Positions 1-45,522 of a DNA stretch of 45,522 nt are shown here, one piece after another (positions within the stretch are counted from its first letter, which is position 1; every line of letters begins with the position of its first letter). The notes under the pieces were generated by a model. It saw only the letters and a program-made list of their open reading frames with translations, was not told the DNA's origin and made no database searches. A program made the position numbers and the translations under genes. Source of the stretch: Acidimicrobiaceae bacterium. GTDB taxonomy: Bacteria > Actinomycetota > Acidimicrobiia > Acidimicrobiales > RAAP-2. Where the stretch lies: positions 164 to 45,685 of the forward strand of contig PNAT01000174.1 in assembly GCA_003169675.1 (NCBI GenBank). Direction: 5' to 3'.

Positions 1-692
1 CCGACGAATTCACGCAGGTAGTGGAATCGGTCCAACATGGCGAGTGTGGCCATGCCCGCTGCATCGGGATCGATGATGTGACCTGACGTATCGGGGCTGA
101 TCTGCTGGGCCAGCGCGCCCGACATGATGGTGAACGTCTGGCGGATGACGTCAATGAGGTCCGGGTCGATGGTGGCCAGGTCGGTCCAGGCTCGGAAAAG
201 TGGGGCATAGCGGGTCCACAGCGCCGAGTAGGCCCTGACCCAGCTGTGCACGTCCTCCCACTGGGGTGCGCCGCCCTGTTCGGGGGACATGTTGAGTGCG
301 TCGTAGAGCTGCTGGGCCTCGGTGGCCGCCTCGGTCACCAAGGCCCGCAGGAGATCTTCCTTGTTGGAGAAGTACAAGTAGAAGGTCCCGTGTGAGGTCT
401 TGGCGATCTCCACAATGTCGTTGACCCTGGTGGCGTGGTAGCCGCGCTTGTCGAAGGCGATCATGGCCGCATCGAGCAGCTTTTGCATGGTTCGCCGACC
501 CTGGCTGCGCAGCACCCTGCGGCTGGCCGGCGCACCCACGGCGTCAACATCCCCGAACGGCAGGCCGTTGACGGTTGCGGAGGCGGCCTGGTCAGCGGCC
601 GGTTGGCGGGCCACCCCATTGGTGGAGGTGGCCGGAGTGGCCGGAGTGGCCGGAGTAGTCGCCGGGTCAGGTCGGACTCTCGGCGGCCCCAT
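1..692 (-). CDS. TetR/AcrR family transcriptional regulator (3' end outside window)
   Basis: Reading the minus strand from ATG at 692 gives 230 codons with no stop before the window edge, so the C-terminus is missing. Residues about 66-112 form a TetR helix-turn-helix (GRRTMQKLLDAAMIAFDKRG, then a segment ending in THGTFYLYF-like SHGTFYLYFSNKEDLL). The following helical part is the ligand-binding domain. The first 60 residues are an unusual low-complexity extension with TPA repeats. The ATG at 692 is favoured because a -10-like TACGAT (702-707, minus) lies 9 nt upstream and the frame is closed by TGA at 747-749. It diverges from a CoA-transferase gene, with a TGAC-N6-GTCA palindrome between them, so it is a candidate regulator of that site. 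The ligand is probably an acyl-CoA, by analogy with catabolic TetR proteins; this is inference. Confidence 0.9.
   Translation of the reverse strand, partial: MGPPRVRPDPATTPATPATPATSTNGVARQPAADQAASATVNGLPFGDVDAVGAPASRRVLRSQGRRTMQKLLDAAMIAFDKRGYHATRVNDIVEIAKTSHGTFYLYFSNKEDLLRALVTEAATEAQQLYDALNMSPEQGGAPQWEDVHSWVRAYSALWTRYAPLFRAWTDLATIDPDLIDVIRQTFTIMSGALAQQISPDTSGHIIDPDAAGMATLAMLDRFHYLREFV
628..654. repeat. 9-bp tandem repeat, three copies
   Basis: GTGGCCGGA is repeated exactly three times. On the minus strand it encodes Thr-Pro-Ala repeats in the N-terminal extension of the TetR protein, ahead of the DNA-binding domain. The array could vary in length between strains. Confidence 0.85.
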
Positions 693-733
693 GCCCCGGG
701 CATCGTAGTGCCAGGCCCCATCCAACTCGATAG

Positions 734-751
734 CCTGACGCGGTGGTCAGG
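734..751. promoter_or_regulatory. Operator candidate, site 1 (TGAC-N6-GTCA)
   Basis: CCTGACGCGGTGGTCAGG has perfect 6-bp arms and contains the 14-bp core TGAC-N6-GTCA at 736-749. It lies between the divergent TetR (start 692) and CoA-transferase (start 822) genes. The -10-like TAGCCT at 731-736 shares its last base with the core, so a bound repressor would cover a plus-strand promoter. Confidence 0.65.
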
Positions 752-821
752 TGCCCGGGAGGTCCGAATTGAGGCGGGAGCAGGGCGTTTCGGGCTCCCG
801 ACCCGGGGTGCCGCTCTGGAC

Positions 822-2522
822 ATGACGATGACGGGAGACCAGTCTGGCGGCCCGGTATTCACGTCCTTGGCCGACGGCATTTCCCGAAACGTGCACCCGG
901 GTGACTCGGTCCACGTGATGCTGGGACACAGCCGCTGGACGGCCGGGGCCCGGGAGATGGCCCGTCAGTTCTGGGGCCAGGACCCTGGGTTCACACTGGT
1001 GATGACCAGCCTGGGCGCGCTCGGTGCCCTCTTCTTCCGTGGCGGGTTGGTCAAGAAGGTCATCACGACCTACTCGGGAAACAGCTTCCCGACGTATACG
1101 CCCAATCCGATCTTCCGCCAGGCCTATGAGTCGGGAGAGGTCGAGGTCGAGCACTGGTCGATCCTCACCCTGGCCCAGCGATTGGAGGCCGCAGCCCGCG
1201 GCCTGCCGGCCATGGTGACCGGCTCGTTGGTCGGCTCCTCCATGGCCGAGAACGACGGCTTCAGCGTGATCGACTCACCGTTGGGGCCGCTGGGTGTCCT
1301 TTCGCCCCTGGTCCCTGATGTGGCGCTGGTCCATGCGGCGGCGGCCGACCGCCACGGCAACCTGGTGTTCTCCGAGCCGCTGCTCGAAGGAGTGTGGGGG
1401 GCGTTGGCCGCTCGGCGAGGGGTGGTGGCCACGGTGGAAAAGGTGGTCGACGACCTTGATGGGTTGGGGCATCGGGTACGCGTGCCGGGGCACCGCGTCC
1501 TGGCCGTGGTGGAGGCGCCCTACGGGGCCCATCCTGGCGGGTGCTACGCGCCCGGCCTGCCGGTGCGCAGCTACGGCGAGGACATTGCCTTCTGGAATAT
1601 GGCGGCCGACGCGGCGGCCAAGGGTGAGTTCGATGCCTTCGCCGAGGAATGGGTCCTTGGACCATCGACGCAGGAGGACTATTTGTCTCAACTCGGGGCC
1701 GACCACCTGGAGTGGCTGGCGGGAAGGTCGGACCCGAATTCTTGGAAGGCCGACTCAGATGCCGCCCCGGTGGTCGATGACCCCATCCTCACGACGTGGG
1801 AACGGGCCGCCGTGTTGGGGGCCCGCGAGGTGGAGCTGGTGGTGGCCGACGTCGGGGCCGACGCCGTGCTGGCCGGGGCCGGAGTGGCCAACCTGGCTGC
1901 CTGGGTCGCGGTGGCCCGGGCCCGGTCGCAGAGCAGTCGGGTGGTCCTCACCGCAGAGCTCGGACTGTGGGGCTACGAGCCCACCCCGGCCGATCCCTAT
2001 ATCTTCAACCACCGCGTCTTCCCGGGGACGCCGTTCCTCTCCGACGCGTCGACCGTCCTGGGCATGGTGATCGGGGGGCCCGGCACCCGCACCGTGGGAT
2101 GTCTGGGTGCGGCCGAGGTGGACCGCCACGGTTCGCTCAATTCGACGCAGCTGGCCGGCGGGCGTTTCCTGGTCGGGTCGGGCGGCGCCAACGATGTGGC
2201 CAGCCGGGCCACGGCGTGCGTGGTCGTCACGCTGGCCCGGCCCGAGAGGCTTCCCGACACGGTGGCCTATGTCACCTCGCCGGGCCACCGCGTGGTCAGC
2301 GTGGTGACCGACAAGGGGATCCTGCGACGCCAAGACGGGACATTACGGGTGGCCGCCGTGCCGGCGGGCGAGGGAACGGTAGACGAGCGCACGCGGCAAT
2401 TCGTGGCGGCGTGTGGCTATGCGCCCGCTGTGGCCCGCACGGTTGAAGAACTGACGCCCCCGCTTCCGGGCGAGGTGCAGGCCTTGAGAGATTTTGACCG
2501 GCAACGGCTGTTCTTGAGCTGA
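822..2522 (+). CDS. Family I CoA-transferase with fused A and B subunits
   Basis: The 566-residue protein resembles glutaconate/3-oxoacid CoA-transferase and the IpdA-IpdB type of CoA-dependent hydrolase, but both subunits are in one chain: an A-like half (about 15-310) and a B-like half (about 325-560). Glu379 in TAELG sits where class I transferases carry the catalytic glutamate (S/A-E-N-G), though the context differs, so either CoA transfer or a hydrolase-type reaction is possible. The frame stays open upstream to 435, but that part lies antisense to the TetR gene and is not protein-like; ATG 822 (or 828) begins the conserved region. The gene heads the strand that continues into the Liv-type importer, suggesting that imported acid is activated by CoA transfer. 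The operator at 736-749 lies upstream. Confidence 0.85.
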   Translation: MTMTGDQSGGPVFTSLADGISRNVHPGDSVHVMLGHSRWTAGAREMARQFWGQDPGFTLVMTSLGALGALFFRGGLVKKVITTYSGNSFPTYTPNPIFRQAYESGEVEVEHWSILTLAQRLEAAARGLPAMVTGSLVGSSMAENDGFSVIDSPLGPLGVLSPLVPDVALVHAAAADRHGNLVFSEPLLEGVWGALAARRGVVATVEKVVDDLDGLGHRVRVPGHRVLAVVEAPYGAHPGGCYAPGLPVRSYGEDIAFWNMAADAAAKGEFDAFAEEWVLGPSTQEDYLSQLGADHLEWLAGRSDPNSWKADSDAAPVVDDPILTTWERAAVLGAREVELVVADVGADAVLAGAGVANLAAWVAVARARSQSSRVVLTAELGLWGYEPTPADPYIFNHRVFPGTPFLSDASTVLGMVIGGPGTRTVGCLGAAEVDRHGSLNSTQLAGGRFLVGSGGANDVASRATACVVVTLARPERLPDTVAYVTSPGHRVVSVVTDKGILRRQDGTLRVAAVPAGEGTVDERTRQFVAACGYAPAVARTVEELTPPLPGEVQALRDFDRQRLFLS

Positions 2523-2631
2523 GGGGGACGCGGGCAGAGGAGGACAAAGGGTGCGCGGTGGGACACGGGGTGTCCCGATACAGTGATCGACATCCCGGGG
2601 GGATGCGAACGGCCAACTGATTGGGGATGGC

Positions 2632-3933
2632 ATGCGAATGAGGCACGGACTGAAGTTGCTCAGCGGTGCAGCCATGGCCGGGACGGTTCTCCTGGCTGGT
2701 GTCATCACGGCGAGCGGTGTCTCCGGAGCGGCGGGTTCCAGTGCCGCCACTTCACCCGGGGTGACGTCAAACTCCATCACGGTCGGCTCCATCTCGACCC
2801 AGACCGGCACCCTGGCCTCCGGATTCTCCTCTCTCATTGCCGGAGAAAAGGCGTACTTCGACTACATCAATGCTCAAGGGGGCGTGAACGGGCGCAAGAT
2901 CGACTACAAGTACCAGCTCGACGACGGCGGCAACCCCACCACCTTCAACCAGCTCGCCAACACCCTCATCAACCAGGACCATGTGTTCGCGGTGACCGGC
3001 CTGGCCACTGCCTTCTTCTCACCCAACATTTTCGTTGAGGCGAAGATCCCCTCCTACGGCTACGACGTCACCGGCAACTGGGCCGGACCGAACAACCTGT
3101 TCGGTGCCGGAGGATCGGTGCAGTACTACCCGGCCGAAGGACCTGAGGTGGCCTACGTGGCCAAGCACGTTCACGCCAAGTCCATCGCCCTCCTGGCTTA
3201 CAACTTCGTGTCCTCGGCGGCCGGCTGCCAGGCCGCAGCGACGGGCCTGACTGCGGCGGGCTATAACGTCAGCTACTCCGATTACAAAATCAACTACCCC
3301 GGCACCACGGTGGCCACCGACGTGCAGCGCATGAAGCAGGCCGGAGCGGACATGGTGCTCAGCTGCATGGATGTGCAGGGCAATATCTCCATGGCACGGG
3401 CGATCCAGCAGTATGGCCTCAAGATCACCCAACTGTGGCTGAACGGCAATGACCAACAGACGCTGAACCAAAACAAGAGCCTGATGCAGGGCGTCTACTT
3501 CGACATACAGCACGTGCCCTTCAGTGCGTCCCAGAGCCTGTACCCCGGGCTCAAGGTGTACCTCAAGGAAATGAAGAAGTACGCGCCACAATTCGTCTAC
3601 GACGAGGTGGCCATTCAGGGCTGGGAGTCGGGATCTCTCTTCGTGGCCGGAGTCAAGGCGGCCGGGAAGAACCTCACTCAGGCCAATGTGATCAACCAGA
3701 CCAACAAGATTTCTGCCTTCACGGCCGGCGGGCTTATCGCGCCGGTCAACTGGGTCAACGCCGGACATAGTGGGAACGCGCCGCCCTACTGCGCGGCCTA
3801 CATCCAGGTGCAGGGCACGAAGTTCGTGCCGGTGCTGAACACGGGCAAGAACGTCTTCAATTGTTTCGAGTCGACCAATGCGAAGAAGGGTCCGGTATTC
3901 CCCGTGCCGGCGGGCACTCCGTCGCCCGGCTGA
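2632..3933 (+). CDS. Substrate-binding protein of a branched-chain amino-acid-type ABC importer (LivK-like)
   Basis: This 433-residue exported protein has an N-terminal signal peptide: RMRHGLK, then a hydrophobic stretch to about residue 30, ending in an Ala/Gly-rich cleavage region. No lipobox cysteine is seen, which is unusual for a Gram-positive binding protein. The mature part starts ITVGSISTQTG, typical of periplasmic-binding-protein type 1 domains (Peripla_BP_6), and contains the usual KAYFDYINAQGGVNGRKI segment. ATG 2632 and ATG 2638 are both possible starts. It is followed at once by permease and ATPase genes, so it should deliver ligand to that importer. LivK-like proteins in catabolic clusters often bind aromatic or carboxylic acids rather than amino acids; the ligand here is unknown. 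Confidence 0.9.
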   Translation: MRMRHGLKLLSGAAMAGTVLLAGVITASGVSGAAGSSAATSPGVTSNSITVGSISTQTGTLASGFSSLIAGEKAYFDYINAQGGVNGRKIDYKYQLDDGGNPTTFNQLANTLINQDHVFAVTGLATAFFSPNIFVEAKIPSYGYDVTGNWAGPNNLFGAGGSVQYYPAEGPEVAYVAKHVHAKSIALLAYNFVSSAAGCQAAATGLTAAGYNVSYSDYKINYPGTTVATDVQRMKQAGADMVLSCMDVQGNISMARAIQQYGLKITQLWLNGNDQQTLNQNKSLMQGVYFDIQHVPFSASQSLYPGLKVYLKEMKKYAPQFVYDEVAIQGWESGSLFVAGVKAAGKNLTQANVINQTNKISAFTAGGLIAPVNWVNAGHSGNAPPYCAAYIQVQGTKFVPVLNTGKNVFNCFESTNAKKGPVFPVPAGTPSPG

Positions 3934-3970
3934 GGCCGAGCGTCGGGGCCCCGAGCCACTTCTTCAAATA

Positions 3971-5959
3971 ATGGAGCATTTCTTCGGCTTCGCCTTTCCG
4001 GGCATCCCCTACGGGTGTTCCTATGCCATCGTCGCCGTGAGCCTGGTCCTGACCTACCAGGCCACGGGGGTCTTCAACTTTGCGTTCGGTGCGCAGGCGT
4101 TCGCCTCGGCCTTCGTCTTCACCCTCCTCACCCAGAACCATGGGTGGTCGGGATTTGCGGCGTTCCTGGTGTCCGTGGTGGTGATGGGCCCGGCGGTCGG
4201 ATTCGCCTTCGACCGGCTCTTGTTCCGGCACATCCCGAATTCCAATGGCACGGCCAAACTGGTCTGCAGTCTGAGCCTGCTGGTCGGGATTCCCTCCCTC
4301 CTGCCGGTGATATTCGGGCAACAGAAGCTCGATGCTACGGCCACCATATTCCCCTTCTTCAACCCGAATGTCGTCTACTTCACGTTGATCGGGACTCCTA
4401 TCAACGGCATCTACCTCTCGACGTTCTCGGTCACGGCTGTGGTCCTCGTGGCCCTGACCGCGCTGCTGCGCTACACCAACCTCGGCTTGCAGATGCGCGG
4501 GGCGGTGGAAAGCCGGCGCCTGGTGCAGCTGGACGGGGTCAATGCCAACGGCGTCGTGGCCCTGGCCTGGGTGGTGTCCAGCTTCATGGCCGGCCTGGCC
4601 GGGGTGCTCTTGGCCCCCGTCTTCGGTGCGTTCACGGCTGACAACTTCGCGGCTTTGACCGTGACGGCCATCGCGGCGGCAGTGTGCGCGCTGATGCGGT
4701 CACTGCCGATCGCCGCCGGCGTGGCCGTGCTCATCGGTGTGGCCACGACCACACTTCAGGGTTACCTCTCACCCAACAGCATCATCTATTCCGCTGTCGT
4801 GCCGGCGCTGCCGTTTCTCGTCATCGTGGGTGCGCTGCTTTTCCTCCCGGGAATGCGGGCCTTGGAATCGAGCCGAGACCCGCTCGCCACCATCGATCCG
4901 CCTCCACCGCCGACCGCGGCGGGCGCCCGTGCCCCGAAGATGGATCGTATCGTTCGTACCTCGTGGTGGGTCCTCCTGGCTGTCTTTTTTGCATCAATGC
5001 TCACTTGGATCCCGGTCACCTGGGAGTCGGTCTTCAACTACGGCATGGCGCTGTCGACCGTGTTGCTCTCGGTCACCCTCATCACGGGTATGGCCGGGCA
5101 ACTGTCCCTGTGCCAGGGCACGTTCGCTGGCATCAGCGCGTTCACAGCGGCGCAGATGGCCAACCATCTCGGGCTCAACATGCTGTTGGGCGGCCTGTTT
5201 GGTGCGGCCCTGGCTGCCGTGGTGGCCGTCGTCTTGGCGTTACTTTCGTTGCGATTACGGGGTCTCGGCCTGGCCCTCATGACGCTGGCTGCCGCCCTGC
5301 TGTTCGACAGCACATTCTTCAGCGCCGTTTCGATCACGGCGGGAGTCGAGGGCGTCAGCCTCCAGAGCAAGTGGTTGGGCACCAGTGCGTTTTTCAACTT
5401 CGACGGCCATGCCTTATTCCTCCTCGGCATCAGCGTGCTGGCGGTGTGTGTCTTCGTCGTGCTGCTCGTGCGCAAGGGCACCGTGGGGCGGAATCTGGCT
5501 GCCATGCGGGGGAGCGAGACGGCGGTGGCCGGGCTGGGAATCAACCTGTCGCGCCAGAGAATCATGGTGTTCGCGCTGTCCGGAGCGATCGCGGGACTGG
5601 GTGGTGTACTCGTCACCATTCAGCAGCAGCTCGCCTCGCCTTCTGACTGGAACTACCAGTACTCCCTCGTCTTCGTCGTGCTGGTGGTCACCACCAGCGT
5701 CTCGACCGTCGAAGGTGCGATCCAGGCGGGTATCGGCTTCGCCGTCATCCAGCAGCTTCTCACCTACATCCCGTCCCGATTCGGCGGGCCCAGTCTGACG
5801 ATCGTGCTTTTCGCCTTCGGCGCACTTACCTACGCCGCCCATCCCGAGGGCGTGCTGGAGTACCAGAAGCGGCGCTCGACGCTGTATTTCGAAAAGCTGT
5901 TCTTCCGCCAGAATGAGGGAAAACCATCTGACGTCTCGACGACCGGTGCCCATGGGTAG
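3971..5959 (+). CDS. Fused LivH-LivM ABC transporter permease
   Basis: The 662-residue polypeptide contains two complete BPD_transp_2 permease domains: a LivH-like half (about 1-290) starting MEHFFGFAFPGIPYG, and a LivM-like half (about 330-635) with the typical GMAGQLSLCQGTFAGISAF segment. A proline-rich linker near residue 310 (IDPPPPPTAAG) joins them. Each half has multiple hydrophobic helices. LivH and LivM are usually separate subunits, so here the two permease halves are covalently joined. The frame is open upstream to 3878, but ATG 3971 starts the conserved sequence and follows the LivK stop by 37 nt. The end overlaps livG (ATGGGTAG), pointing to translational coupling. Confidence 0.9.
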   Translation: MEHFFGFAFPGIPYGCSYAIVAVSLVLTYQATGVFNFAFGAQAFASAFVFTLLTQNHGWSGFAAFLVSVVVMGPAVGFAFDRLLFRHIPNSNGTAKLVCSLSLLVGIPSLLPVIFGQQKLDATATIFPFFNPNVVYFTLIGTPINGIYLSTFSVTAVVLVALTALLRYTNLGLQMRGAVESRRLVQLDGVNANGVVALAWVVSSFMAGLAGVLLAPVFGAFTADNFAALTVTAIAAAVCALMRSLPIAAGVAVLIGVATTTLQGYLSPNSIIYSAVVPALPFLVIVGALLFLPGMRALESSRDPLATIDPPPPPTAAGARAPKMDRIVRTSWWVLLAVFFASMLTWIPVTWESVFNYGMALSTVLLSVTLITGMAGQLSLCQGTFAGISAFTAAQMANHLGLNMLLGGLFGAALAAVVAVVLALLSLRLRGLGLALMTLAAALLFDSTFFSAVSITAGVEGVSLQSKWLGTSAFFNFDGHALFLLGISVLAVCVFVVLLVRKGTVGRNLAAMRGSETAVAGLGINLSRQRIMVFALSGAIAGLGGVLVTIQQQLASPSDWNYQYSLVFVVLVVTTSVSTVEGAIQAGIGFAVIQQLLTYIPSRFGGPSLTIVLFAFGALTYAAHPEGVLEYQKRRSTLYFEKLFFRQNEGKPSDVSTTGAHG

Positions 5960-6728
5960 CGCGGCGGTGCTCCTGTCCCTGGAGAACGTGTCCAAGGCCT
6001 TCGGTGGCATCGTCGCCGTGCAGGACGTCAGCTTCACTGTCGATACCGGCGAGAGCGTCGGGTTGGTGGGTCCGAACGGAGCCGGCAAGACGACGCTCTT
6101 CAACTGTGTGTGCGGGCAATTGCGCCAAGACGCCGGTGCCATCACGTTCGGCGGGAGGTCACTGGCCGGGCTGCCGACCTTCAAACGTGCCCGACTAGGT
6201 ATCGGGCGGACCTATCAGAAGGTCGAAGTGTTCACCGATATGACGGTGCGTGACCACCTGATGGTGGCCGAACGGGCTCGGCGTGGCGAGGGGAGGCTGT
6301 GGAAGGACCTCCTCAACATGAGCGCACCCACATCATCGGAGGTGCGCCAAGTTGAGGCCACCCTTGAGCTGGTGGGCATCACCCACCTTGCCGAGGTGTC
6401 GGTCAACTCCCTGGGACTGGGTCTGTGCCGTTTGGTCGAATTGGCACGGGCGCTGGCCGCCGAACCGAAGATCCTGCTGGCCGACGAACCTTCCTCCGGG
6501 CTCGATCTCCATGAGACGGCCGAGGTGGCCGCGGTCCTGCGCACGGTGCAGCGCGAACGGGGGACCGCGGTGCTCCTGGTCGAACATGACCTCACCATGG
6601 TGAGCGACGTTGTCGACCGCACAGTGGTGATGGACCTCGGGAAGGTGCTGGCCGATGGCCCCTTTACCGAGGTGATGGCCAACCCGACCGTGCGGCAGGC
6701 CTACTTGGGTCAGGTCGGGACGGCGTGA
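5952..6728 (+). CDS. ABC transporter ATP-binding protein, LivG-like
   Basis: This 258-residue ATPase of the Liv-type importer has Walker A GPNGAGKTT at 40-48 and Walker B with ADEPSSGLD at about 177-185, followed by the switch histidine in LLVEHDLTMV. The ABC signature is atypical: instead of LSGGQ or LSYGQ it reads NSLGLGLCRLVELARAL (152-168), a variant known to me from actinobacterial LivG-like proteins. ATG 5952 overlaps the permease stop by 8 nt; an earlier in-frame ATG at 5913 would only add permease-overlapping residues. It should pair with LivF (overlapping GTGA at 6725). Confidence 0.9.
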   Translation: MGSAAVLLSLENVSKAFGGIVAVQDVSFTVDTGESVGLVGPNGAGKTTLFNCVCGQLRQDAGAITFGGRSLAGLPTFKRARLGIGRTYQKVEVFTDMTVRDHLMVAERARRGEGRLWKDLLNMSAPTSSEVRQVEATLELVGITHLAEVSVNSLGLGLCRLVELARALAAEPKILLADEPSSGLDLHETAEVAAVLRTVQRERGTAVLLVEHDLTMVSDVVDRTVVMDLGKVLADGPFTEVMANPTVRQAYLGQVGTA

Positions 6729-7486
6729 CTTCGCCCGGCACATCAACGTTCGAGGGGGGCGATGTGCTGTCTCTGGAGAACGTCTGCGCGGCCTACGGCC
6801 CCTACCGCGCCTTGTTCGATGTGTCGTTCCGCGTGCCGGCGGGCGGCATCGTCGCCCTGGTCGGCTCCAATGGGGCGGGGAAGTCGACGGTGGCGCGCAC
6901 GGTCACCGGTCTGGTGACCGCCACCTCGGGCCGAATCGTGTTTTCCGGGCACGACGTGACGACCATGCCCGCCTTCCGGATCGCCCGACTGGGCATGGCC
7001 CACGTGGTGGAGGGGCGTGGTGTGTTCTCCAGCCTGACCGTCGAAGAGAACCTGACCCTGGCCTTCCGCCAGCGGGCCGGACGCAAGCTGCTGGCCGGCA
7101 ACCTCGAACGCGCCTACACGGCCTTTCCCATTCTGGGTGAGCGGCGTCGCCAGATGGCAGGCAACCTTTCGGGTGGCCAGCAGCGATTGCTCTCCCTGGC
7201 CAAGGTGCTGGTGGTGCCGCCCCATGTCCTGGTGGCCGATGAGCTGTCTCTGGGCTTGGCTCCGGTGGTCGTCGATACGGTCTACGAGGGGCTGAGGGAG
7301 ATCAACCGCAATGGCACCGCGCTGATCGTGGTGGAGCAGCAGGTGTCGCGGGTCCTGCAGCTGGCCGGCTGGGCGGTGGTCCTTGACCGTGGTGCCGTAG
7401 CCTACGAGGGCGAACCGGCCGGTGCCGGGGAGGCTGTCGAAGCCATCATGTCCCAGCGCGAGGAAGCGGCTTCGTCACACATTTAG
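6725..7486 (+). CDS. ABC transporter ATP-binding protein, LivF-like
   Basis: This 253-residue second ATPase of the importer starts at GTG 6725, which overlaps the LivG stop in GTGA. Walker A is GSNGAGKST (47-55), the signature is canonical LSGGQQR (148-154), and Walker B is VLVADE (168-173). In LivF proteins the last motif is usually LLDEPS; here it reads ADELSLGLAP, which is common in this family. Together LivK, LivHM, LivG and LivF make a complete importer on one strand with coupled starts. Confidence 0.9.
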   Translation: MTSPGTSTFEGGDVLSLENVCAAYGPYRALFDVSFRVPAGGIVALVGSNGAGKSTVARTVTGLVTATSGRIVFSGHDVTTMPAFRIARLGMAHVVEGRGVFSSLTVEENLTLAFRQRAGRKLLAGNLERAYTAFPILGERRRQMAGNLSGGQQRLLSLAKVLVVPPHVLVADELSLGLAPVVVDTVYEGLREINRNGTALIVVEQQVSRVLQLAGWAVVLDRGAVAYEGEPAGAGEAVEAIMSQREEAASSHI

Positions 7487-7530
7487 ATCGCCGAAGGGTT
7501 CTGTAGGTAACAGACAAGGGGAGAGAGAGC

Positions 7531-8712
7531 ATGAGAGAGCCGGTCATCGTGGATGTGGTGCGGACGACGTTTGGCAAGCGGGGCGGTGCCCTGGCCAATT
7601 GGCATCCGGCCGACCTCCTCGCCTTCGCTCTGACTTCGCTGGTCGAACGCACCGGGGTCGATCCCGCAAGGGTGGATGACGTCATCGCAGGCTGCGTCAG
7701 CCAGGTAGGGGAGCAGAGCACCAACGTCGGCCGCAACGGCTGGGTGTCGGCCGGGCTGCCCCAGAGTGTTCCCGCCACCACGGTCGACCGCCAATGCGGT
7801 TCCTCGCAGCAGGCCGTCCACTTCGGGGCAGCCGGTGTGGCGGCCGGCCACTATGACCTGGTGGTGGCCTGCGGCGTCGAGGTCATGAGCCGTGTCCCTC
7901 TGGCCTCCAACGCCCGGGGCGGGACGGGCCCGTTCCCGCCCTCCTTTGTTGCCGCGGTCGATGGGCGCATCTGGACCCAGTTCCGGGTGAGCCAGGTATT
8001 GGCCGACCGCTACGGGATCACGCGTGAGCAAATGGACGCCTATGCGCTGGAGTCACACCGGCGGGCGGCCGAGAATTGGGACAACGGGCACTTCGCCCGC
8101 GAGGCCATCGCGGTGCCGATCAAGAACGAGGACGGCACCTTCACCGGCAAGTCTCTCGAGACCGACGAAGGCATACGGCGCTCCTCCACCCTTGAAGCAC
8201 TGGCCGGCCTCCCACCGGCCCAGCACTGGGAGCCTGAGACTGCACTTGGGATCACGGCCGGCAACGCATCGCAAACAACGGACGGTGCCGCTGCGATGCT
8301 GATCGCCGACCGCTCGGTGGCCGAGGCCCTCGGGCTGCCGATCCGCGCCCGTTTCGCCCACTTTGCGCTGGCGGCCGAAGACGCGGCGATCGTGTTATCG
8401 GCGCCGGTGCCGGTGACTCACAAGCTGCTCGAGCGTTCCGGCATGTCGGTCGACCAGTTCGATGCCGTCGAGTGCAACGAGGCGTTCGCGGCCATCGCTC
8501 TCATGTGGCGCCACGTCTTCGACTACGACCCGGTGCGCTTCAATCCCCGGGGAGGTGCGATCGCCATCGGACATCCGCTCGGAGCCAGCGGGGTTCGGCT
8601 CATGGGCACGCTGCTCAACCACCTGGAGGCCACCGGAGGGCGCTATGGCTTCCAGACCATGTGCGAAGGCGGGGGGCAGGCCCACGGTACCGTCATTGAG
8701 CGGCTGGACTGA
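7531..8712 (+). CDS. Acetyl-CoA acyltransferase (thiolase)
   Basis: This 393-residue canonical thiolase has the full active site: nucleophile Cys89 in DRQCGSSQQAV, NEAF at about 316-319, His348 in GHPLGASG and Cys378 in CEGGGQ. Such enzymes cleave 3-oxoacyl-CoA with free CoA or run in reverse. A purine-rich ribosome-binding site (GGGGAGAGAGAG) precedes ATG 7531. It lies 44 nt after LivF on the same strand and probably belongs to the same unit, linking uptake to beta-oxidation. Its last 20 nt overlap the 3' end of the convergent DUF3817 gene. Confidence 0.93.
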   Translation: MREPVIVDVVRTTFGKRGGALANWHPADLLAFALTSLVERTGVDPARVDDVIAGCVSQVGEQSTNVGRNGWVSAGLPQSVPATTVDRQCGSSQQAVHFGAAGVAAGHYDLVVACGVEVMSRVPLASNARGGTGPFPPSFVAAVDGRIWTQFRVSQVLADRYGITREQMDAYALESHRRAAENWDNGHFAREAIAVPIKNEDGTFTGKSLETDEGIRRSSTLEALAGLPPAQHWEPETALGITAGNASQTTDGAAAMLIADRSVAEALGLPIRARFAHFALAAEDAAIVLSAPVPVTHKLLERSGMSVDQFDAVECNEAFAAIALMWRHVFDYDPVRFNPRGGAIAIGHPLGASGVRLMGTLLNHLEATGGRYGFQTMCEGGGQAHGTVIERLD

Positions 8713-9055
8713 CCGCTTCGCCTTGGGCGTCCAGGAGGGGGTGGATCTTCCGGGTCACCACCCACCACTCGACGACGAAGGTCATTCCCGGGAGGAGTCC
8801 GGCCCCGAACATGGCCACCATCCACAAGATGTTGAGGCGGGCTCGGATGGCGAGAAGGCCGACCGTGATCAGGTACACGATGTAGAGGTAGCCGTGTCCG
8901 ATTCCGAATATCGCCAGCTCCACCTTGTAGCCCCCGAAGGCCAACTTGAGCCCGAAGAATATGAAAAGCGGGATGATGAGTACCCCGACGATGTTGGCCA
9001 TGAGCTGGTAGCGGAAAAGTGCCCCAGCCAAGTCACGTTGGGTGAGCCGCGTCAT
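8693..9055 (-). CDS. DUF3817 small integral membrane protein
   Basis: The 120-residue protein has about three hydrophobic segments and the DUF3817 pattern: FRYQLMANIVGVL near the start, GHGYLYIVYLITVGLL in the middle and FVVEWWVVTRKI toward the end. DUF3817 proteins are common in actinobacteria; their function is unknown. It is convergent with the thiolase (20-nt overlap) and translationally coupled to the upstream membrane-protein gene through ATGA at 9052-9055. Confidence 0.85.
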   Translation of the reverse strand: MTRLTQRDLAGALFRYQLMANIVGVLIIPLFIFFGLKLAFGGYKVELAIFGIGHGYLYIVYLITVGLLAIRARLNILWMVAMFGAGLLPGMTFVVEWWVVTRKIHPLLDAQGEAVSPAAQ

Positions 9056-9453
9056 CGCGGCCTTCGTACGACGACCGATTCGGGGCTACGCCATGTCTTG
9101 GGTCCTGTGGTCGCCAATGCAGCCAGCCGGGCGTTGTAGGCGGCCAACTCGGGGTCTTCTACGACACCGGGAATGGGTGCCGGCGAGACGGGTATCGGGG
9201 AAGGCACCGCGGCGGCCCGATTTCGCATCCCCTTGAGACCGACGGTGTCGTAGTCGGTATGGATCAGCATCCACCAGAAGTACACCCCGAGGACAGCAAA
9301 GATGGGCCACTCAATGGCGTAGAGGTAGCTGAGCCCGTTGCCGTCAGTGGCCCTGGTGATCTGCCACCACGCGGCAGCAACGCATCCGGGTACGAAGAGC
9401 AGCACCCCGATGTGCAGCGAGAAGGCCCGTCTCGAAAGCCACCGCTGGCGCAC
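9052..9453 (-). CDS. Hypothetical two-helix membrane protein
   Basis: This 133-residue protein has two clear hydrophobic segments (LHIGVLLFVPGCVAAAWWQI and WPIFAVLGVYFWWMLI), followed by a proline-rich stretch and a soluble tail. I do not recognise a named family. Its stop overlaps the DUF3817 start (ATGA), so the two are probably expressed together and may interact in the membrane. Confidence 0.75.
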   Translation of the reverse strand: MRQRWLSRRAFSLHIGVLLFVPGCVAAAWWQITRATDGNGLSYLYAIEWPIFAVLGVYFWWMLIHTDYDTVGLKGMRNRAAAVPSPIPVSPAPIPGVVEDPELAAYNARLAALATTGPKTWRSPESVVVRRPR

Positions 9454-9497
9454 CGGATCGATGATACCGGCCCCTGATGAGCTATTGAATTCACCAC

Positions 9498-9503
9498 TAA
9501 CCT
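9498..9503 (+). promoter_or_regulatory. -10-like hexamer TAACCT
   Basis: TAACCT lies 6 nt before ATG 9510 with no Shine-Dalgarno sequence between, consistent with a leaderless mRNA for the DinB gene. Confidence 0.4.
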
Positions 9504-9509
9504 GGGTCG

Positions 9510-10022
9510 ATGTCTCCCGCCGTGACGCGCCGCGATCCTCCGTTCGAGGCCGACGAGAGGACGATGCTCAACGCCTGGTTGGACTACCACCGGGCCACCC
9601 TCCTCCAAAAGTGCGAAGGGTTGGACCCGAGCCTCCTCGTCCGGGCCAGCGTGCCACCCTCGTCCCTGAGCCTGTTGGGCCTGGTGCGGCACATGATGCT
9701 GGTCGAATGGTGGTGGTTCGAACATATCTTTGCCGATGGGCCGACGCCCGAACCCATCGCAACAGATGTCGACTCCGACGCTGACTTCAATCTCCTCGAT
9801 CCCGATCGCGTCGATGCCGACATGGCAGCTTTTCTTCACCAGTGCGATCACTCCCGAGTCATTGTCGAGGGTACCGATAGCTTGAACGTCTGCTCGAGTT
9901 CGTCCGACCGTGAGGCCCGCGAGCTGCGGTGGATCATGGTGCACATGATTGAGGAATATGCCCGGCACAATGGGCATGCGGACCTCCTGCGCGAGTGCAT
10001 CGACGGGAGCGTGGGGGAATAA
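9510..10022 (+). CDS. DinB/DUF664 family protein
   Basis: This 170-residue four-helix-bundle protein has the DUF664 pattern of TMLNAWLDYHRATL near the N-terminus, GLVRHMMLVEWWW (His61) and a C-terminal ARHNGHADLL (151-160). These histidines probably bind a metal. Family members in actinobacteria are often assigned to mycothiol-dependent transfer or detoxification; the activity here is not known. A second member lies on the opposite strand at 10559-11053. Confidence 0.85.
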   Translation: MSPAVTRRDPPFEADERTMLNAWLDYHRATLLQKCEGLDPSLLVRASVPPSSLSLLGLVRHMMLVEWWWFEHIFADGPTPEPIATDVDSDADFNLLDPDRVDADMAAFLHQCDHSRVIVEGTDSLNVCSSSSDREARELRWIMVHMIEEYARHNGHADLLRECIDGSVGE

Positions 10023-10080
10023 GCCCCACCGTCCCCGAACCGACAGCACCTCGTGCTCTCCCGGGAGTCATTGACACCCA

Positions 10081-10536
10081 GCACTGCTACGAGATCCGGA
10101 TGGGGGAGCAGATGTCTGGGCCCTCATCGGTGAGGCTGGTTCCTATCAGCAGTGGTGGAGCTGGCTGCGCATCTTCCAGGCTGCCGGCCTCGAGGTGGGG
10201 GAGGAGTGGCACTACGAGGTGGAGCCCCCCTTCCCTATCCGGTGTGCTTCCGGGTGGCCATTGAGGAGGTCAATGCACCACTGAAGGTGCGCGTCCGTGC
10301 GAGCGGCCACGTGGTGGGCACGGCCACACTGACCCTCGAAGACGACGAACACGGGGTTGTGGTGCCGTTGCACAGTGCGGCGCCCCCGGGGAGCGCAACC
10401 TTGCGCGCGTCCCGCCTGGCTGCGCCCCTCTCCCGATACACGTCACGACTGGGTATTGAACTCGGGAGCCGGTCAGTTCTTTGCCCGTCCGGTGGCGCCG
10501 ATCCCGACCTCCTCGCGTGTGGACGGTACCGATTGA
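10081..10536 (+). pseudogene. SRPBCC/polyketide-cyclase-like gene broken by two frameshifts
   Basis: Three pieces of one protein appear in two frames. From 10081: DVWALIGEAGSYQQWWSWLR and then GLEVGEEWHYEVEPP. After a C-run near 10225-10236 the frame changes and continues PYPVCFRVAIEEVNAPLKV to LTLEDDEHG. Near 10455 it shifts back to give NSGAGQFFARPVAP and a TGA at 10534. This order matches START/SRPBCC proteins of actinobacteria (WPWLR, a GDIVGTA-like strand and a final GARQF helix). No good start codon is visible in the first frame. One shift could be a sequencing error, but two plus a missing start favour a decayed gene. Confidence 0.75.
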
Positions 10537-10558
10537 CCGCGAGGATGAATCGCGAGGC

Positions 10559-11053
10559 CTAGAGGACGATCCACTGGCGGCCATCGAGCAGCTCTCTCAC
10601 CGCGTCGAGATGACCGGCGTGGCAGGCCGTCTCCGCGATCACGTGGAGCAAGATGTATCGGTGGTCGGGAAAGTCTCCCTTCCCCCACCAATCGGCTTCT
10701 TGCCTGGGTGCTGCGTCAAGTGGGGTGCTTTCGATGATGGCGCTCGAACGCGCGATCTCGTCCCGGTACAGGGAGAAGACGTCTTCGGCCGACTCGTCAG
10801 TGTCCACCTTCCATTCGTCGTTGCCGTGGTTGGGGCCCACTTGGAAGACGTCCAGGGACTCCCCGGCGACGATGCACCGGAACCAGAAGTGTTCGTCATC
10901 TTGGGCCAAGTGTTTGACCATGCCCAGGCAGTTCCAGCCTGACGGAAGAACGGGCCGTCTCAGCTGTTCCTCCGAGAGACCCTCAAGAATGCCGAGCACG
11001 TGACGTCGCTGGTAGTCAAGGGAGGCGACCAAGACCTTGGTCTCGTCGTTCAT
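10559..11053 (-). CDS. DinB/DUF664 family protein
   Basis: This 164-residue protein starts at ATG 11053 (MNDETKVLVASLDYQRRHVL). It carries the family signatures EEQLRRPVLPSGWN, GMVKHLAQDDEHFWF and HVIAETACHAGHLDAVRE, with histidines placed for metal binding. The frame opens further upstream, but those residues overlap the VOC gene. It shares ATGA overlap with the VOC gene at 11050, so the two form a small operon, plausibly for detoxification of reactive compounds. Confidence 0.87.
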   Translation of the reverse strand: MNDETKVLVASLDYQRRHVLGILEGLSEEQLRRPVLPSGWNCLGMVKHLAQDDEHFWFRCIVAGESLDVFQVGPNHGNDEWKVDTDESAEDVFSLYRDEIARSSAIIESTPLDAAPRQEADWWGKGDFPDHRYILLHVIAETACHAGHLDAVRELLDGRQWIVL

Positions 11054-11460
11054 CCTCCGGTGCGTCCCACTTCTTGCACGAGCCAACTGTTGCCATCGGG
11101 ATCGCTGAAGTCGAGAAATGAGTTGTAGTCACCCCGCCCCGGATCGTGGCCCGGCTTCTGTTGTCCTTCCACAAAGTGGTAGATCTCACTCACCTCGGTT
11201 CCCCGGGCGACCAGTTCCTTCCTGGCCGCGTCGATGTCGGGCACGACAAGGTGCAACCCCTTGACCGAGCCGGGGGCATCGAGGTTTTTCATGATGGCGA
11301 TCGCGCAGGCGGAACCGGGCGGGACCACCTGGACAACCCGAAAGTCTTCCCCGGCGCTGTGGTCGACGATGAGATTGAAGCCGACGTTGTCCAGATAGAA
11401 CGTCTTCGCTCGGTCCACGTCCGACACGGGAACGACGATGAGTTCGAGCTTCCAGTCCAC
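11050..11460 (-). CDS. VOC (glyoxalase/bleomycin-resistance) superfamily protein
   Basis: This 136-residue single-module VOC protein has VVPVSDVDRAKTFYLDNVGF at the start and FLDFSDPDGNSWLVQEV at the end, the paired beta-alpha-beta-beta-beta motif of the fold. The start is GTG 11460, with a strong AGGAGG about 8 nt upstream. Members act as metal-dependent lyases, dioxygenases or binding proteins; none can be singled out. It is coupled to the downstream DinB gene. Confidence 0.87.
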   Translation of the reverse strand: MDWKLELIVVPVSDVDRAKTFYLDNVGFNLIVDHSAGEDFRVVQVVPPGSACAIAIMKNLDAPGSVKGLHLVVPDIDAARKELVARGTEVSEIYHFVEGQQKPGHDPGRGDYNSFLDFSDPDGNSWLVQEVGRTGG

Positions 11461-11537
11461 AGATAAGCCTCCTTGATGCTGCGTTCGACCTCAGTATCGC
11501 AAAGCGGGCCGGTACACCCTCTGCGGTGGGTGTCGGC

Positions 11538-12377
11538 CTACCAGCCCTTGAAGGTGGAGGGGCGGCGCTCCACGAAGCTGGCGATGCCCTCCTTGGAGTC
11601 GATTGTGTGGGTGATCAGCTCCTGGGCCATGGCCTCGTCGTGGAACGACGTGGCGCGATCGACGTCGAGGGCGCGATTGGTGAGCCACTTGGCCACCCCG
11701 ATGGCCTTGGTCGGCCCCTCCGCCAGGCGCCCGGCCAGCTCCTCCAGCGTGGCCTGCAATTCCGACCGGGGAACCAGGCGGTTGACCAGGCCGATCCGGT
11801 AGGCCTCGGCCGCCGGGAGGTCATCGCCGAAGAAGAACAGCTCCTTGGCCTTCTGCAGCCCGACCAGGCGCGTGAGCAGCCAGGCCCCACCGGCGTCCGG
11901 CGCGATGCCACGGCGGATGAAGACCTCAATGAATTTGGACTCCTCGGCCGCCACCACGAGGTCGCAGGCCAGGGCCAGGTGCATGCCGCCACCGGCCGCC
12001 GTGCCGTTGACGCCGGCGATGACCGGCTTCTCGCAGTCCAAGATGGTGCCCACTAGCCGCTGCCAGCCTTCCCTGATGATGCGGGCACCGTCACCCATGA
12101 CACCTTCGGGAGCGTCGTCTGGCTTGGGCCGGGGGGCGGCTCGCCCGCCGCGCAGGTCGGCCCCGGTGCAGAAGGCCTTCTCGCCGGCGGCGGTGATGAC
12201 GACCACCCGGACGAAGAGATCGGATGAGGCGTCCTTGACCCATTCGCTGATCTGGTCGCGCATGGCACCGGTCATGGCGTTGCCGGCATCGGGCCGGTTC
12301 AGGGTGATCCAGGCGACGCCGTCTGCAATGCGGCGCGTCACATCGTCGCCGGCCGGGCTCTCGGCTGTCTCACTCAT
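11538..12377 (-). CDS. Crotonase-superfamily (enoyl-CoA hydratase-like) protein lacking both hydratase glutamates
   Basis: The 279-residue crotonase fold has the oxyanion-hole segments AFCTGADLRGG (about 69-79) and GTAAGGGMHLALACD. The two hydratase glutamates of classic enoyl-CoA hydratase appear replaced: the GGCEL glutamate aligns with His133 and the PE glutamate with Phe153, while an Asp is present at 161 (APDAGG). So the reaction may be isomerisation, hydrolysis or C-C cleavage of an acyl-CoA rather than hydration. AGGAG precedes ATG 12377. It lies 12 nt after the acyl-CoA synthetase gene on the same strand, so the two are probably co-transcribed. Confidence 0.88.
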   Translation of the reverse strand: MSETAESPAGDDVTRRIADGVAWITLNRPDAGNAMTGAMRDQISEWVKDASSDLFVRVVVITAAGEKAFCTGADLRGGRAAPRPKPDDAPEGVMGDGARIIREGWQRLVGTILDCEKPVIAGVNGTAAGGGMHLALACDLVVAAEESKFIEVFIRRGIAPDAGGAWLLTRLVGLQKAKELFFFGDDLPAAEAYRIGLVNRLVPRSELQATLEELAGRLAEGPTKAIGVAKWLTNRALDVDRATSFHDEAMAQELITHTIDSKEGIASFVERRPSTFKGW

Positions 12378-12389
12378 CGCTACTCCTGA

Positions 12390-14606
12390 TCACTTGGCGG
12401 CCAGGACGACGAGGGCGTCAGCAGCGACGACCCCATGGGGACCGGCCAGCAATGGGTTGATGTCGAGCTCGGCTACCTCGCCCGACAGGTCGACGGCCAA
12501 ATGCTGCATCTTCATGAGCGCGTCCACCAGTGCGCCACGGTCGGCGGCCGGCTGGCCGCGCACTCCCTTGAGCAGGGCGGCGCCGGCAAGCTCGTCGAGC
12601 ATGGCGGTGGCGTCATTGTTGGTGAAGGGCGGGACGCGGAACGTGACGTCGCCCAGCACCTCGACAAACACGCCGCCCAGGCCGAACATGACCACCGGGC
12701 CGAAGAGGTCGTCCTGGGCGATGCCGACGACGGTCTCAATGCCGCGGGCCGTCTCGGCCACCAGCACGCCGTCGAGGCGCGCCGTGGGCGCCGCCTTCTT
12801 GGCCACCGTCAGCATGCGCTTGTAGGTGCGGCGGGCATCGTCCTCGTCGCGCACACCCACCGCCACCAACCCGAGGTCGGACTTGTGGAGGATGTCGGCC
12901 GAGACGATCTTCATGACCACCGGGAAGCCGATGCGCTTGGCCGCCTTGGCCGCCTCGCCGGGTGAGCTGACGACGCGCTCTTTGGGCAGCGCAATGCCGT
13001 AGGCCCGGAGCAGGGCCTTGGAGTCCTGCTCGGAGAGGGCGGTGCCGCGGGCCGGGCGCACGCCCTTGGGGGCAATGATGGACATCGCCTTGGCCTTGGC
13101 CGGACTGGCGCGCCGGACCGGGTGGGCGAAGGGCGACTTGTAGCCGGCGATGAAGCGGTGGTGGTCGAAGTAGGCCGTGGCCGCCATCACTGCGTTGGTG
13201 AACGTGCGGAAGGTGGGGACCGAGCTCTCCAGCAGCGTTTTGCGGTAGGCCTCTTCGTCGCCCACTGGGGAGCCCCACACCACGAAGACCGGCTTGTCGG
13301 TGGTGGCCGCGGCCGCCACCAGGTCCTCGCACAGCTTGTTGCCCATGGAGGGCAGAGCCCCGGTGATGGGGCAGAGCAGGAGGTCGACGTTGGGGTCGGC
13401 CAGCATGGTCTCAATGATCTTGGGACCCCTCCAGTCCCGCACCGGCGCGCCACCGTTGTCCACCGGATTGGAGACTCGCAGGTAGGGCGGTATCCACTGG
13501 TGCAGCTCGGTCTGTGAGTGCTTGGTCAGGGAGGGCAGCTCGAGTCCGGCCGCCGCGACCATGTCGGCCATGTGGGCCCCGGTGCCACCAGAAATTGAGT
13601 ACACGCAGACGCGCCCGCCCGCACCTCGCTGGAGGCGCCGGACGGCCGCTTGGGTGGGGGGCTTGCTCCGGGCCAGGGCGGCGGAGACATCGAGGAGTTG
13701 GTCAAGCCCGTCGACCCGCTGCACGCCGTATTGGCGGAACACAGCGGACACCACGGCATCGGAACCGGTCAGGTGACCGGTGTGCGCCTTGGCCATGGAG
13801 GTGCCCTCATCGGTGCGCCCCACCTTGACGGCGACGATCGGTACTTTCCTCTGGGCGGCGTGGTCGGCGGCCAGTTGGAGCGTGCGCCCATTCTTGAAGC
13901 CCTCTATGTAACAGGCGACGGCCCCGGTGGAATCGAGGTCCGAGAAGTAGCGGATGAAGTCGGCCGACTCCAGGTCGGCCTCGTTGCCGGCCGGGGCCCA
14001 GTGCGACAACCGGATGCCGATCTCCTGGCCCTGGAAGATCGGTCGTCCCTGGTGCCCACTCTGGGTGATGAGCGCGATGGCCTGGCCTGGCAGGTCGTCG
14101 CGGAAGACCTCGAAGGCGTTGAGATTGGTGTTGGGGCCGAGCACGTGGAGGTCGCCGCCGGCAATGATCTTCTCCATCTCGGCCTGAACCTTCTCGCCTT
14201 TGGCGCCTACCTCGGCGAATCCGGCGGCGAAGACGACGGCGAACTTGGCCTTGGCTGCCACGGCGTCACGCAGGATGGGCAGGGGCTCGCCGACCAGAAT
14301 GGCCACTAGGTCCAAGGGGTCGGAGATGTCGGTCAGGGCGGCTGAGCAGGGTCGGCCCGCCACTTCCGTACGGTTGGGGTTGACGAAGTAGACAGTTGCG
14401 CCCCGCTCCTCGGCCCAGACGGTGATCTTCTGGGTCAGCGCCGTGTTGGGGCGGGCGTTGGAGTCCGACGCGCCGACGACGGCCACCCGCTGGGGCCGGA
14501 AGAACGTCTGGAGGTCGATCTGGCGCAGTGCGATGGGACGGCCTGTGATGTCGAGCACCGGTCCCAAGGGGGTCGGGTCGCTCGGTGCCCTGGTCGGTGT
14601 CGCCAT
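12390..14606 (-). CDS. NDP-forming acyl-CoA synthetase, fused alpha and beta subunits
   Basis: This 738-residue protein has an N-terminal CoA-binding domain (LQTFFRPQRVAVVGASDSN, about 33-130), a succinyl-CoA-synthetase-like central part (SISGGTGAHMADMVAAAGLE) and a C-terminal ATP-grasp_5 domain (from about 515: LLRAYGIALPKE, FPVVMKIVSADILHKSDLGL, VAELDINPLL). The reaction is acid + CoA + ATP to acyl-CoA + ADP + phosphate, or the reverse. ATG 14606 is chosen because GAGGGAG lies just upstream; a GTG at 14624 is the alternative. It forms a unit with the crotonase gene and faces an SDR gene across a 260-bp region holding two TGAC-N6-GTCA sites. Confidence 0.9.
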   Translation of the reverse strand: MATPTRAPSDPTPLGPVLDITGRPIALRQIDLQTFFRPQRVAVVGASDSNARPNTALTQKITVWAEERGATVYFVNPNRTEVAGRPCSAALTDISDPLDLVAILVGEPLPILRDAVAAKAKFAVVFAAGFAEVGAKGEKVQAEMEKIIAGGDLHVLGPNTNLNAFEVFRDDLPGQAIALITQSGHQGRPIFQGQEIGIRLSHWAPAGNEADLESADFIRYFSDLDSTGAVACYIEGFKNGRTLQLAADHAAQRKVPIVAVKVGRTDEGTSMAKAHTGHLTGSDAVVSAVFRQYGVQRVDGLDQLLDVSAALARSKPPTQAAVRRLQRGAGGRVCVYSISGGTGAHMADMVAAAGLELPSLTKHSQTELHQWIPPYLRVSNPVDNGGAPVRDWRGPKIIETMLADPNVDLLLCPITGALPSMGNKLCEDLVAAAATTDKPVFVVWGSPVGDEEAYRKTLLESSVPTFRTFTNAVMAATAYFDHHRFIAGYKSPFAHPVRRASPAKAKAMSIIAPKGVRPARGTALSEQDSKALLRAYGIALPKERVVSSPGEAAKAAKRIGFPVVMKIVSADILHKSDLGLVAVGVRDEDDARRTYKRMLTVAKKAAPTARLDGVLVAETARGIETVVGIAQDDLFGPVVMFGLGGVFVEVLGDVTFRVPPFTNNDATAMLDELAGAALLKGVRGQPAADRGALVDALMKMQHLAVDLSGEVAELDINPLLAGPHGVVAADALVVLAAK

Positions 14607-14738
14607 GTCTCTCCCTCGTTCCACGCCGTCGAGCCGACGGCATCAGGTCAGAGACACAGCCGCGTCCGTCCCCCGAAGGCAACGGGCAGAGTTGCGGCCG
14701 ACCCGGTACCCGGGGCCCGCTGACGCCCTCACCGTATA

Positions 14739-14752
14739 TGACAGCGGCGTCA
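14739..14752. promoter_or_regulatory. Operator candidate, site 2 (TGACAGCGGCGTCA)
   Basis: A TGAC-N6-GTCA core sits in the divergent region between the acyl-CoA synthetase and the SDR. A further half-site TGACGCC lies at 14721-14727. On the minus strand the core runs into CATATA, similar to the TGTCATANT arrangement at two other sites. Confidence 0.6.
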
Positions 14753-14829
14753 GTGTCGATCCGGTCCGGCGTGTGTTCGCAGCCCGCGCTGATCGAATTG
14801 TGGCCCTCGGTCGCCACCGTTACGGTAGG

Positions 14830-14843
14830 TGACAGACGTGTCA
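14830..14843. promoter_or_regulatory. Operator candidate, site 3 (TGACAGACGTGTCA)
   Basis: The arms TGACA and TGTCA are perfect. The site lies 25 nt before ATG 14869 of the SDR. The preceding TACGGTAGG matches TAGGGTGGG found at the same distance from the site at 21948-21961 on its own transcribed strand, suggesting a shared promoter layout. Confidence 0.68.
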
Positions 14844-14868
14844 GTCATCTGTTGAGAACGGGGATCCC

Positions 14869-15798
14869 ATGGGCATTTTGGACGGCAAGATCGCGATTGT
14901 CACCGGTTCGGGTCACGGCATTGGCCGGGGCGAGGCACTCGAGTTGGCGGCCCAGGGAGCCAAGGTCGTGATCAACGACCTGGGCGGCTCGGCCAGCGGC
15001 GAAGGAGCCGACAAGAGGCCGGCTGACCAGGTGGTCGAGGTGATCAAGGCTCGCGGGGGCGAGGCAGTGGCCAACTACGACGACGTCTCGGACTTTGGTG
15101 GGGCGGAGAACCTCATCGCCACGGCGTACGACGCCTTCGGCGGGCACGACATCCTGGTCAACAACGCCGGCATCATCCGCGACAAGATGATCGTGTCCAT
15201 GACCGAGGACGACTTCGATTCAGTCATCCGGGTGCACCTCAAGGGCACCTTTGCCACCACCAAGTTCGCCTGCATCCGCTGGCGCGAGCGTTCCAAGGCC
15301 GGCGAGACGGTACGGGCTGCCGTGGTCAACACCGTCTCCTCGGCCGGGCTGCAGGGCAACGTGGGCCAGGCCAATTACGGCTCGGCCAAATCTGCCATCG
15401 CCGCCCTGACCATCATCACCTCGCTGGAGGGTTCTCGCTTCGGGGTGCGGGCCAACGCCATCGGGCCGGGTGGGGTCACCCGCCTGACCGGCGGCGTCCT
15501 GAAAGACGTGGAGCTCAAGGAGCCCGACGAGTACGGCGACGAGGAGTTCAGTCGCCTCAACCCTCAGAACTCCGCCCCCATGGTGGCCTGGCTGGCCTCC
15601 GACCAGGCGATGCACGTCACCGGCCAGGTCTTCCGCGCCGTAGGGGCCAACATCGCCCACTACGAGCCCTGGCGGCTCGGGGTCAACATCGATAACCCCA
15701 AGGGCGAGGTCAAGTGGGACCCCGCCGATATCGCGGCCGAGGTGAACGCCCAGGTGTTCCACTCCCGCCATCCCGGGCTGAAGATGGGCGGCGGCTGA
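14869..15798 (+). CDS. Short-chain dehydrogenase/reductase
   Basis: The 309-residue SDR has a TGSGHGIG cofactor loop (12-19), NNAG at 98-101, Ser157/158 and the catalytic pair Tyr170-Lys174 in YGSAK. The Asp37 after the second strand (VINDLGG) favours NAD(H). Overall it resembles the hydroxyacyl-CoA dehydrogenase domain of multifunctional enzyme type 2 and related actinobacterial SDRs, so 3-hydroxyacyl-CoA oxidation is a reasonable guess. A thiolase-like gene follows after 3 nt, so the two are probably coupled. The operator at 14830-14843 lies directly upstream. Confidence 0.92.
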   Translation: MGILDGKIAIVTGSGHGIGRGEALELAAQGAKVVINDLGGSASGEGADKRPADQVVEVIKARGGEAVANYDDVSDFGGAENLIATAYDAFGGHDILVNNAGIIRDKMIVSMTEDDFDSVIRVHLKGTFATTKFACIRWRERSKAGETVRAAVVNTVSSAGLQGNVGQANYGSAKSAIAALTIITSLEGSRFGVRANAIGPGGVTRLTGGVLKDVELKEPDEYGDEEFSRLNPQNSAPMVAWLASDQAMHVTGQVFRAVGANIAHYEPWRLGVNIDNPKGEVKWDPADIAAEVNAQVFHSRHPGLKMGGG

Positions 15799-15801
15799 TC
15801 C

Positions 15802-16947
15802 ATGGCGAACCGCCGCGTGGCCATCGTGGGCGCGTCGACGTCCGACTGCGGACGGGTCGACGACAAGACCGCCTTCCAACTGAACTTCCAGGGCACCACC
15901 CGCGCCCTGGCCGATGCCGGGATTGCCAAGGCCGAGGTCGACGGGTTCATGTCGCTCACCGGCGCTCTGCCCCCGATTGAGCTGGCCGAGTATCTCGGCA
16001 TACGGCCCAATTGGGTCGACTCGACTGGCCACGGCGGCAGCATCTGGGAGTTCATGGTCGAGCACGCGGCCGCCGCCATCGCCCAGGGCCTGGTCGAGGT
16101 GGTGGTGCTGACGTACGGCTCGACCCAGCGGGCCGACCTGAAAAAGAAACTCCGCATGGCCAACCTCTCTTTCGGCACCCGCGGCCCGATCCAGTTCGCG
16201 GCGCCCTTCGGTCACCCGGTGGGCTCGCACTACGCCATGGTGGCCCGGCGTCACATGCACGAGTTCGGCACCACCATTGAGCAACTGGCCGAGGTGGCGG
16301 TCTCCACTCGCTACAACGCCGGCCTCAACCCCGAGGCGTTCTACCAGGATCCCATCACGATCGACGACGTGGTCAACGCTCCCATGGTGTGGGACCCGCT
16401 GACCAAGCTGCACTGCTGCATCCGCTCGGACGGCGGGGGCTCCATCGTGCTGACCAGCGAGGAACGGGCCAAGGACTGCGCCAAGGCGCCGGTGTGGGTG
16501 CTCGGCACCGGCGAGGCCGTCTCGCACACCACCATGAGCGAGTGGGACGACTTCACCGAGTCACCCTGTGTGCGCTCGGGCAAGCTGGCCTTCGAGCGGG
16601 CCGGCGTCACCCCCGCCGAGATCGACACAGCACAGGTCTACGACGCCTTCACTCCCATGGTCATTCTCACCCTCGAGGGGCTCGGCTTCTGCAAGAAGGG
16701 TGAGGGTGGCGCCTTCGTCGAAGACGGCCGGTTGCGGGTGGGTGGCGCACTGCCCACCAACACCGACGGCGGTGGGCTCTCCTCCTGCCAGCCCGGCATG
16801 CGGGGCATGTTCCTGCTCATTGAAGCGGTCAAGCAGCTGCGCGGGGAGTGCGGCGAGCGCCAGGTGCCCGACGCCCGGCTGGCCTGCGTCAACGGCACCA
16901 GCGGGTGGTTCAGCGCCGCCGGGACCGTCATCCTCGGCCGGGACTAA
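15802..16947 (+). CDS. Thiolase-like lipid-transfer protein (SCP-x/Ltp type)
   Basis: This 381-residue thiolase-fold protein has the nucleophile cysteine region changed: where a thiolase has N-x-x-C-G/S it reads VDSTGHGGSI. It keeps QVYDAFTPMVILTLEGLGF and the NTDGGGLSS segment typical of Ltp/SCP2-thiolase-like proteins. Some Ltp proteins (Ltp2) act as retro-aldolases on steroid side-chain CoA esters together with a DUF35 protein, but no DUF35 gene is seen in this window. It lies 3 nt after the SDR and probably acts on that enzyme's product. Confidence 0.87.
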   Translation: MANRRVAIVGASTSDCGRVDDKTAFQLNFQGTTRALADAGIAKAEVDGFMSLTGALPPIELAEYLGIRPNWVDSTGHGGSIWEFMVEHAAAAIAQGLVEVVVLTYGSTQRADLKKKLRMANLSFGTRGPIQFAAPFGHPVGSHYAMVARRHMHEFGTTIEQLAEVAVSTRYNAGLNPEAFYQDPITIDDVVNAPMVWDPLTKLHCCIRSDGGGSIVLTSEERAKDCAKAPVWVLGTGEAVSHTTMSEWDDFTESPCVRSGKLAFERAGVTPAEIDTAQVYDAFTPMVILTLEGLGFCKKGEGGAFVEDGRLRVGGALPTNTDGGGLSSCQPGMRGMFLLIEAVKQLRGECGERQVPDARLACVNGTSGWFSAAGTVILGRD

Positions 16948-16965
16948 CCGCCTGACAGATCGTCG

Positions 16966-16971
16966 TAGCCT
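16966..16971 (+). promoter_or_regulatory. -10-like hexamer TAGCCT
   Basis: TAGCCT ends 6 nt before GTG 16978 of rlmN, and no Shine-Dalgarno sequence is visible, consistent with a leaderless transcript separate from the upstream unit. Confidence 0.4.
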
Positions 16972-16977
16972 GGGGCG

Positions 16978-18009
16978 GTGCCAGCGCCCTACGAACTGGT
17001 GCGCGAAGAGTTGGACCAGCTCCTGGCCGGCGAGCCGGCGTACCGATCACGGCAGGTCTGGGAAAGCCTGCACCTCCGGGTGCAGCGGCCCGAGGAGATG
17101 ACCGAGCTGCCCGAGTCACTGCGGGCCACCCTGGCTGCCGCGTTTCCTCCGGCCCTTCGTGAGGTCTCGTGCCAGTCGGCCGATGAGGGCCAGACCACCA
17201 AGTGGCTGTGGTCCCTGCACGACGGGTCCAGGGTGGAGACGGTGCTGATGCACTACCCCGACCGGGTCACCGTCTGCGTCTCCACCCAGGCGGGATGTGC
17301 CATGGCCTGCCAGTTCTGTGCCACCGGCCAGGCGGGGTTCCAGCGCCACCTCAGCGAGGGCGAGATCGTGGAGCAGGTCGCTGTCGCCATGCGGGCGGCC
17401 CGGCCTCGCCGGCTCTCCAACGTCGTCTTCATGGGCATGGGCGAACCGCTGGCCAACTATGACCGGGTGTGGAGCGCGGTGACGCGGCTCCATGGCGAGA
17501 TGGGACTCTCGGCCCGCCACCTGACCTTGTCGACAGTCGGTCTGGTGCCGGGCATCCGCCGCCTGGCCGCTGAGACCCTCCCGGTCAACCTGGCCGTTTC
17601 CCTCCACGCCGCCAACGACCGGCTGCGGGACGTCCTGGTCCCCATCAACAGGCGCTACCCGCTCGGCCTGCTGGCCGAGGCCTGCGACGAATACGTCAAG
17701 GCAACTGGGCGTCGGCTCTCCATTGAGTGGGCCATGATCCACGACGTCAACGACCAGGGGAACGACGCCGGCGAATTGGCCCAGTTCGCTCGTCCGCTGG
17801 GCGCCCACGTCAACCTGATCCCGCTCAACCCCACGCCGGGCTACGCCGTGGTGGGGTCCTCCGCGGCCCGGGTCCGCCGTTTCCGGGACCAACTCGAGGC
17901 TCTCGGCGTGAACGCCACCGTGCGTGTGACCCGTGGGGCCGACATTGACGCCGCCTGCGGGCAGTTGGCCGCCTCGGTCACGCTGAGTCGGAAAGGACGT
18001 GGGGGGTGA
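16978..18009 (+). CDS. rlmN: 23S rRNA (adenine-2503-C2)-methyltransferase RlmN
   Basis: This 343-residue radical-SAM enzyme methylates A2503 of 23S rRNA (and A37 of some tRNAs in the family). Cys107, Cys111 and Cys114 (CAMACQFC) bind the 4Fe-4S cluster, MGMGEPLANY (153-161 region) is the SAM-contact motif, and Cys327 in DAACGQL corresponds to the cysteine that resolves the methyl-enzyme adduct. GTG 16978 is the start. It is a housekeeping gene between catabolic blocks and appears to have its own promoter. Confidence 0.95.
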   Translation: MPAPYELVREELDQLLAGEPAYRSRQVWESLHLRVQRPEEMTELPESLRATLAAAFPPALREVSCQSADEGQTTKWLWSLHDGSRVETVLMHYPDRVTVCVSTQAGCAMACQFCATGQAGFQRHLSEGEIVEQVAVAMRAARPRRLSNVVFMGMGEPLANYDRVWSAVTRLHGEMGLSARHLTLSTVGLVPGIRRLAAETLPVNLAVSLHAANDRLRDVLVPINRRYPLGLLAEACDEYVKATGRRLSIEWAMIHDVNDQGNDAGELAQFARPLGAHVNLIPLNPTPGYAVVGSSAARVRRFRDQLEALGVNATVRVTRGADIDAACGQLAASVTLSRKGRGG

Positions 18010-18057
18010 GGGGCGGGATCGCCGGAGAGGGGACCCCGTGTGTGTCTTCCGGGATAC

Positions 18058-18077
18058 TAAACAAGAACGTTTATAAT
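18058..18077 (+). promoter_or_regulatory. Promoter with TATAAT and overlapping inverted repeat
   Basis: A perfect TATAAT lies at 18072-18077; no good -35 is seen. TAAAC-N6-GTTTA (18058-18073) overlaps it, so a dimeric regulator could block the promoter. It would drive the small membrane-protein gene at 18186. Confidence 0.45.
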
Positions 18078-18079
18078 CC

Positions 18080-18104
18080 GGGAGAGAACTATCGAAACTC
18101 TCCC
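18080..18104. other. Hairpin: GGGAGAG-N11-CTCTCCC
   Basis: A perfect 7-bp stem with an 11-nt loop lies just after TATAAT. It may form in the 5' leader of the next gene or help end rlmN transcription. There is no U tract, so it is not a standard terminator. Confidence 0.45.
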
Positions 18105-18185
18105 GTCCCATTCCAACCCGCGCCAAGGAGCCAACCGGTGAGGATTCGATTGGTCCCCGGACCACAGGGTCGGTAGAACGTGGGC

Positions 18186-18515
18186 ATGGCAAAGGGCTCA
18201 GGCGTCACACGTCCCTCGTTGTTCTGGTTCGCTCTCCTGGACGGCGGCATCGTCATCCTGGCCAATCTGGTCCTGAGCGAGAAGTCCTATGAAAAGGCGG
18301 CCGAGTTGGGTTCGGGCAACCTCCCGTCCCGCTCGACCCTGCGGGCGCTGCTCATCGGCACGGCGGTGATCCACGCCGGTGAGGCGCTGGCGGCCGGCCG
18401 CATGGCCCGGCGCCGGGGACTCTCGCCCCGCGGATGGCGATTGCAGACCTTGGTGGTCGGCTTCCCGTCGCTCCGGGTCTTGCGCCGAACCGCACTCGCA
18501 CCCGCACCGGCCTGA
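18186..18515 (+). CDS. Hypothetical small membrane protein
   Basis: This 109-residue protein has two hydrophobic segments (LFWFALLDGGIVILANLVL and TLRALLIGTAVIHAGEALAA) and a basic tail (MARRRGLSPRGWR). The layout resembles small proteins such as DUF4499, but I cannot assign the family. ATG 18186 is chosen over GTG 18180. A TATAAT promoter with a palindrome and a leader hairpin precede it. It ends 20 nt from the convergent gene at 18536. Confidence 0.65.
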   Translation: MAKGSGVTRPSLFWFALLDGGIVILANLVLSEKSYEKAAELGSGNLPSRSTLRALLIGTAVIHAGEALAAGRMARRRGLSPRGWRLQTLVVGFPSLRVLRRTALAPAPA

Positions 18516-18535
18516 CGACCCGGAGCGCGCCAGGG

Positions 18536-18829
18536 CTACATCTCGAAGAGAACGTCCAGGTTGTGGAACTTGGGCGGCTCGTCGAGCAGGGCACCCATCT
18601 CCTCGGCGTACTTACTGGTGGCGGGATCGTTCGAGTTCTTCATCGCTTCTTCGTACGAGGGGAACTCAACCAGGACCAGGTAGTACCCGGGCCGGTCCCG
18701 ATCCGCGGTGACCGTCGCCTTGGTGACGAGGAGGGCGTCTCCCCGTTCCTCTTGCATCCTCCTGGACATGGCCTCCACCTCGTCGATGCGCGACGTCTTC
18801 AGCTCCATGATCTGCACGAATCCCGGCAT
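18536..18829 (-). CDS. Hypothetical dimeric alpha/beta-barrel (ABM-like) protein
   Basis: The 97-residue protein has a ferredoxin-like layout: a first strand VQIMELKTSRIDEVE, central RPGYYLVLVEFPSYEEAMKN and a short final strand (HNLDVLFEM). This pattern occurs in ABM/EthD-like small proteins that act as monooxygenases or as structural dimers. No catalytic residues can be named. GGAG lies upstream of ATG 18829. Confidence 0.7.
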   Translation of the reverse strand: MPGFVQIMELKTSRIDEVEAMSRRMQEERGDALLVTKATVTADRDRPGYYLVLVEFPSYEEAMKNSNDPATSKYAEEMGALLDEPPKFHNLDVLFEM

Positions 18830-18960
18830 GCCTGGCTCCAGTCACTCGAGGGGTAGATCGCCCAGGTTATCCCGCCGACCTCGTGCGATCCCGGGAGAAT
18901 TCATTCCTGGTCGAACCGATACCACCGCCGCGGCGTCATTAAGGGCATGGAGGGACGCCC

Positions 18961-19794
18961 ATGCCACAGGACCTGATGCCAGACCGAGAGGGAGACGACG
19001 CGCACGCGCCCCCGACCAGTCACCCCAGGCGCCCGACGGGACAAGCGGCCGGCGCAGCCCTTGCCGTGCTGGCCCTCGCCGTTGGCGGGGCAGCCCTCGG
19101 GCTGGCCCTCAGCGACGCGGGCACCAGCAACCCCACGGCAACCACGTGTAGCCCGACCACCCCGAAGCTGACCGTGGTGGGCACCGGGCAGGCCACCGCC
19201 CGACCGGACGAGTTGATCGCCGTGATGGCGGTTAACGTCACGGCAGGCTCAGCCACCGCCGCGCTCAACCAGGACAACGTCGGGGTGGCCGCCGCCGTCT
19301 CGGCCCTGACCGGGAGAGGCGTGGCGAAAAAGGACATCGCGACCACCGGGCTCACCCTCCAGACGCAGTATGCCTACCCGAAGGGCATTCCGACGGTGAC
19401 CGGATATCAGGTCTCCAACACCATCACGGCCACCCTGCACCAGATCGACCGGGCCGGCAGCGCCATCGACGCCGTGGTGGGCGCGACCGGGAATGCCGTG
19501 CAGATCAACTCGCTCACATTCTCCTTCAACAACCCGGGTGCCGTCGAGGACGTGGCCCGCACCAATGCCGTGCACCAGGCGGTGAGCCACGCCGGGGCCA
19601 TGGCGCAAGCGGCCGGGCAGCGTCTCGGACCGGTGTGCTCATTGACCGACCGGACACAATCACCGCTCCAGTTTCAGCCCCTGCCAGCGGCCGGCTTTGC
19701 CGCGGCAACCCCGTCCGGCGTGGCCGCGGTGCCCCTCGAGCCCGGCACCCAAAGTGAGACGGACCAGGTCACCCTGGTCTACGCCCTGCGGTAG
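18961..19794 (+). CDS. SIMPL (DUF541) domain protein, membrane-anchored or secreted
   Basis: This 277-residue protein has a charged N-terminus, one hydrophobic segment (about 28-50) and a SIMPL domain from about residue 62 (LTVVGTGQATARPDELIAVM, then TTGLTLQTQYAYPKG and GYQVSNTITATL). The domain occurs in periplasmic or surface proteins of diverse, mostly unknown role. GGAGGG lies about 7 nt before ATG 18961. It converges on the crotonase gene with a 3-nt gap. Confidence 0.87.
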   Translation: MPQDLMPDREGDDAHAPPTSHPRRPTGQAAGAALAVLALAVGGAALGLALSDAGTSNPTATTCSPTTPKLTVVGTGQATARPDELIAVMAVNVTAGSATAALNQDNVGVAAAVSALTGRGVAKKDIATTGLTLQTQYAYPKGIPTVTGYQVSNTITATLHQIDRAGSAIDAVVGATGNAVQINSLTFSFNNPGAVEDVARTNAVHQAVSHAGAMAQAAGQRLGPVCSLTDRTQSPLQFQPLPAAGFAAATPSGVAAVPLEPGTQSETDQVTLVYALR

Positions 19795-19797
19795 GTC

Positions 19798-20607
19798 CTA
19801 GCGTCCCTTCCACACCGGGGCACGCTTCTCGGCGAAGGCCTTGGGCCCTTCGGTGGCGTCCTCGCTGGAGAAGACCTCACGAGAGATCTCCGTCTCGATC
19901 TTGTAGGCCTCACCCATGCTGGTGGCCAGGCCGCGCAGCACCGACTCCTTGGTCTTGCGCACGGCGAAGGGGCCGTTGGCCGTGATCCGGTGCGCGTAGT
20001 CGAAGGCCCGGTCCATCAGGTCACTCGGCCGGCACACCTCGTTGAGCAGGCCCATCTCGTAGGCGCGGGCGGCGGGCACCCGATCGGCGCACAGCAGCAG
20101 CTCCATGGCGGCGGGGTAGGGGATCTGACGGGGCAGGCGCACCGTCGTCCCGCCCCCGGCGAACAGGCCGCGTTTGGGCTCCATCACGCCGAAAGTAGCG
20201 GTATCGCTGGCGACCCGAAGGTCGGTGCCGCCGAGCATTTCCATGCCGCCGGCCACACAGTTGCCGTTCACGGCGGCGATGATGGGCTTGTAGATCTTGG
20301 TGCCCCGCAGCACGGCTTTGATCCCGTCGTCCAACCGGTAGCCGTCGACCTCGGTGACCTCGCCCGCCTTCATCTTCTTCTGCAACTCGGTGATCTGGGG
20401 GATGTAGGTCTTGAGATCGGCGCCGACACAGAAGTCCTGTCCCACGCCGGTGACGATGGCCACGTAGGCGTCGTCCTCCCCGTCGAAGCGCTCCCAGGCC
20501 GAGCGCAAACCGAAGAAGTGTTCCATGTCCAACGAGTTGCGCGCCTCGGGGCGGTTGATGGTGATGGTGACGACGTGGTCGTCCCCGAGGCGGTAGTCGA
20601 TCGACAC
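19798..20607 (-). CDS. Enoyl-CoA hydratase/isomerase family protein
   Basis: This 269-residue crotonase has DFCVGADLKTY and VNGNCVAGGMEMLGGTDLR at the oxyanion hole. Glu123 (GGMEM) and Glu143 (FGVMEP) occupy the positions of both catalytic hydratase glutamates, so hydration of a 2-enoyl-CoA is plausible, unlike the crotonase at 11538. It starts at GTG 20607, 13 nt after the amidohydrolase stop on the same strand, and is probably co-transcribed from the operator-bearing promoter at 21948-21961. Confidence 0.92.
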   Translation of the reverse strand: MSIDYRLGDDHVVTITINRPEARNSLDMEHFFGLRSAWERFDGEDDAYVAIVTGVGQDFCVGADLKTYIPQITELQKKMKAGEVTEVDGYRLDDGIKAVLRGTKIYKPIIAAVNGNCVAGGMEMLGGTDLRVASDTATFGVMEPKRGLFAGGGTTVRLPRQIPYPAAMELLLCADRVPAARAYEMGLLNEVCRPSDLMDRAFDYAHRITANGPFAVRKTKESVLRGLATSMGEAYKIETEISREVFSSEDATEGPKAFAEKRAPVWKGR

Positions 20608-20620
20608 CGGGTGGCTCGGC

Positions 20621-21916
20621 TCAGTCTCGGTCGGCGCCGAGCTTGGCGACCACCGTGTTCAGGCTCACGATGCCATCGGCGTTCTTGCTCGTGTGGCCCT
20701 TGGCCCGCGAGACCAGGGCGGTATCGACATCAGCCGCTTCCGCCCGCAGGGCTGCCACCGTGCACTTCTCACGCGGGCGCACGCTGAAGGGGTCGAACTG
20801 GAAATGCTTCATGGCGTTGAGGTGCGTCATCTTGTTGATCTCGTCGTCGGGCACGTCGGCGAAATACTTCATGCACGCCTCGGGTGCCGTGGGCCAGGTG
20901 GAGTCCGAGTGGGGATAGTCACACTCCCACGTGATGTTGTCGATGTTGAGGTAGCGCCGGTTGTCCACCCCGAAGGCGTCGTCAATGAAACAGGTGATGA
21001 TGCGCTCCTTGAAGACCTGGCTGGGCAGCATGTCGCCGAAGTCCTGACCCGTCCACTTGTGATGGTGCTGGTAGACGTAGTCGATGCGCTCCAGCGCGTA
21101 GGGGATCCAGCCGATGCCGCCCTCCGACAACGCGAAGCGGAGGTCCTTGTACTTGCGCAGGATGGGCGACCACAAGAGGTCGGCTGCCGCCTGCACCATG
21201 TTCATCGGCTGCAGGCTGATCATGACGTCGATCGGGGCCTCCACCGAGGTGATGACCAGCTGGGACGACGAGCCCAGGTGCATGCAGATCACGGTGCCCT
21301 CGTCCGCACAGGCGTCCCAGAAGGGATCCCAGTGGCTGCTGTGCAGGGAAGGCCAGCCCAGCTTCTCGGGGTTCTCCGAGAAGGTGATGGCGTGGCACCC
21401 CTTCTTGGCCACCCGCCGCACCTCGGCCGCCGCCAGCTCGGGGTCCCAGATGGCCGGGATGGAGAGGGGGATGAAGCGCCCGGGCTCGGCACCGCACCAT
21501 TTGTCGATGTGCCAGTCGTTGTAGGCCTGCACCATGGCCAATGCCTCGTCCTTGTCCTCCCGCCGGGCGAAGAGCTGCCCGCAGAATTGGGGGAAGGAGG
21601 GAAAGCACATCGACCCCAGCACGCCGTTGACCGACATGTCCCGGACCCGCTCGTGCACGTCGTAGCAACCCACCCGCATGTCGTCGAGCGAGGTGGGCTC
21701 GATCCCGTACTCCTCGGGTGGCCGGCCCACCACCGCGTTGAGGCCCACATTGGGGATCTCGTTCCCGTCGTAATGCCAGAAGTCGGTCCCGTCCTCCCGG
21801 CGGATCAGCTGGGGAGCTTTGTCCTGGTACTTGGCCGGCAGCAGGCCGTCGAACATGCCGCGAGGCTCAATCACATGGTCATCCACGCTGACCAGGATCA
21901 GTTCTTCAGTGCGCAT
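20621..21916 (-). CDS. Amidohydrolase-2 family metal-dependent hydrolase
   Basis: The 431-residue TIM-barrel protein of the ACMSD/amidohydrolase-2 type has VSVDDHVIEP (Asp12-Asp13-His14) as the first metal site, HLGSS in the middle and WECDYPHSDSTWP near residue 330 as the late Asp/His site. Family members decarboxylate or hydrolyse (often cyclic or aromatic) acids. In actinobacterial catabolic clusters such proteins are frequent but rarely characterised. GAGGA precedes ATG 21916. The perfect palindrome TGACACTCGTGTCA lies 32 nt upstream. It is likely the first gene of a unit with the hydratase. Confidence 0.9.
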   Translation of the reverse strand: MRTEELILVSVDDHVIEPRGMFDGLLPAKYQDKAPQLIRREDGTDFWHYDGNEIPNVGLNAVVGRPPEEYGIEPTSLDDMRVGCYDVHERVRDMSVNGVLGSMCFPSFPQFCGQLFARREDKDEALAMVQAYNDWHIDKWCGAEPGRFIPLSIPAIWDPELAAAEVRRVAKKGCHAITFSENPEKLGWPSLHSSHWDPFWDACADEGTVICMHLGSSSQLVITSVEAPIDVMISLQPMNMVQAAADLLWSPILRKYKDLRFALSEGGIGWIPYALERIDYVYQHHHKWTGQDFGDMLPSQVFKERIITCFIDDAFGVDNRRYLNIDNITWECDYPHSDSTWPTAPEACMKYFADVPDDEINKMTHLNAMKHFQFDPFSVRPREKCTVAALRAEAADVDTALVSRAKGHTSKNADGIVSLNTVVAKLGADRD

Positions 21917-21947
21917 CGTCCATCCTCCCCGAGTGCCGGTACGTCCC

Positions 21948-21961
21948 TGACACTCGTGTCA
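21948..21961. promoter_or_regulatory. Operator candidate, site 4 (TGACACTCGTGTCA)
   Basis: Perfect 6-bp arms. On the minus strand it follows TAGGGTGGG, with TAGGGT a -10-like hexamer, so the operator would lie at the transcription start of the amidohydrolase unit. Confidence 0.72.
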
Positions 21962-22248
21962 CCCACCCTATTCGTCCCCGACCGGACCATGCGAAGCGGT
22001 TGAGCAGTCGGCGGCGGGCCTCCTCGGACAAACCTGAGGCGTCGTATGGCCTTTGCCACCGTGGCGGCCAATCCCTCGTCCATCGGGTCAAGGCTCGAAG
22101 ACAGTCTCATGAACCGGTGGACCCCGGCACTCATGGGGAGGCCCGACCGGCCGATTGACCGCTGCCCGATAGGGCGAGCCTCAAGAGACCGAACCCTCAC
22201 CAGATGCCTGGCGTGCGCTCCGCAGGGGTACACGGCCGACTCGGTGCC
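21962..22248. other. Intergenic region with no convincing gene
   Basis: This 287-nt stretch separates the amidohydrolase from the CMD-family gene. On the minus strand around 21975-22060 a piece reads SGLSEEARRRLLNRFAW, which is protein-like but has no start, no length and no recognisable family. It may be a decayed coding remnant. Nothing else was seen. Confidence 0.4.
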
Positions 22249-22254
22249 TACGAT
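22249..22254 (+). promoter_or_regulatory. -10-like hexamer TACGAT
   Basis: TACGAT is followed by 7 nt and then ATG 22262. With no Shine-Dalgarno, this suggests a leaderless mRNA and supports that ATG over the one at 22253. Confidence 0.45.
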
Positions 22255-22261
22255 GCGGTCA

Positions 22262-22840
22262 ATGACCCCACCGGAAGCCCGCATCCCCCCGCTCCGTCCC
22301 GACCAGTGGGACGAACGATTGACTCGGCTTCTCTCCCTCAGCCCGGGGGGCACCGACGAGCCCATGGGAATCTTTACCACGCTGGCCCACCAGCCCGAGC
22401 TCTTCCGGCGCTGGCTCGGCTTCGGCGGGGCGCTGCTCGCCGGTGACCTGCCGGGGCGCCTGCGGGAGCTGGTCATCCTGCGCACGGCCTACCGTTTCGA
22501 TGGCCGCTACGAGTGGGCGCACCACATTGAGCTGGGCCGGGACCAGGGCATCACGCCGGAAGAGACCGCTGCTCTGGGAGGTGACCTCGCTGCCGTCGCC
22601 TGGCCCCCACTCGAGCGGGCCGCCTTGTCCGCCGTCGACGAGACCGCGGACGCCGGCGCGGTGTCCGATGCCACCTGGGCCATCCTGGCCCAGCACTTCG
22701 AGAGTGCGGACCTGGTCGAGCTGCTGATGCTCATCGCCCACTACCTCATGTTGAGCACGGTCCTGCGCTCGCTCCGTGTGCCCCTCGAGCCCCTGGCCGA
22801 GGAACTGGCCGACGGCGTGCCCGGAGGCCCGCCGGCGTGA
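22262..22840 (+). CDS. Carboxymuconolactone-decarboxylase (CMD) family protein
   Basis: This 192-residue helical protein has LPGRLRELVILRTAYRFDGR followed by YEWAHHIELGRDQGIT, the CMD/AhpD-like core. The redox cysteines of AhpD are absent; the YEWAHH histidines are the likely functional residues, as in the decarboxylase-like branch. The real reaction is unknown. The reading frame extends to 22046, but those residues look random. Its stop overlaps the GTG of the SDR (GTGA), so the two genes are coupled. Confidence 0.85.
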   Translation: MTPPEARIPPLRPDQWDERLTRLLSLSPGGTDEPMGIFTTLAHQPELFRRWLGFGGALLAGDLPGRLRELVILRTAYRFDGRYEWAHHIELGRDQGITPEETAALGGDLAAVAWPPLERAALSAVDETADAGAVSDATWAILAQHFESADLVELLMLIAHYLMLSTVLRSLRVPLEPLAEELADGVPGGPPA

Positions 22841-23604
22841 GCCTCCTACTGGAGGGACGCTGCATCACCGTGGTGGGTGCCGGGACCCAACCCTCGCGCG
22901 ACCCTGAGGCGCCGGTCGGGAACGGTCGTGCCATTGCGGTGCGGGCGGCCCGCGAGGGCGCGTCGGTCATCTGCGTCGACCGTGATGAGGAGGCGGTCCA
23001 GGGCACCTGGCGCCAGATCACCGAAGAGGGCGGCACGGCCGCCGTCGTGGTGTGCGACGTCACCACCGAGGAAGGGTGCCGGATGGCGGTGGCCGAGGAG
23101 CGCGGGCTGGCGCCCGACGGCATCGTGCTCAATGTCGGCACTGGGTACGGCATGGGCGTGGCCGGGACCTCACCCGAGGAGTGGGACAAGACCTTCGCGC
23201 TCAACCTGCGGGCGCACTTCATGCTGGTCCGCCGGGCCCTCGTCATCCTGCCCGACAACGGGTCCATCGTCTTCATCGGGTCGGTGGCCGGCCTGCAACC
23301 CGGCAGCCGGATCCCGGCCTACGACGCCAGCAAGGCCGGGATGATTGGGCTCAGCCGCCACGTCGCCCTGGAGGGAGCCCGCCGCGGCATCCGGGCCAAC
23401 GTGCTGGCCCCCGGCCTCATCGATACGCCTCTCGGCCGCGCCGCCTCCGCCGGCCGCCCCTCGCGCAAGCGCACCCCGGTGCCGCTGGGCCGCCAGGGCA
23501 CGGCCTGGGAAGTGGCCGCCGCCGCCGCCTTCCTGCTCTCCGAGGACGCCAGCTACATCACGGGCCAGGTCCTGGCCGTCGACGGGGGGCTCACCCTGGT
23601 GTAG
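22837..23604 (+). CDS. Short-chain dehydrogenase with extended glycine-rich loop
   Basis: The 255-residue SDR starts at GTG 22837. The cofactor loop is longer than usual: GAGTQPSRDPEAPVGNGRA (14-32) replaces TGxxxGIG; actinobacterial SDRs with a similar insert are known. Asp48 after strand two favours NAD(H). The active site is Ser149, Tyr162 and Lys166 (YDASK). The ending TGQVLAVDGGLTLV is typical. The catalytic order with the preceding CMD-family protein is unclear. Part of its 3' end (GRQGTAWEVAA) is duplicated just downstream. Confidence 0.92.
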   Translation: MSLLLEGRCITVVGAGTQPSRDPEAPVGNGRAIAVRAAREGASVICVDRDEEAVQGTWRQITEEGGTAAVVVCDVTTEEGCRMAVAEERGLAPDGIVLNVGTGYGMGVAGTSPEEWDKTFALNLRAHFMLVRRALVILPDNGSIVFIGSVAGLQPGSRIPAYDASKAGMIGLSRHVALEGARRGIRANVLAPGLIDTPLGRAASAGRPSRKRTPVPLGRQGTAWEVAAAAAFLLSEDASYITGQVLAVDGGLTLV

Positions 23605-23652
23605 TGGTCACGGGGTCGCGCCGGCGCGCGCTGCGGATGGCCTCATCCGGGC

Positions 23653-23742
23653 CGCCAAGGCACCGCCTGGGAGGTGGCCGCCGACGACGCACGGACGCAG
23701 CACCTCCGGAACCTCCAAGCGCAACTCCTCACCGACCGCTGA
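23653..23742 (+). pseudogene. Remnant of an SDR 3' part
   Basis: With the preceding GGC codon, this frame encodes GRQGTAWEVAADDAR, of which GRQGTAWEVAA is identical to residues near the C-terminus of the SDR at 22837. The DNA match (23652-23682 against 23490-23520) has only 3 mismatches in 31. The frame then diverges (TQHLRNLQAQLLTDR) to a TGA. It is a partial duplicate of the adjacent gene or the leftover of a second SDR. Confidence 0.6.
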
Positions 23743-23968
23743 GATCGCTCACAACATGACCGGAGGCTTGGTTGAGGGCGTTCAACCATCCGAATTAACG
23801 ATTCTCGACGTCGGAGTCCCGTGGCGATCGGTCCACAGCTGTGTCTCCGACACTGAGTCTGGACACTCGGTTCGATGCAAACACCGGGAGTGGACGAGGT
23901 AGTCCTGGCGCGCTGAAGGGGCCCGAGGGCTCCTTCCACGACTACCTCTCCTTCACTACGAGAGTGCA

Positions 23969-23996
23969 CCGGGTTCGACTCCCGGCCGGGGCGCCA
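23969..23996 (+). pseudogene. tRNA 3'-end fragment (T-arm, acceptor and CCA)
   Basis: CCGGG-TTCGACT-CCCGG forms a perfect T-arm (23969-23985), followed by the 7-nt acceptor strand CCGGGGC, a discriminator G and CCA. The matching 5' acceptor GCCCCGG and a D-arm are not found upstream, so no complete tRNA folds. Such 3' tRNA ends commonly mark integration (att) sites of mobile elements; this role is inferred. Confidence 0.7.
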
Positions 23997-24001
23997 TACC
24001 C

Positions 24002-24053
24002 GAGAGTCGGGCTGCTGATGGCTGGTCACCATCGATCCGGCAGCCCGACACTC
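24002..24053. terminator. Long hairpin, possible terminator
   Basis: GTCGGGCTGC (24006-24015) pairs perfectly with GCAGCCCGAC (24040-24049), with 3 more outer pairs after one mismatch; the 24-nt loop can itself form GATGG/CCATC. It stands right after the tRNA CCA end. No U tract follows. Confidence 0.5.
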
Positions 24054-24192
24054 CGGGTGATCCGGACGTAGTCGCACCTTCGTGCCCAGCGCGACCACAA
24101 CCGGAATCACTCAATTTGTCCGATGGACGAGCCTGCAGAAGGCGGTCCTGCTCATAAAGTTTGCGGCAGTAAGGCGCCCGCCCCGAGCCTGC

Positions 24193-25965
24193 TCAGGCAG
24201 GCGTGGGCGGTGGCGTGTAACTGCGGCTGAGGCTTCCGCCATCCTGGGCGGGCGGGAACTGCGTGGGGTTGCCTGTCGGCGCGGGGTACGGAACAGGCGC
24301 ATCGGACTCGGTGCCGGCCAGTCCGTTGAGCACAGCCGCAGTGACGGACTCCACGTCTGCAGTCGACGGAGCCGGCGGCAGGAACGGGACGGCCGTGTCG
24401 AAGACTCCGGCGAAGGCGCTGGTGAAGTCTCCCGTCACGCTCTTTCGCCAGTTGGAAAGGTTCGGCAACTGCAAGTTGTAACCCTGGCTGTTGAATACCG
24501 TCTCTATGAAGCGGTTCAACGACGTGTGGTCGAAGGTCCCAGCTTTATCCAAGTGGATCAAGTTGTCCACCGAGCTCTTGTAATAGGGCGAGCACACGTA
24601 GCCGCCCTTCGAGAACGGTGACAAGACGAAGCATGGCGTCCTGAAGCCAAGGCCCACGGGACCATCGTTGTACATGCCGCTGCCCGGACCCGTCACCGTC
24701 GTCGTCCCCCCGCCGTTGCCGCCCAGCCACTCCCCGGCGTTCGTGGAGTCACCAGTGATGTCGGTGTAAGCAGGGGTGGGCGGGGGAACGTGATCGAACC
24801 ATCCACCGTTTTCGTCGTAGACGACGAAGAACACCGTGCTTTCCCAAGTCAACTTGTTCGCCATGAGAGCCGACAGGATCTGGAAGACGAGGTTCTCTCC
24901 CATGCTCGGAGGTGCCGCAGGGTGCTCACAGTTCGCGGCCGGCGGCAAGATCCACGAAACCTGGGGAAGCGTTCCCGATGCGGCATCGGCCATAAAGTTG
25001 ACCGGGTACTGCCAGCCGGAGGCGTTCGCCGCCAGCTGCGCATTGGACTGGTATTGGCTGAAGTAAGGCAGCACGTTGAAGAGCGCTTGCGCCGTCGGGT
25101 CTCCGTACACCTTCCAGCTGATGCCCGGAGGAGGACCTGTAAGTCCCGCAGGACCTCCCGCGCCCATCAGGGCTTCTGGCATCGTCTTCCAGCTGAGCTT
25201 GCCGAGCTCCTGTGGCCTTGTAGTCACGAGCGTCGTGAGCAGTGGACCGTTGGTATGACCAACTCCGACGCTGTTGGACATCAACATGAGCCGGTTGGGG
25301 TCCGTCGGGCCCAACACCGAACAGAAATAGCCGTCGCAGATAGTGAAGGCATCTGCGAGGGCGTGGTAGAACGCGAGATCGGGCTGGGCAAGGTAACCCA
25401 TGGTCATGTAGTTGTCAGTAGAGCTCGACACACCGCCGTTGCTGTCCCCTTCATGGGCGAGCATCCACTGGTCCATCGCACCGCCGTGCCAGGCGGTGTG
25501 CTGAGGGTTCCAGTCGTGGGTGATGTCGTTGGTGGACTGACCGTTCTCGTTGTTGGCGACGTTGGTGACGAGCTGCCAAGGCTCGAGATAACTGCCGCCT
25601 GCCCAACTCGACCAAGGCTTCGGGATGTTCTGCTGGAAGACGTTGGCGTTCTTCTGGCCGGTGGCGTAACCGGTCGAGACATTCGCGTCGTCGAAGCCAT
25701 GCACACCCTTGAGCGTGCCGAAGTAATGGTCGAACGAACGGTTCTCCTGCATCAGGATGACCACGTGCTTGACCGCGGATGGATCGAACGACGGGGATGC
25801 TCCCGCCAGGAGCTTGTCTATGAGGTGGCCTTGACTCAATGAGAGGCCCGAGCTGCCCAGAGCCGTGCCAGCTCCAAGTGCCGCACCGCTCTTCAAGAAC
25901 GTCCTTCGAGTGACCAGTGGGTTCCGTCCTGCCTGACGGTCGTTTCCGCCGCGCCTTGTCGCCAT
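24193..25965 (-). CDS. Tat-exported phosphoesterase (phospholipase C/acid phosphatase AcpA family)
   Basis: This 590-residue protein has a twin-arginine signal (TRRTFLKSG, 19-27) followed by an Ala/Gly hydrophobic stretch. The mature part opens with HVVILMQENRSFDHYFG, the metal and nucleophile motif of the PLC/AcpA phosphoesterase family, and continues with THDW and VVYDENGGWFDHVPPP; all hallmark segments are present. It should hydrolyse phosphomonoesters or phospholipids outside the cytoplasm. GGAGGG precedes ATG 25965; the TTG at 25980 is less likely. Codons are visibly less GC-biased than in the flanking catabolic genes, which fits recent acquisition. Confidence 0.9.
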   Translation of the reverse strand: MATRRGGNDRQAGRNPLVTRRTFLKSGAALGAGTALGSSGLSLSQGHLIDKLLAGASPSFDPSAVKHVVILMQENRSFDHYFGTLKGVHGFDDANVSTGYATGQKNANVFQQNIPKPWSSWAGGSYLEPWQLVTNVANNENGQSTNDITHDWNPQHTAWHGGAMDQWMLAHEGDSNGGVSSSTDNYMTMGYLAQPDLAFYHALADAFTICDGYFCSVLGPTDPNRLMLMSNSVGVGHTNGPLLTTLVTTRPQELGKLSWKTMPEALMGAGGPAGLTGPPPGISWKVYGDPTAQALFNVLPYFSQYQSNAQLAANASGWQYPVNFMADAASGTLPQVSWILPPAANCEHPAAPPSMGENLVFQILSALMANKLTWESTVFFVVYDENGGWFDHVPPPTPAYTDITGDSTNAGEWLGGNGGGTTTVTGPGSGMYNDGPVGLGFRTPCFVLSPFSKGGYVCSPYYKSSVDNLIHLDKAGTFDHTSLNRFIETVFNSQGYNLQLPNLSNWRKSVTGDFTSAFAGVFDTAVPFLPPAPSTADVESVTAAVLNGLAGTESDAPVPYPAPTGNPTQFPPAQDGGSLSRSYTPPPTPA

Positions 25966-25987
25966 TTCGCCACCCTCCAAAAAGGGA

Positions 25988-26023
25988 CCTCCGCCCGCGC
26001 TTACACACGGGTCGATACGGAGG
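25988..26023. other. Hairpin in the phosphoesterase leader
   Basis: CCTCCG (25988-25993) pairs with CGGAGG (26018-26023), with further CCCG/CGGG pairing inside. It begins 23 nt upstream of ATG 25965 and would fold in the 5' leader of that gene. Confidence 0.35.
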
Positions 26024-26176
26024 CCCGCCTTTGTCTAACTGCAGAGGCGCCGAATACTTGCGGAAAGTGGAACCTAGGCCCAATACCCCTTCGTTGAGGT
26101 CCGGACCCAGTGCCCAAGAATCTTCAGAGCACAGAATGAGTGGTCCGGCCGCTCGGTTGAGCGCCTGCCGCATCCC

Positions 26177-26368
26177 AGTACGCTGCCGGTCAGCGCCCTG
26201 GCCTTCACCTATTACGGCGAGCCCCGGGCCACCGTCGACATCGATCTCAATGTTGAATCTGATCCGGGTCGTCCCCACCCAACGAACGGCCCGTTGCCGT
26301 CGACGGTCGTCTCTGCCGGATCGGACATCATGCTGGGCACACACCGAGCATCCGTTTGGTCTCGGTAG
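26177..26368 (+). pseudogene. Fragment of a nucleotidyltransferase (AbiEii-type or related)
   Basis: The frame reads STLPVSALAFTYYGEPRAT then VDIDLNVESDPG before ending at TAG 26366. The pattern hydrophobic-A-x-x-YGEPRAT-x-DIDL is the N-terminal core of minimal nucleotidyltransferases, including AbiEii-like toxins, with DID as metal-binding aspartates. There is no start codon and no remaining catalytic domain, so it is a truncated relic. The rest of 25966-26400 shows no gene. Confidence 0.6.
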
Positions 26369-26400
26369 GATCAAGGACTCCGTGCCTACCTCGGAGAATC

Positions 26401-27521
26401 ATGAACGAGTCTGATCCACAAGCGCCTGGTCTCAGCCCATCGGTTCCGTCCAGGGGCGCCCTGGTGGAGTGGCTGACGGAACACGGCGCCTCCTCGGACG
26501 AGGTAGAGCGTGCCGCAGCAACGGGCCAGTGGAACATGCTCTCGGGAGAAGTTGCCTTGCGGACCGGGAAGCCGACCCTGAGTTTGCGGGACGCGGCAAG
26601 CCGAGTCGGACGGCCTTATGAAGAAGTCGCAGGCGCGTGGCGGTCCGCTGGCTTCGTGGTGCCGGAAGATGACTCGCCAGTCCTCACAGAGGCTGAGGTC
26701 GACGGGTTCTTCGCTGTCCTCGCCTTGGCCTTGCAGCTCTTCGGACTGGACGCCACGCTTCAGCTCACCCGTGTCCTCTCTTCATCAGTCGCCACCATCG
26801 CTGATGCGTTGATCGCACTCTTCCATACCGGTTTGGGACTTCAGGCCGCAACGGAGGACCCTTCAGGCCTCGCCGTCGCCCACACCGCCTCGGCGGCCGC
26901 GGCGCCACTCGAACACCTGGGGCGTGCCGTCGAGCTGCTACTGCGACGACACATAATCAGCTTGATGCGTCCCCTCATCGTCCCTGACGAGGTTGCGACT
27001 GATACGACACAGTCTCGGTCGCGGTGGCCTTTGTCGATCTTGTCGGTTTCACCGCCCTATCCGAAGGCCAGCCTCTTGCCAAGCTCAATGAAACGATCCA
27101 AGCGTTCAACGACGCTGCCCACATGATCGTCACGAGCCACGGCGGTCGTGTCGTCAAGCTCATCGGGGACGAGGTGATGTTCATCGCGTCCTCTGCTGAC
27201 AGAGCGTGCGAAGCGACCGCCGAGCTACTGCGTGATCTCGACGGCCTGGGGCTACCGCCTGGGCGTGCTGGTGTCGCTTGGGGTACGTGTCTGACCCGCG
27301 ACGGCGACTACTACGGGGACCGCGTGAACCTTGCGGCACGGCTGACTGAGCTTGCTGAGCCAGGATCCGCGCTGATCACCAGCGCGACATATGACGCGTT
27401 GTCTCGCGAATTCCCCAGTCGGACTGGGGCATCTCTCGCCGCCGCAACGCAGAATTCCGTGCGGGGATTGCCGGAGCCGGTGCTGGCCTATCTTCTTCGC
27501 CCCAATTCCGAAGGCGTTTGA
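26401..27521 (+). pseudogene. Class III adenylate cyclase with regulatory N-domain, split by one frameshift
   Basis: The first part (ATG 26401) encodes about 200 residues of an N-terminal regulatory domain like that of Rv1264-type cyclases (GALVEWLTEHGASSDEVERA, ending RRHIISLMRPLIVPDEVAT). The catalytic domain continues in another frame from about 27010: VAFVDLVGFTALSEG (metal Asp), VVKLIGDEVMFIA (second Asp and substrate-specifying Lys) and GDYYGDRVNLAARL (transition-state Asn/Arg). All catalytic residues look intact. The shift falls near 27005-27022. It may be a true frameshift mutation, programmed frameshifting or a sequencing error. Rejoined, the protein would have about 373 residues. 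Confidence 0.8.
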
Positions 27522-27570
27522 GCAGACCTCGGATACCCGGCGCCGCGAGCCGTTCACCTGAGTGTCCCCG

Positions 27571-27591
27571 ATGCCTGCTTGAGGCGGGCAT
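27571..27591. terminator. Hairpin after the cyclase
   Basis: ATGCCTGC pairs with GCGGGCAT (8 pairs, one G-U) around a TTGAG loop, about 50 nt past the cyclase stop. No U tract follows. The remaining intergenic sequence to 27710 shows nothing. Confidence 0.4.
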
Positions 27592-27710
27592 TCACCGATG
27601 GGCAGGGACGTCCCCAACGCTCATGTTCTTGTGGTGGTCAGCTCCCGGTGGATGGATGAGTCCAACATTCGTTGCCTCACGTTCCAGGCGCACACTTGTG
27701 CGAACGACCT

Positions 27711-29213
27711 TTATCCGATCCGGGCCAGGTTGATCCCGCCTTCCGGCGTCAGCGTCACCGCCCGGCCGATGAGCTCAACAGATTCGGCCTCCTCGAGCAC
27801 GGCCGCCCCGCCGTCGAGCCGGGCGTAGCAACGGTTGCCGCCAGGGAGGTCGCACACCAGCACCGCCGACTCGGGTGCGCCGTCGCGCCCGTGCAACACC
27901 GAGTAGGCGGCCACGGTGGCCGCGCCCTCGGGGGACTCGACGATGGCCGTCGCCACTTGCGGGCGCTCCTCGAGCGGTGCCGGCGTGATCGGTCCCGGGT
28001 CACTCGACCACAGGCCGTAGGCGTGCTTCTGCATGTGCATGCCCACCCCGCTCACCAGGCCGTAGGAACCCGGATCGGCCCGCAGGGTCTCGGCCATGGC
28101 CGCCAAAGAGTGCGTCATGTAGTTGGAGCCCGGTCCGCCGTGGTAGGGGAGGCCCCCAGTCTGGGTCACGCCGCGGCTGTCGTCCTCGGCCATCCCCAGG
28201 GCGTCCTGGGCGAAATTCACCGAGCTGGCGAAGCAGGAGTAGAGGTCGAAGTGCGCCACCTCGTCGACTCGAATGCCCGCACCGACGAGGGCCGCCGCCG
28301 ACGCCGCCGCCATGGCTGGGGAGCACCAGAGGTCCGGATGGGCGGCCACGTTCTCCGGGTCCTGTGCGTAGCCCCACCCACGTAGGTAGACCCGCTTGTC
28401 TTCAGCCACCCCCAGCGCATCGGCCTTGGCCGCCGTGGCCACCAGCAACCCCGCCGCCATGTCGACGTCCATGATGGCGGTCATCAACTTGGTGTACGGG
28501 TAGGCCACCATCCGGTTGTCCGCTGTCGGGGTGACGATCTCGTCGGCCGATCGGGCGAAGGGGAACCAGGCGTGCGGGCTGCGGGCCGCCACCTCGGTAA
28601 GTGGGGCGAGCAGGCGGCCGAGCTGCGCCGAGTGCTCACTGAGGGACCGCCCCAGGTGGGCCCGGCGCGCGTTGTCGAACAAGGCGAAGGTCAGGAAGGC
28701 CTCGAACACCGAGTGGGAGATCTCGGAGGGGTGAAAGTGCATGTCCATGGGGAAGGGACGGCGCTCGGCCGGCTTGAACGACCACTCCGGCTTCTGGCCT
28801 GCCTTCTTGAGGCGGCGGACGGTGGCCAGTGCCTCCGCGCCGACGATGAGGGCCAGGTCGAGGTCGCCTCCCAACATGTTCTGGACCACGTCGGCCACGA
28901 GCACCTGGGGCACCGAGCCACCGATGCCCGAGTAGCCCTGGCGGCGGGGCGAGGCACCCAGGCGTGCCGCCAGCCGGGCCACCGGGTCGTCGTACTGCCA
29001 GGACTGGGAGTACACCACGTCGATGCTCTCCAGCGCCGCCACCGCGTCGGGCACACCGGCGTCAGCGGCGGCGGCCCGGGCCACCTCTTCCCACATCACG
29101 AGGGGCTCGGGCGCCCCGTCGGGCACTGCGCCGTCAGGCGCGCCAGAAGGCGCAGGGGCAGGGTGCCACGTGCGCCTCGATACGCCGATGAGGCACGGCG
29201 ACCGCGGATCCAT
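27711..29213 (-). CDS. Thiolase-superfamily acetyl-CoA acetyltransferase-like protein with C-terminal extension
   Basis: This 500-residue protein has an N-terminal thiolase-like half (VARAAAADAGVPDAVAALES, GGSVPQVLVADVVQNMLGG) and a late YSCFASSVNFAQDALGM, LPYHGGPGSNYMTHSLAAMA segment, as in 'thiolase-like protein type 1' acetyl-CoA acetyltransferases. The usual nucleophile Cys is not found in the first half; G-G-S-V-P occupies the region. So it may not be a true thiolase. The extra C-terminal domain (after about 400) fits this subfamily. The start is uncertain: ATG 29213 or GTG 29225. It follows the acyl-CoA dehydrogenase at 29271 by about 57 nt and is probably co-transcribed. Confidence 0.85.
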   Translation of the reverse strand: MDPRSPCLIGVSRRTWHPAPAPSGAPDGAVPDGAPEPLVMWEEVARAAAADAGVPDAVAALESIDVVYSQSWQYDDPVARLAARLGASPRRQGYSGIGGSVPQVLVADVVQNMLGGDLDLALIVGAEALATVRRLKKAGQKPEWSFKPAERRPFPMDMHFHPSEISHSVFEAFLTFALFDNARRAHLGRSLSEHSAQLGRLLAPLTEVAARSPHAWFPFARSADEIVTPTADNRMVAYPYTKLMTAIMDVDMAAGLLVATAAKADALGVAEDKRVYLRGWGYAQDPENVAAHPDLWCSPAMAAASAAALVGAGIRVDEVAHFDLYSCFASSVNFAQDALGMAEDDSRGVTQTGGLPYHGGPGSNYMTHSLAAMAETLRADPGSYGLVSGVGMHMQKHAYGLWSSDPGPITPAPLEERPQVATAIVESPEGAATVAAYSVLHGRDGAPESAVLVCDLPGGNRCYARLDGGAAVLEEAESVELIGRAVTLTPEGGINLARIG

Positions 29214-29270
29214 GAGGGCGGTCACGGGACGGGAATCACGGGGCCGGCACCGTTCCAGCCGCCACCGGTG

Positions 29271-30485
29271 TCAGGAGGTGCGGGAGCGACCGGGCATGGC
29301 GATGGCCCGGTCGGCGATGATGTTCTTCTGGATCTCCGTCGAGCCGCCGCCGATGGTCGAGTAGCGCTGGAAGGCGTAGAGACGGGTCCACTTGCCCCTA
29401 TCGACGGCGTCCGGCCCGCCCCGACCCAGCAGGCCGGCGGGGCCGAGGAGGTCGACGGCCAGCTCGGCCAGGGTTTGGGCCATGGACGACCAGGAGAGCT
29501 TGGCGAAGGGCACCTCGGGCCAGTTCTTCTCGCCCTTCATGATCTTGCTCAGGGCGCGCAAGGAGAGGAGCCGGGCCAACTCGATCTCGGTCCACACCTT
29601 GGCGATGCGGTCCCGCAGCGAGGGGTCCTCCAGGGCGCCGGGATTGACCGAACGCGCCGCCTCGACCATGGCCCGCAAGTCGGCCGAGAGGATGGAGATC
29701 TGGCTGGCGATGCCGACCCGCTCGTAGCCGAGGGTGCCCATGGCCACCATCCAGCCCTGGCCCTCCTCGCCCAGGCGCCAGGCGGCCGGGATGCGGACGT
29801 CGGTGAAGAAGATCTCGTTGAAGAGCTCCTCACCGGCCATGTCCCTGATGGGGCGCACCTCGATGCCCGGGGTGTGCAGGTTGAGGATGAAGGCGGTGAT
29901 CCCCTCGTGCTTCTTGCCGCGCTCGATGGCCGTGGGATCGGTGCGCAACAGGAAGAGGCCCCACGTTGCCAGGTGGGCCGACGAGATCCAGATCTTCGAG
30001 CCGTTCACCACGTAGTCGTCGCCGTCGGAGGCGGCCAGCGTGCGCAGGTTGGCCAGGTCGTTGCCGGCGTCGGGCTCGCTGAACCCCTGGCACCAGTGCT
30101 CGTCGGCCCCCAGGATGGAAGGCAGCCACTGCGCCTTCTGCTCCTCGGTGCCCCAGGCGATGATCATGGGGCCGATCTGCCAGATCCCGTTGGTGTTGAA
30201 CATGCCCGGCGTGCGGTACTCGGCCATCACCTCGGAGTAGATGAGCCGCTGCATGGCGTTGATGGTGCGCCCGTTGGCGTACTCGGGCCCCCAGTGGATG
30301 GCGGCCCAGCCCCCCTCGTTCAACTTGCGCTGCCAGGCCTGGCGCCGCCTTTGGGAGGCCTCGCCGCTGAGACTGGCGTCGTCACCGAGGGACTCGGCTT
30401 CGAGGAAAGGCGGCAGGTGCTTGTCCAACCAGGCCCGGAGCTCGTCGCGGAACGCCTCGTCCTCGGGCGCCAGGGCAAAATCCAC
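29271..30485 (-). CDS. Acyl-CoA dehydrogenase, alpha-type (catalytic-subunit-like)
   Basis: This 404-residue ACAD has GFSEPDAGNDLANL (substrate/FAD loop), KIWISSAHLA, and a C-terminal QRYSTIGGGSTEIQKNIIADR, the FAD-binding end found in catalytic subunits. It oxidises acyl-CoA to enoyl-CoA with FAD. GTG 30485 (VDFALAPEDEAFRDELRAWL) is the start: a -10-like TACCCT lies 6 nt upstream and upstream codons are not protein-like. It diverges from the beta-type ACAD at 30571 across a 14-bp operator. The two may assemble as an alpha2beta2 enzyme, as FadE pairs in actinobacterial steroid catabolism do. Confidence 0.93.
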   Translation of the reverse strand: MDFALAPEDEAFRDELRAWLDKHLPPFLEAESLGDDASLSGEASQRRRQAWQRKLNEGGWAAIHWGPEYANGRTINAMQRLIYSEVMAEYRTPGMFNTNGIWQIGPMIIAWGTEEQKAQWLPSILGADEHWCQGFSEPDAGNDLANLRTLAASDGDDYVVNGSKIWISSAHLATWGLFLLRTDPTAIERGKKHEGITAFILNLHTPGIEVRPIRDMAGEELFNEIFFTDVRIPAAWRLGEEGQGWMVAMGTLGYERVGIASQISILSADLRAMVEAARSVNPGALEDPSLRDRIAKVWTEIELARLLSLRALSKIMKGEKNWPEVPFAKLSWSSMAQTLAELAVDLLGPAGLLGRGGPDAVDRGKWTRLYAFQRYSTIGGGSTEIQKNIIADRAIAMPGRSRTS

Positions 30486-30491
30486 GGGGGA

Positions 30492-30497
30492 AGGGTA
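30492..30497 (-). promoter_or_regulatory. -10-like hexamer TACCCT (minus strand)
   Basis: It lies 6 nt upstream of GTG 30485, indicating a leaderless transcript. The operator at 30516-30529 would then sit over the -35 region of this promoter. Confidence 0.45.
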
Positions 30498-30515
30498 GCC
30501 GACCACCGTGTACTC

Positions 30516-30529
30516 TGACGCTGGCGTCA
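30516..30529. promoter_or_regulatory. Operator candidate, site 5 (TGACGCTGGCGTCA)
   Basis: A perfect palindrome except for the central TG, between divergent acyl-CoA dehydrogenase genes. The plus-strand -10-like TACTCT (30511-30516) shares its last T with the core. A second imperfect copy, GACGCCAGCG (30541-30550), follows. One site could thus control both directions. Confidence 0.72.
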
Positions 30530-30570
30530 GGGTTGGGGACGACGCCAGCGACCGTCGACCAGGGGAAGCC

Positions 30571-31665
30571 GTGGACTTCACATACGATGCCGAGCAGCTG
30601 GCGCTCCAGGACGTGGCGCGCGCCGCGCTCGAGCGTGCCTGTGACCCGCAGCTGTTGCGCGACCTGGCCGAGGACCCCACCGGCATCACCCCCGCCCTGT
30701 GGCAGACGCTGGTCGAGTTGGGCTGGACCGGCCTGCTCGTCCCCGAGGCCCACGGTGGCACCGGGACCGGCCTCTTGGAGATGTGCATCGTGGCCGAGCA
30801 GATGGGCCGCCTCCCGCTGCCCGGGCCGTTCTTCTCCTCGGCCATCGCGGCCACCCTGGCGGCGCACGCCCTGGGAGCGGACGAGCTCCTGGATGACCTG
30901 GCCGCCGGCACCCGCCGCGGCACCATCGCCCTCGGTGAGCAGGGGCACGGCGACCCGCTGGGCACCGTGCGCACCCGGGCCCGCCGGAAAGCCGCCCAGT
31001 GGGTGCTCACGGGGTCCAAGCCCGTGGTGGTCGACGGGCACAGCGCCGACTGGGTGATCGTGGTGGCCCGCAGCGAGGAAGGCGTGCGCTCGTACCTCCT
31101 GGAGACCCCCGGCGCCGACCTGGTGCCCTCGCTCGACCCCACCCGAAAGGTGGCCCGCCTCATCCTCGATGACACCCCGGTGCTTCCGCTCGGCCCCGGG
31201 GGCAGCCAGGCGGCCCTGTGGCGGCGTGTGGCCGACGACATCGCCATCGCCCTGGCTGCCGAGACGGTGGGCGCGGCCGATCGGGCGCTGGCCCAGGCCA
31301 TCGCCTACACCTCCGAACGCGTCGTGTTCGACCGGCCGGTGGCCACCTACCAGAGCGTGCGCCACCGCCTGGTGGAGATGTTCCAGCAAGTGGAGATGGC
31401 GCGGGCCGGGGTGCAGTTCGCCGCCTGGGCCTCCGACACCGATGCCCCCGAGCGCTCGCAATCCGCCGCCATGACCGTCAGCTACGCCGCCGACGCCGGG
31501 GTGCGGGTGACCGGCGACGACATCCAGCTCCATGGGGGCGTGGGCTTCACCTGGTCCAATGACGCCCACTTTCTCTTCAAGCGGGTCAAGCAGAACGACA
31601 TCCTCAGTGGCGGCGCCGCCTCCATGCGGCACCGCCTCGCCTCGCTGTTCATTGAGTCGGCCTGA
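30571..31665 (+). CDS. Acyl-CoA dehydrogenase, beta-type (non-catalytic-subunit-like)
   Basis: This 364-residue ACAD relative starts at GTG 30571 (VDFTYDAEQLALQDVARAAL) with AGGGGAAG upstream. It keeps the FAD-contact R-x-x-F-x-R-P-x-x-x-x-Q-x-x-x-H pattern (RVVFDRPVATYQSVRHRL) but ends in LHGGVGFTWSNDAHFLFKR rather than GGT-x-E, as in the beta partners of heteromeric ACADs. It therefore probably works with a catalytic alpha subunit, the nearest being the divergent gene at 29271-30485. An acyl-CoA ligase follows after 22 nt on the same strand. Confidence 0.92.
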   Translation: MDFTYDAEQLALQDVARAALERACDPQLLRDLAEDPTGITPALWQTLVELGWTGLLVPEAHGGTGTGLLEMCIVAEQMGRLPLPGPFFSSAIAATLAAHALGADELLDDLAAGTRRGTIALGEQGHGDPLGTVRTRARRKAAQWVLTGSKPVVVDGHSADWVIVVARSEEGVRSYLLETPGADLVPSLDPTRKVARLILDDTPVLPLGPGGSQAALWRRVADDIAIALAAETVGAADRALAQAIAYTSERVVFDRPVATYQSVRHRLVEMFQQVEMARAGVQFAAWASDTDAPERSQSAAMTVSYAADAGVRVTGDDIQLHGGVGFTWSNDAHFLFKRVKQNDILSGGAASMRHRLASLFIESA

Positions 31666-31687
31666 GCCTCTCGATGGGGGGCACGGG

Positions 31688-33334
31688 GTGACGGCAGCCC
31701 GGGCGGCGGGTGCGTCCGCCCGTTTCGAGCTCAGCCCCATGCTGCCCCACCTGGTGTCCCGCTACCTGGCCGAAGGCGCCTGGGACGACCGCTCGCTGGG
31801 CCAGTTCCTGGCCGATGCCCTGCTTGAGGACCCGACCCGCCGCTTTCGGATCTGGTCGCCCACCCATCCCTACCTGGGCACGGTGGGTGAGGTCTACGAG
31901 GAGTCGCTCCGGGTGGCCGGGGGGCTGCGCGACCTCGGGTTGGGACCCGGTGACGTGGTGGCCTTCCAGCTCCCGAACTGGGTGGAGGCCGCCCTCACCT
32001 TCTACGCCTGCACCATGCTCGGGGTCACCCTGGTCCCTATCGTGCACTTCTACGGCCCCAAGGAAGTCAGCTTCATCCTGCGCCAGAGCCGGGCCCGGGC
32101 CCTGGTCATCGTCGGCCGCATGGGCGAGCGCGACTACCAGGCGGAACTGGCCACCATCCGTGACTCCCTGGTCGACCTGGAACGGGTGATCGTGGTCGGA
32201 TCGCCCCCGGCGGACGGCGACCTGAGCTTCACCGAGCTGCGCCAGGCCAAGCCGCTGGAGGGACCCGTCGCGGTCGACCCCGACTGGCCGGCGCTGATCG
32301 GGTACACCTCGGGCACCACGGCCGACCCCAAGGGCGTGGTGCATACCCACCGGACCCTCGGGTGCGAGGTGCGCCAGCTCGCGGCCCACCAGTCCGAACG
32401 GGATCGGCCCAATCTCACCGGCGCCCCGGTGGGCCACGCCATCGGCATGCTGGCCGGCCTCCTGTGCCCGCTGGTCGGCGGTCGTCCCCTCTACATGATC
32501 GACGGATGGGACCCGCCCAAGGTGCTCGCCGCCATGGTGGAGGAGGGGATCGGTGCCGGCAACGGCTCGACCTACTTCTTCACCAGCCTGCTGGACTGCC
32601 CGGGGTTCGGGCCCGAACATGTGGACTTGATGCGCTTCATCGGCCTGGGGGGATCACCCATCCCCAACGCGGTGGCCGACCGGGCGGACGACCTGGGGAT
32701 CTCGCTGGTTCGGTCCTACGGCTGCACCGAGCATCCGTCGGTGACGGGCTCCCAGCACTCCGACCCCAAGGAGAAGAGGATCCACACCGATGGCCGCCCG
32801 CTCGAATGGGTCGAGGTACGCACGGTGGACGAGGACGGCCACGACGTCGGGGTGGGCCTCCCGGGCGAGATCCTCTCCCGCGGTCCCGACCGCTTCGCCG
32901 GCTACACCGACCCGGAGCTGACGGACGCCGCCATAGACGCCGACGGGTGGTTCCGCACCGGTGACGTCGGTGTGCTCGACGCTGAGGGCTACCTCACCAT
33001 CACCGACCGAGTGAAGGACATCATCATCCGCGGCGGGGAGAACGTCAGCGCAGCCGAGGTGGAACAGCTGCTGGCCCACATGGACGGCGTGGCCGAAGTG
33101 GCGGTGGTGGCGGCGCCCGACGAGCGCCTGGGCGAGCACGGCTGTGCCTTCTTCCGCATGCAGCCCGGCCTCGCGGCCCCCGATCTGGAGGCGGTGAAGG
33201 CCCATTTGTCCGCGGCCGGGTTGGCCCGCCAGAAGTGGCCCGAAGAGCTGCGCTCGGTGGACGACCTACCCCGCACGGCGTCGGGCAAGGTGCAGAAGTT
33301 CGTCCTGCGCAAACAGCTGCGGGCGGGCGGGTAA
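31688..33334 (+). CDS. AMP-binding acyl-CoA ligase
   Basis: This 548-residue ANL-superfamily enzyme activates a carboxylic acid through an acyl-adenylate to acyl-CoA. YTSGTTADPKGV (206-217) is the P-loop, RSYGCTEHPSVTGS the A5 region, RTGDVGVLDAEGY and ITDRVKDIIIRGGENVS the A7-A8 hinge, and Lys534 in SGKVQKF the adenylation lysine. GTG 31688, after a GGGGGG stretch, is chosen as start; the frame continues upstream only by overlapping the ACAD gene. The specificity is unknown, and the setting next to a beta-type ACAD suggests the same pathway. Confidence 0.9.
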   Translation: MTAARAAGASARFELSPMLPHLVSRYLAEGAWDDRSLGQFLADALLEDPTRRFRIWSPTHPYLGTVGEVYEESLRVAGGLRDLGLGPGDVVAFQLPNWVEAALTFYACTMLGVTLVPIVHFYGPKEVSFILRQSRARALVIVGRMGERDYQAELATIRDSLVDLERVIVVGSPPADGDLSFTELRQAKPLEGPVAVDPDWPALIGYTSGTTADPKGVVHTHRTLGCEVRQLAAHQSERDRPNLTGAPVGHAIGMLAGLLCPLVGGRPLYMIDGWDPPKVLAAMVEEGIGAGNGSTYFFTSLLDCPGFGPEHVDLMRFIGLGGSPIPNAVADRADDLGISLVRSYGCTEHPSVTGSQHSDPKEKRIHTDGRPLEWVEVRTVDEDGHDVGVGLPGEILSRGPDRFAGYTDPELTDAAIDADGWFRTGDVGVLDAEGYLTITDRVKDIIIRGGENVSAAEVEQLLAHMDGVAEVAVVAAPDERLGEHGCAFFRMQPGLAAPDLEAVKAHLSAAGLARQKWPEELRSVDDLPRTASGKVQKFVLRKQLRAGG

Positions 33335-33402
33335 CGCACCGAGCTTCACTGAGCCGGCGCTCGCGTTGTACGCTCCCTGTGGGGACCGACAAGGCGGTGT
33401 AC

Positions 33403-33834
33403 ATGCGAACCGGGATACCAAAAAGTCAGATCGACCTCCTCGGAGCCGTGCCACTCTTCTCGGGATGCACGAAGAGTGAGCTGCGGGCCATCGCGCATCT
33501 CGGCACTCCCACCACTGGCGAAGAGGGTGCGGTGCTGATCAAGAACGGGAAGCCGGGCCGGGAGTTCTTCCTGGTGGTCTCCGGGACGGCCTCCTGCCGG
33601 GTGGGCCGGCGCGAGGTTGCCACATTCGGTGCCGGCAGCTACTTCGGTGAGCTGGCCCTCCTCTACGGCGGCATCCGCACGGCGGACGTCATCGCGGCCA
33701 CCCCAATGGAGCTGCTGGTCTTCGACGCCCGGGAGTTCCGTTCCATGTTGATGAACACGCCCGGCGTCTGCGTGAAGATGCTGGCCCGCCTGGCCGAACG
33801 ACTCACCGAATCGGACTCCCGGTACTCGGACTGA
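33403..33834 (+). CDS. Stand-alone cyclic-nucleotide-binding domain protein
   Basis: The 143-residue protein is one cNMP-binding domain: LLGAVPLFSGCTKSELRAIA at the start, and phosphate-binding cassette FGELALLYGGIRTADVIA (81-98) with Glu83 and Arg92 for ribose and phosphate contacts. No helix-turn-helix follows, so it is not a Crp-type activator by itself and may regulate a partner enzyme. ATG 33403 is preferred; GTG 33379 is possible. It follows the ligase gene by about 68 nt. The window's only adenylate cyclase is frameshifted (26401-27521). Confidence 0.88.
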   Translation: MRTGIPKSQIDLLGAVPLFSGCTKSELRAIAHLGTPTTGEEGAVLIKNGKPGREFFLVVSGTASCRVGRREVATFGAGSYFGELALLYGGIRTADVIAATPMELLVFDAREFRSMLMNTPGVCVKMLARLAERLTESDSRYSD

Positions 33835-33866
33835 GCAACGGGGCACCGGGCGGGGCCGGGCGGCGC

Positions 33867-35222
33867 CTACTCCGGGTCGATGACCCGGGTCGCCTTGTAG
33901 CCGGCGCGCGGGATGGTGTCGCGGTTGAGGATGTCGATGGCAGCCGACACCCCGAGAGCGTCCCGGATAGCGGCCACGGCTTTTTCCTGCGCACCCTGGC
34001 GGACCGCCGGGTCCTCGCTGGCCACCTCGACTCTGACCACCAGGTCGGCACCGCTGCCGTCGGGCTTGACGATCTGGTACTCGAGCGACGGCTCGCGCAT
34101 GGCCTCGATACCGCGCAGGACGCCTTCGAGCTCATTCACCTGAAACCGGGTGCCCTGGCATTCGAGGAGGTCCTTGAAGCGACCGCCCCACAGCCCGCGT
34201 ATGGAGGTCTCCCCGCAAGGGCAGGGCTCGCGCACGATGGCACAGGCTTCTTCGAGGTCGTACCGGAGCAGTCCGTTGTCGCGGTCGAGGGTGGTCACCG
34301 TGAGGTTGCCCCACTCGCCGTCGGGCACCTCTTGACCGGTGGCCGGGTCGACGGCCTGCACCACGGCCCAGTCCTCATGGATGTGGGCTCCCGGTGACTC
34401 GCCACAGGGACCGCCCACGAACGAGTAGCACTCGGCACCCGCCGTCATCAGCGGCATGCCCCCCCGCCCGAGGCCGAAGCCGATGGGGGCCTTGAGCCCG
34501 GTCAGCCCGGCGTCCTCCAGTGAGATACCCAGTTTCCCCGCCACTTCGATAAACCGGCCGGTGGCAAAGCCCATGAAGGGGTGGTCGGGCGTGACCCGGG
34601 TCCAGAAACGCACCGCCTGCTCGGCCAGCTCGTCGGTGTCGGGCGGGGGAACCCACACGCTGAGCATGCCGAAGTACTCGTAGGTCTGCTGCAGCATGGT
34701 GCCCCCGCCGTAGAGATAGGCGGGGTGGGCGTGCGTGATGATCTGTCCCGGCCGGTAGCCGAAGCGCCACCAGTTGCGCGCCCCCGATTCGTACTCGATC
34801 CAGATGTCCTTGCGGGTCCACACCGTGATGGTGGGCTGCCCCGTGGTCCCGGTCGACGTGCCCAACCGCACGGCATGGCGGGCGTCGGTGAAGCGGTATG
34901 AGCCCCATGGCGGCGCCCCGGCCTCCGAGTCGCGCAGGTCCTGCTTGACGGTCAGCGGCACCAGGGCCAGGTCGTCGACCCCCTTCACGTCGTCGGGCGA
35001 CGTGATCCCCGCATCCTTGAGCTTCGACGCGAAGAGGGGGACCGGGGTTTCCAGCACCCGGCGGATGAGTTCGCGGACGCGCTGGTCCTGGAGCTCCCGG
35101 CGTTGCCCGGGATCCATGGCCTGGTGGGCGGGATCCCAGAGCTTCTGATCGGTGGGCCGGGGGATCGGGCCAAGCAGGCCGGGACCGAAGTCCGGTGTGG
35201 AGACGGGAGCGGGAGCTGACAT
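33867..35222 (-). CDS. Phenylacetate-CoA ligase-like acyl/aryl-CoA ligase
   Basis: The 451-residue protein of the PaaK branch of ANL enzymes has P-loop RLGTSTGTTGQPT (119-131), ECYSFVGGPCGE (A5 region), YDLEEACAIVREPCPCGETS (zinc-like cysteine cluster as in PaaK-related ligases) and RFKDLLECQGTRFQVNELEG. It probably activates an aromatic or cyclic acid. ATG 35222 is chosen: a -10-like TACACT lies 7 nt upstream, giving a leaderless mRNA, and the operator at 35217-35230 spans this start. An upstream in-frame start at 35252 would place the operator in the coding sequence. Confidence 0.9.
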   Translation of the reverse strand: MSAPAPVSTPDFGPGLLGPIPRPTDQKLWDPAHQAMDPGQRRELQDQRVRELIRRVLETPVPLFASKLKDAGITSPDDVKGVDDLALVPLTVKQDLRDSEAGAPPWGSYRFTDARHAVRLGTSTGTTGQPTITVWTRKDIWIEYESGARNWWRFGYRPGQIITHAHPAYLYGGGTMLQQTYEYFGMLSVWVPPPDTDELAEQAVRFWTRVTPDHPFMGFATGRFIEVAGKLGISLEDAGLTGLKAPIGFGLGRGGMPLMTAGAECYSFVGGPCGESPGAHIHEDWAVVQAVDPATGQEVPDGEWGNLTVTTLDRDNGLLRYDLEEACAIVREPCPCGETSIRGLWGGRFKDLLECQGTRFQVNELEGVLRGIEAMREPSLEYQIVKPDGSGADLVVRVEVASEDPAVRQGAQEKAVAAIRDALGVSAAIDILNRDTIPRAGYKATRVIDPE

Positions 35223-35230
35223 TTGCGTCA
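35217..35230. promoter_or_regulatory. Operator candidate, site 6 (TGACATTTGCGTCA)
   Basis: On the minus strand it reads TGACGCAAATGTCA. There the -10-like TACACT (35230-35235) shares its last base with the core and ATG 35222 lies within the core. It sits between divergent ligase genes. Confidence 0.62.
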
Positions 35231-35292
35231 GTGTACAGAGGCATCGCCGCATCGCCCCCGTGGCGACGGTGGCAACGGCGGTCGGAGCGAAC

Positions 35293-35298
35293 TACGTT
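35293..35298 (+). promoter_or_regulatory. -10-like hexamer TACGTT
   Basis: TACGTT is followed by 8 nt and ATG 35307 of the plus-strand ligase, with no Shine-Dalgarno sequence. Its -35 region would lie just downstream of the operator at 35217-35230. Confidence 0.4.
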
Positions 35299-35306
35299 CC
35301 GGCGCC

Positions 35307-36812
35307 ATGGCCAGAGGCGTCACCGAATTCGCGCATCAGGCACCGGAACGGATCGCCCTCATTGCCCCCGATGCGACCGGCGGCGTGTCCACGCGGACCT
35401 ATGGCGAGCTTGATCAACGCGCCCGGCGGCTGGCCAGGGTCTTGCTCGACCTCGGCGCCGGCACCGGGCGGCCGGTGGCCGCCGCGGTGCGCAACGGCCT
35501 TGAGCCCTTCGAGGTTGCCACCGCGGCGGCCATGGCCGGGGCACCATTCCTCCCGCTCAACTGGCACCTCAAAGCCGCCGAGTTGGCCTACCTGCTCGAC
35601 GATGCCGGCGTGGGTGTGGTGGTCGGGCACCAGGACCTGTCCGACCAGCTACCCCAGCCGGGCGGGAACATCGGGGTGGTGCTGCTCGATGCGCCGGATG
35701 CGAGCGGCCACTCCTACGAGACCCTGCTGGCGGATGCACCCGTCGATCCCTCGTTCGACAGCGGTGCCGGTCCGGAGCTGATCTTCTACACCTCGGGCAC
35801 CACGGCGAGGCCCAAGGGCGTGGTGCACGCCGGCCTGGGCGATCCCGAGGTGCGCCATCTGAGCATGGGCGGGCAGGTGCAGCTGTGGGCTTGGACGCAA
35901 GTCGACGTCTATGTGATGTCGGGCCCCTGCTACCACGCCTCCCACGCCGGCTGGGGCTTGACGGCGCTCTACGCCGGCGCCACCACTGTGTTACCGGCCC
36001 GCTTCGAGGCGGAGAGCTTCCTGCGAGCCGTTGAGCGCTATGGCGGCACGCGCTCGTTCATGGTACCGGCACATTTCTTCCGGGTGCTCCAACTGTCCGA
36101 GAGCACCAGGGCGGGCATTGATGCCAGCAGCCTCCGCTTGGTGGTGCATGGGGGGGCGCCGTGTCCCGTCCCGGTCAAGCGCCGCATGATGGCCGCCTTC
36201 CCCGAGACCGAGTTCCACGAGTTGTACGGCGCCAGCGAGGGTGGGGCCACCCGCATCAGCCCGGGAGAATGGCTGGAGCATCCGGGCTCGGTGGGCCGCC
36301 CATGGCCAGGGGTCGAGATCTTCGTGCGGGGCGAAGACGGAACCGCCAAGGCGGCGGGGGAGGACGGCATCATCTACATCCGTCCCGCGTCGTCACGTTT
36401 CAAGTACCGCAACGACCCGGAGGCGACGGCTCACGCATGGTCAGAGGACGCCTTCACCGTGGGTGACATCGGCCATCTGAGCGAGGACGGCTACCTCACC
36501 ATCACCGACCGCATCTCGGACATGGTCCTTTGGGGCGGGGTGAACATCGCACCCCGAGAGATCGAAGAGGTGCTCTTCGCCCACCCCGCCGTGATCGATT
36601 GCGCGGTGTTCGGCATACCCGACGAGCGGGACGGTGAGCACCTCAAGGCCCTGGTCGAGTTGCGGGAACCCGTCACCTGGGAGGACCTGGCCGCCCACGT
36701 CCGGCTGCACTTGGCGGACTACAAGGTCCCCCATGAGTGGGAGGCGGTCGCCGAGTTGCCGCGCGATCCCAACGGCAAGGTGCTCAAACGCCTGCTGCGG
36801 GGAGCAGGCTGA
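35307..36812 (+). CDS. AMP-binding acyl-CoA ligase
   Basis: This 501-residue ANL enzyme has P-loop YTSGTTARPKGVV (161-173), FHELYGASEGGATRIS (A5), DIGHLSEDGYLTITDRISDM (A7-A8) and adenylation Lys491 in NGKVLKRLL. ATG 35307 (MARGVTEFAHQAPERIALIA) is chosen; 28 in-frame residues upstream look non-coding. It is divergent from the PaaK-like ligase and shares the operator region. Its 3' end overlaps the convergent TetR gene by 29 nt. It is the third ANL ligase within 6 kb, so the cluster can activate several related acids. Confidence 0.9.
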   Translation: MARGVTEFAHQAPERIALIAPDATGGVSTRTYGELDQRARRLARVLLDLGAGTGRPVAAAVRNGLEPFEVATAAAMAGAPFLPLNWHLKAAELAYLLDDAGVGVVVGHQDLSDQLPQPGGNIGVVLLDAPDASGHSYETLLADAPVDPSFDSGAGPELIFYTSGTTARPKGVVHAGLGDPEVRHLSMGGQVQLWAWTQVDVYVMSGPCYHASHAGWGLTALYAGATTVLPARFEAESFLRAVERYGGTRSFMVPAHFFRVLQLSESTRAGIDASSLRLVVHGGAPCPVPVKRRMMAAFPETEFHELYGASEGGATRISPGEWLEHPGSVGRPWPGVEIFVRGEDGTAKAAGEDGIIYIRPASSRFKYRNDPEATAHAWSEDAFTVGDIGHLSEDGYLTITDRISDMVLWGGVNIAPREIEEVLFAHPAVIDCAVFGIPDERDGEHLKALVELREPVTWEDLAAHVRLHLADYKVPHEWEAVAELPRDPNGKVLKRLLRGAG

Positions 36813-37398
36813 GAATCTGGGCCGCCTCGTTGGCCCGCTGTGCCACCATGGCGGCCAGATCGCCATCGTCATTGATGACACCGGCGGCGTACTGCACATA
36901 GATCCCAACCACCGTGGCGCAGAGCAATCGGGCCACGGCAGGCCCACCCGAACGCTCGTCGAGATCGGGGCGGTAGGTGCCGATCCATTGCTCAATGGAC
37001 GTCTGGAACGAGGTGAAGAGGTCGAGACCGACGGCCCGGGCCGTGACCTCGCCCCGCATGGCCTCGCCCACCATGAGGCGGACAAAGTCCTCGATCTCGA
37101 ACATGGACGTGAGAATGGTGGTCAAGAGGACGGCGAGCTGGTCCACGGGTGACCCGTCCCCCTCGGGTTCGGGGGGCCGAGCCCGCACCGGGGTGAACCC
37201 GCGCTCCGCCAACACGGCCTCGAGCAGCTCCCGTTTGGAGGGGAAGTAGTGATAGAGGGACGCCACGTTGAGCCCGGTGGCCGAGGCCAGGTCGCGCATG
37301 CTCGTGCCGTCCACGCCTCGCTGGGACATCAGGGACAGGGCAATCTGGAGAATCCTGAGCCTGGTGGTGGGTCCCTCGACCTGGTTCTCTGTCGTCAT
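36784..37398 (-). CDS. TetR/AcrR family transcriptional regulator
   Basis: This 204-residue regulator has a helix-turn-helix at about 13-60 (LRILQIALSLMSQRGVDGTS, then GLNVASLYHYFPSKRELLEAVL) and a C-terminal TetR_C-type helical domain with FEIEDFVRLMVGEAMRGEV. ATG 37398 is chosen (GGGGG just upstream); ATG 37407 is an alternative and longer frames look non-coding. It diverges from the P450 operon. The shared region holds two different palindromes, CAAACGACCGTTTG and TGACACTGGTGTCA. It is a candidate binder of either, and its effector is probably a pathway acyl-CoA. Confidence 0.92.
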   Translation of the reverse strand: MTTENQVEGPTTRLRILQIALSLMSQRGVDGTSMRDLASATGLNVASLYHYFPSKRELLEAVLAERGFTPVRARPPEPEGDGSPVDQLAVLLTTILTSMFEIEDFVRLMVGEAMRGEVTARAVGLDLFTSFQTSIEQWIGTYRPDLDERSGGPAVARLLCATVVGIYVQYAAGVINDDGDLAAMVAQRANEAAQILSLLPAAGV

Positions 37399-37455
37399 GG
37401 CCCCCATTCTCGGTCCTTTTGAGCCTGACGTCGAAACAGGGGCGACCTCGACGTT

Positions 37456-37469
37456 CAAACGACCGTTTG
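37456..37469. promoter_or_regulatory. Palindrome CAAACGACCGTTTG
   Basis: A perfect inverted repeat (CAAACG-N2-CGTTTG), 58 bp upstream of the TetR start. The pattern resembles the C/GAAAC-N-GTTTG/C operator of the TetR fatty-acid regulator PsrA. It occurs once here and differs from the TGAC sites. Confidence 0.55.
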
Positions 37470-37476
37470 CTATACA

Positions 37477-37490
37477 TGACACTGGTGTCA
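37477..37490. promoter_or_regulatory. Operator candidate, site 7 (TGACACTGGTGTCA)
   Basis: Perfect 6-bp arms, 38 bp before ATG 37529 of the P450. It lies between a TTGCTA (37467-37472) and a CATATT (37489-37494), which could be -35 and -10 elements with a 16-nt spacer, so binding would block the promoter. Confidence 0.72.
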
Positions 37491-37494
37491 TATT
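37489..37494 (+). promoter_or_regulatory. -10-like CATATT with TTGCTA at 37467-37472
   Basis: A candidate promoter for the P450 operon. The end of the palindrome overlaps the -10, as it also does at 42877-42894 (TGTCATAGT). Confidence 0.4.
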
Positions 37495-37528
37495 CGTGAC
37501 CACATAGGCACCTCGAACGGGGGAATTG

Positions 37529-38770
37529 ATGGCATCCAGTGACACGGCCAACACTGCGGCAGCGGCGTTCGACCCTTATGAGCTCAAGGACGTCGTCTCG
37601 GGCAGTATCCGCGACCCCTACCCGAAAATGCACGAGCTACGCCGGGAGTGTCCGGTCCACACGGGGCCGATCGATCTGGGTGAGGGGGCGGACATTGCCG
37701 ACCCGAACCGTCCCGCTCCGGTGACCGTGTTCGGATTCGATGAGGTCGTCCAGGTGCTGCGGGACAACGGGACCTACTCATCCAGCGTCTACGAAGGTGT
37801 CATGGGCATGGTGATGGGCCGCACCATCCTGCAGATGGATGAGCCCGACCATCGCATCGCCCGGGCCATGGTGGCCCCCAGCTTTCGCTCCAAGGTCCTC
37901 GAGCGTTGGGAAGAGGAGCTGGTGGCCGTGGTGGTCAACGAGCTGATCGACTCCTTCATCGACCGGGGGCACGCCGACCTGGTGCGCGAGGTCACGTTCA
38001 ACTTCCCGGCACAGGTCATCGCCCGCATCCTCGGGCTGCCCCGGGCCGACTACTCCAATTTCCAACGATGGGCCATTGAACTGACCAGCGTGGCGGCGAA
38101 CTGGGAACGCGGGGTGGCAGCATCCGAAGCGCTGCGCGCCTACTTCGCCGGTGTGATGGAAGAGCGTCGGGCGGCACCGGGGGACGACCTCATTAGTGAT
38201 CTGGTCCGGGTGGAGGTCGAGGGATCGACCTTGAGCGACGAGGAGATCTACTCCTTCCTTCGTCTCCTCCTTCCCGCCGGCGTGGAGACGACCTACCGGG
38301 CCACGGGCAATCTGTTGCTGGCGCTGCTCACCGATCGCAGCCAATTTGATGCCCTCTACAACGACCGGACGCTCTACCCCCAGGCCTTCGAGGAGGCCCT
38401 GCGGTGGGAGCCGCCAGTGACGGTGATCCTTCGCCGGGCCATGCGGGACACCACCTTGGCCGGCGTCCACATTGAGGCCGGCGCCGACATCGCGCTGTTG
38501 CTGGGCGCAGCCAACAGGGACGAGCGGAAATACACCGATCCCGACCGCTACGACATGTTCCGGGAGATCCGCCAGCATGTGGGCTTCGGATTCGGCGTGC
38601 ACGTCTGCCTGGGCATGCACCTGGCCCGCATGGAATCGAGGGTGGCCATCAACACACTGTTCGACCGCCTGGGTGAGTTCACCCTCGATCCTGACGCGGA
38701 GGTCCCGCACATCGCCGGCATGGCGTTCCGCTCGCCCCTTTCCCTTCCGGTCGTTTTCGCCGCCCGCTGA
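37529..38770 (+). CDS. Cytochrome P450
   Basis: This 413-residue bacterial class I P450 has AGVETTYRATGN (I helix, oxygen-activation Thr), EEALRWEPP (ExxR region) and FGFGVHVCLGMHLARME with heme-ligand Cys360. It is soluble, with no membrane anchor. GGGGGAA precedes ATG 37529. The likely electron donor, a 3Fe-4S ferredoxin, is two genes downstream. It probably hydroxylates a chain or ring before oxidation by the following enzymes; the family assignment (CYP125/142-like or other) cannot be made from sequence alone. It is the first gene of a six-gene run and lies behind operator site 7. Confidence 0.95.
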   Translation: MASSDTANTAAAAFDPYELKDVVSGSIRDPYPKMHELRRECPVHTGPIDLGEGADIADPNRPAPVTVFGFDEVVQVLRDNGTYSSSVYEGVMGMVMGRTILQMDEPDHRIARAMVAPSFRSKVLERWEEELVAVVVNELIDSFIDRGHADLVREVTFNFPAQVIARILGLPRADYSNFQRWAIELTSVAANWERGVAASEALRAYFAGVMEERRAAPGDDLISDLVRVEVEGSTLSDEEIYSFLRLLLPAGVETTYRATGNLLLALLTDRSQFDALYNDRTLYPQAFEEALRWEPPVTVILRRAMRDTTLAGVHIEAGADIALLLGAANRDERKYTDPDRYDMFREIRQHVGFGFGVHVCLGMHLARMESRVAINTLFDRLGEFTLDPDAEVPHIAGMAFRSPLSLPVVFAAR

Positions 38771-38806
38771 CGATCCCACCCGCCACGAGGGCTAGGTTCA
38801 GTCATC

Positions 38807-39976
38807 ATGGCCAAGGAGAGCAGGCCCTTGCAGGATGCGGCGGCCATCGTCGGCATCGGGCAGACCGAGTTCGCCAAGCACATCGACCGGCCCGAGGGAC
38901 AGCTAGCCGCTGAAGCGGTGGTGGCCGCCCTGCGCGACGCCGGCATTGAGCCGAGGGAAGTCGACGGGTTGTCGTCCTTCACCATGGAGACCACCGACGA
39001 GGTCACCATGGCCAAGAACATCGGGGCCGGGGACGTGACGTACTTCTCCCAAGTGGGCTACGGCGGCGGTGCCGGGTGCGCCACCATCGGCCACGGCGCC
39101 ATGGCCATCGCCACCGGCCAGGCCAAGGTGGTCGTGGCCTGGCGCTCGCGTAAACGGGGGGCCCGGGGATCCCGGCCGTGGGCGGCCGCGCCGTCCCGTT
39201 TGCCCATACAGGCCCAGTGGACCCGGCCCTTCGGGCTGTTGCGCCCGGTGGATGAGGTGGCCATGTTGGCCCGGCGCTACATGTTCGAATATGGCGGGGG
39301 TCGGGAGCACCTGGCCGAGGTGGCCATGGCCATCCGGGCGCACGCCAATCGAAATCCGGCTGCGCTCATGTACGACAAGCCGATGTCGCTGAGCGACTAC
39401 ATGTCGGCCCGCTTCATTTCCGAGCCCTTGTGCCTCTTCGACAATTGTCTGGAGACCGACGGTGCGTTGGCGGCGGTCATCGTGTCGGCCGAGCGAGCCC
39501 GGGACTGCCCGCATCCCCCCGTGCTCGTGCATGCATTCGGCCAGGGGATGCACCGCCAGCATGAGTCGATGGTCAACTACTACTGCGACGATCCCCTCAC
39601 CGGTCCGGCCTGGACCTGTGCAGAGAAGCTGTGGTCGCAGTCCGAATTGGGTCCGGCCGACGTCGACGTGGCGCAGATCTACGACGCCTTCACGCCGCTG
39701 ATCCTGCTCTCGCTGGAGGGCTACGGTTTCTGCAAACGCGGTGAGGCGGCCGACTTTGTGGCGGACGGCAATCTTCGTTGGGGCACGGGTTCCCTCCCCA
39801 CCAACACCTCGGGCGGCGGGCTCTCCGAGGCCTACGTCCACGGCTTCAATCTGATCACCGAGGGCGTGCGGCAGATGCGCGGCACCTCGACCAGCCAAGT
39901 CGAAGGCGCCCGCACGTGCCTGGTGACGTCGGGAGAAGGCGTGCCCACCAGCGCCGTTCTCCTCCGGACGGAGTGA
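38807..39976 (+). CDS. Thiolase-like lipid-transfer protein (SCP-x/Ltp type)
   Basis: This 389-residue thiolase-fold protein has IVGIGQTEFAKH at the start, VAQIYDAFTPLILLSLEGYG in the C-terminal half, and NTSGGGLSEAYVHGFN, the Ltp signature. The nucleophile-cysteine region reads VGYGGGAGCATIGHGAMAI, so the canonical Cys is missing. It is a second member of the type seen at 15802. Ltp-type enzymes with a DUF35 partner cleave side-chain CoA esters by retro-aldol reaction; no DUF35 gene is visible here. The -10-like TAGGTT 8 nt before ATG 38807 may give an internal start. Confidence 0.88.
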   Translation: MAKESRPLQDAAAIVGIGQTEFAKHIDRPEGQLAAEAVVAALRDAGIEPREVDGLSSFTMETTDEVTMAKNIGAGDVTYFSQVGYGGGAGCATIGHGAMAIATGQAKVVVAWRSRKRGARGSRPWAAAPSRLPIQAQWTRPFGLLRPVDEVAMLARRYMFEYGGGREHLAEVAMAIRAHANRNPAALMYDKPMSLSDYMSARFISEPLCLFDNCLETDGALAAVIVSAERARDCPHPPVLVHAFGQGMHRQHESMVNYYCDDPLTGPAWTCAEKLWSQSELGPADVDVAQIYDAFTPLILLSLEGYGFCKRGEAADFVADGNLRWGTGSLPTNTSGGGLSEAYVHGFNLITEGVRQMRGTSTSQVEGARTCLVTSGEGVPTSAVLLRTE

Positions 39977-40008
39977 TTTCGGTGAGCAGCGGAGCGGAAG
40001 GAGGCACC

Positions 40009-40239
40009 ATGAACGAACCACTGGACGTCAAGATCGACTGGGACCGCTGCATGGGATCGGGCAACTGCGTCTTCTGGGCCCCTCAGACGTTCGACCTGAG
40101 CGAGGACGGCCACGCCGTCGTCATTGATGCCAGCGCCACCGATGAGGAGCGGCTGCGCATAGCCGCCGAGGGCTGTCCCGTTGGAGCGATCTCGCTCTGG
40201 CGGGGCGGGGTGGAACTCCCTGCAGGCGAGGAGTCGTAG
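40009..40239 (+). CDS. 3Fe-4S ferredoxin, P450 redox partner
   Basis: The 76-residue ferredoxin has Cys14, Cys20 and Cys56 (CMGSGNC and EGCPVGAI). The first motif lacks the extra cysteine of 4Fe-4S proteins, so a 3Fe-4S cluster is expected, as in actinobacterial P450-associated ferredoxins. GGAAGGAGG lies 6 nt before ATG 40009, the best ribosome-binding site in this operon. It ends in TAGTG, overlapping the next gene's GTG by one base. It should pass electrons to the P450 at 37529; the reductase is not in the window. Confidence 0.93.
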   Translation: MNEPLDVKIDWDRCMGSGNCVFWAPQTFDLSEDGHAVVIDASATDEERLRIAAEGCPVGAISLWRGGVELPAGEES

Positions 40240-42446
40240 TGCCCATTGCGGTCAATGAGGACCACGAGGCACTGCGCCTGACCGCGCTGCGCTGGTTGCA
40301 GGCCCACTGTCCTGGCACGGTACCGCGGGCTGCGGCGGAGTCCAAGAGCGGGGAACTCCCCGCGGCATGGGAGGCTATGGCCGCACAGGGCTGGCTGGGC
40401 CTTCATGTGGCGGAAGCCGACGGCGGCCAGGGTTTCTCGCTGAGTGAGCTGGCGGTGGTGCTCGAAGAGCTCGGCTATGCCCTGTTCCCCGGACCCGTGC
40501 TCCCGACCGTGTTGGCCGCAGCCGTGATCTCCCGGCATGGCACCCCAGCCCAGCGGTCCGCCCTACTCCCCGGGTTGGCCGACGGCAGCACGCCTGCCGC
40601 GGTGGCCCTGAGTGCCGGGACACTGCAACGCCATCAAGGCGTGAGCCTGTCGGTGAGCGGCACGCTCCGGCCCGTCCTGGGTCTGGTGACGGCCAGCCTG
40701 CTGCTCGCACCGATGGACGACGGTTGCTGGTGCGTGCTCGAACCTGCCCATGGCGTCGAGGTTGAGGCGCTGCCCGCCCTCGATGGCACCCGGGCCCTGG
40801 GCCAGCTGGTTGCTGAGAACGCCCCGTTGTCTGACGACGCCCTGCTCCCGACGGTGACGATGGAGGAGGTGCGTGACCTGGCCCTGGTTCTGGTGGCGGC
40901 CGAATCGGCCGGCATGGCCCGCTGGTGCCTCGACACCGCGTCGGAGTATGCCAAGGTCCGCGTGCAGTTCGGCCGACCGATCGGCCAGTTCCAGGCCGTC
41001 AAGCACGCCCTGGCCGACATGCTGGTCTCCGTCGAGCAGTGCGCAGCCGTCGCCTGGGACGGCGCGGCGGCGTGGAGTGATGCGGGGATCGTCGCCGAAG
41101 GGGCGGGAGAACGAGCGCTCAGCGCACGCGTGGCCGGGGCGGTCAGCCTCGAAGCTGCCACGCACTGCGCCAAGCAGTGCATCCAGGTGCTGGGAGGGAT
41201 CGGCTTCACCTGGGAGCATGACGCGCACTTCTACCTGAAGCGGACAATGGCCAACCGTCAACTCCTGGGTGATGTCGGCTCTTTGGAGTTGGAGGTCAGC
41301 GCGCTGGCCATCGATGGCGTGCGACGGGGCCTGGACGCTGTCCTCCCGCCCGAGGCTGAGGTGATGCGCCCCGAGATCCAAGCGCTCGTGCATGAGGTGG
41401 CCGAAGCCGGTGCCGGCGCCGACCAGCGGGCCGCCCTGGTCCGGGCCGGACTGATCATGCCGCACTGGCCCGCACCCTGGGGGAGGGGGTCCTCACCGCT
41501 GGAGCAGATCGTCATCGACCAGGAGCTGGCGTCGGCCGGGATCCCGCGCCCACACCTTGCGGTCGGCGCCTGGGCCCTGCCGACCCTGATCGCGCACGGG
41601 ACCGCGGAGCAGCAGGAACGTTGGGTCCGTCCCACACTCTTGGGTGAGCTTTCGTGGTGCCAACTGTTCAGCGAGCCTGGCGCGGGTTCGGACCTGGCCG
41701 CCCTGAGCACCAAGGCCGAGAAGGTTGACGGCGGCTATCTCCTCACCGGTCAAAAGGTGTGGACGTCATTGGCCCACACGGCCGATTTCGGGATCTGCCT
41801 CGCCCGCAGCGACCCCAACGCCCCCAAGCACGCCGGCATCACCTACTTCATCGTCGACATGCAGAGCGAGGGACTCGATATCAGGCCGCTTCGTGAGCTC
41901 ACCGGTGCCGCCATGTTCAATGAGGTCTTCCTACAGAACGTCTTCGTGGCTGACGATGCCGTGGTCGGCCAGCCGGGCGACGGGTGGAGAATCGGTCGCA
42001 CGACCCTGGCCAACGAACGAGTCTCCATGTCCTCGGGTGCGTCGTTCGGCAACGGCGTGGAGTCACTCATACGCACCGTGACCCGGCGCGGCGAAGAGTG
42101 CCCACCCAGCCTGGCCGCAGGCCTGGGCCATCTGCTGGTGGAGGCGCAGTCCATCGCGCTGCTCGGTCACAGGGCGACGCTGCGGGCCCTCTCCGGGGTC
42201 GACCCGGGGAGTGGTTCGAGTGTGCGCAAGCTCTTAGGAGTGGAGCACGAGCAGCGGGTGCAAGAGATGGGCATGGCGCTCTACGGGGCCGATGGTGCCG
42301 TGCTGGACGGGCGGGCCAGGCGGTGGGAAGAAGGCTTCCTCTCCACCCGGTGCCTGACCATTGCCGGCGGCACCAGCGAGGTGCAGCGCAACGTCATCGC
42401 CGAGCGGATGCTGGGGCAGCCGCGGGATGCCGAACCGGGCCGGTAG
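40239..42446 (+). CDS. Two-domain acyl-CoA dehydrogenase (fused beta-type and alpha-type)
   Basis: This 735-residue protein is built from two ACAD domains. The N-terminal half (about 1-360) has RVQFGRPIGQFQAVKH (241-256) and GGIGFTWEHDAHFYLKR (about 318-334), the beta-type ending. The C-terminal half has FSEPGAGSDLAAL (about 476-488), QKVWTSLAHTADFG and AGGTSEVQRNVIAERML (about 709-725), the catalytic type. The layout matches FadE34-like fused ACADs of steroid side-chain oxidation. GTG 40239 is the start, overlapping the ferredoxin stop. It may oxidise a branched or bulky acyl-CoA; the substrate is inferred only from this architecture and its P450/Ltp neighbours. Confidence 0.9.
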   Translation: MPIAVNEDHEALRLTALRWLQAHCPGTVPRAAAESKSGELPAAWEAMAAQGWLGLHVAEADGGQGFSLSELAVVLEELGYALFPGPVLPTVLAAAVISRHGTPAQRSALLPGLADGSTPAAVALSAGTLQRHQGVSLSVSGTLRPVLGLVTASLLLAPMDDGCWCVLEPAHGVEVEALPALDGTRALGQLVAENAPLSDDALLPTVTMEEVRDLALVLVAAESAGMARWCLDTASEYAKVRVQFGRPIGQFQAVKHALADMLVSVEQCAAVAWDGAAAWSDAGIVAEGAGERALSARVAGAVSLEAATHCAKQCIQVLGGIGFTWEHDAHFYLKRTMANRQLLGDVGSLELEVSALAIDGVRRGLDAVLPPEAEVMRPEIQALVHEVAEAGAGADQRAALVRAGLIMPHWPAPWGRGSSPLEQIVIDQELASAGIPRPHLAVGAWALPTLIAHGTAEQQERWVRPTLLGELSWCQLFSEPGAGSDLAALSTKAEKVDGGYLLTGQKVWTSLAHTADFGICLARSDPNAPKHAGITYFIVDMQSEGLDIRPLRELTGAAMFNEVFLQNVFVADDAVVGQPGDGWRIGRTTLANERVSMSSGASFGNGVESLIRTVTRRGEECPPSLAAGLGHLLVEAQSIALLGHRATLRALSGVDPGSGSSVRKLLGVEHEQRVQEMGMALYGADGAVLDGRARRWEEGFLSTRCLTIAGGTSEVQRNVIAERMLGQPRDAEPGR

Positions 42447-42477
42447 CAGGAGGCGGCACCGATAAGGTGGCCGGGCA

Positions 42478-42879
42478 ATGAGCGCGGATCACGCAGAGAT
42501 CGACCCGGACGTCAACCAGGACGAATGGCCGTTCCCGTCGGAGAAGTTCCTCCACGAGTGGGCACCCGGGGTGCTGCAGGCCCAAAACGCGTGGATGGCG
42601 TCCATCGACTCACTCCGCGCCCCTGACCGCAAGACCCATGAGCTCATCCGCATGGTGTGCACGGTGATCGCCCGTCAACCCGGGGGAGTGCAACGACACG
42701 CCCGGCTGGCCGCTGAGGTAGGTGCCACGTGGGACGAGATTGCCGGATCCATCCTTTTGACCGAGCCGGCCTTCGGAATTGTCCTGGCCATTCAAGCGTT
42801 GCCCGCCGCCCGCCGGGGCTTCAAACAAGGGATGTCGGGCAGCACCAGAGGCGACGGTGGGGAATCGCTGGGGGTCTGA
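42478..42879 (+). CDS. Carboxymuconolactone-decarboxylase-like protein
   Basis: The 133-residue helical protein has the CMD/AhpD-type core KTHELIRMVCTVIARQPGGV then QRHARLAAEVGATWDEIAGS. The redox CxxC of AhpD is absent: the segment has a single Cys and Q-R-H-A. The -10-like TAAGGT lies 9 nt before ATG 42478. Its stop TGA is the first part of the operator at 42877-42890. Its function is unknown; the second CMD-family protein in the window (22262) also lacks the cysteines. Confidence 0.8.
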   Translation: MSADHAEIDPDVNQDEWPFPSEKFLHEWAPGVLQAQNAWMASIDSLRAPDRKTHELIRMVCTVIARQPGGVQRHARLAAEVGATWDEIAGSILLTEPAFGIVLAIQALPAARRGFKQGMSGSTRGDGGESLGV

Positions 42880-42890
42880 CACGCGTGTCA
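42877..42890. promoter_or_regulatory. Operator candidate, site 8 (TGACACGCGTGTCA)
   Basis: The most symmetric copy in the window: all 14 bases are palindromic. It overlaps the stop codon of the CMD-like gene and ends 9 nt before ATG 42900. The following CATAGT (42889-42894) is -10-like, which would make the next transcript leaderless from ATG 42900. Confidence 0.72.
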
Positions 42891-42899
42891 TAGTTGGCC

Positions 42900-44159
42900 A
42901 TGCGCCTGGCCCCTGACGACGCGCTCACAGAATTCCGGCGGGAGCTCGAAGAGTGGTTAGACGAGCACCAGCCCGGTCCCGAGACCATGAAGGAGCAGTT
43001 CCGGAAATCATCAGCCCACCTCCCGCAGTGGGCCCGGGACTTCCAGCGCGCCATGTTCGAAGCTGGGTACCTTGTTCCGGGTTGGCCGCCCGAATTGGGG
43101 GGGCGCAACGCTTCGGTGCAGGAGCAGATGGTCTACTTCGAAGTCCTGGCCGAGCGCTCGGCGCCACGCTCCCTCAACCCGCAGGGACTCTCCATCTGCG
43201 CCGCCTCGATTGTCGAATTCGGCTCCGAAGAGCAGAAGGAACGATTCGTCGTTCCCACCCTGCGGGGCGAGATCACCTGGTGCGTCGGCATGAGCGAGCC
43301 CAATGCCGGGAGCGACCTGGCCTCCCTGGCCACGAAGGCGGAATTCCGGGAGGATCATTTCGTCGTCAATGGGCAGAAGGTCTGGACGTCGGGAGCCCAC
43401 GAGGCCGACGTGTGCATGTGCTACGTGCGCACCGACCCCGAAGCGGCCAAGCACAGGGGGATCAGCGTGCTCATCATCGATATGCGGACGCCCGGCATCA
43501 CGTGCCGGCCATTGCCTGAGTTGACCGATCCGGACCACGCCGATTTCAACGAAGTCTTCTTCACCGACGTTGAAGTTCCCGAGGAAAATCTTCTCGGTCA
43601 ACTCAACCAGGGCTGGTCAGTGAGCCAAGGATCGCTGCGCCACGAGAGGGGCATGCTCTGGATCATGAACGTGTCCAAGATGGAGCGCACCTTGAATTCA
43701 CTGATTCGCCTCTCCGCCCGGGACGATGGTCGGGGGTCCACCCTTGGTGCCGACCACCGCCTGGCCCAGGCGATCGGACAGTTGGCCACCGACATCGCGG
43801 CCATGCGGTGTCTCGGCTACCGGGGGTTCGCCAAGGCGAACCGGGGTGAAATGCCTCCCGAGCACATGCTGCTCAAGCTCTTCACCAGTGAGGCCGAACG
43901 CCGGGCCTGCCTGGTGGCTTCGGACGCTCTCGGTCTTGACGGCCTCGACCTCGAAGGACCCGGCCCCCAGCGGTTCACCGACTGGGACCTGGCTCACTTC
44001 GAGCCTGACCCGCTGGAAACGGGGCCGACCAGCCCGTTCTATGACGGCTCCTGGGCCGTCCAGTACCTGCGATCCTTTGCCGGCACCATTGCCGGTGGGA
44101 CGTCGGAGATCCAGCGCAATATCGTGGCCGAGCGCGTGCTCGGACTTCCCCGGGGGTGA
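42900..44159 (+). CDS. Acyl-CoA dehydrogenase
   Basis: The 419-residue ACAD has GMSEPNAGSDLASL, NGQKVWTSGAHEAD (FAD and substrate region) and AGTIAGGTSEIQRNIVAERVL at the C-terminus, so it is a catalytic-type subunit. The N-terminal half (LTEFRRELEEWLDEHQPG) resembles large FadE-type enzymes. ATG 42900 is chosen over TTG 42894 because operator and -10-like element lie directly before it. It may share a substrate with the fused ACAD or form a homomer. An aldehyde dehydrogenase follows after 7 nt, probably in the same unit. Confidence 0.92.
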   Translation: MRLAPDDALTEFRRELEEWLDEHQPGPETMKEQFRKSSAHLPQWARDFQRAMFEAGYLVPGWPPELGGRNASVQEQMVYFEVLAERSAPRSLNPQGLSICAASIVEFGSEEQKERFVVPTLRGEITWCVGMSEPNAGSDLASLATKAEFREDHFVVNGQKVWTSGAHEADVCMCYVRTDPEAAKHRGISVLIIDMRTPGITCRPLPELTDPDHADFNEVFFTDVEVPEENLLGQLNQGWSVSQGSLRHERGMLWIMNVSKMERTLNSLIRLSARDDGRGSTLGADHRLAQAIGQLATDIAAMRCLGYRGFAKANRGEMPPEHMLLKLFTSEAERRACLVASDALGLDGLDLEGPGPQRFTDWDLAHFEPDPLETGPTSPFYDGSWAVQYLRSFAGTIAGGTSEIQRNIVAERVLGLPRG

Positions 44160-44166
44160 GGTACTC

Positions 44167-45522
44167 ATGACGTTGTCCGTACTCGGCCAGCGCGATCAGC
44201 TGGGCGTGCAGCCCGGTCAGCTCTACATTGACGGCGCGTGGTGCGACGCCTCCGACGGTGGCGTGTGGGATCAGGCGAACCCGGCCACCAACGAGGTGGT
44301 CACCACCTTCGCCGTCGCTAGCGCGGCCGACGTGGACCGTGCGGTAGCGGCAGCTCGCACAGCGTTCGACGAGGGGCCGTGGCCCCGGATCACCGCCAAG
44401 GAGCGCAAGGCCTACTTCAACCGACTGGTGGCACTCATTGCGGCGCACGGTGAGGAGCTCAACCGGCTGCAGACTCTGGAGATGGGCATGCCCATCGCCT
44501 TCTCCTCCATGCCGGTGGTCTCTTACGAAATGGCAGCCGGAGTCTTCGATCATCACGGCGGCTGGATCGACAAGATCTGCGGCTCGACCTACCCGACCTA
44601 TGAGGCCGGACCGACGGGGGCCGACGTGCAGATCATGAGCTTCCGCGAGCCGGTGGGTGTGGTGGCCGCCATCATCCCGTGGAATGCCCCCATGATGCTC
44701 TTCGCGCAGAAGGTGGCGCCGGCGCTGGCCACCGGGTGCACCGTGGTGGTCAAGCCGTCCGAGTACGCCGTGCTCACCTCTTTGAAGTTGGCGGCGTTGA
44801 TCGAGATGGCGGGCTTCCCGCCCGGGGTCTTCAATCTGATCCCTGGACCAGGCGATCCCACCGGTGAGGCGCTCATCACGCACCCCGGGGTGGACAAGGT
44901 CACCTTCACCGGCAGCCGGGCCGTGGGAAAGCGCATCTTGGCGGCCAGCGGGGACACCATCAAGAGGGTGACACTCGAGTTGGGGGGCAAGTCGCCCAGC
45001 GTCATCTTTGAGGATGCCGAGAGTGTCGAGGGAGCGGCCATGATGGCGATGGGCATGGTATCCATGGGCCTGTCGGGCCAGGGGTGCGTGTGCCAGACCC
45101 GCTCCCTGGTGCAGCGCAGCGTCTACGACGCCTTCGTGGAGGCAGCCGCTACCTTGGTTGACATGGTCCAATTCGGCGATCCGTTCGACACCGCCACGAC
45201 ATCGGGCGCCATCATCAATCAGCGCCAACTCGACCGTGTGCTCGGCTTCATTGAGAAGGCACCGGCGCAGGGAGCTCGCCTGGTCGCCGGTGGTGGCCGG
45301 CCCGGAGGTGACCTGGCGCAAGGGAACTTCGTCAACCCCACTTTGTTCGCTGATGTCGACAACACCATGTCGGTCGCCCGGGAGGAGGTGTTCGGCCCGG
45401 TCCTGGTGGCCATGCCGTTCGACGACGAGGAAGAAGCAGTGAGGTTGGCCAACGACACCGACTACGGACTGGGGGCAGGCGTGTACACGACCAATGTGGC
45501 CCGGGCCTTCCGGGTGGCCAAG
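44167..45522 (+). CDS. Aldehyde dehydrogenase (3' end outside window)
   Basis: ATG 44167 opens a frame of 452 codons with no stop before the window edge, so the last 30-50 residues are missing. Features of the ALDH superfamily: IIPWNAPMMLFAQKVAPALA, KPSEYAV, FTGSRAVGK, general-base Glu271 in LELGGKSP, nucleophile Cys307 in SGQGCVCQTR, and EEVFGPVL near the end. It oxidises an aldehyde to the acid with NAD(P)+. It fits after an alcohol or Ltp/retro-aldol step in the preceding operon. Confidence 0.92.
   Translation, partial: MTLSVLGQRDQLGVQPGQLYIDGAWCDASDGGVWDQANPATNEVVTTFAVASAADVDRAVAAARTAFDEGPWPRITAKERKAYFNRLVALIAAHGEELNRLQTLEMGMPIAFSSMPVVSYEMAAGVFDHHGGWIDKICGSTYPTYEAGPTGADVQIMSFREPVGVVAAIIPWNAPMMLFAQKVAPALATGCTVVVKPSEYAVLTSLKLAALIEMAGFPPGVFNLIPGPGDPTGEALITHPGVDKVTFTGSRAVGKRILAASGDTIKRVTLELGGKSPSVIFEDAESVEGAAMMAMGMVSMGLSGQGCVCQTRSLVQRSVYDAFVEAAATLVDMVQFGDPFDTATTSGAIINQRQLDRVLGFIEKAPAQGARLVAGGGRPGGDLAQGNFVNPTLFADVDNTMSVAREEVFGPVLVAMPFDDEEEAVRLANDTDYGLGAGVYTTNVARAFRVAK

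Follow-up and report, generated by a model that had tools for sequence, protein, structure and literature searches.

A conserved P450-to-aldehyde dehydrogenase gene run with an Ltp2-type aldolase in an Acidimicrobiaceae genome: a putative acyl-CoA side-chain catabolic cluster

Introduction

Aldolases of the Ltp2/DUF35 type have mostly been encountered in steroid side-chain metabolism. In Actinobacteria, the igr operon (ChsE1-ChsE2, ChsH1-ChsH2-Ltp2), which is devoted to the C3 side chain of cholesterol, shares with the locus described here a P450, FadE-type dehydrogenases and a Tyr-Tyr aldolase of the Ltp2 subfamily. In contrast, our cluster is devoid of DUF35 and MaoC proteins, its acyl-CoA dehydrogenase (ACAD) is a single chain, and it additionally codes for a CMD-like protein, a ferredoxin and an aldehyde dehydrogenase (ALDH); a separate igr-like string is present on another contig. 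The Sal/Shy and Atf1/ChsH4 operons similarly combine a thiolase-fold aldolase, a CoA side-chain pathway and TetR-type control (KstR3), but there a DUF35 partner, absent from the present cluster, adjoins the aldolase (PMC12329534, PMC10398937).

Results

A conserved run of seven genes

The window, i.e. the whole stretch of 45,522 nucleotides that was analysed, harbours seven genes on the + strand between positions 37529 and 45522, all with intact catalytic motifs:

37529..38770, + strand, cytochrome P450 (PF00067, 2.4e-27; ExxR at 289-292, AGVETT at 250-255, heme motif FGFGVHVCLG at 353-362)
38807..39976, + strand, Ltp2-subfamily thiolase-fold aldolase, Ltp (YDAF and AYVH motifs; NCBIfam PRK07855; TcLtp2 6OK1, 8e-109)
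40009..40239, + strand, single-cluster ferredoxin with a conserved CXXSXXC...CP motif (PF13459/PF13370)
40239..42446, + strand, fused ACAD of the FadE34 type (ACADf), catalytic Glu593 in the C-terminal half
42478..42879, + strand, CMD-like protein with Glu55 and His74 and no Cys pair (PF02627)
42900..44159, + strand, acyl-CoA dehydrogenase ACAD2 with a HER catalytic motif
44167..45522, + strand, ALDH, cut by the window end (PF00171, 3e-140; ELGGK at 271, GQGC at 304)

Coordinates, Pfam/NCBIfam matches and motifs agree with the initial annotation of these genes. The order of reactions that it proposed, with oxidation by the P450 and ferredoxin, dehydrogenation, retro-aldol cleavage and oxidation of the aldehyde, is largely borne out. 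Beyond the window, the contig contains a short run of N, after which the ALDH frame closes. The P450-to-ALDH gene order recurs in related Acidimicrobiaceae MAGs, with identities of 64-83% for the P450, 73-84% for Ltp2 and 67-89% for the ALDH. As the genes are tightly packed, the ferredoxin stop codon overlapping the fused ACAD start (TAGTG), and as their order is kept in other MAGs, this arrangement is not due to chance. Some relatives (loci L048, L054, L055 and L077) have the P450, ferredoxin and ACADf genes without Ltp2, indicating that the aldol step is not obligatory. Literature searches on the gene set yielded nothing relevant. The host is an uncultured soil actinobacterium.

P450 and ferredoxin

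The AlphaFold2 model of the P450 matched the folds of sterol P450s (identity of about 30%), the nearest being sitosterol-bound CYP125 and steroid-bound CYP109 and CYP142. Fatty-acid and macrolide P450s also rank among the top matches. In Foldseek alignments, identities with the CYP125, CYP142 and CYP124 sterol hydroxylases are 28-31%, below the 40% line that delimits a P450 family. CYP188, CYP189 and CYP190 are conjectural family assignments for it; our literature and plasmid searches revealed no characterised member. Grouping of the P450 with a characterised family whose substrates are unrelated, named beforehand as contrary to the proposed function, was not observed.

The ferredoxin motif, CMGSGNC...CP, fits the P450-associated CXX?XXC(X)nCP class, in which a non-Cys residue is present, and its Ser variant is that of Mycobacterium marinum Fdx9. 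The ferredoxin may serve as partner of the P450, but the association is not exclusive: its gene adjoins that of the fused ACAD even at loci without a nearby P450, and its link with the fused ACAD is as close as that with the P450.

Acyl-CoA dehydrogenases

The N-terminal half of the fused ACAD matches Tcur3481 and its C-terminal half Tcur3483, and the catalytic Glu is present in 36/36 sequences. FadE34 (ChsE3) is likewise a single chain with an FAD-side motif in the N-half and the catalytic Glu in the C-half, and the two proteins are 46-47% identical over nearly their full lengths. The fused ACAD thus has a known FadE34-type architecture and is not a novel fusion. It also shares 47% identity with a Tsukamurella dehydrogenase whose gene adjoins kstR and mce genes, a placement that matches that of fadE34 (Rv3573c adjoins kstR, Rv3574). 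In contrast with FadE34, the fused ACAD is not encoded beside kstR, and it belongs to a separate, weakly rooted tree group (deep branches, 56/9). LIV-type transporters are encoded beside related ACADf genes.

Elsewhere in the window, the open reading frame 29271-31301 was considered as another fused ACAD and rejected. Its first 271 residues match no reference protein used, and a divergent ACAD gene overlaps them; the region therefore corresponds to two genes:

29271..30488, - strand, ACADm (the longer start of this frame is non-coding)
30508..31665, + strand, ACADp, divergent partner of ACADm

The Ltp2-type aldolase and its association with ALDH

Ltp scores above the curated cut-off of NCBIfam PRK07855 (559 versus 469 bits). 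The base Tyr294 and acid Tyr344 of TcLtp2, whose roles have been described (PMC12329534), align with Tyr292 and Tyr343 of Ltp, and both are conserved in 7/7 sequences, which supports its predicted function as a retro-aldolase. The oxyanion residue His296 of the YDHF motif is replaced with Ala in 7/7 sequences, as it is in the Ltp2 of Novosphingobium sp. ES2-1; in TcLtp2, a change at His296 has a cost of only 14-fold (PMC12329534). In a phylogenetic tree, Ltp belongs to a clade that is sister to the canonical Ltp2 proteins, a placement of moderate support (89/72), and it is clearly separated from the Ltp proteins of CMD modules. Those found beside CMD in other families have YDGF/GRLH instead of YDAF/AYVH.

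The closest Ltp2 outside this group (53% identity) is encoded on plasmid p3 of Novosphingobium sp. ES2-1. It has the YDAF motif, and P450 and TetR genes are similarly found in its neighbourhood. However, the p3 locus has its own DUF35 gene and a neighbour judged by eye to be MaoC-like, and its P450 is only 31% identical to ours over the matched part. In Rhodococcus and Sphingopyxis, Ltp2-subfamily genes adjoin those of CaiB transferases, hydroxylases and dioxygenase parts, with no evident steroid context.

The coupling between ALDH and Ltp suggested by the gene order was also found among related loci. ALDH genes are present in 6/6 clusters with an Ltp2-like gene and in 1/5 of those without (Fisher p of about 0.015, calculated by hand, the genomes being related).

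The CMD-like protein

The CMD-like protein scores weakly above the PF02627 gathering threshold (25.3 bits versus 23.0), and its predicted fold matches CMD entries with TM scores of 0.5-0.64 but E values above 0.01. It resembles the CMD/AhpD family in its predicted all-helical fold and in the distance between its Glu and its His, which is that of AhpD (E+19). Unlike this family, it lacks CxxC, has conserved Arg58, Arg66, Arg73 and Trp85, and is genetically linked to Ltp/DUF35 genes. A function as an AhpD peroxidase was rejected, as the CxxC pair is missing, with Gln67 and Gly70 at the Cys positions by spacing.

The initial annotation listed this gene among the differences from steroid side-chain clusters. 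It is not peculiar to the present cluster, being a class-wide companion of Ltp/DUF35 genes. Throughout the class Acidimicrobiia, CMD-like genes occur in a MaoC-DUF35-CMD-DUF35-Ltp string, with DUF35 at 42/44 and Ltp at 41/44 other loci. This conservation and linkage led us to reject a chance neighbour as well. A phylum-wide search with a broad CMD profile found few carriers outside the class, and literature searches for CMD proteins with DUF35 or aldolases found nothing relevant. Given this class-wide string, Ltp/DUF35 lyases may have a hitherto unrecognised partner in the CMD-like protein.

Putative regulon and other genes of the window

A TetR-type gene is divergent from the P450 gene, and operator-like palindromes are found at several positions:

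36784..37398, - strand, TetR-family regulator (PF00440, 1e-16)
37456..37469, palindrome CAAACGACCGTTTG, probable TetR operator, conserved and genome-unique
37477..37490, operator-like palindrome TGACACTGGTGTCA, 5' of the P450 gene
42877..42890, operator-like palindrome TGACACGCGTGTCA, before ACAD2; the same palindrome precedes ACAD2 in L049 and ALDH in L047
21948..21961, operator-like palindrome TGACACTCGTGTCA, flanked by AMH2 and by the CMD2 gene of the + strand

TetR proteins of related clusters are 55-66% identical and likewise encoded divergently from the P450. Identification as KstR was rejected (37.7 bits for a cut-off of 280). CAAACGNNCGTTTG has one exact copy in the 3.56-Mb genome, at the probable TetR operator, and the same site is found in L046 (twice), L047, L049, L051 and L052. 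TGACACNNGTGTCA has three exact copies in the genome, every one in the window; with at most one mismatch, there are 11 sites, versus 3 for the reversed control. As this palindrome was first spotted by eye, a fair test is confined to its third exact site and to the lack of others.

Other genes of the window might contribute to the same pathway:

7531..8712, + strand, thiolase THL (PF00108/PF02803; a 79% identical orthologue adjoins the cluster in L054)
19798..20607, - strand, EchA19-like enoyl-CoA hydratase ECH2 (best NCBIfam match, EchA19)
20621..21916, - strand, amidohydrolase-2 family protein AMH2 (PF04909)
27711..29225, - strand, thiolase-like protein type 1, TLP1 (PF18313; linked in L046, L047, L051 and L054)
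31532..33334, + strand, acyl-CoA ligase LIG1 (78% identity in L048; 53-62% beside CMD modules)
35223..36812, + strand, AMP-forming acyl-CoA ligase LIG2 (PF00501, 1.6e-61; adjoins TetR/P450 in L049, L052, L055 and L056)

There are two crotonase-family genes in the window (11538-12377 and 19798-20607). The reported absence of a hydratase holds between 37.5 and 45.5 kb but not window-wide. ECH2 lies next to a shared operator and is assigned to the putative regulon and the syntenic group of the cluster, which in L054 and L071 is directly adjoined by a 78% identical ECH2 orthologue. Although EchA19 is its best match, ECH2 falls below the equivalog cut-off (269.9 versus 400 bits). EchA19 acts on 22-ene 24-oyl-CoA (PMC8708139) and ChsE3/FadE34 on 3-oxochol-4-en-24-oyl-CoA (PMC6678751). 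The FadE34-like and EchA19-like proteins therefore form a coherent pair.

DUF35 and steroid genes in the genome

No DUF35 gene was found in the window, in line with the initial annotation, or in the Ltp2-positive relatives examined. However, this absence does not extend to the genome, which has 13 DUF35 sites elsewhere, including a ChsH2-type DUF35 on contig C104 in an igr-like ACAD-ChsH2(MaoC+DUF35)-ACAD-MaoC-Ltp2 string. Searches for KshA and HsaC gave no hit in this genome (90.7% complete), while the Mycolicibacterium and Nocardia controls score strongly; for HsaC, nothing exceeded the cut-off in any of the 14 family members searched. As neither was found, classical growth on sterols is disfavoured, and the 9,10-seco route is unlikely to sustain full growth on steroids.

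Discussion

Judging from sequence features, these genes probably form one co-regulated cluster for acyl-CoA catabolism, in which the side chain of a large and branched compound, probably an isoprenoid- or sterol-like one, is shortened. The P450, fed with electrons by a ferredoxin, would oxidise a terminal methyl group, and, considering their family, LIG1 or LIG2 would make the CoA ester. The FadE34-type dehydrogenase, whose catalytic residues are present, would introduce the alpha,beta double bond, with ACAD2 or ACADm/ACADp possibly serving in other rounds, and ECH2, connected by linkage and operator, would hydrate it. The Ltp2-type enzyme, with its conserved Tyr dyad, would then cut the beta-hydroxyacyl-CoA by retro-aldol cleavage, probably with a DUF35 protein in trans, and the co-occurring ALDH would oxidise the released aldehyde. 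Thiolase and SDR genes of the window could serve in ordinary thiolytic rounds. The TetR protein presumably controls the divergent promoter, and the second palindrome would tie in other units.

The nature of the substrate separates two of the alternatives. That the enzyme types present here act in a non-steroid pathway, on a terpenoid, a hopanoid, an aromatic-alkyl compound or another branched acid, has close to an even chance, and it overlaps with the side-chain reading above, which leaves the substrate open. The Rhodococcus and Sphingopyxis genes, the missing ring-cleavage genes and the LIV-type transporters argue for it, but the combination of FadE34-, EchA19- and Ltp2-like proteins leans towards sterol-shaped substrates. 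That same combination, together with the nearest structural matches of the P450 and the igr-like string on C104, would fit a true sterol or bile-acid operon, i.e. a second copy of an igr-type pathway for steroid C5 and C3 side chains. We consider this rather unlikely given the lack of detectable KshA and HsaC, the distance of the P450 from CYP125, CYP142 and CYP109, and the fatty-acid and macrolide P450s among its best matches. The likeness to steroid side-chain clusters proposed at the outset, with its differences, is upheld as a sterol-like yet distinct pathway.

In the closest Ltp2 systems known, DUF35 is required, and its absence in cis counts against a side-chain-shortening function. This absence, the His296-to-Ala replacement and the lack of the gene in some relatives would be expected if the Ltp2-like protein were no longer an aldolase but a thiolase-like or scaffold protein, the ALDH belonging to another pathway. 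Yet both catalytic Tyr residues are retained, the identity among Ltp2 proteins reflects strong selection, the His296 change is mild in TcLtp2, ALDH genes co-occur with Ltp2-like genes, and YDAF is shared with the ES2-1 protein, which has a DUF35 neighbour; loss of aldolase function is hence improbable. As for the seven genes being mere neighbours without a common pathway, Mycobacterium P450 homologues (52-57% identity) do sit in other gene contexts, but conservation of the order across several genera, overlapping genes and shared operators already contradict this idea, to which we give very little credence.

To return to the side-chain cluster that we favour, its two operators provide a handle on the regulon. 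The presence of a co-regulated cluster with an Ltp2-type enzyme but without DUF35 in cis, in a lineage in which the usual ring-cleavage genes went undetected, suggests that aldol chemistry on side chains extends to other substrates. Probably, the CMD-like protein is an accessory of Ltp-type lyases and would act by acid-base catalysis on the acyl-CoA intermediate that they share. More tentatively, it might be a catalytic or structural third subunit beside MaoC and DUF35 in the Ltp/DUF35 acyl-CoA lyase complexes of Acidimicrobiia, performing decarboxylation, isomerisation or enolate handling, which have no known counterpart in steroid aldolase systems, and kept here after loss of DUF35 and MaoC. 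The class-wide CMD-DUF35-Ltp linkage gives a concrete, testable role to a small family without assigned function.

Conservation of the gene cluster

The seven-gene cluster is real and conserved. The order P450, Ltp2-like protein, ferredoxin, fused acyl-CoA dehydrogenase (ACADf), CMD-like protein, second acyl-CoA dehydrogenase (ACAD2) and ALDH was borne out by Pfam, NCBIfam and PDB sequence searches. The window belongs to contig C8 of a 3.56 Mb MAG (90.7% complete), and its end (45522) interrupts the ALDH gene; a short N run lies just beyond (L002, about 8086), after which the frame closes. With ACADf as the query, full-length relatives were found family-wide, and the named relatives bearing the cluster are Acidimicrobiaceae/Acidimicrobiales MAGs. 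The 20 loci read share the core order P450-[Ltp2]-ferredoxin-ACADf-[CMD]-[ACAD2]-[ALDH], and most have a divergent TetR gene.

Ltp2 is present in the window, L046, L047, L049, L051, L052 and the truncated L050, and absent from L048, L053 (also devoid of P450), L054, L055/L056 and L077. ALDH genes occur in six of six complete Ltp2-positive clusters versus one of five Ltp2-negative ones (L077); the Fisher p of about 0.015, computed by hand with near-identical loci counted once, is a guide only, as the genomes are related. This co-occurrence is consistent with an aldolase releasing an aldehyde, and it fits the retro-aldol cleavage followed by ALDH oxidation proposed in the initial annotation.

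Elsewhere, contig C3 (L063) codes for a second fused dehydrogenase (45%); a TetR gene whose product shares 63% identity with the window TetR lies ~3 kb away, perhaps marking a sister regulon. In a distant genome (L160), one stretch contains orthologues of the window's SDR1 (64%), Ltp_h (65%), AMH2 amidohydrolase (64%), ACAD2 (57%) and CMD (55%).

The Ltp2-like putative aldolase and a putative hydratase

The window Ltp scores above the PRK07855 cut-off (NCBIfam) and aligns with TcLtp2 (6OK1) at E = 8e-109. In TcLtp2, Tyr294 is the base and Tyr344 the acid, while His296 is part of the oxyanion hole (PMC12329534). Tyr292 and Tyr343 of the window protein align with the two tyrosines and are kept in 7/7 sequences of its group; the His296 position is Ala in all seven. 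In a maximum-likelihood tree, this group joins Ltp2 of Novosphingobium ES2-1 (100/100), and both lie, with moderate support (fork 89/72), beside canonical Ltp2, including the copy on contig C104 of the window's own genome, and apart from the Ltp proteins accompanying CMD elsewhere. In annotated plasmid loci, some of them in non-steroid contexts, a DUF35/OB-fold gene adjoins or is near Ltp2-subfamily genes. In contrast, neither the window nor the Ltp2-positive relatives read have a DUF35 gene, as had been claimed for the window.

The ES2-1 Ltp2, the nearest outside relative, is encoded on plasmid p3, typed as conjugative, where positions 11534-15428 (L151) hold MaoC-like (by eye), Ltp2 (YDAF), DUF35, P450 and TetR genes.

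The supposed absence of a hydratase gene holds only for the seven-gene run itself, given the following feature elsewhere in the window:

19798-20607, ECH2, best NCBIfam match EchA19, below cut-off

ECH2 is contiguous with the cluster in two relatives. The near-complete 2.0 Mb genome of L054 has the order THL(79%)-ECH2(78%)-TLP1-ACADm-ACADp-P450-ferredoxin-ACADf, with THL a thiolase, TLP1 a thiolase-like protein and ACADm/ACADp a pair of acyl-CoA dehydrogenases, and L071 has ECH2-TLP1-ACADm-ACADp-P450. EchA19 acts on a 22-ene 24-oyl-CoA (PMC8708139), after the FadE34/ChsE3 step (PMC6678751).

Possible substrates

The two halves of ACADf match two neighbouring genes in other organisms. Tcur3481 is similar to the N-half, which carries the FAD-side motif R241-x2-FG...Q252, and Tcur3483 to the C-half, whose catalytic Glu (NER, Glu593) is retained in 36/36. 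Among its nearest annotated relatives are a Tsukamurella gene (47%) adjoining kstR and mce genes and an N. farcinica gene (46%) adjoining a KstR homologue, the location of fadE34 in M. tuberculosis.

The AlphaFold2 model of the P450 (pLDDT 83) best matches sitosterol-bound CYP125, CYP109E1 in complex with steroids, CYP109B4 and CYP142, although P450BioI and EryK are matched too. With identities of ~30% throughout, these matches are suggestive but not diagnostic. Mycobacterium homologues (52-57%) occur in other gene contexts. Its CXXSXXC...CP motif puts the ferredoxin in a class with known P450-supporting members (PMC6237146). It lies immediately 5' of ACADf in 22 of the 36 loci with room for it, with a P450 nearby in only 9 of these 22, and thus may serve more than the window P450.

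CXXSXXC-type ferredoxin genes placed a short way 5' of the fused dehydrogenase, with no P450 nearby, were seen in L200, L211, L213, L214, L219, L222, L223, L233 and L236. In Frankiaceae and Mycobacterium, P450 homologues have an amidohydrolase-2 homologue 2-3 kb away, recalling AMH2 of the window (L081, L109, L117, L123-L125, L128, L129, L135, L139).

The organism is unlikely to grow fully on steroids via the 9,10-seco route, as KshA and HsaC were not detected. The genome (90.7% complete) has no KshA_C match and only a 19-bit HsaC match, and HsaC was above cut-off in 0/14 family members, this genome included; the controls, two mycobacterial genomes and N. farcinica, scored strongly. The window's own genome does have an igr-like string, ACAD-ChsH2(MaoC+DUF35)-ACAD-MaoC-Ltp2 (C104, 6889-11770; L165). 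The substrate could be an isoprenoid side chain, sterol-like or otherwise.

The CMD-like protein and putative operators

A profile search found CMD-like relatives in 52/395 genomes of the class and few beyond it. CMD has DUF35 in the same orientation no more than 6 kb away in 42 of the 44 loci read, Ltp in 41, MaoC in 32-33, ACAD2 in 27 and ACADf in 20-22, usually in the order ferredoxin-ACADf-MaoC-DUF35-CMD-DUF35-Ltp-ACAD2. By our arithmetic, the 13 DUF35 sites in the window's own 3.56 Mb genome give a chance expectation of about 0.04 per locus. The string MaoC-DUF35-CMD-DUF35-Ltp is found class-wide in Acidimicrobiia (L158-L161, L199-L238), its Ltp being of a YDGF/GRLH subfamily devoid of the Ltp2 Tyr acid.

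A helical fold is predicted for the CMD-like protein, with weak matches to CMD entries. Glu55, Arg58, Arg66, Arg73, His74 and Trp85 are invariant, and Glu and His are spaced as they are in AhpD; unlike AhpD, the protein has no Cys pair. We infer that it performs acid-base catalysis.

Two motifs are putative operators. An exact match to CAAACGNNCGTTTG occurs once in the genome, in the gap separating TetR from P450, and five related clusters share the site. The palindrome TGACACNNGTGTCA has exactly three exact copies in the genome, all within the window, and a fourth site there at ≤1 mismatch:

14830-14843, ≤1 mismatch, between acyl-CoA synthetase and SDR-Ltp unit
21948-21961, exact, between AMH2 and the downstream CMD2-SDR2 unit
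37477-37490, exact, between TetR and P450
42877-42890, exact, before ACAD2

TGACACNNGTGTCA was first spotted by eye at two places, so that the independent test consists of the finding of a third exact site and of no further ones. At ≤1 mismatch there are 11 sites versus 3 for the reversed control, and it recurs before ACAD2 or ALDH in L049 and L047. The cluster is probably co-regulated and dedicated to side-chain catabolism, and the CMD-DUF35-Ltp linkage and the two putative operators are the findings worth carrying forward.
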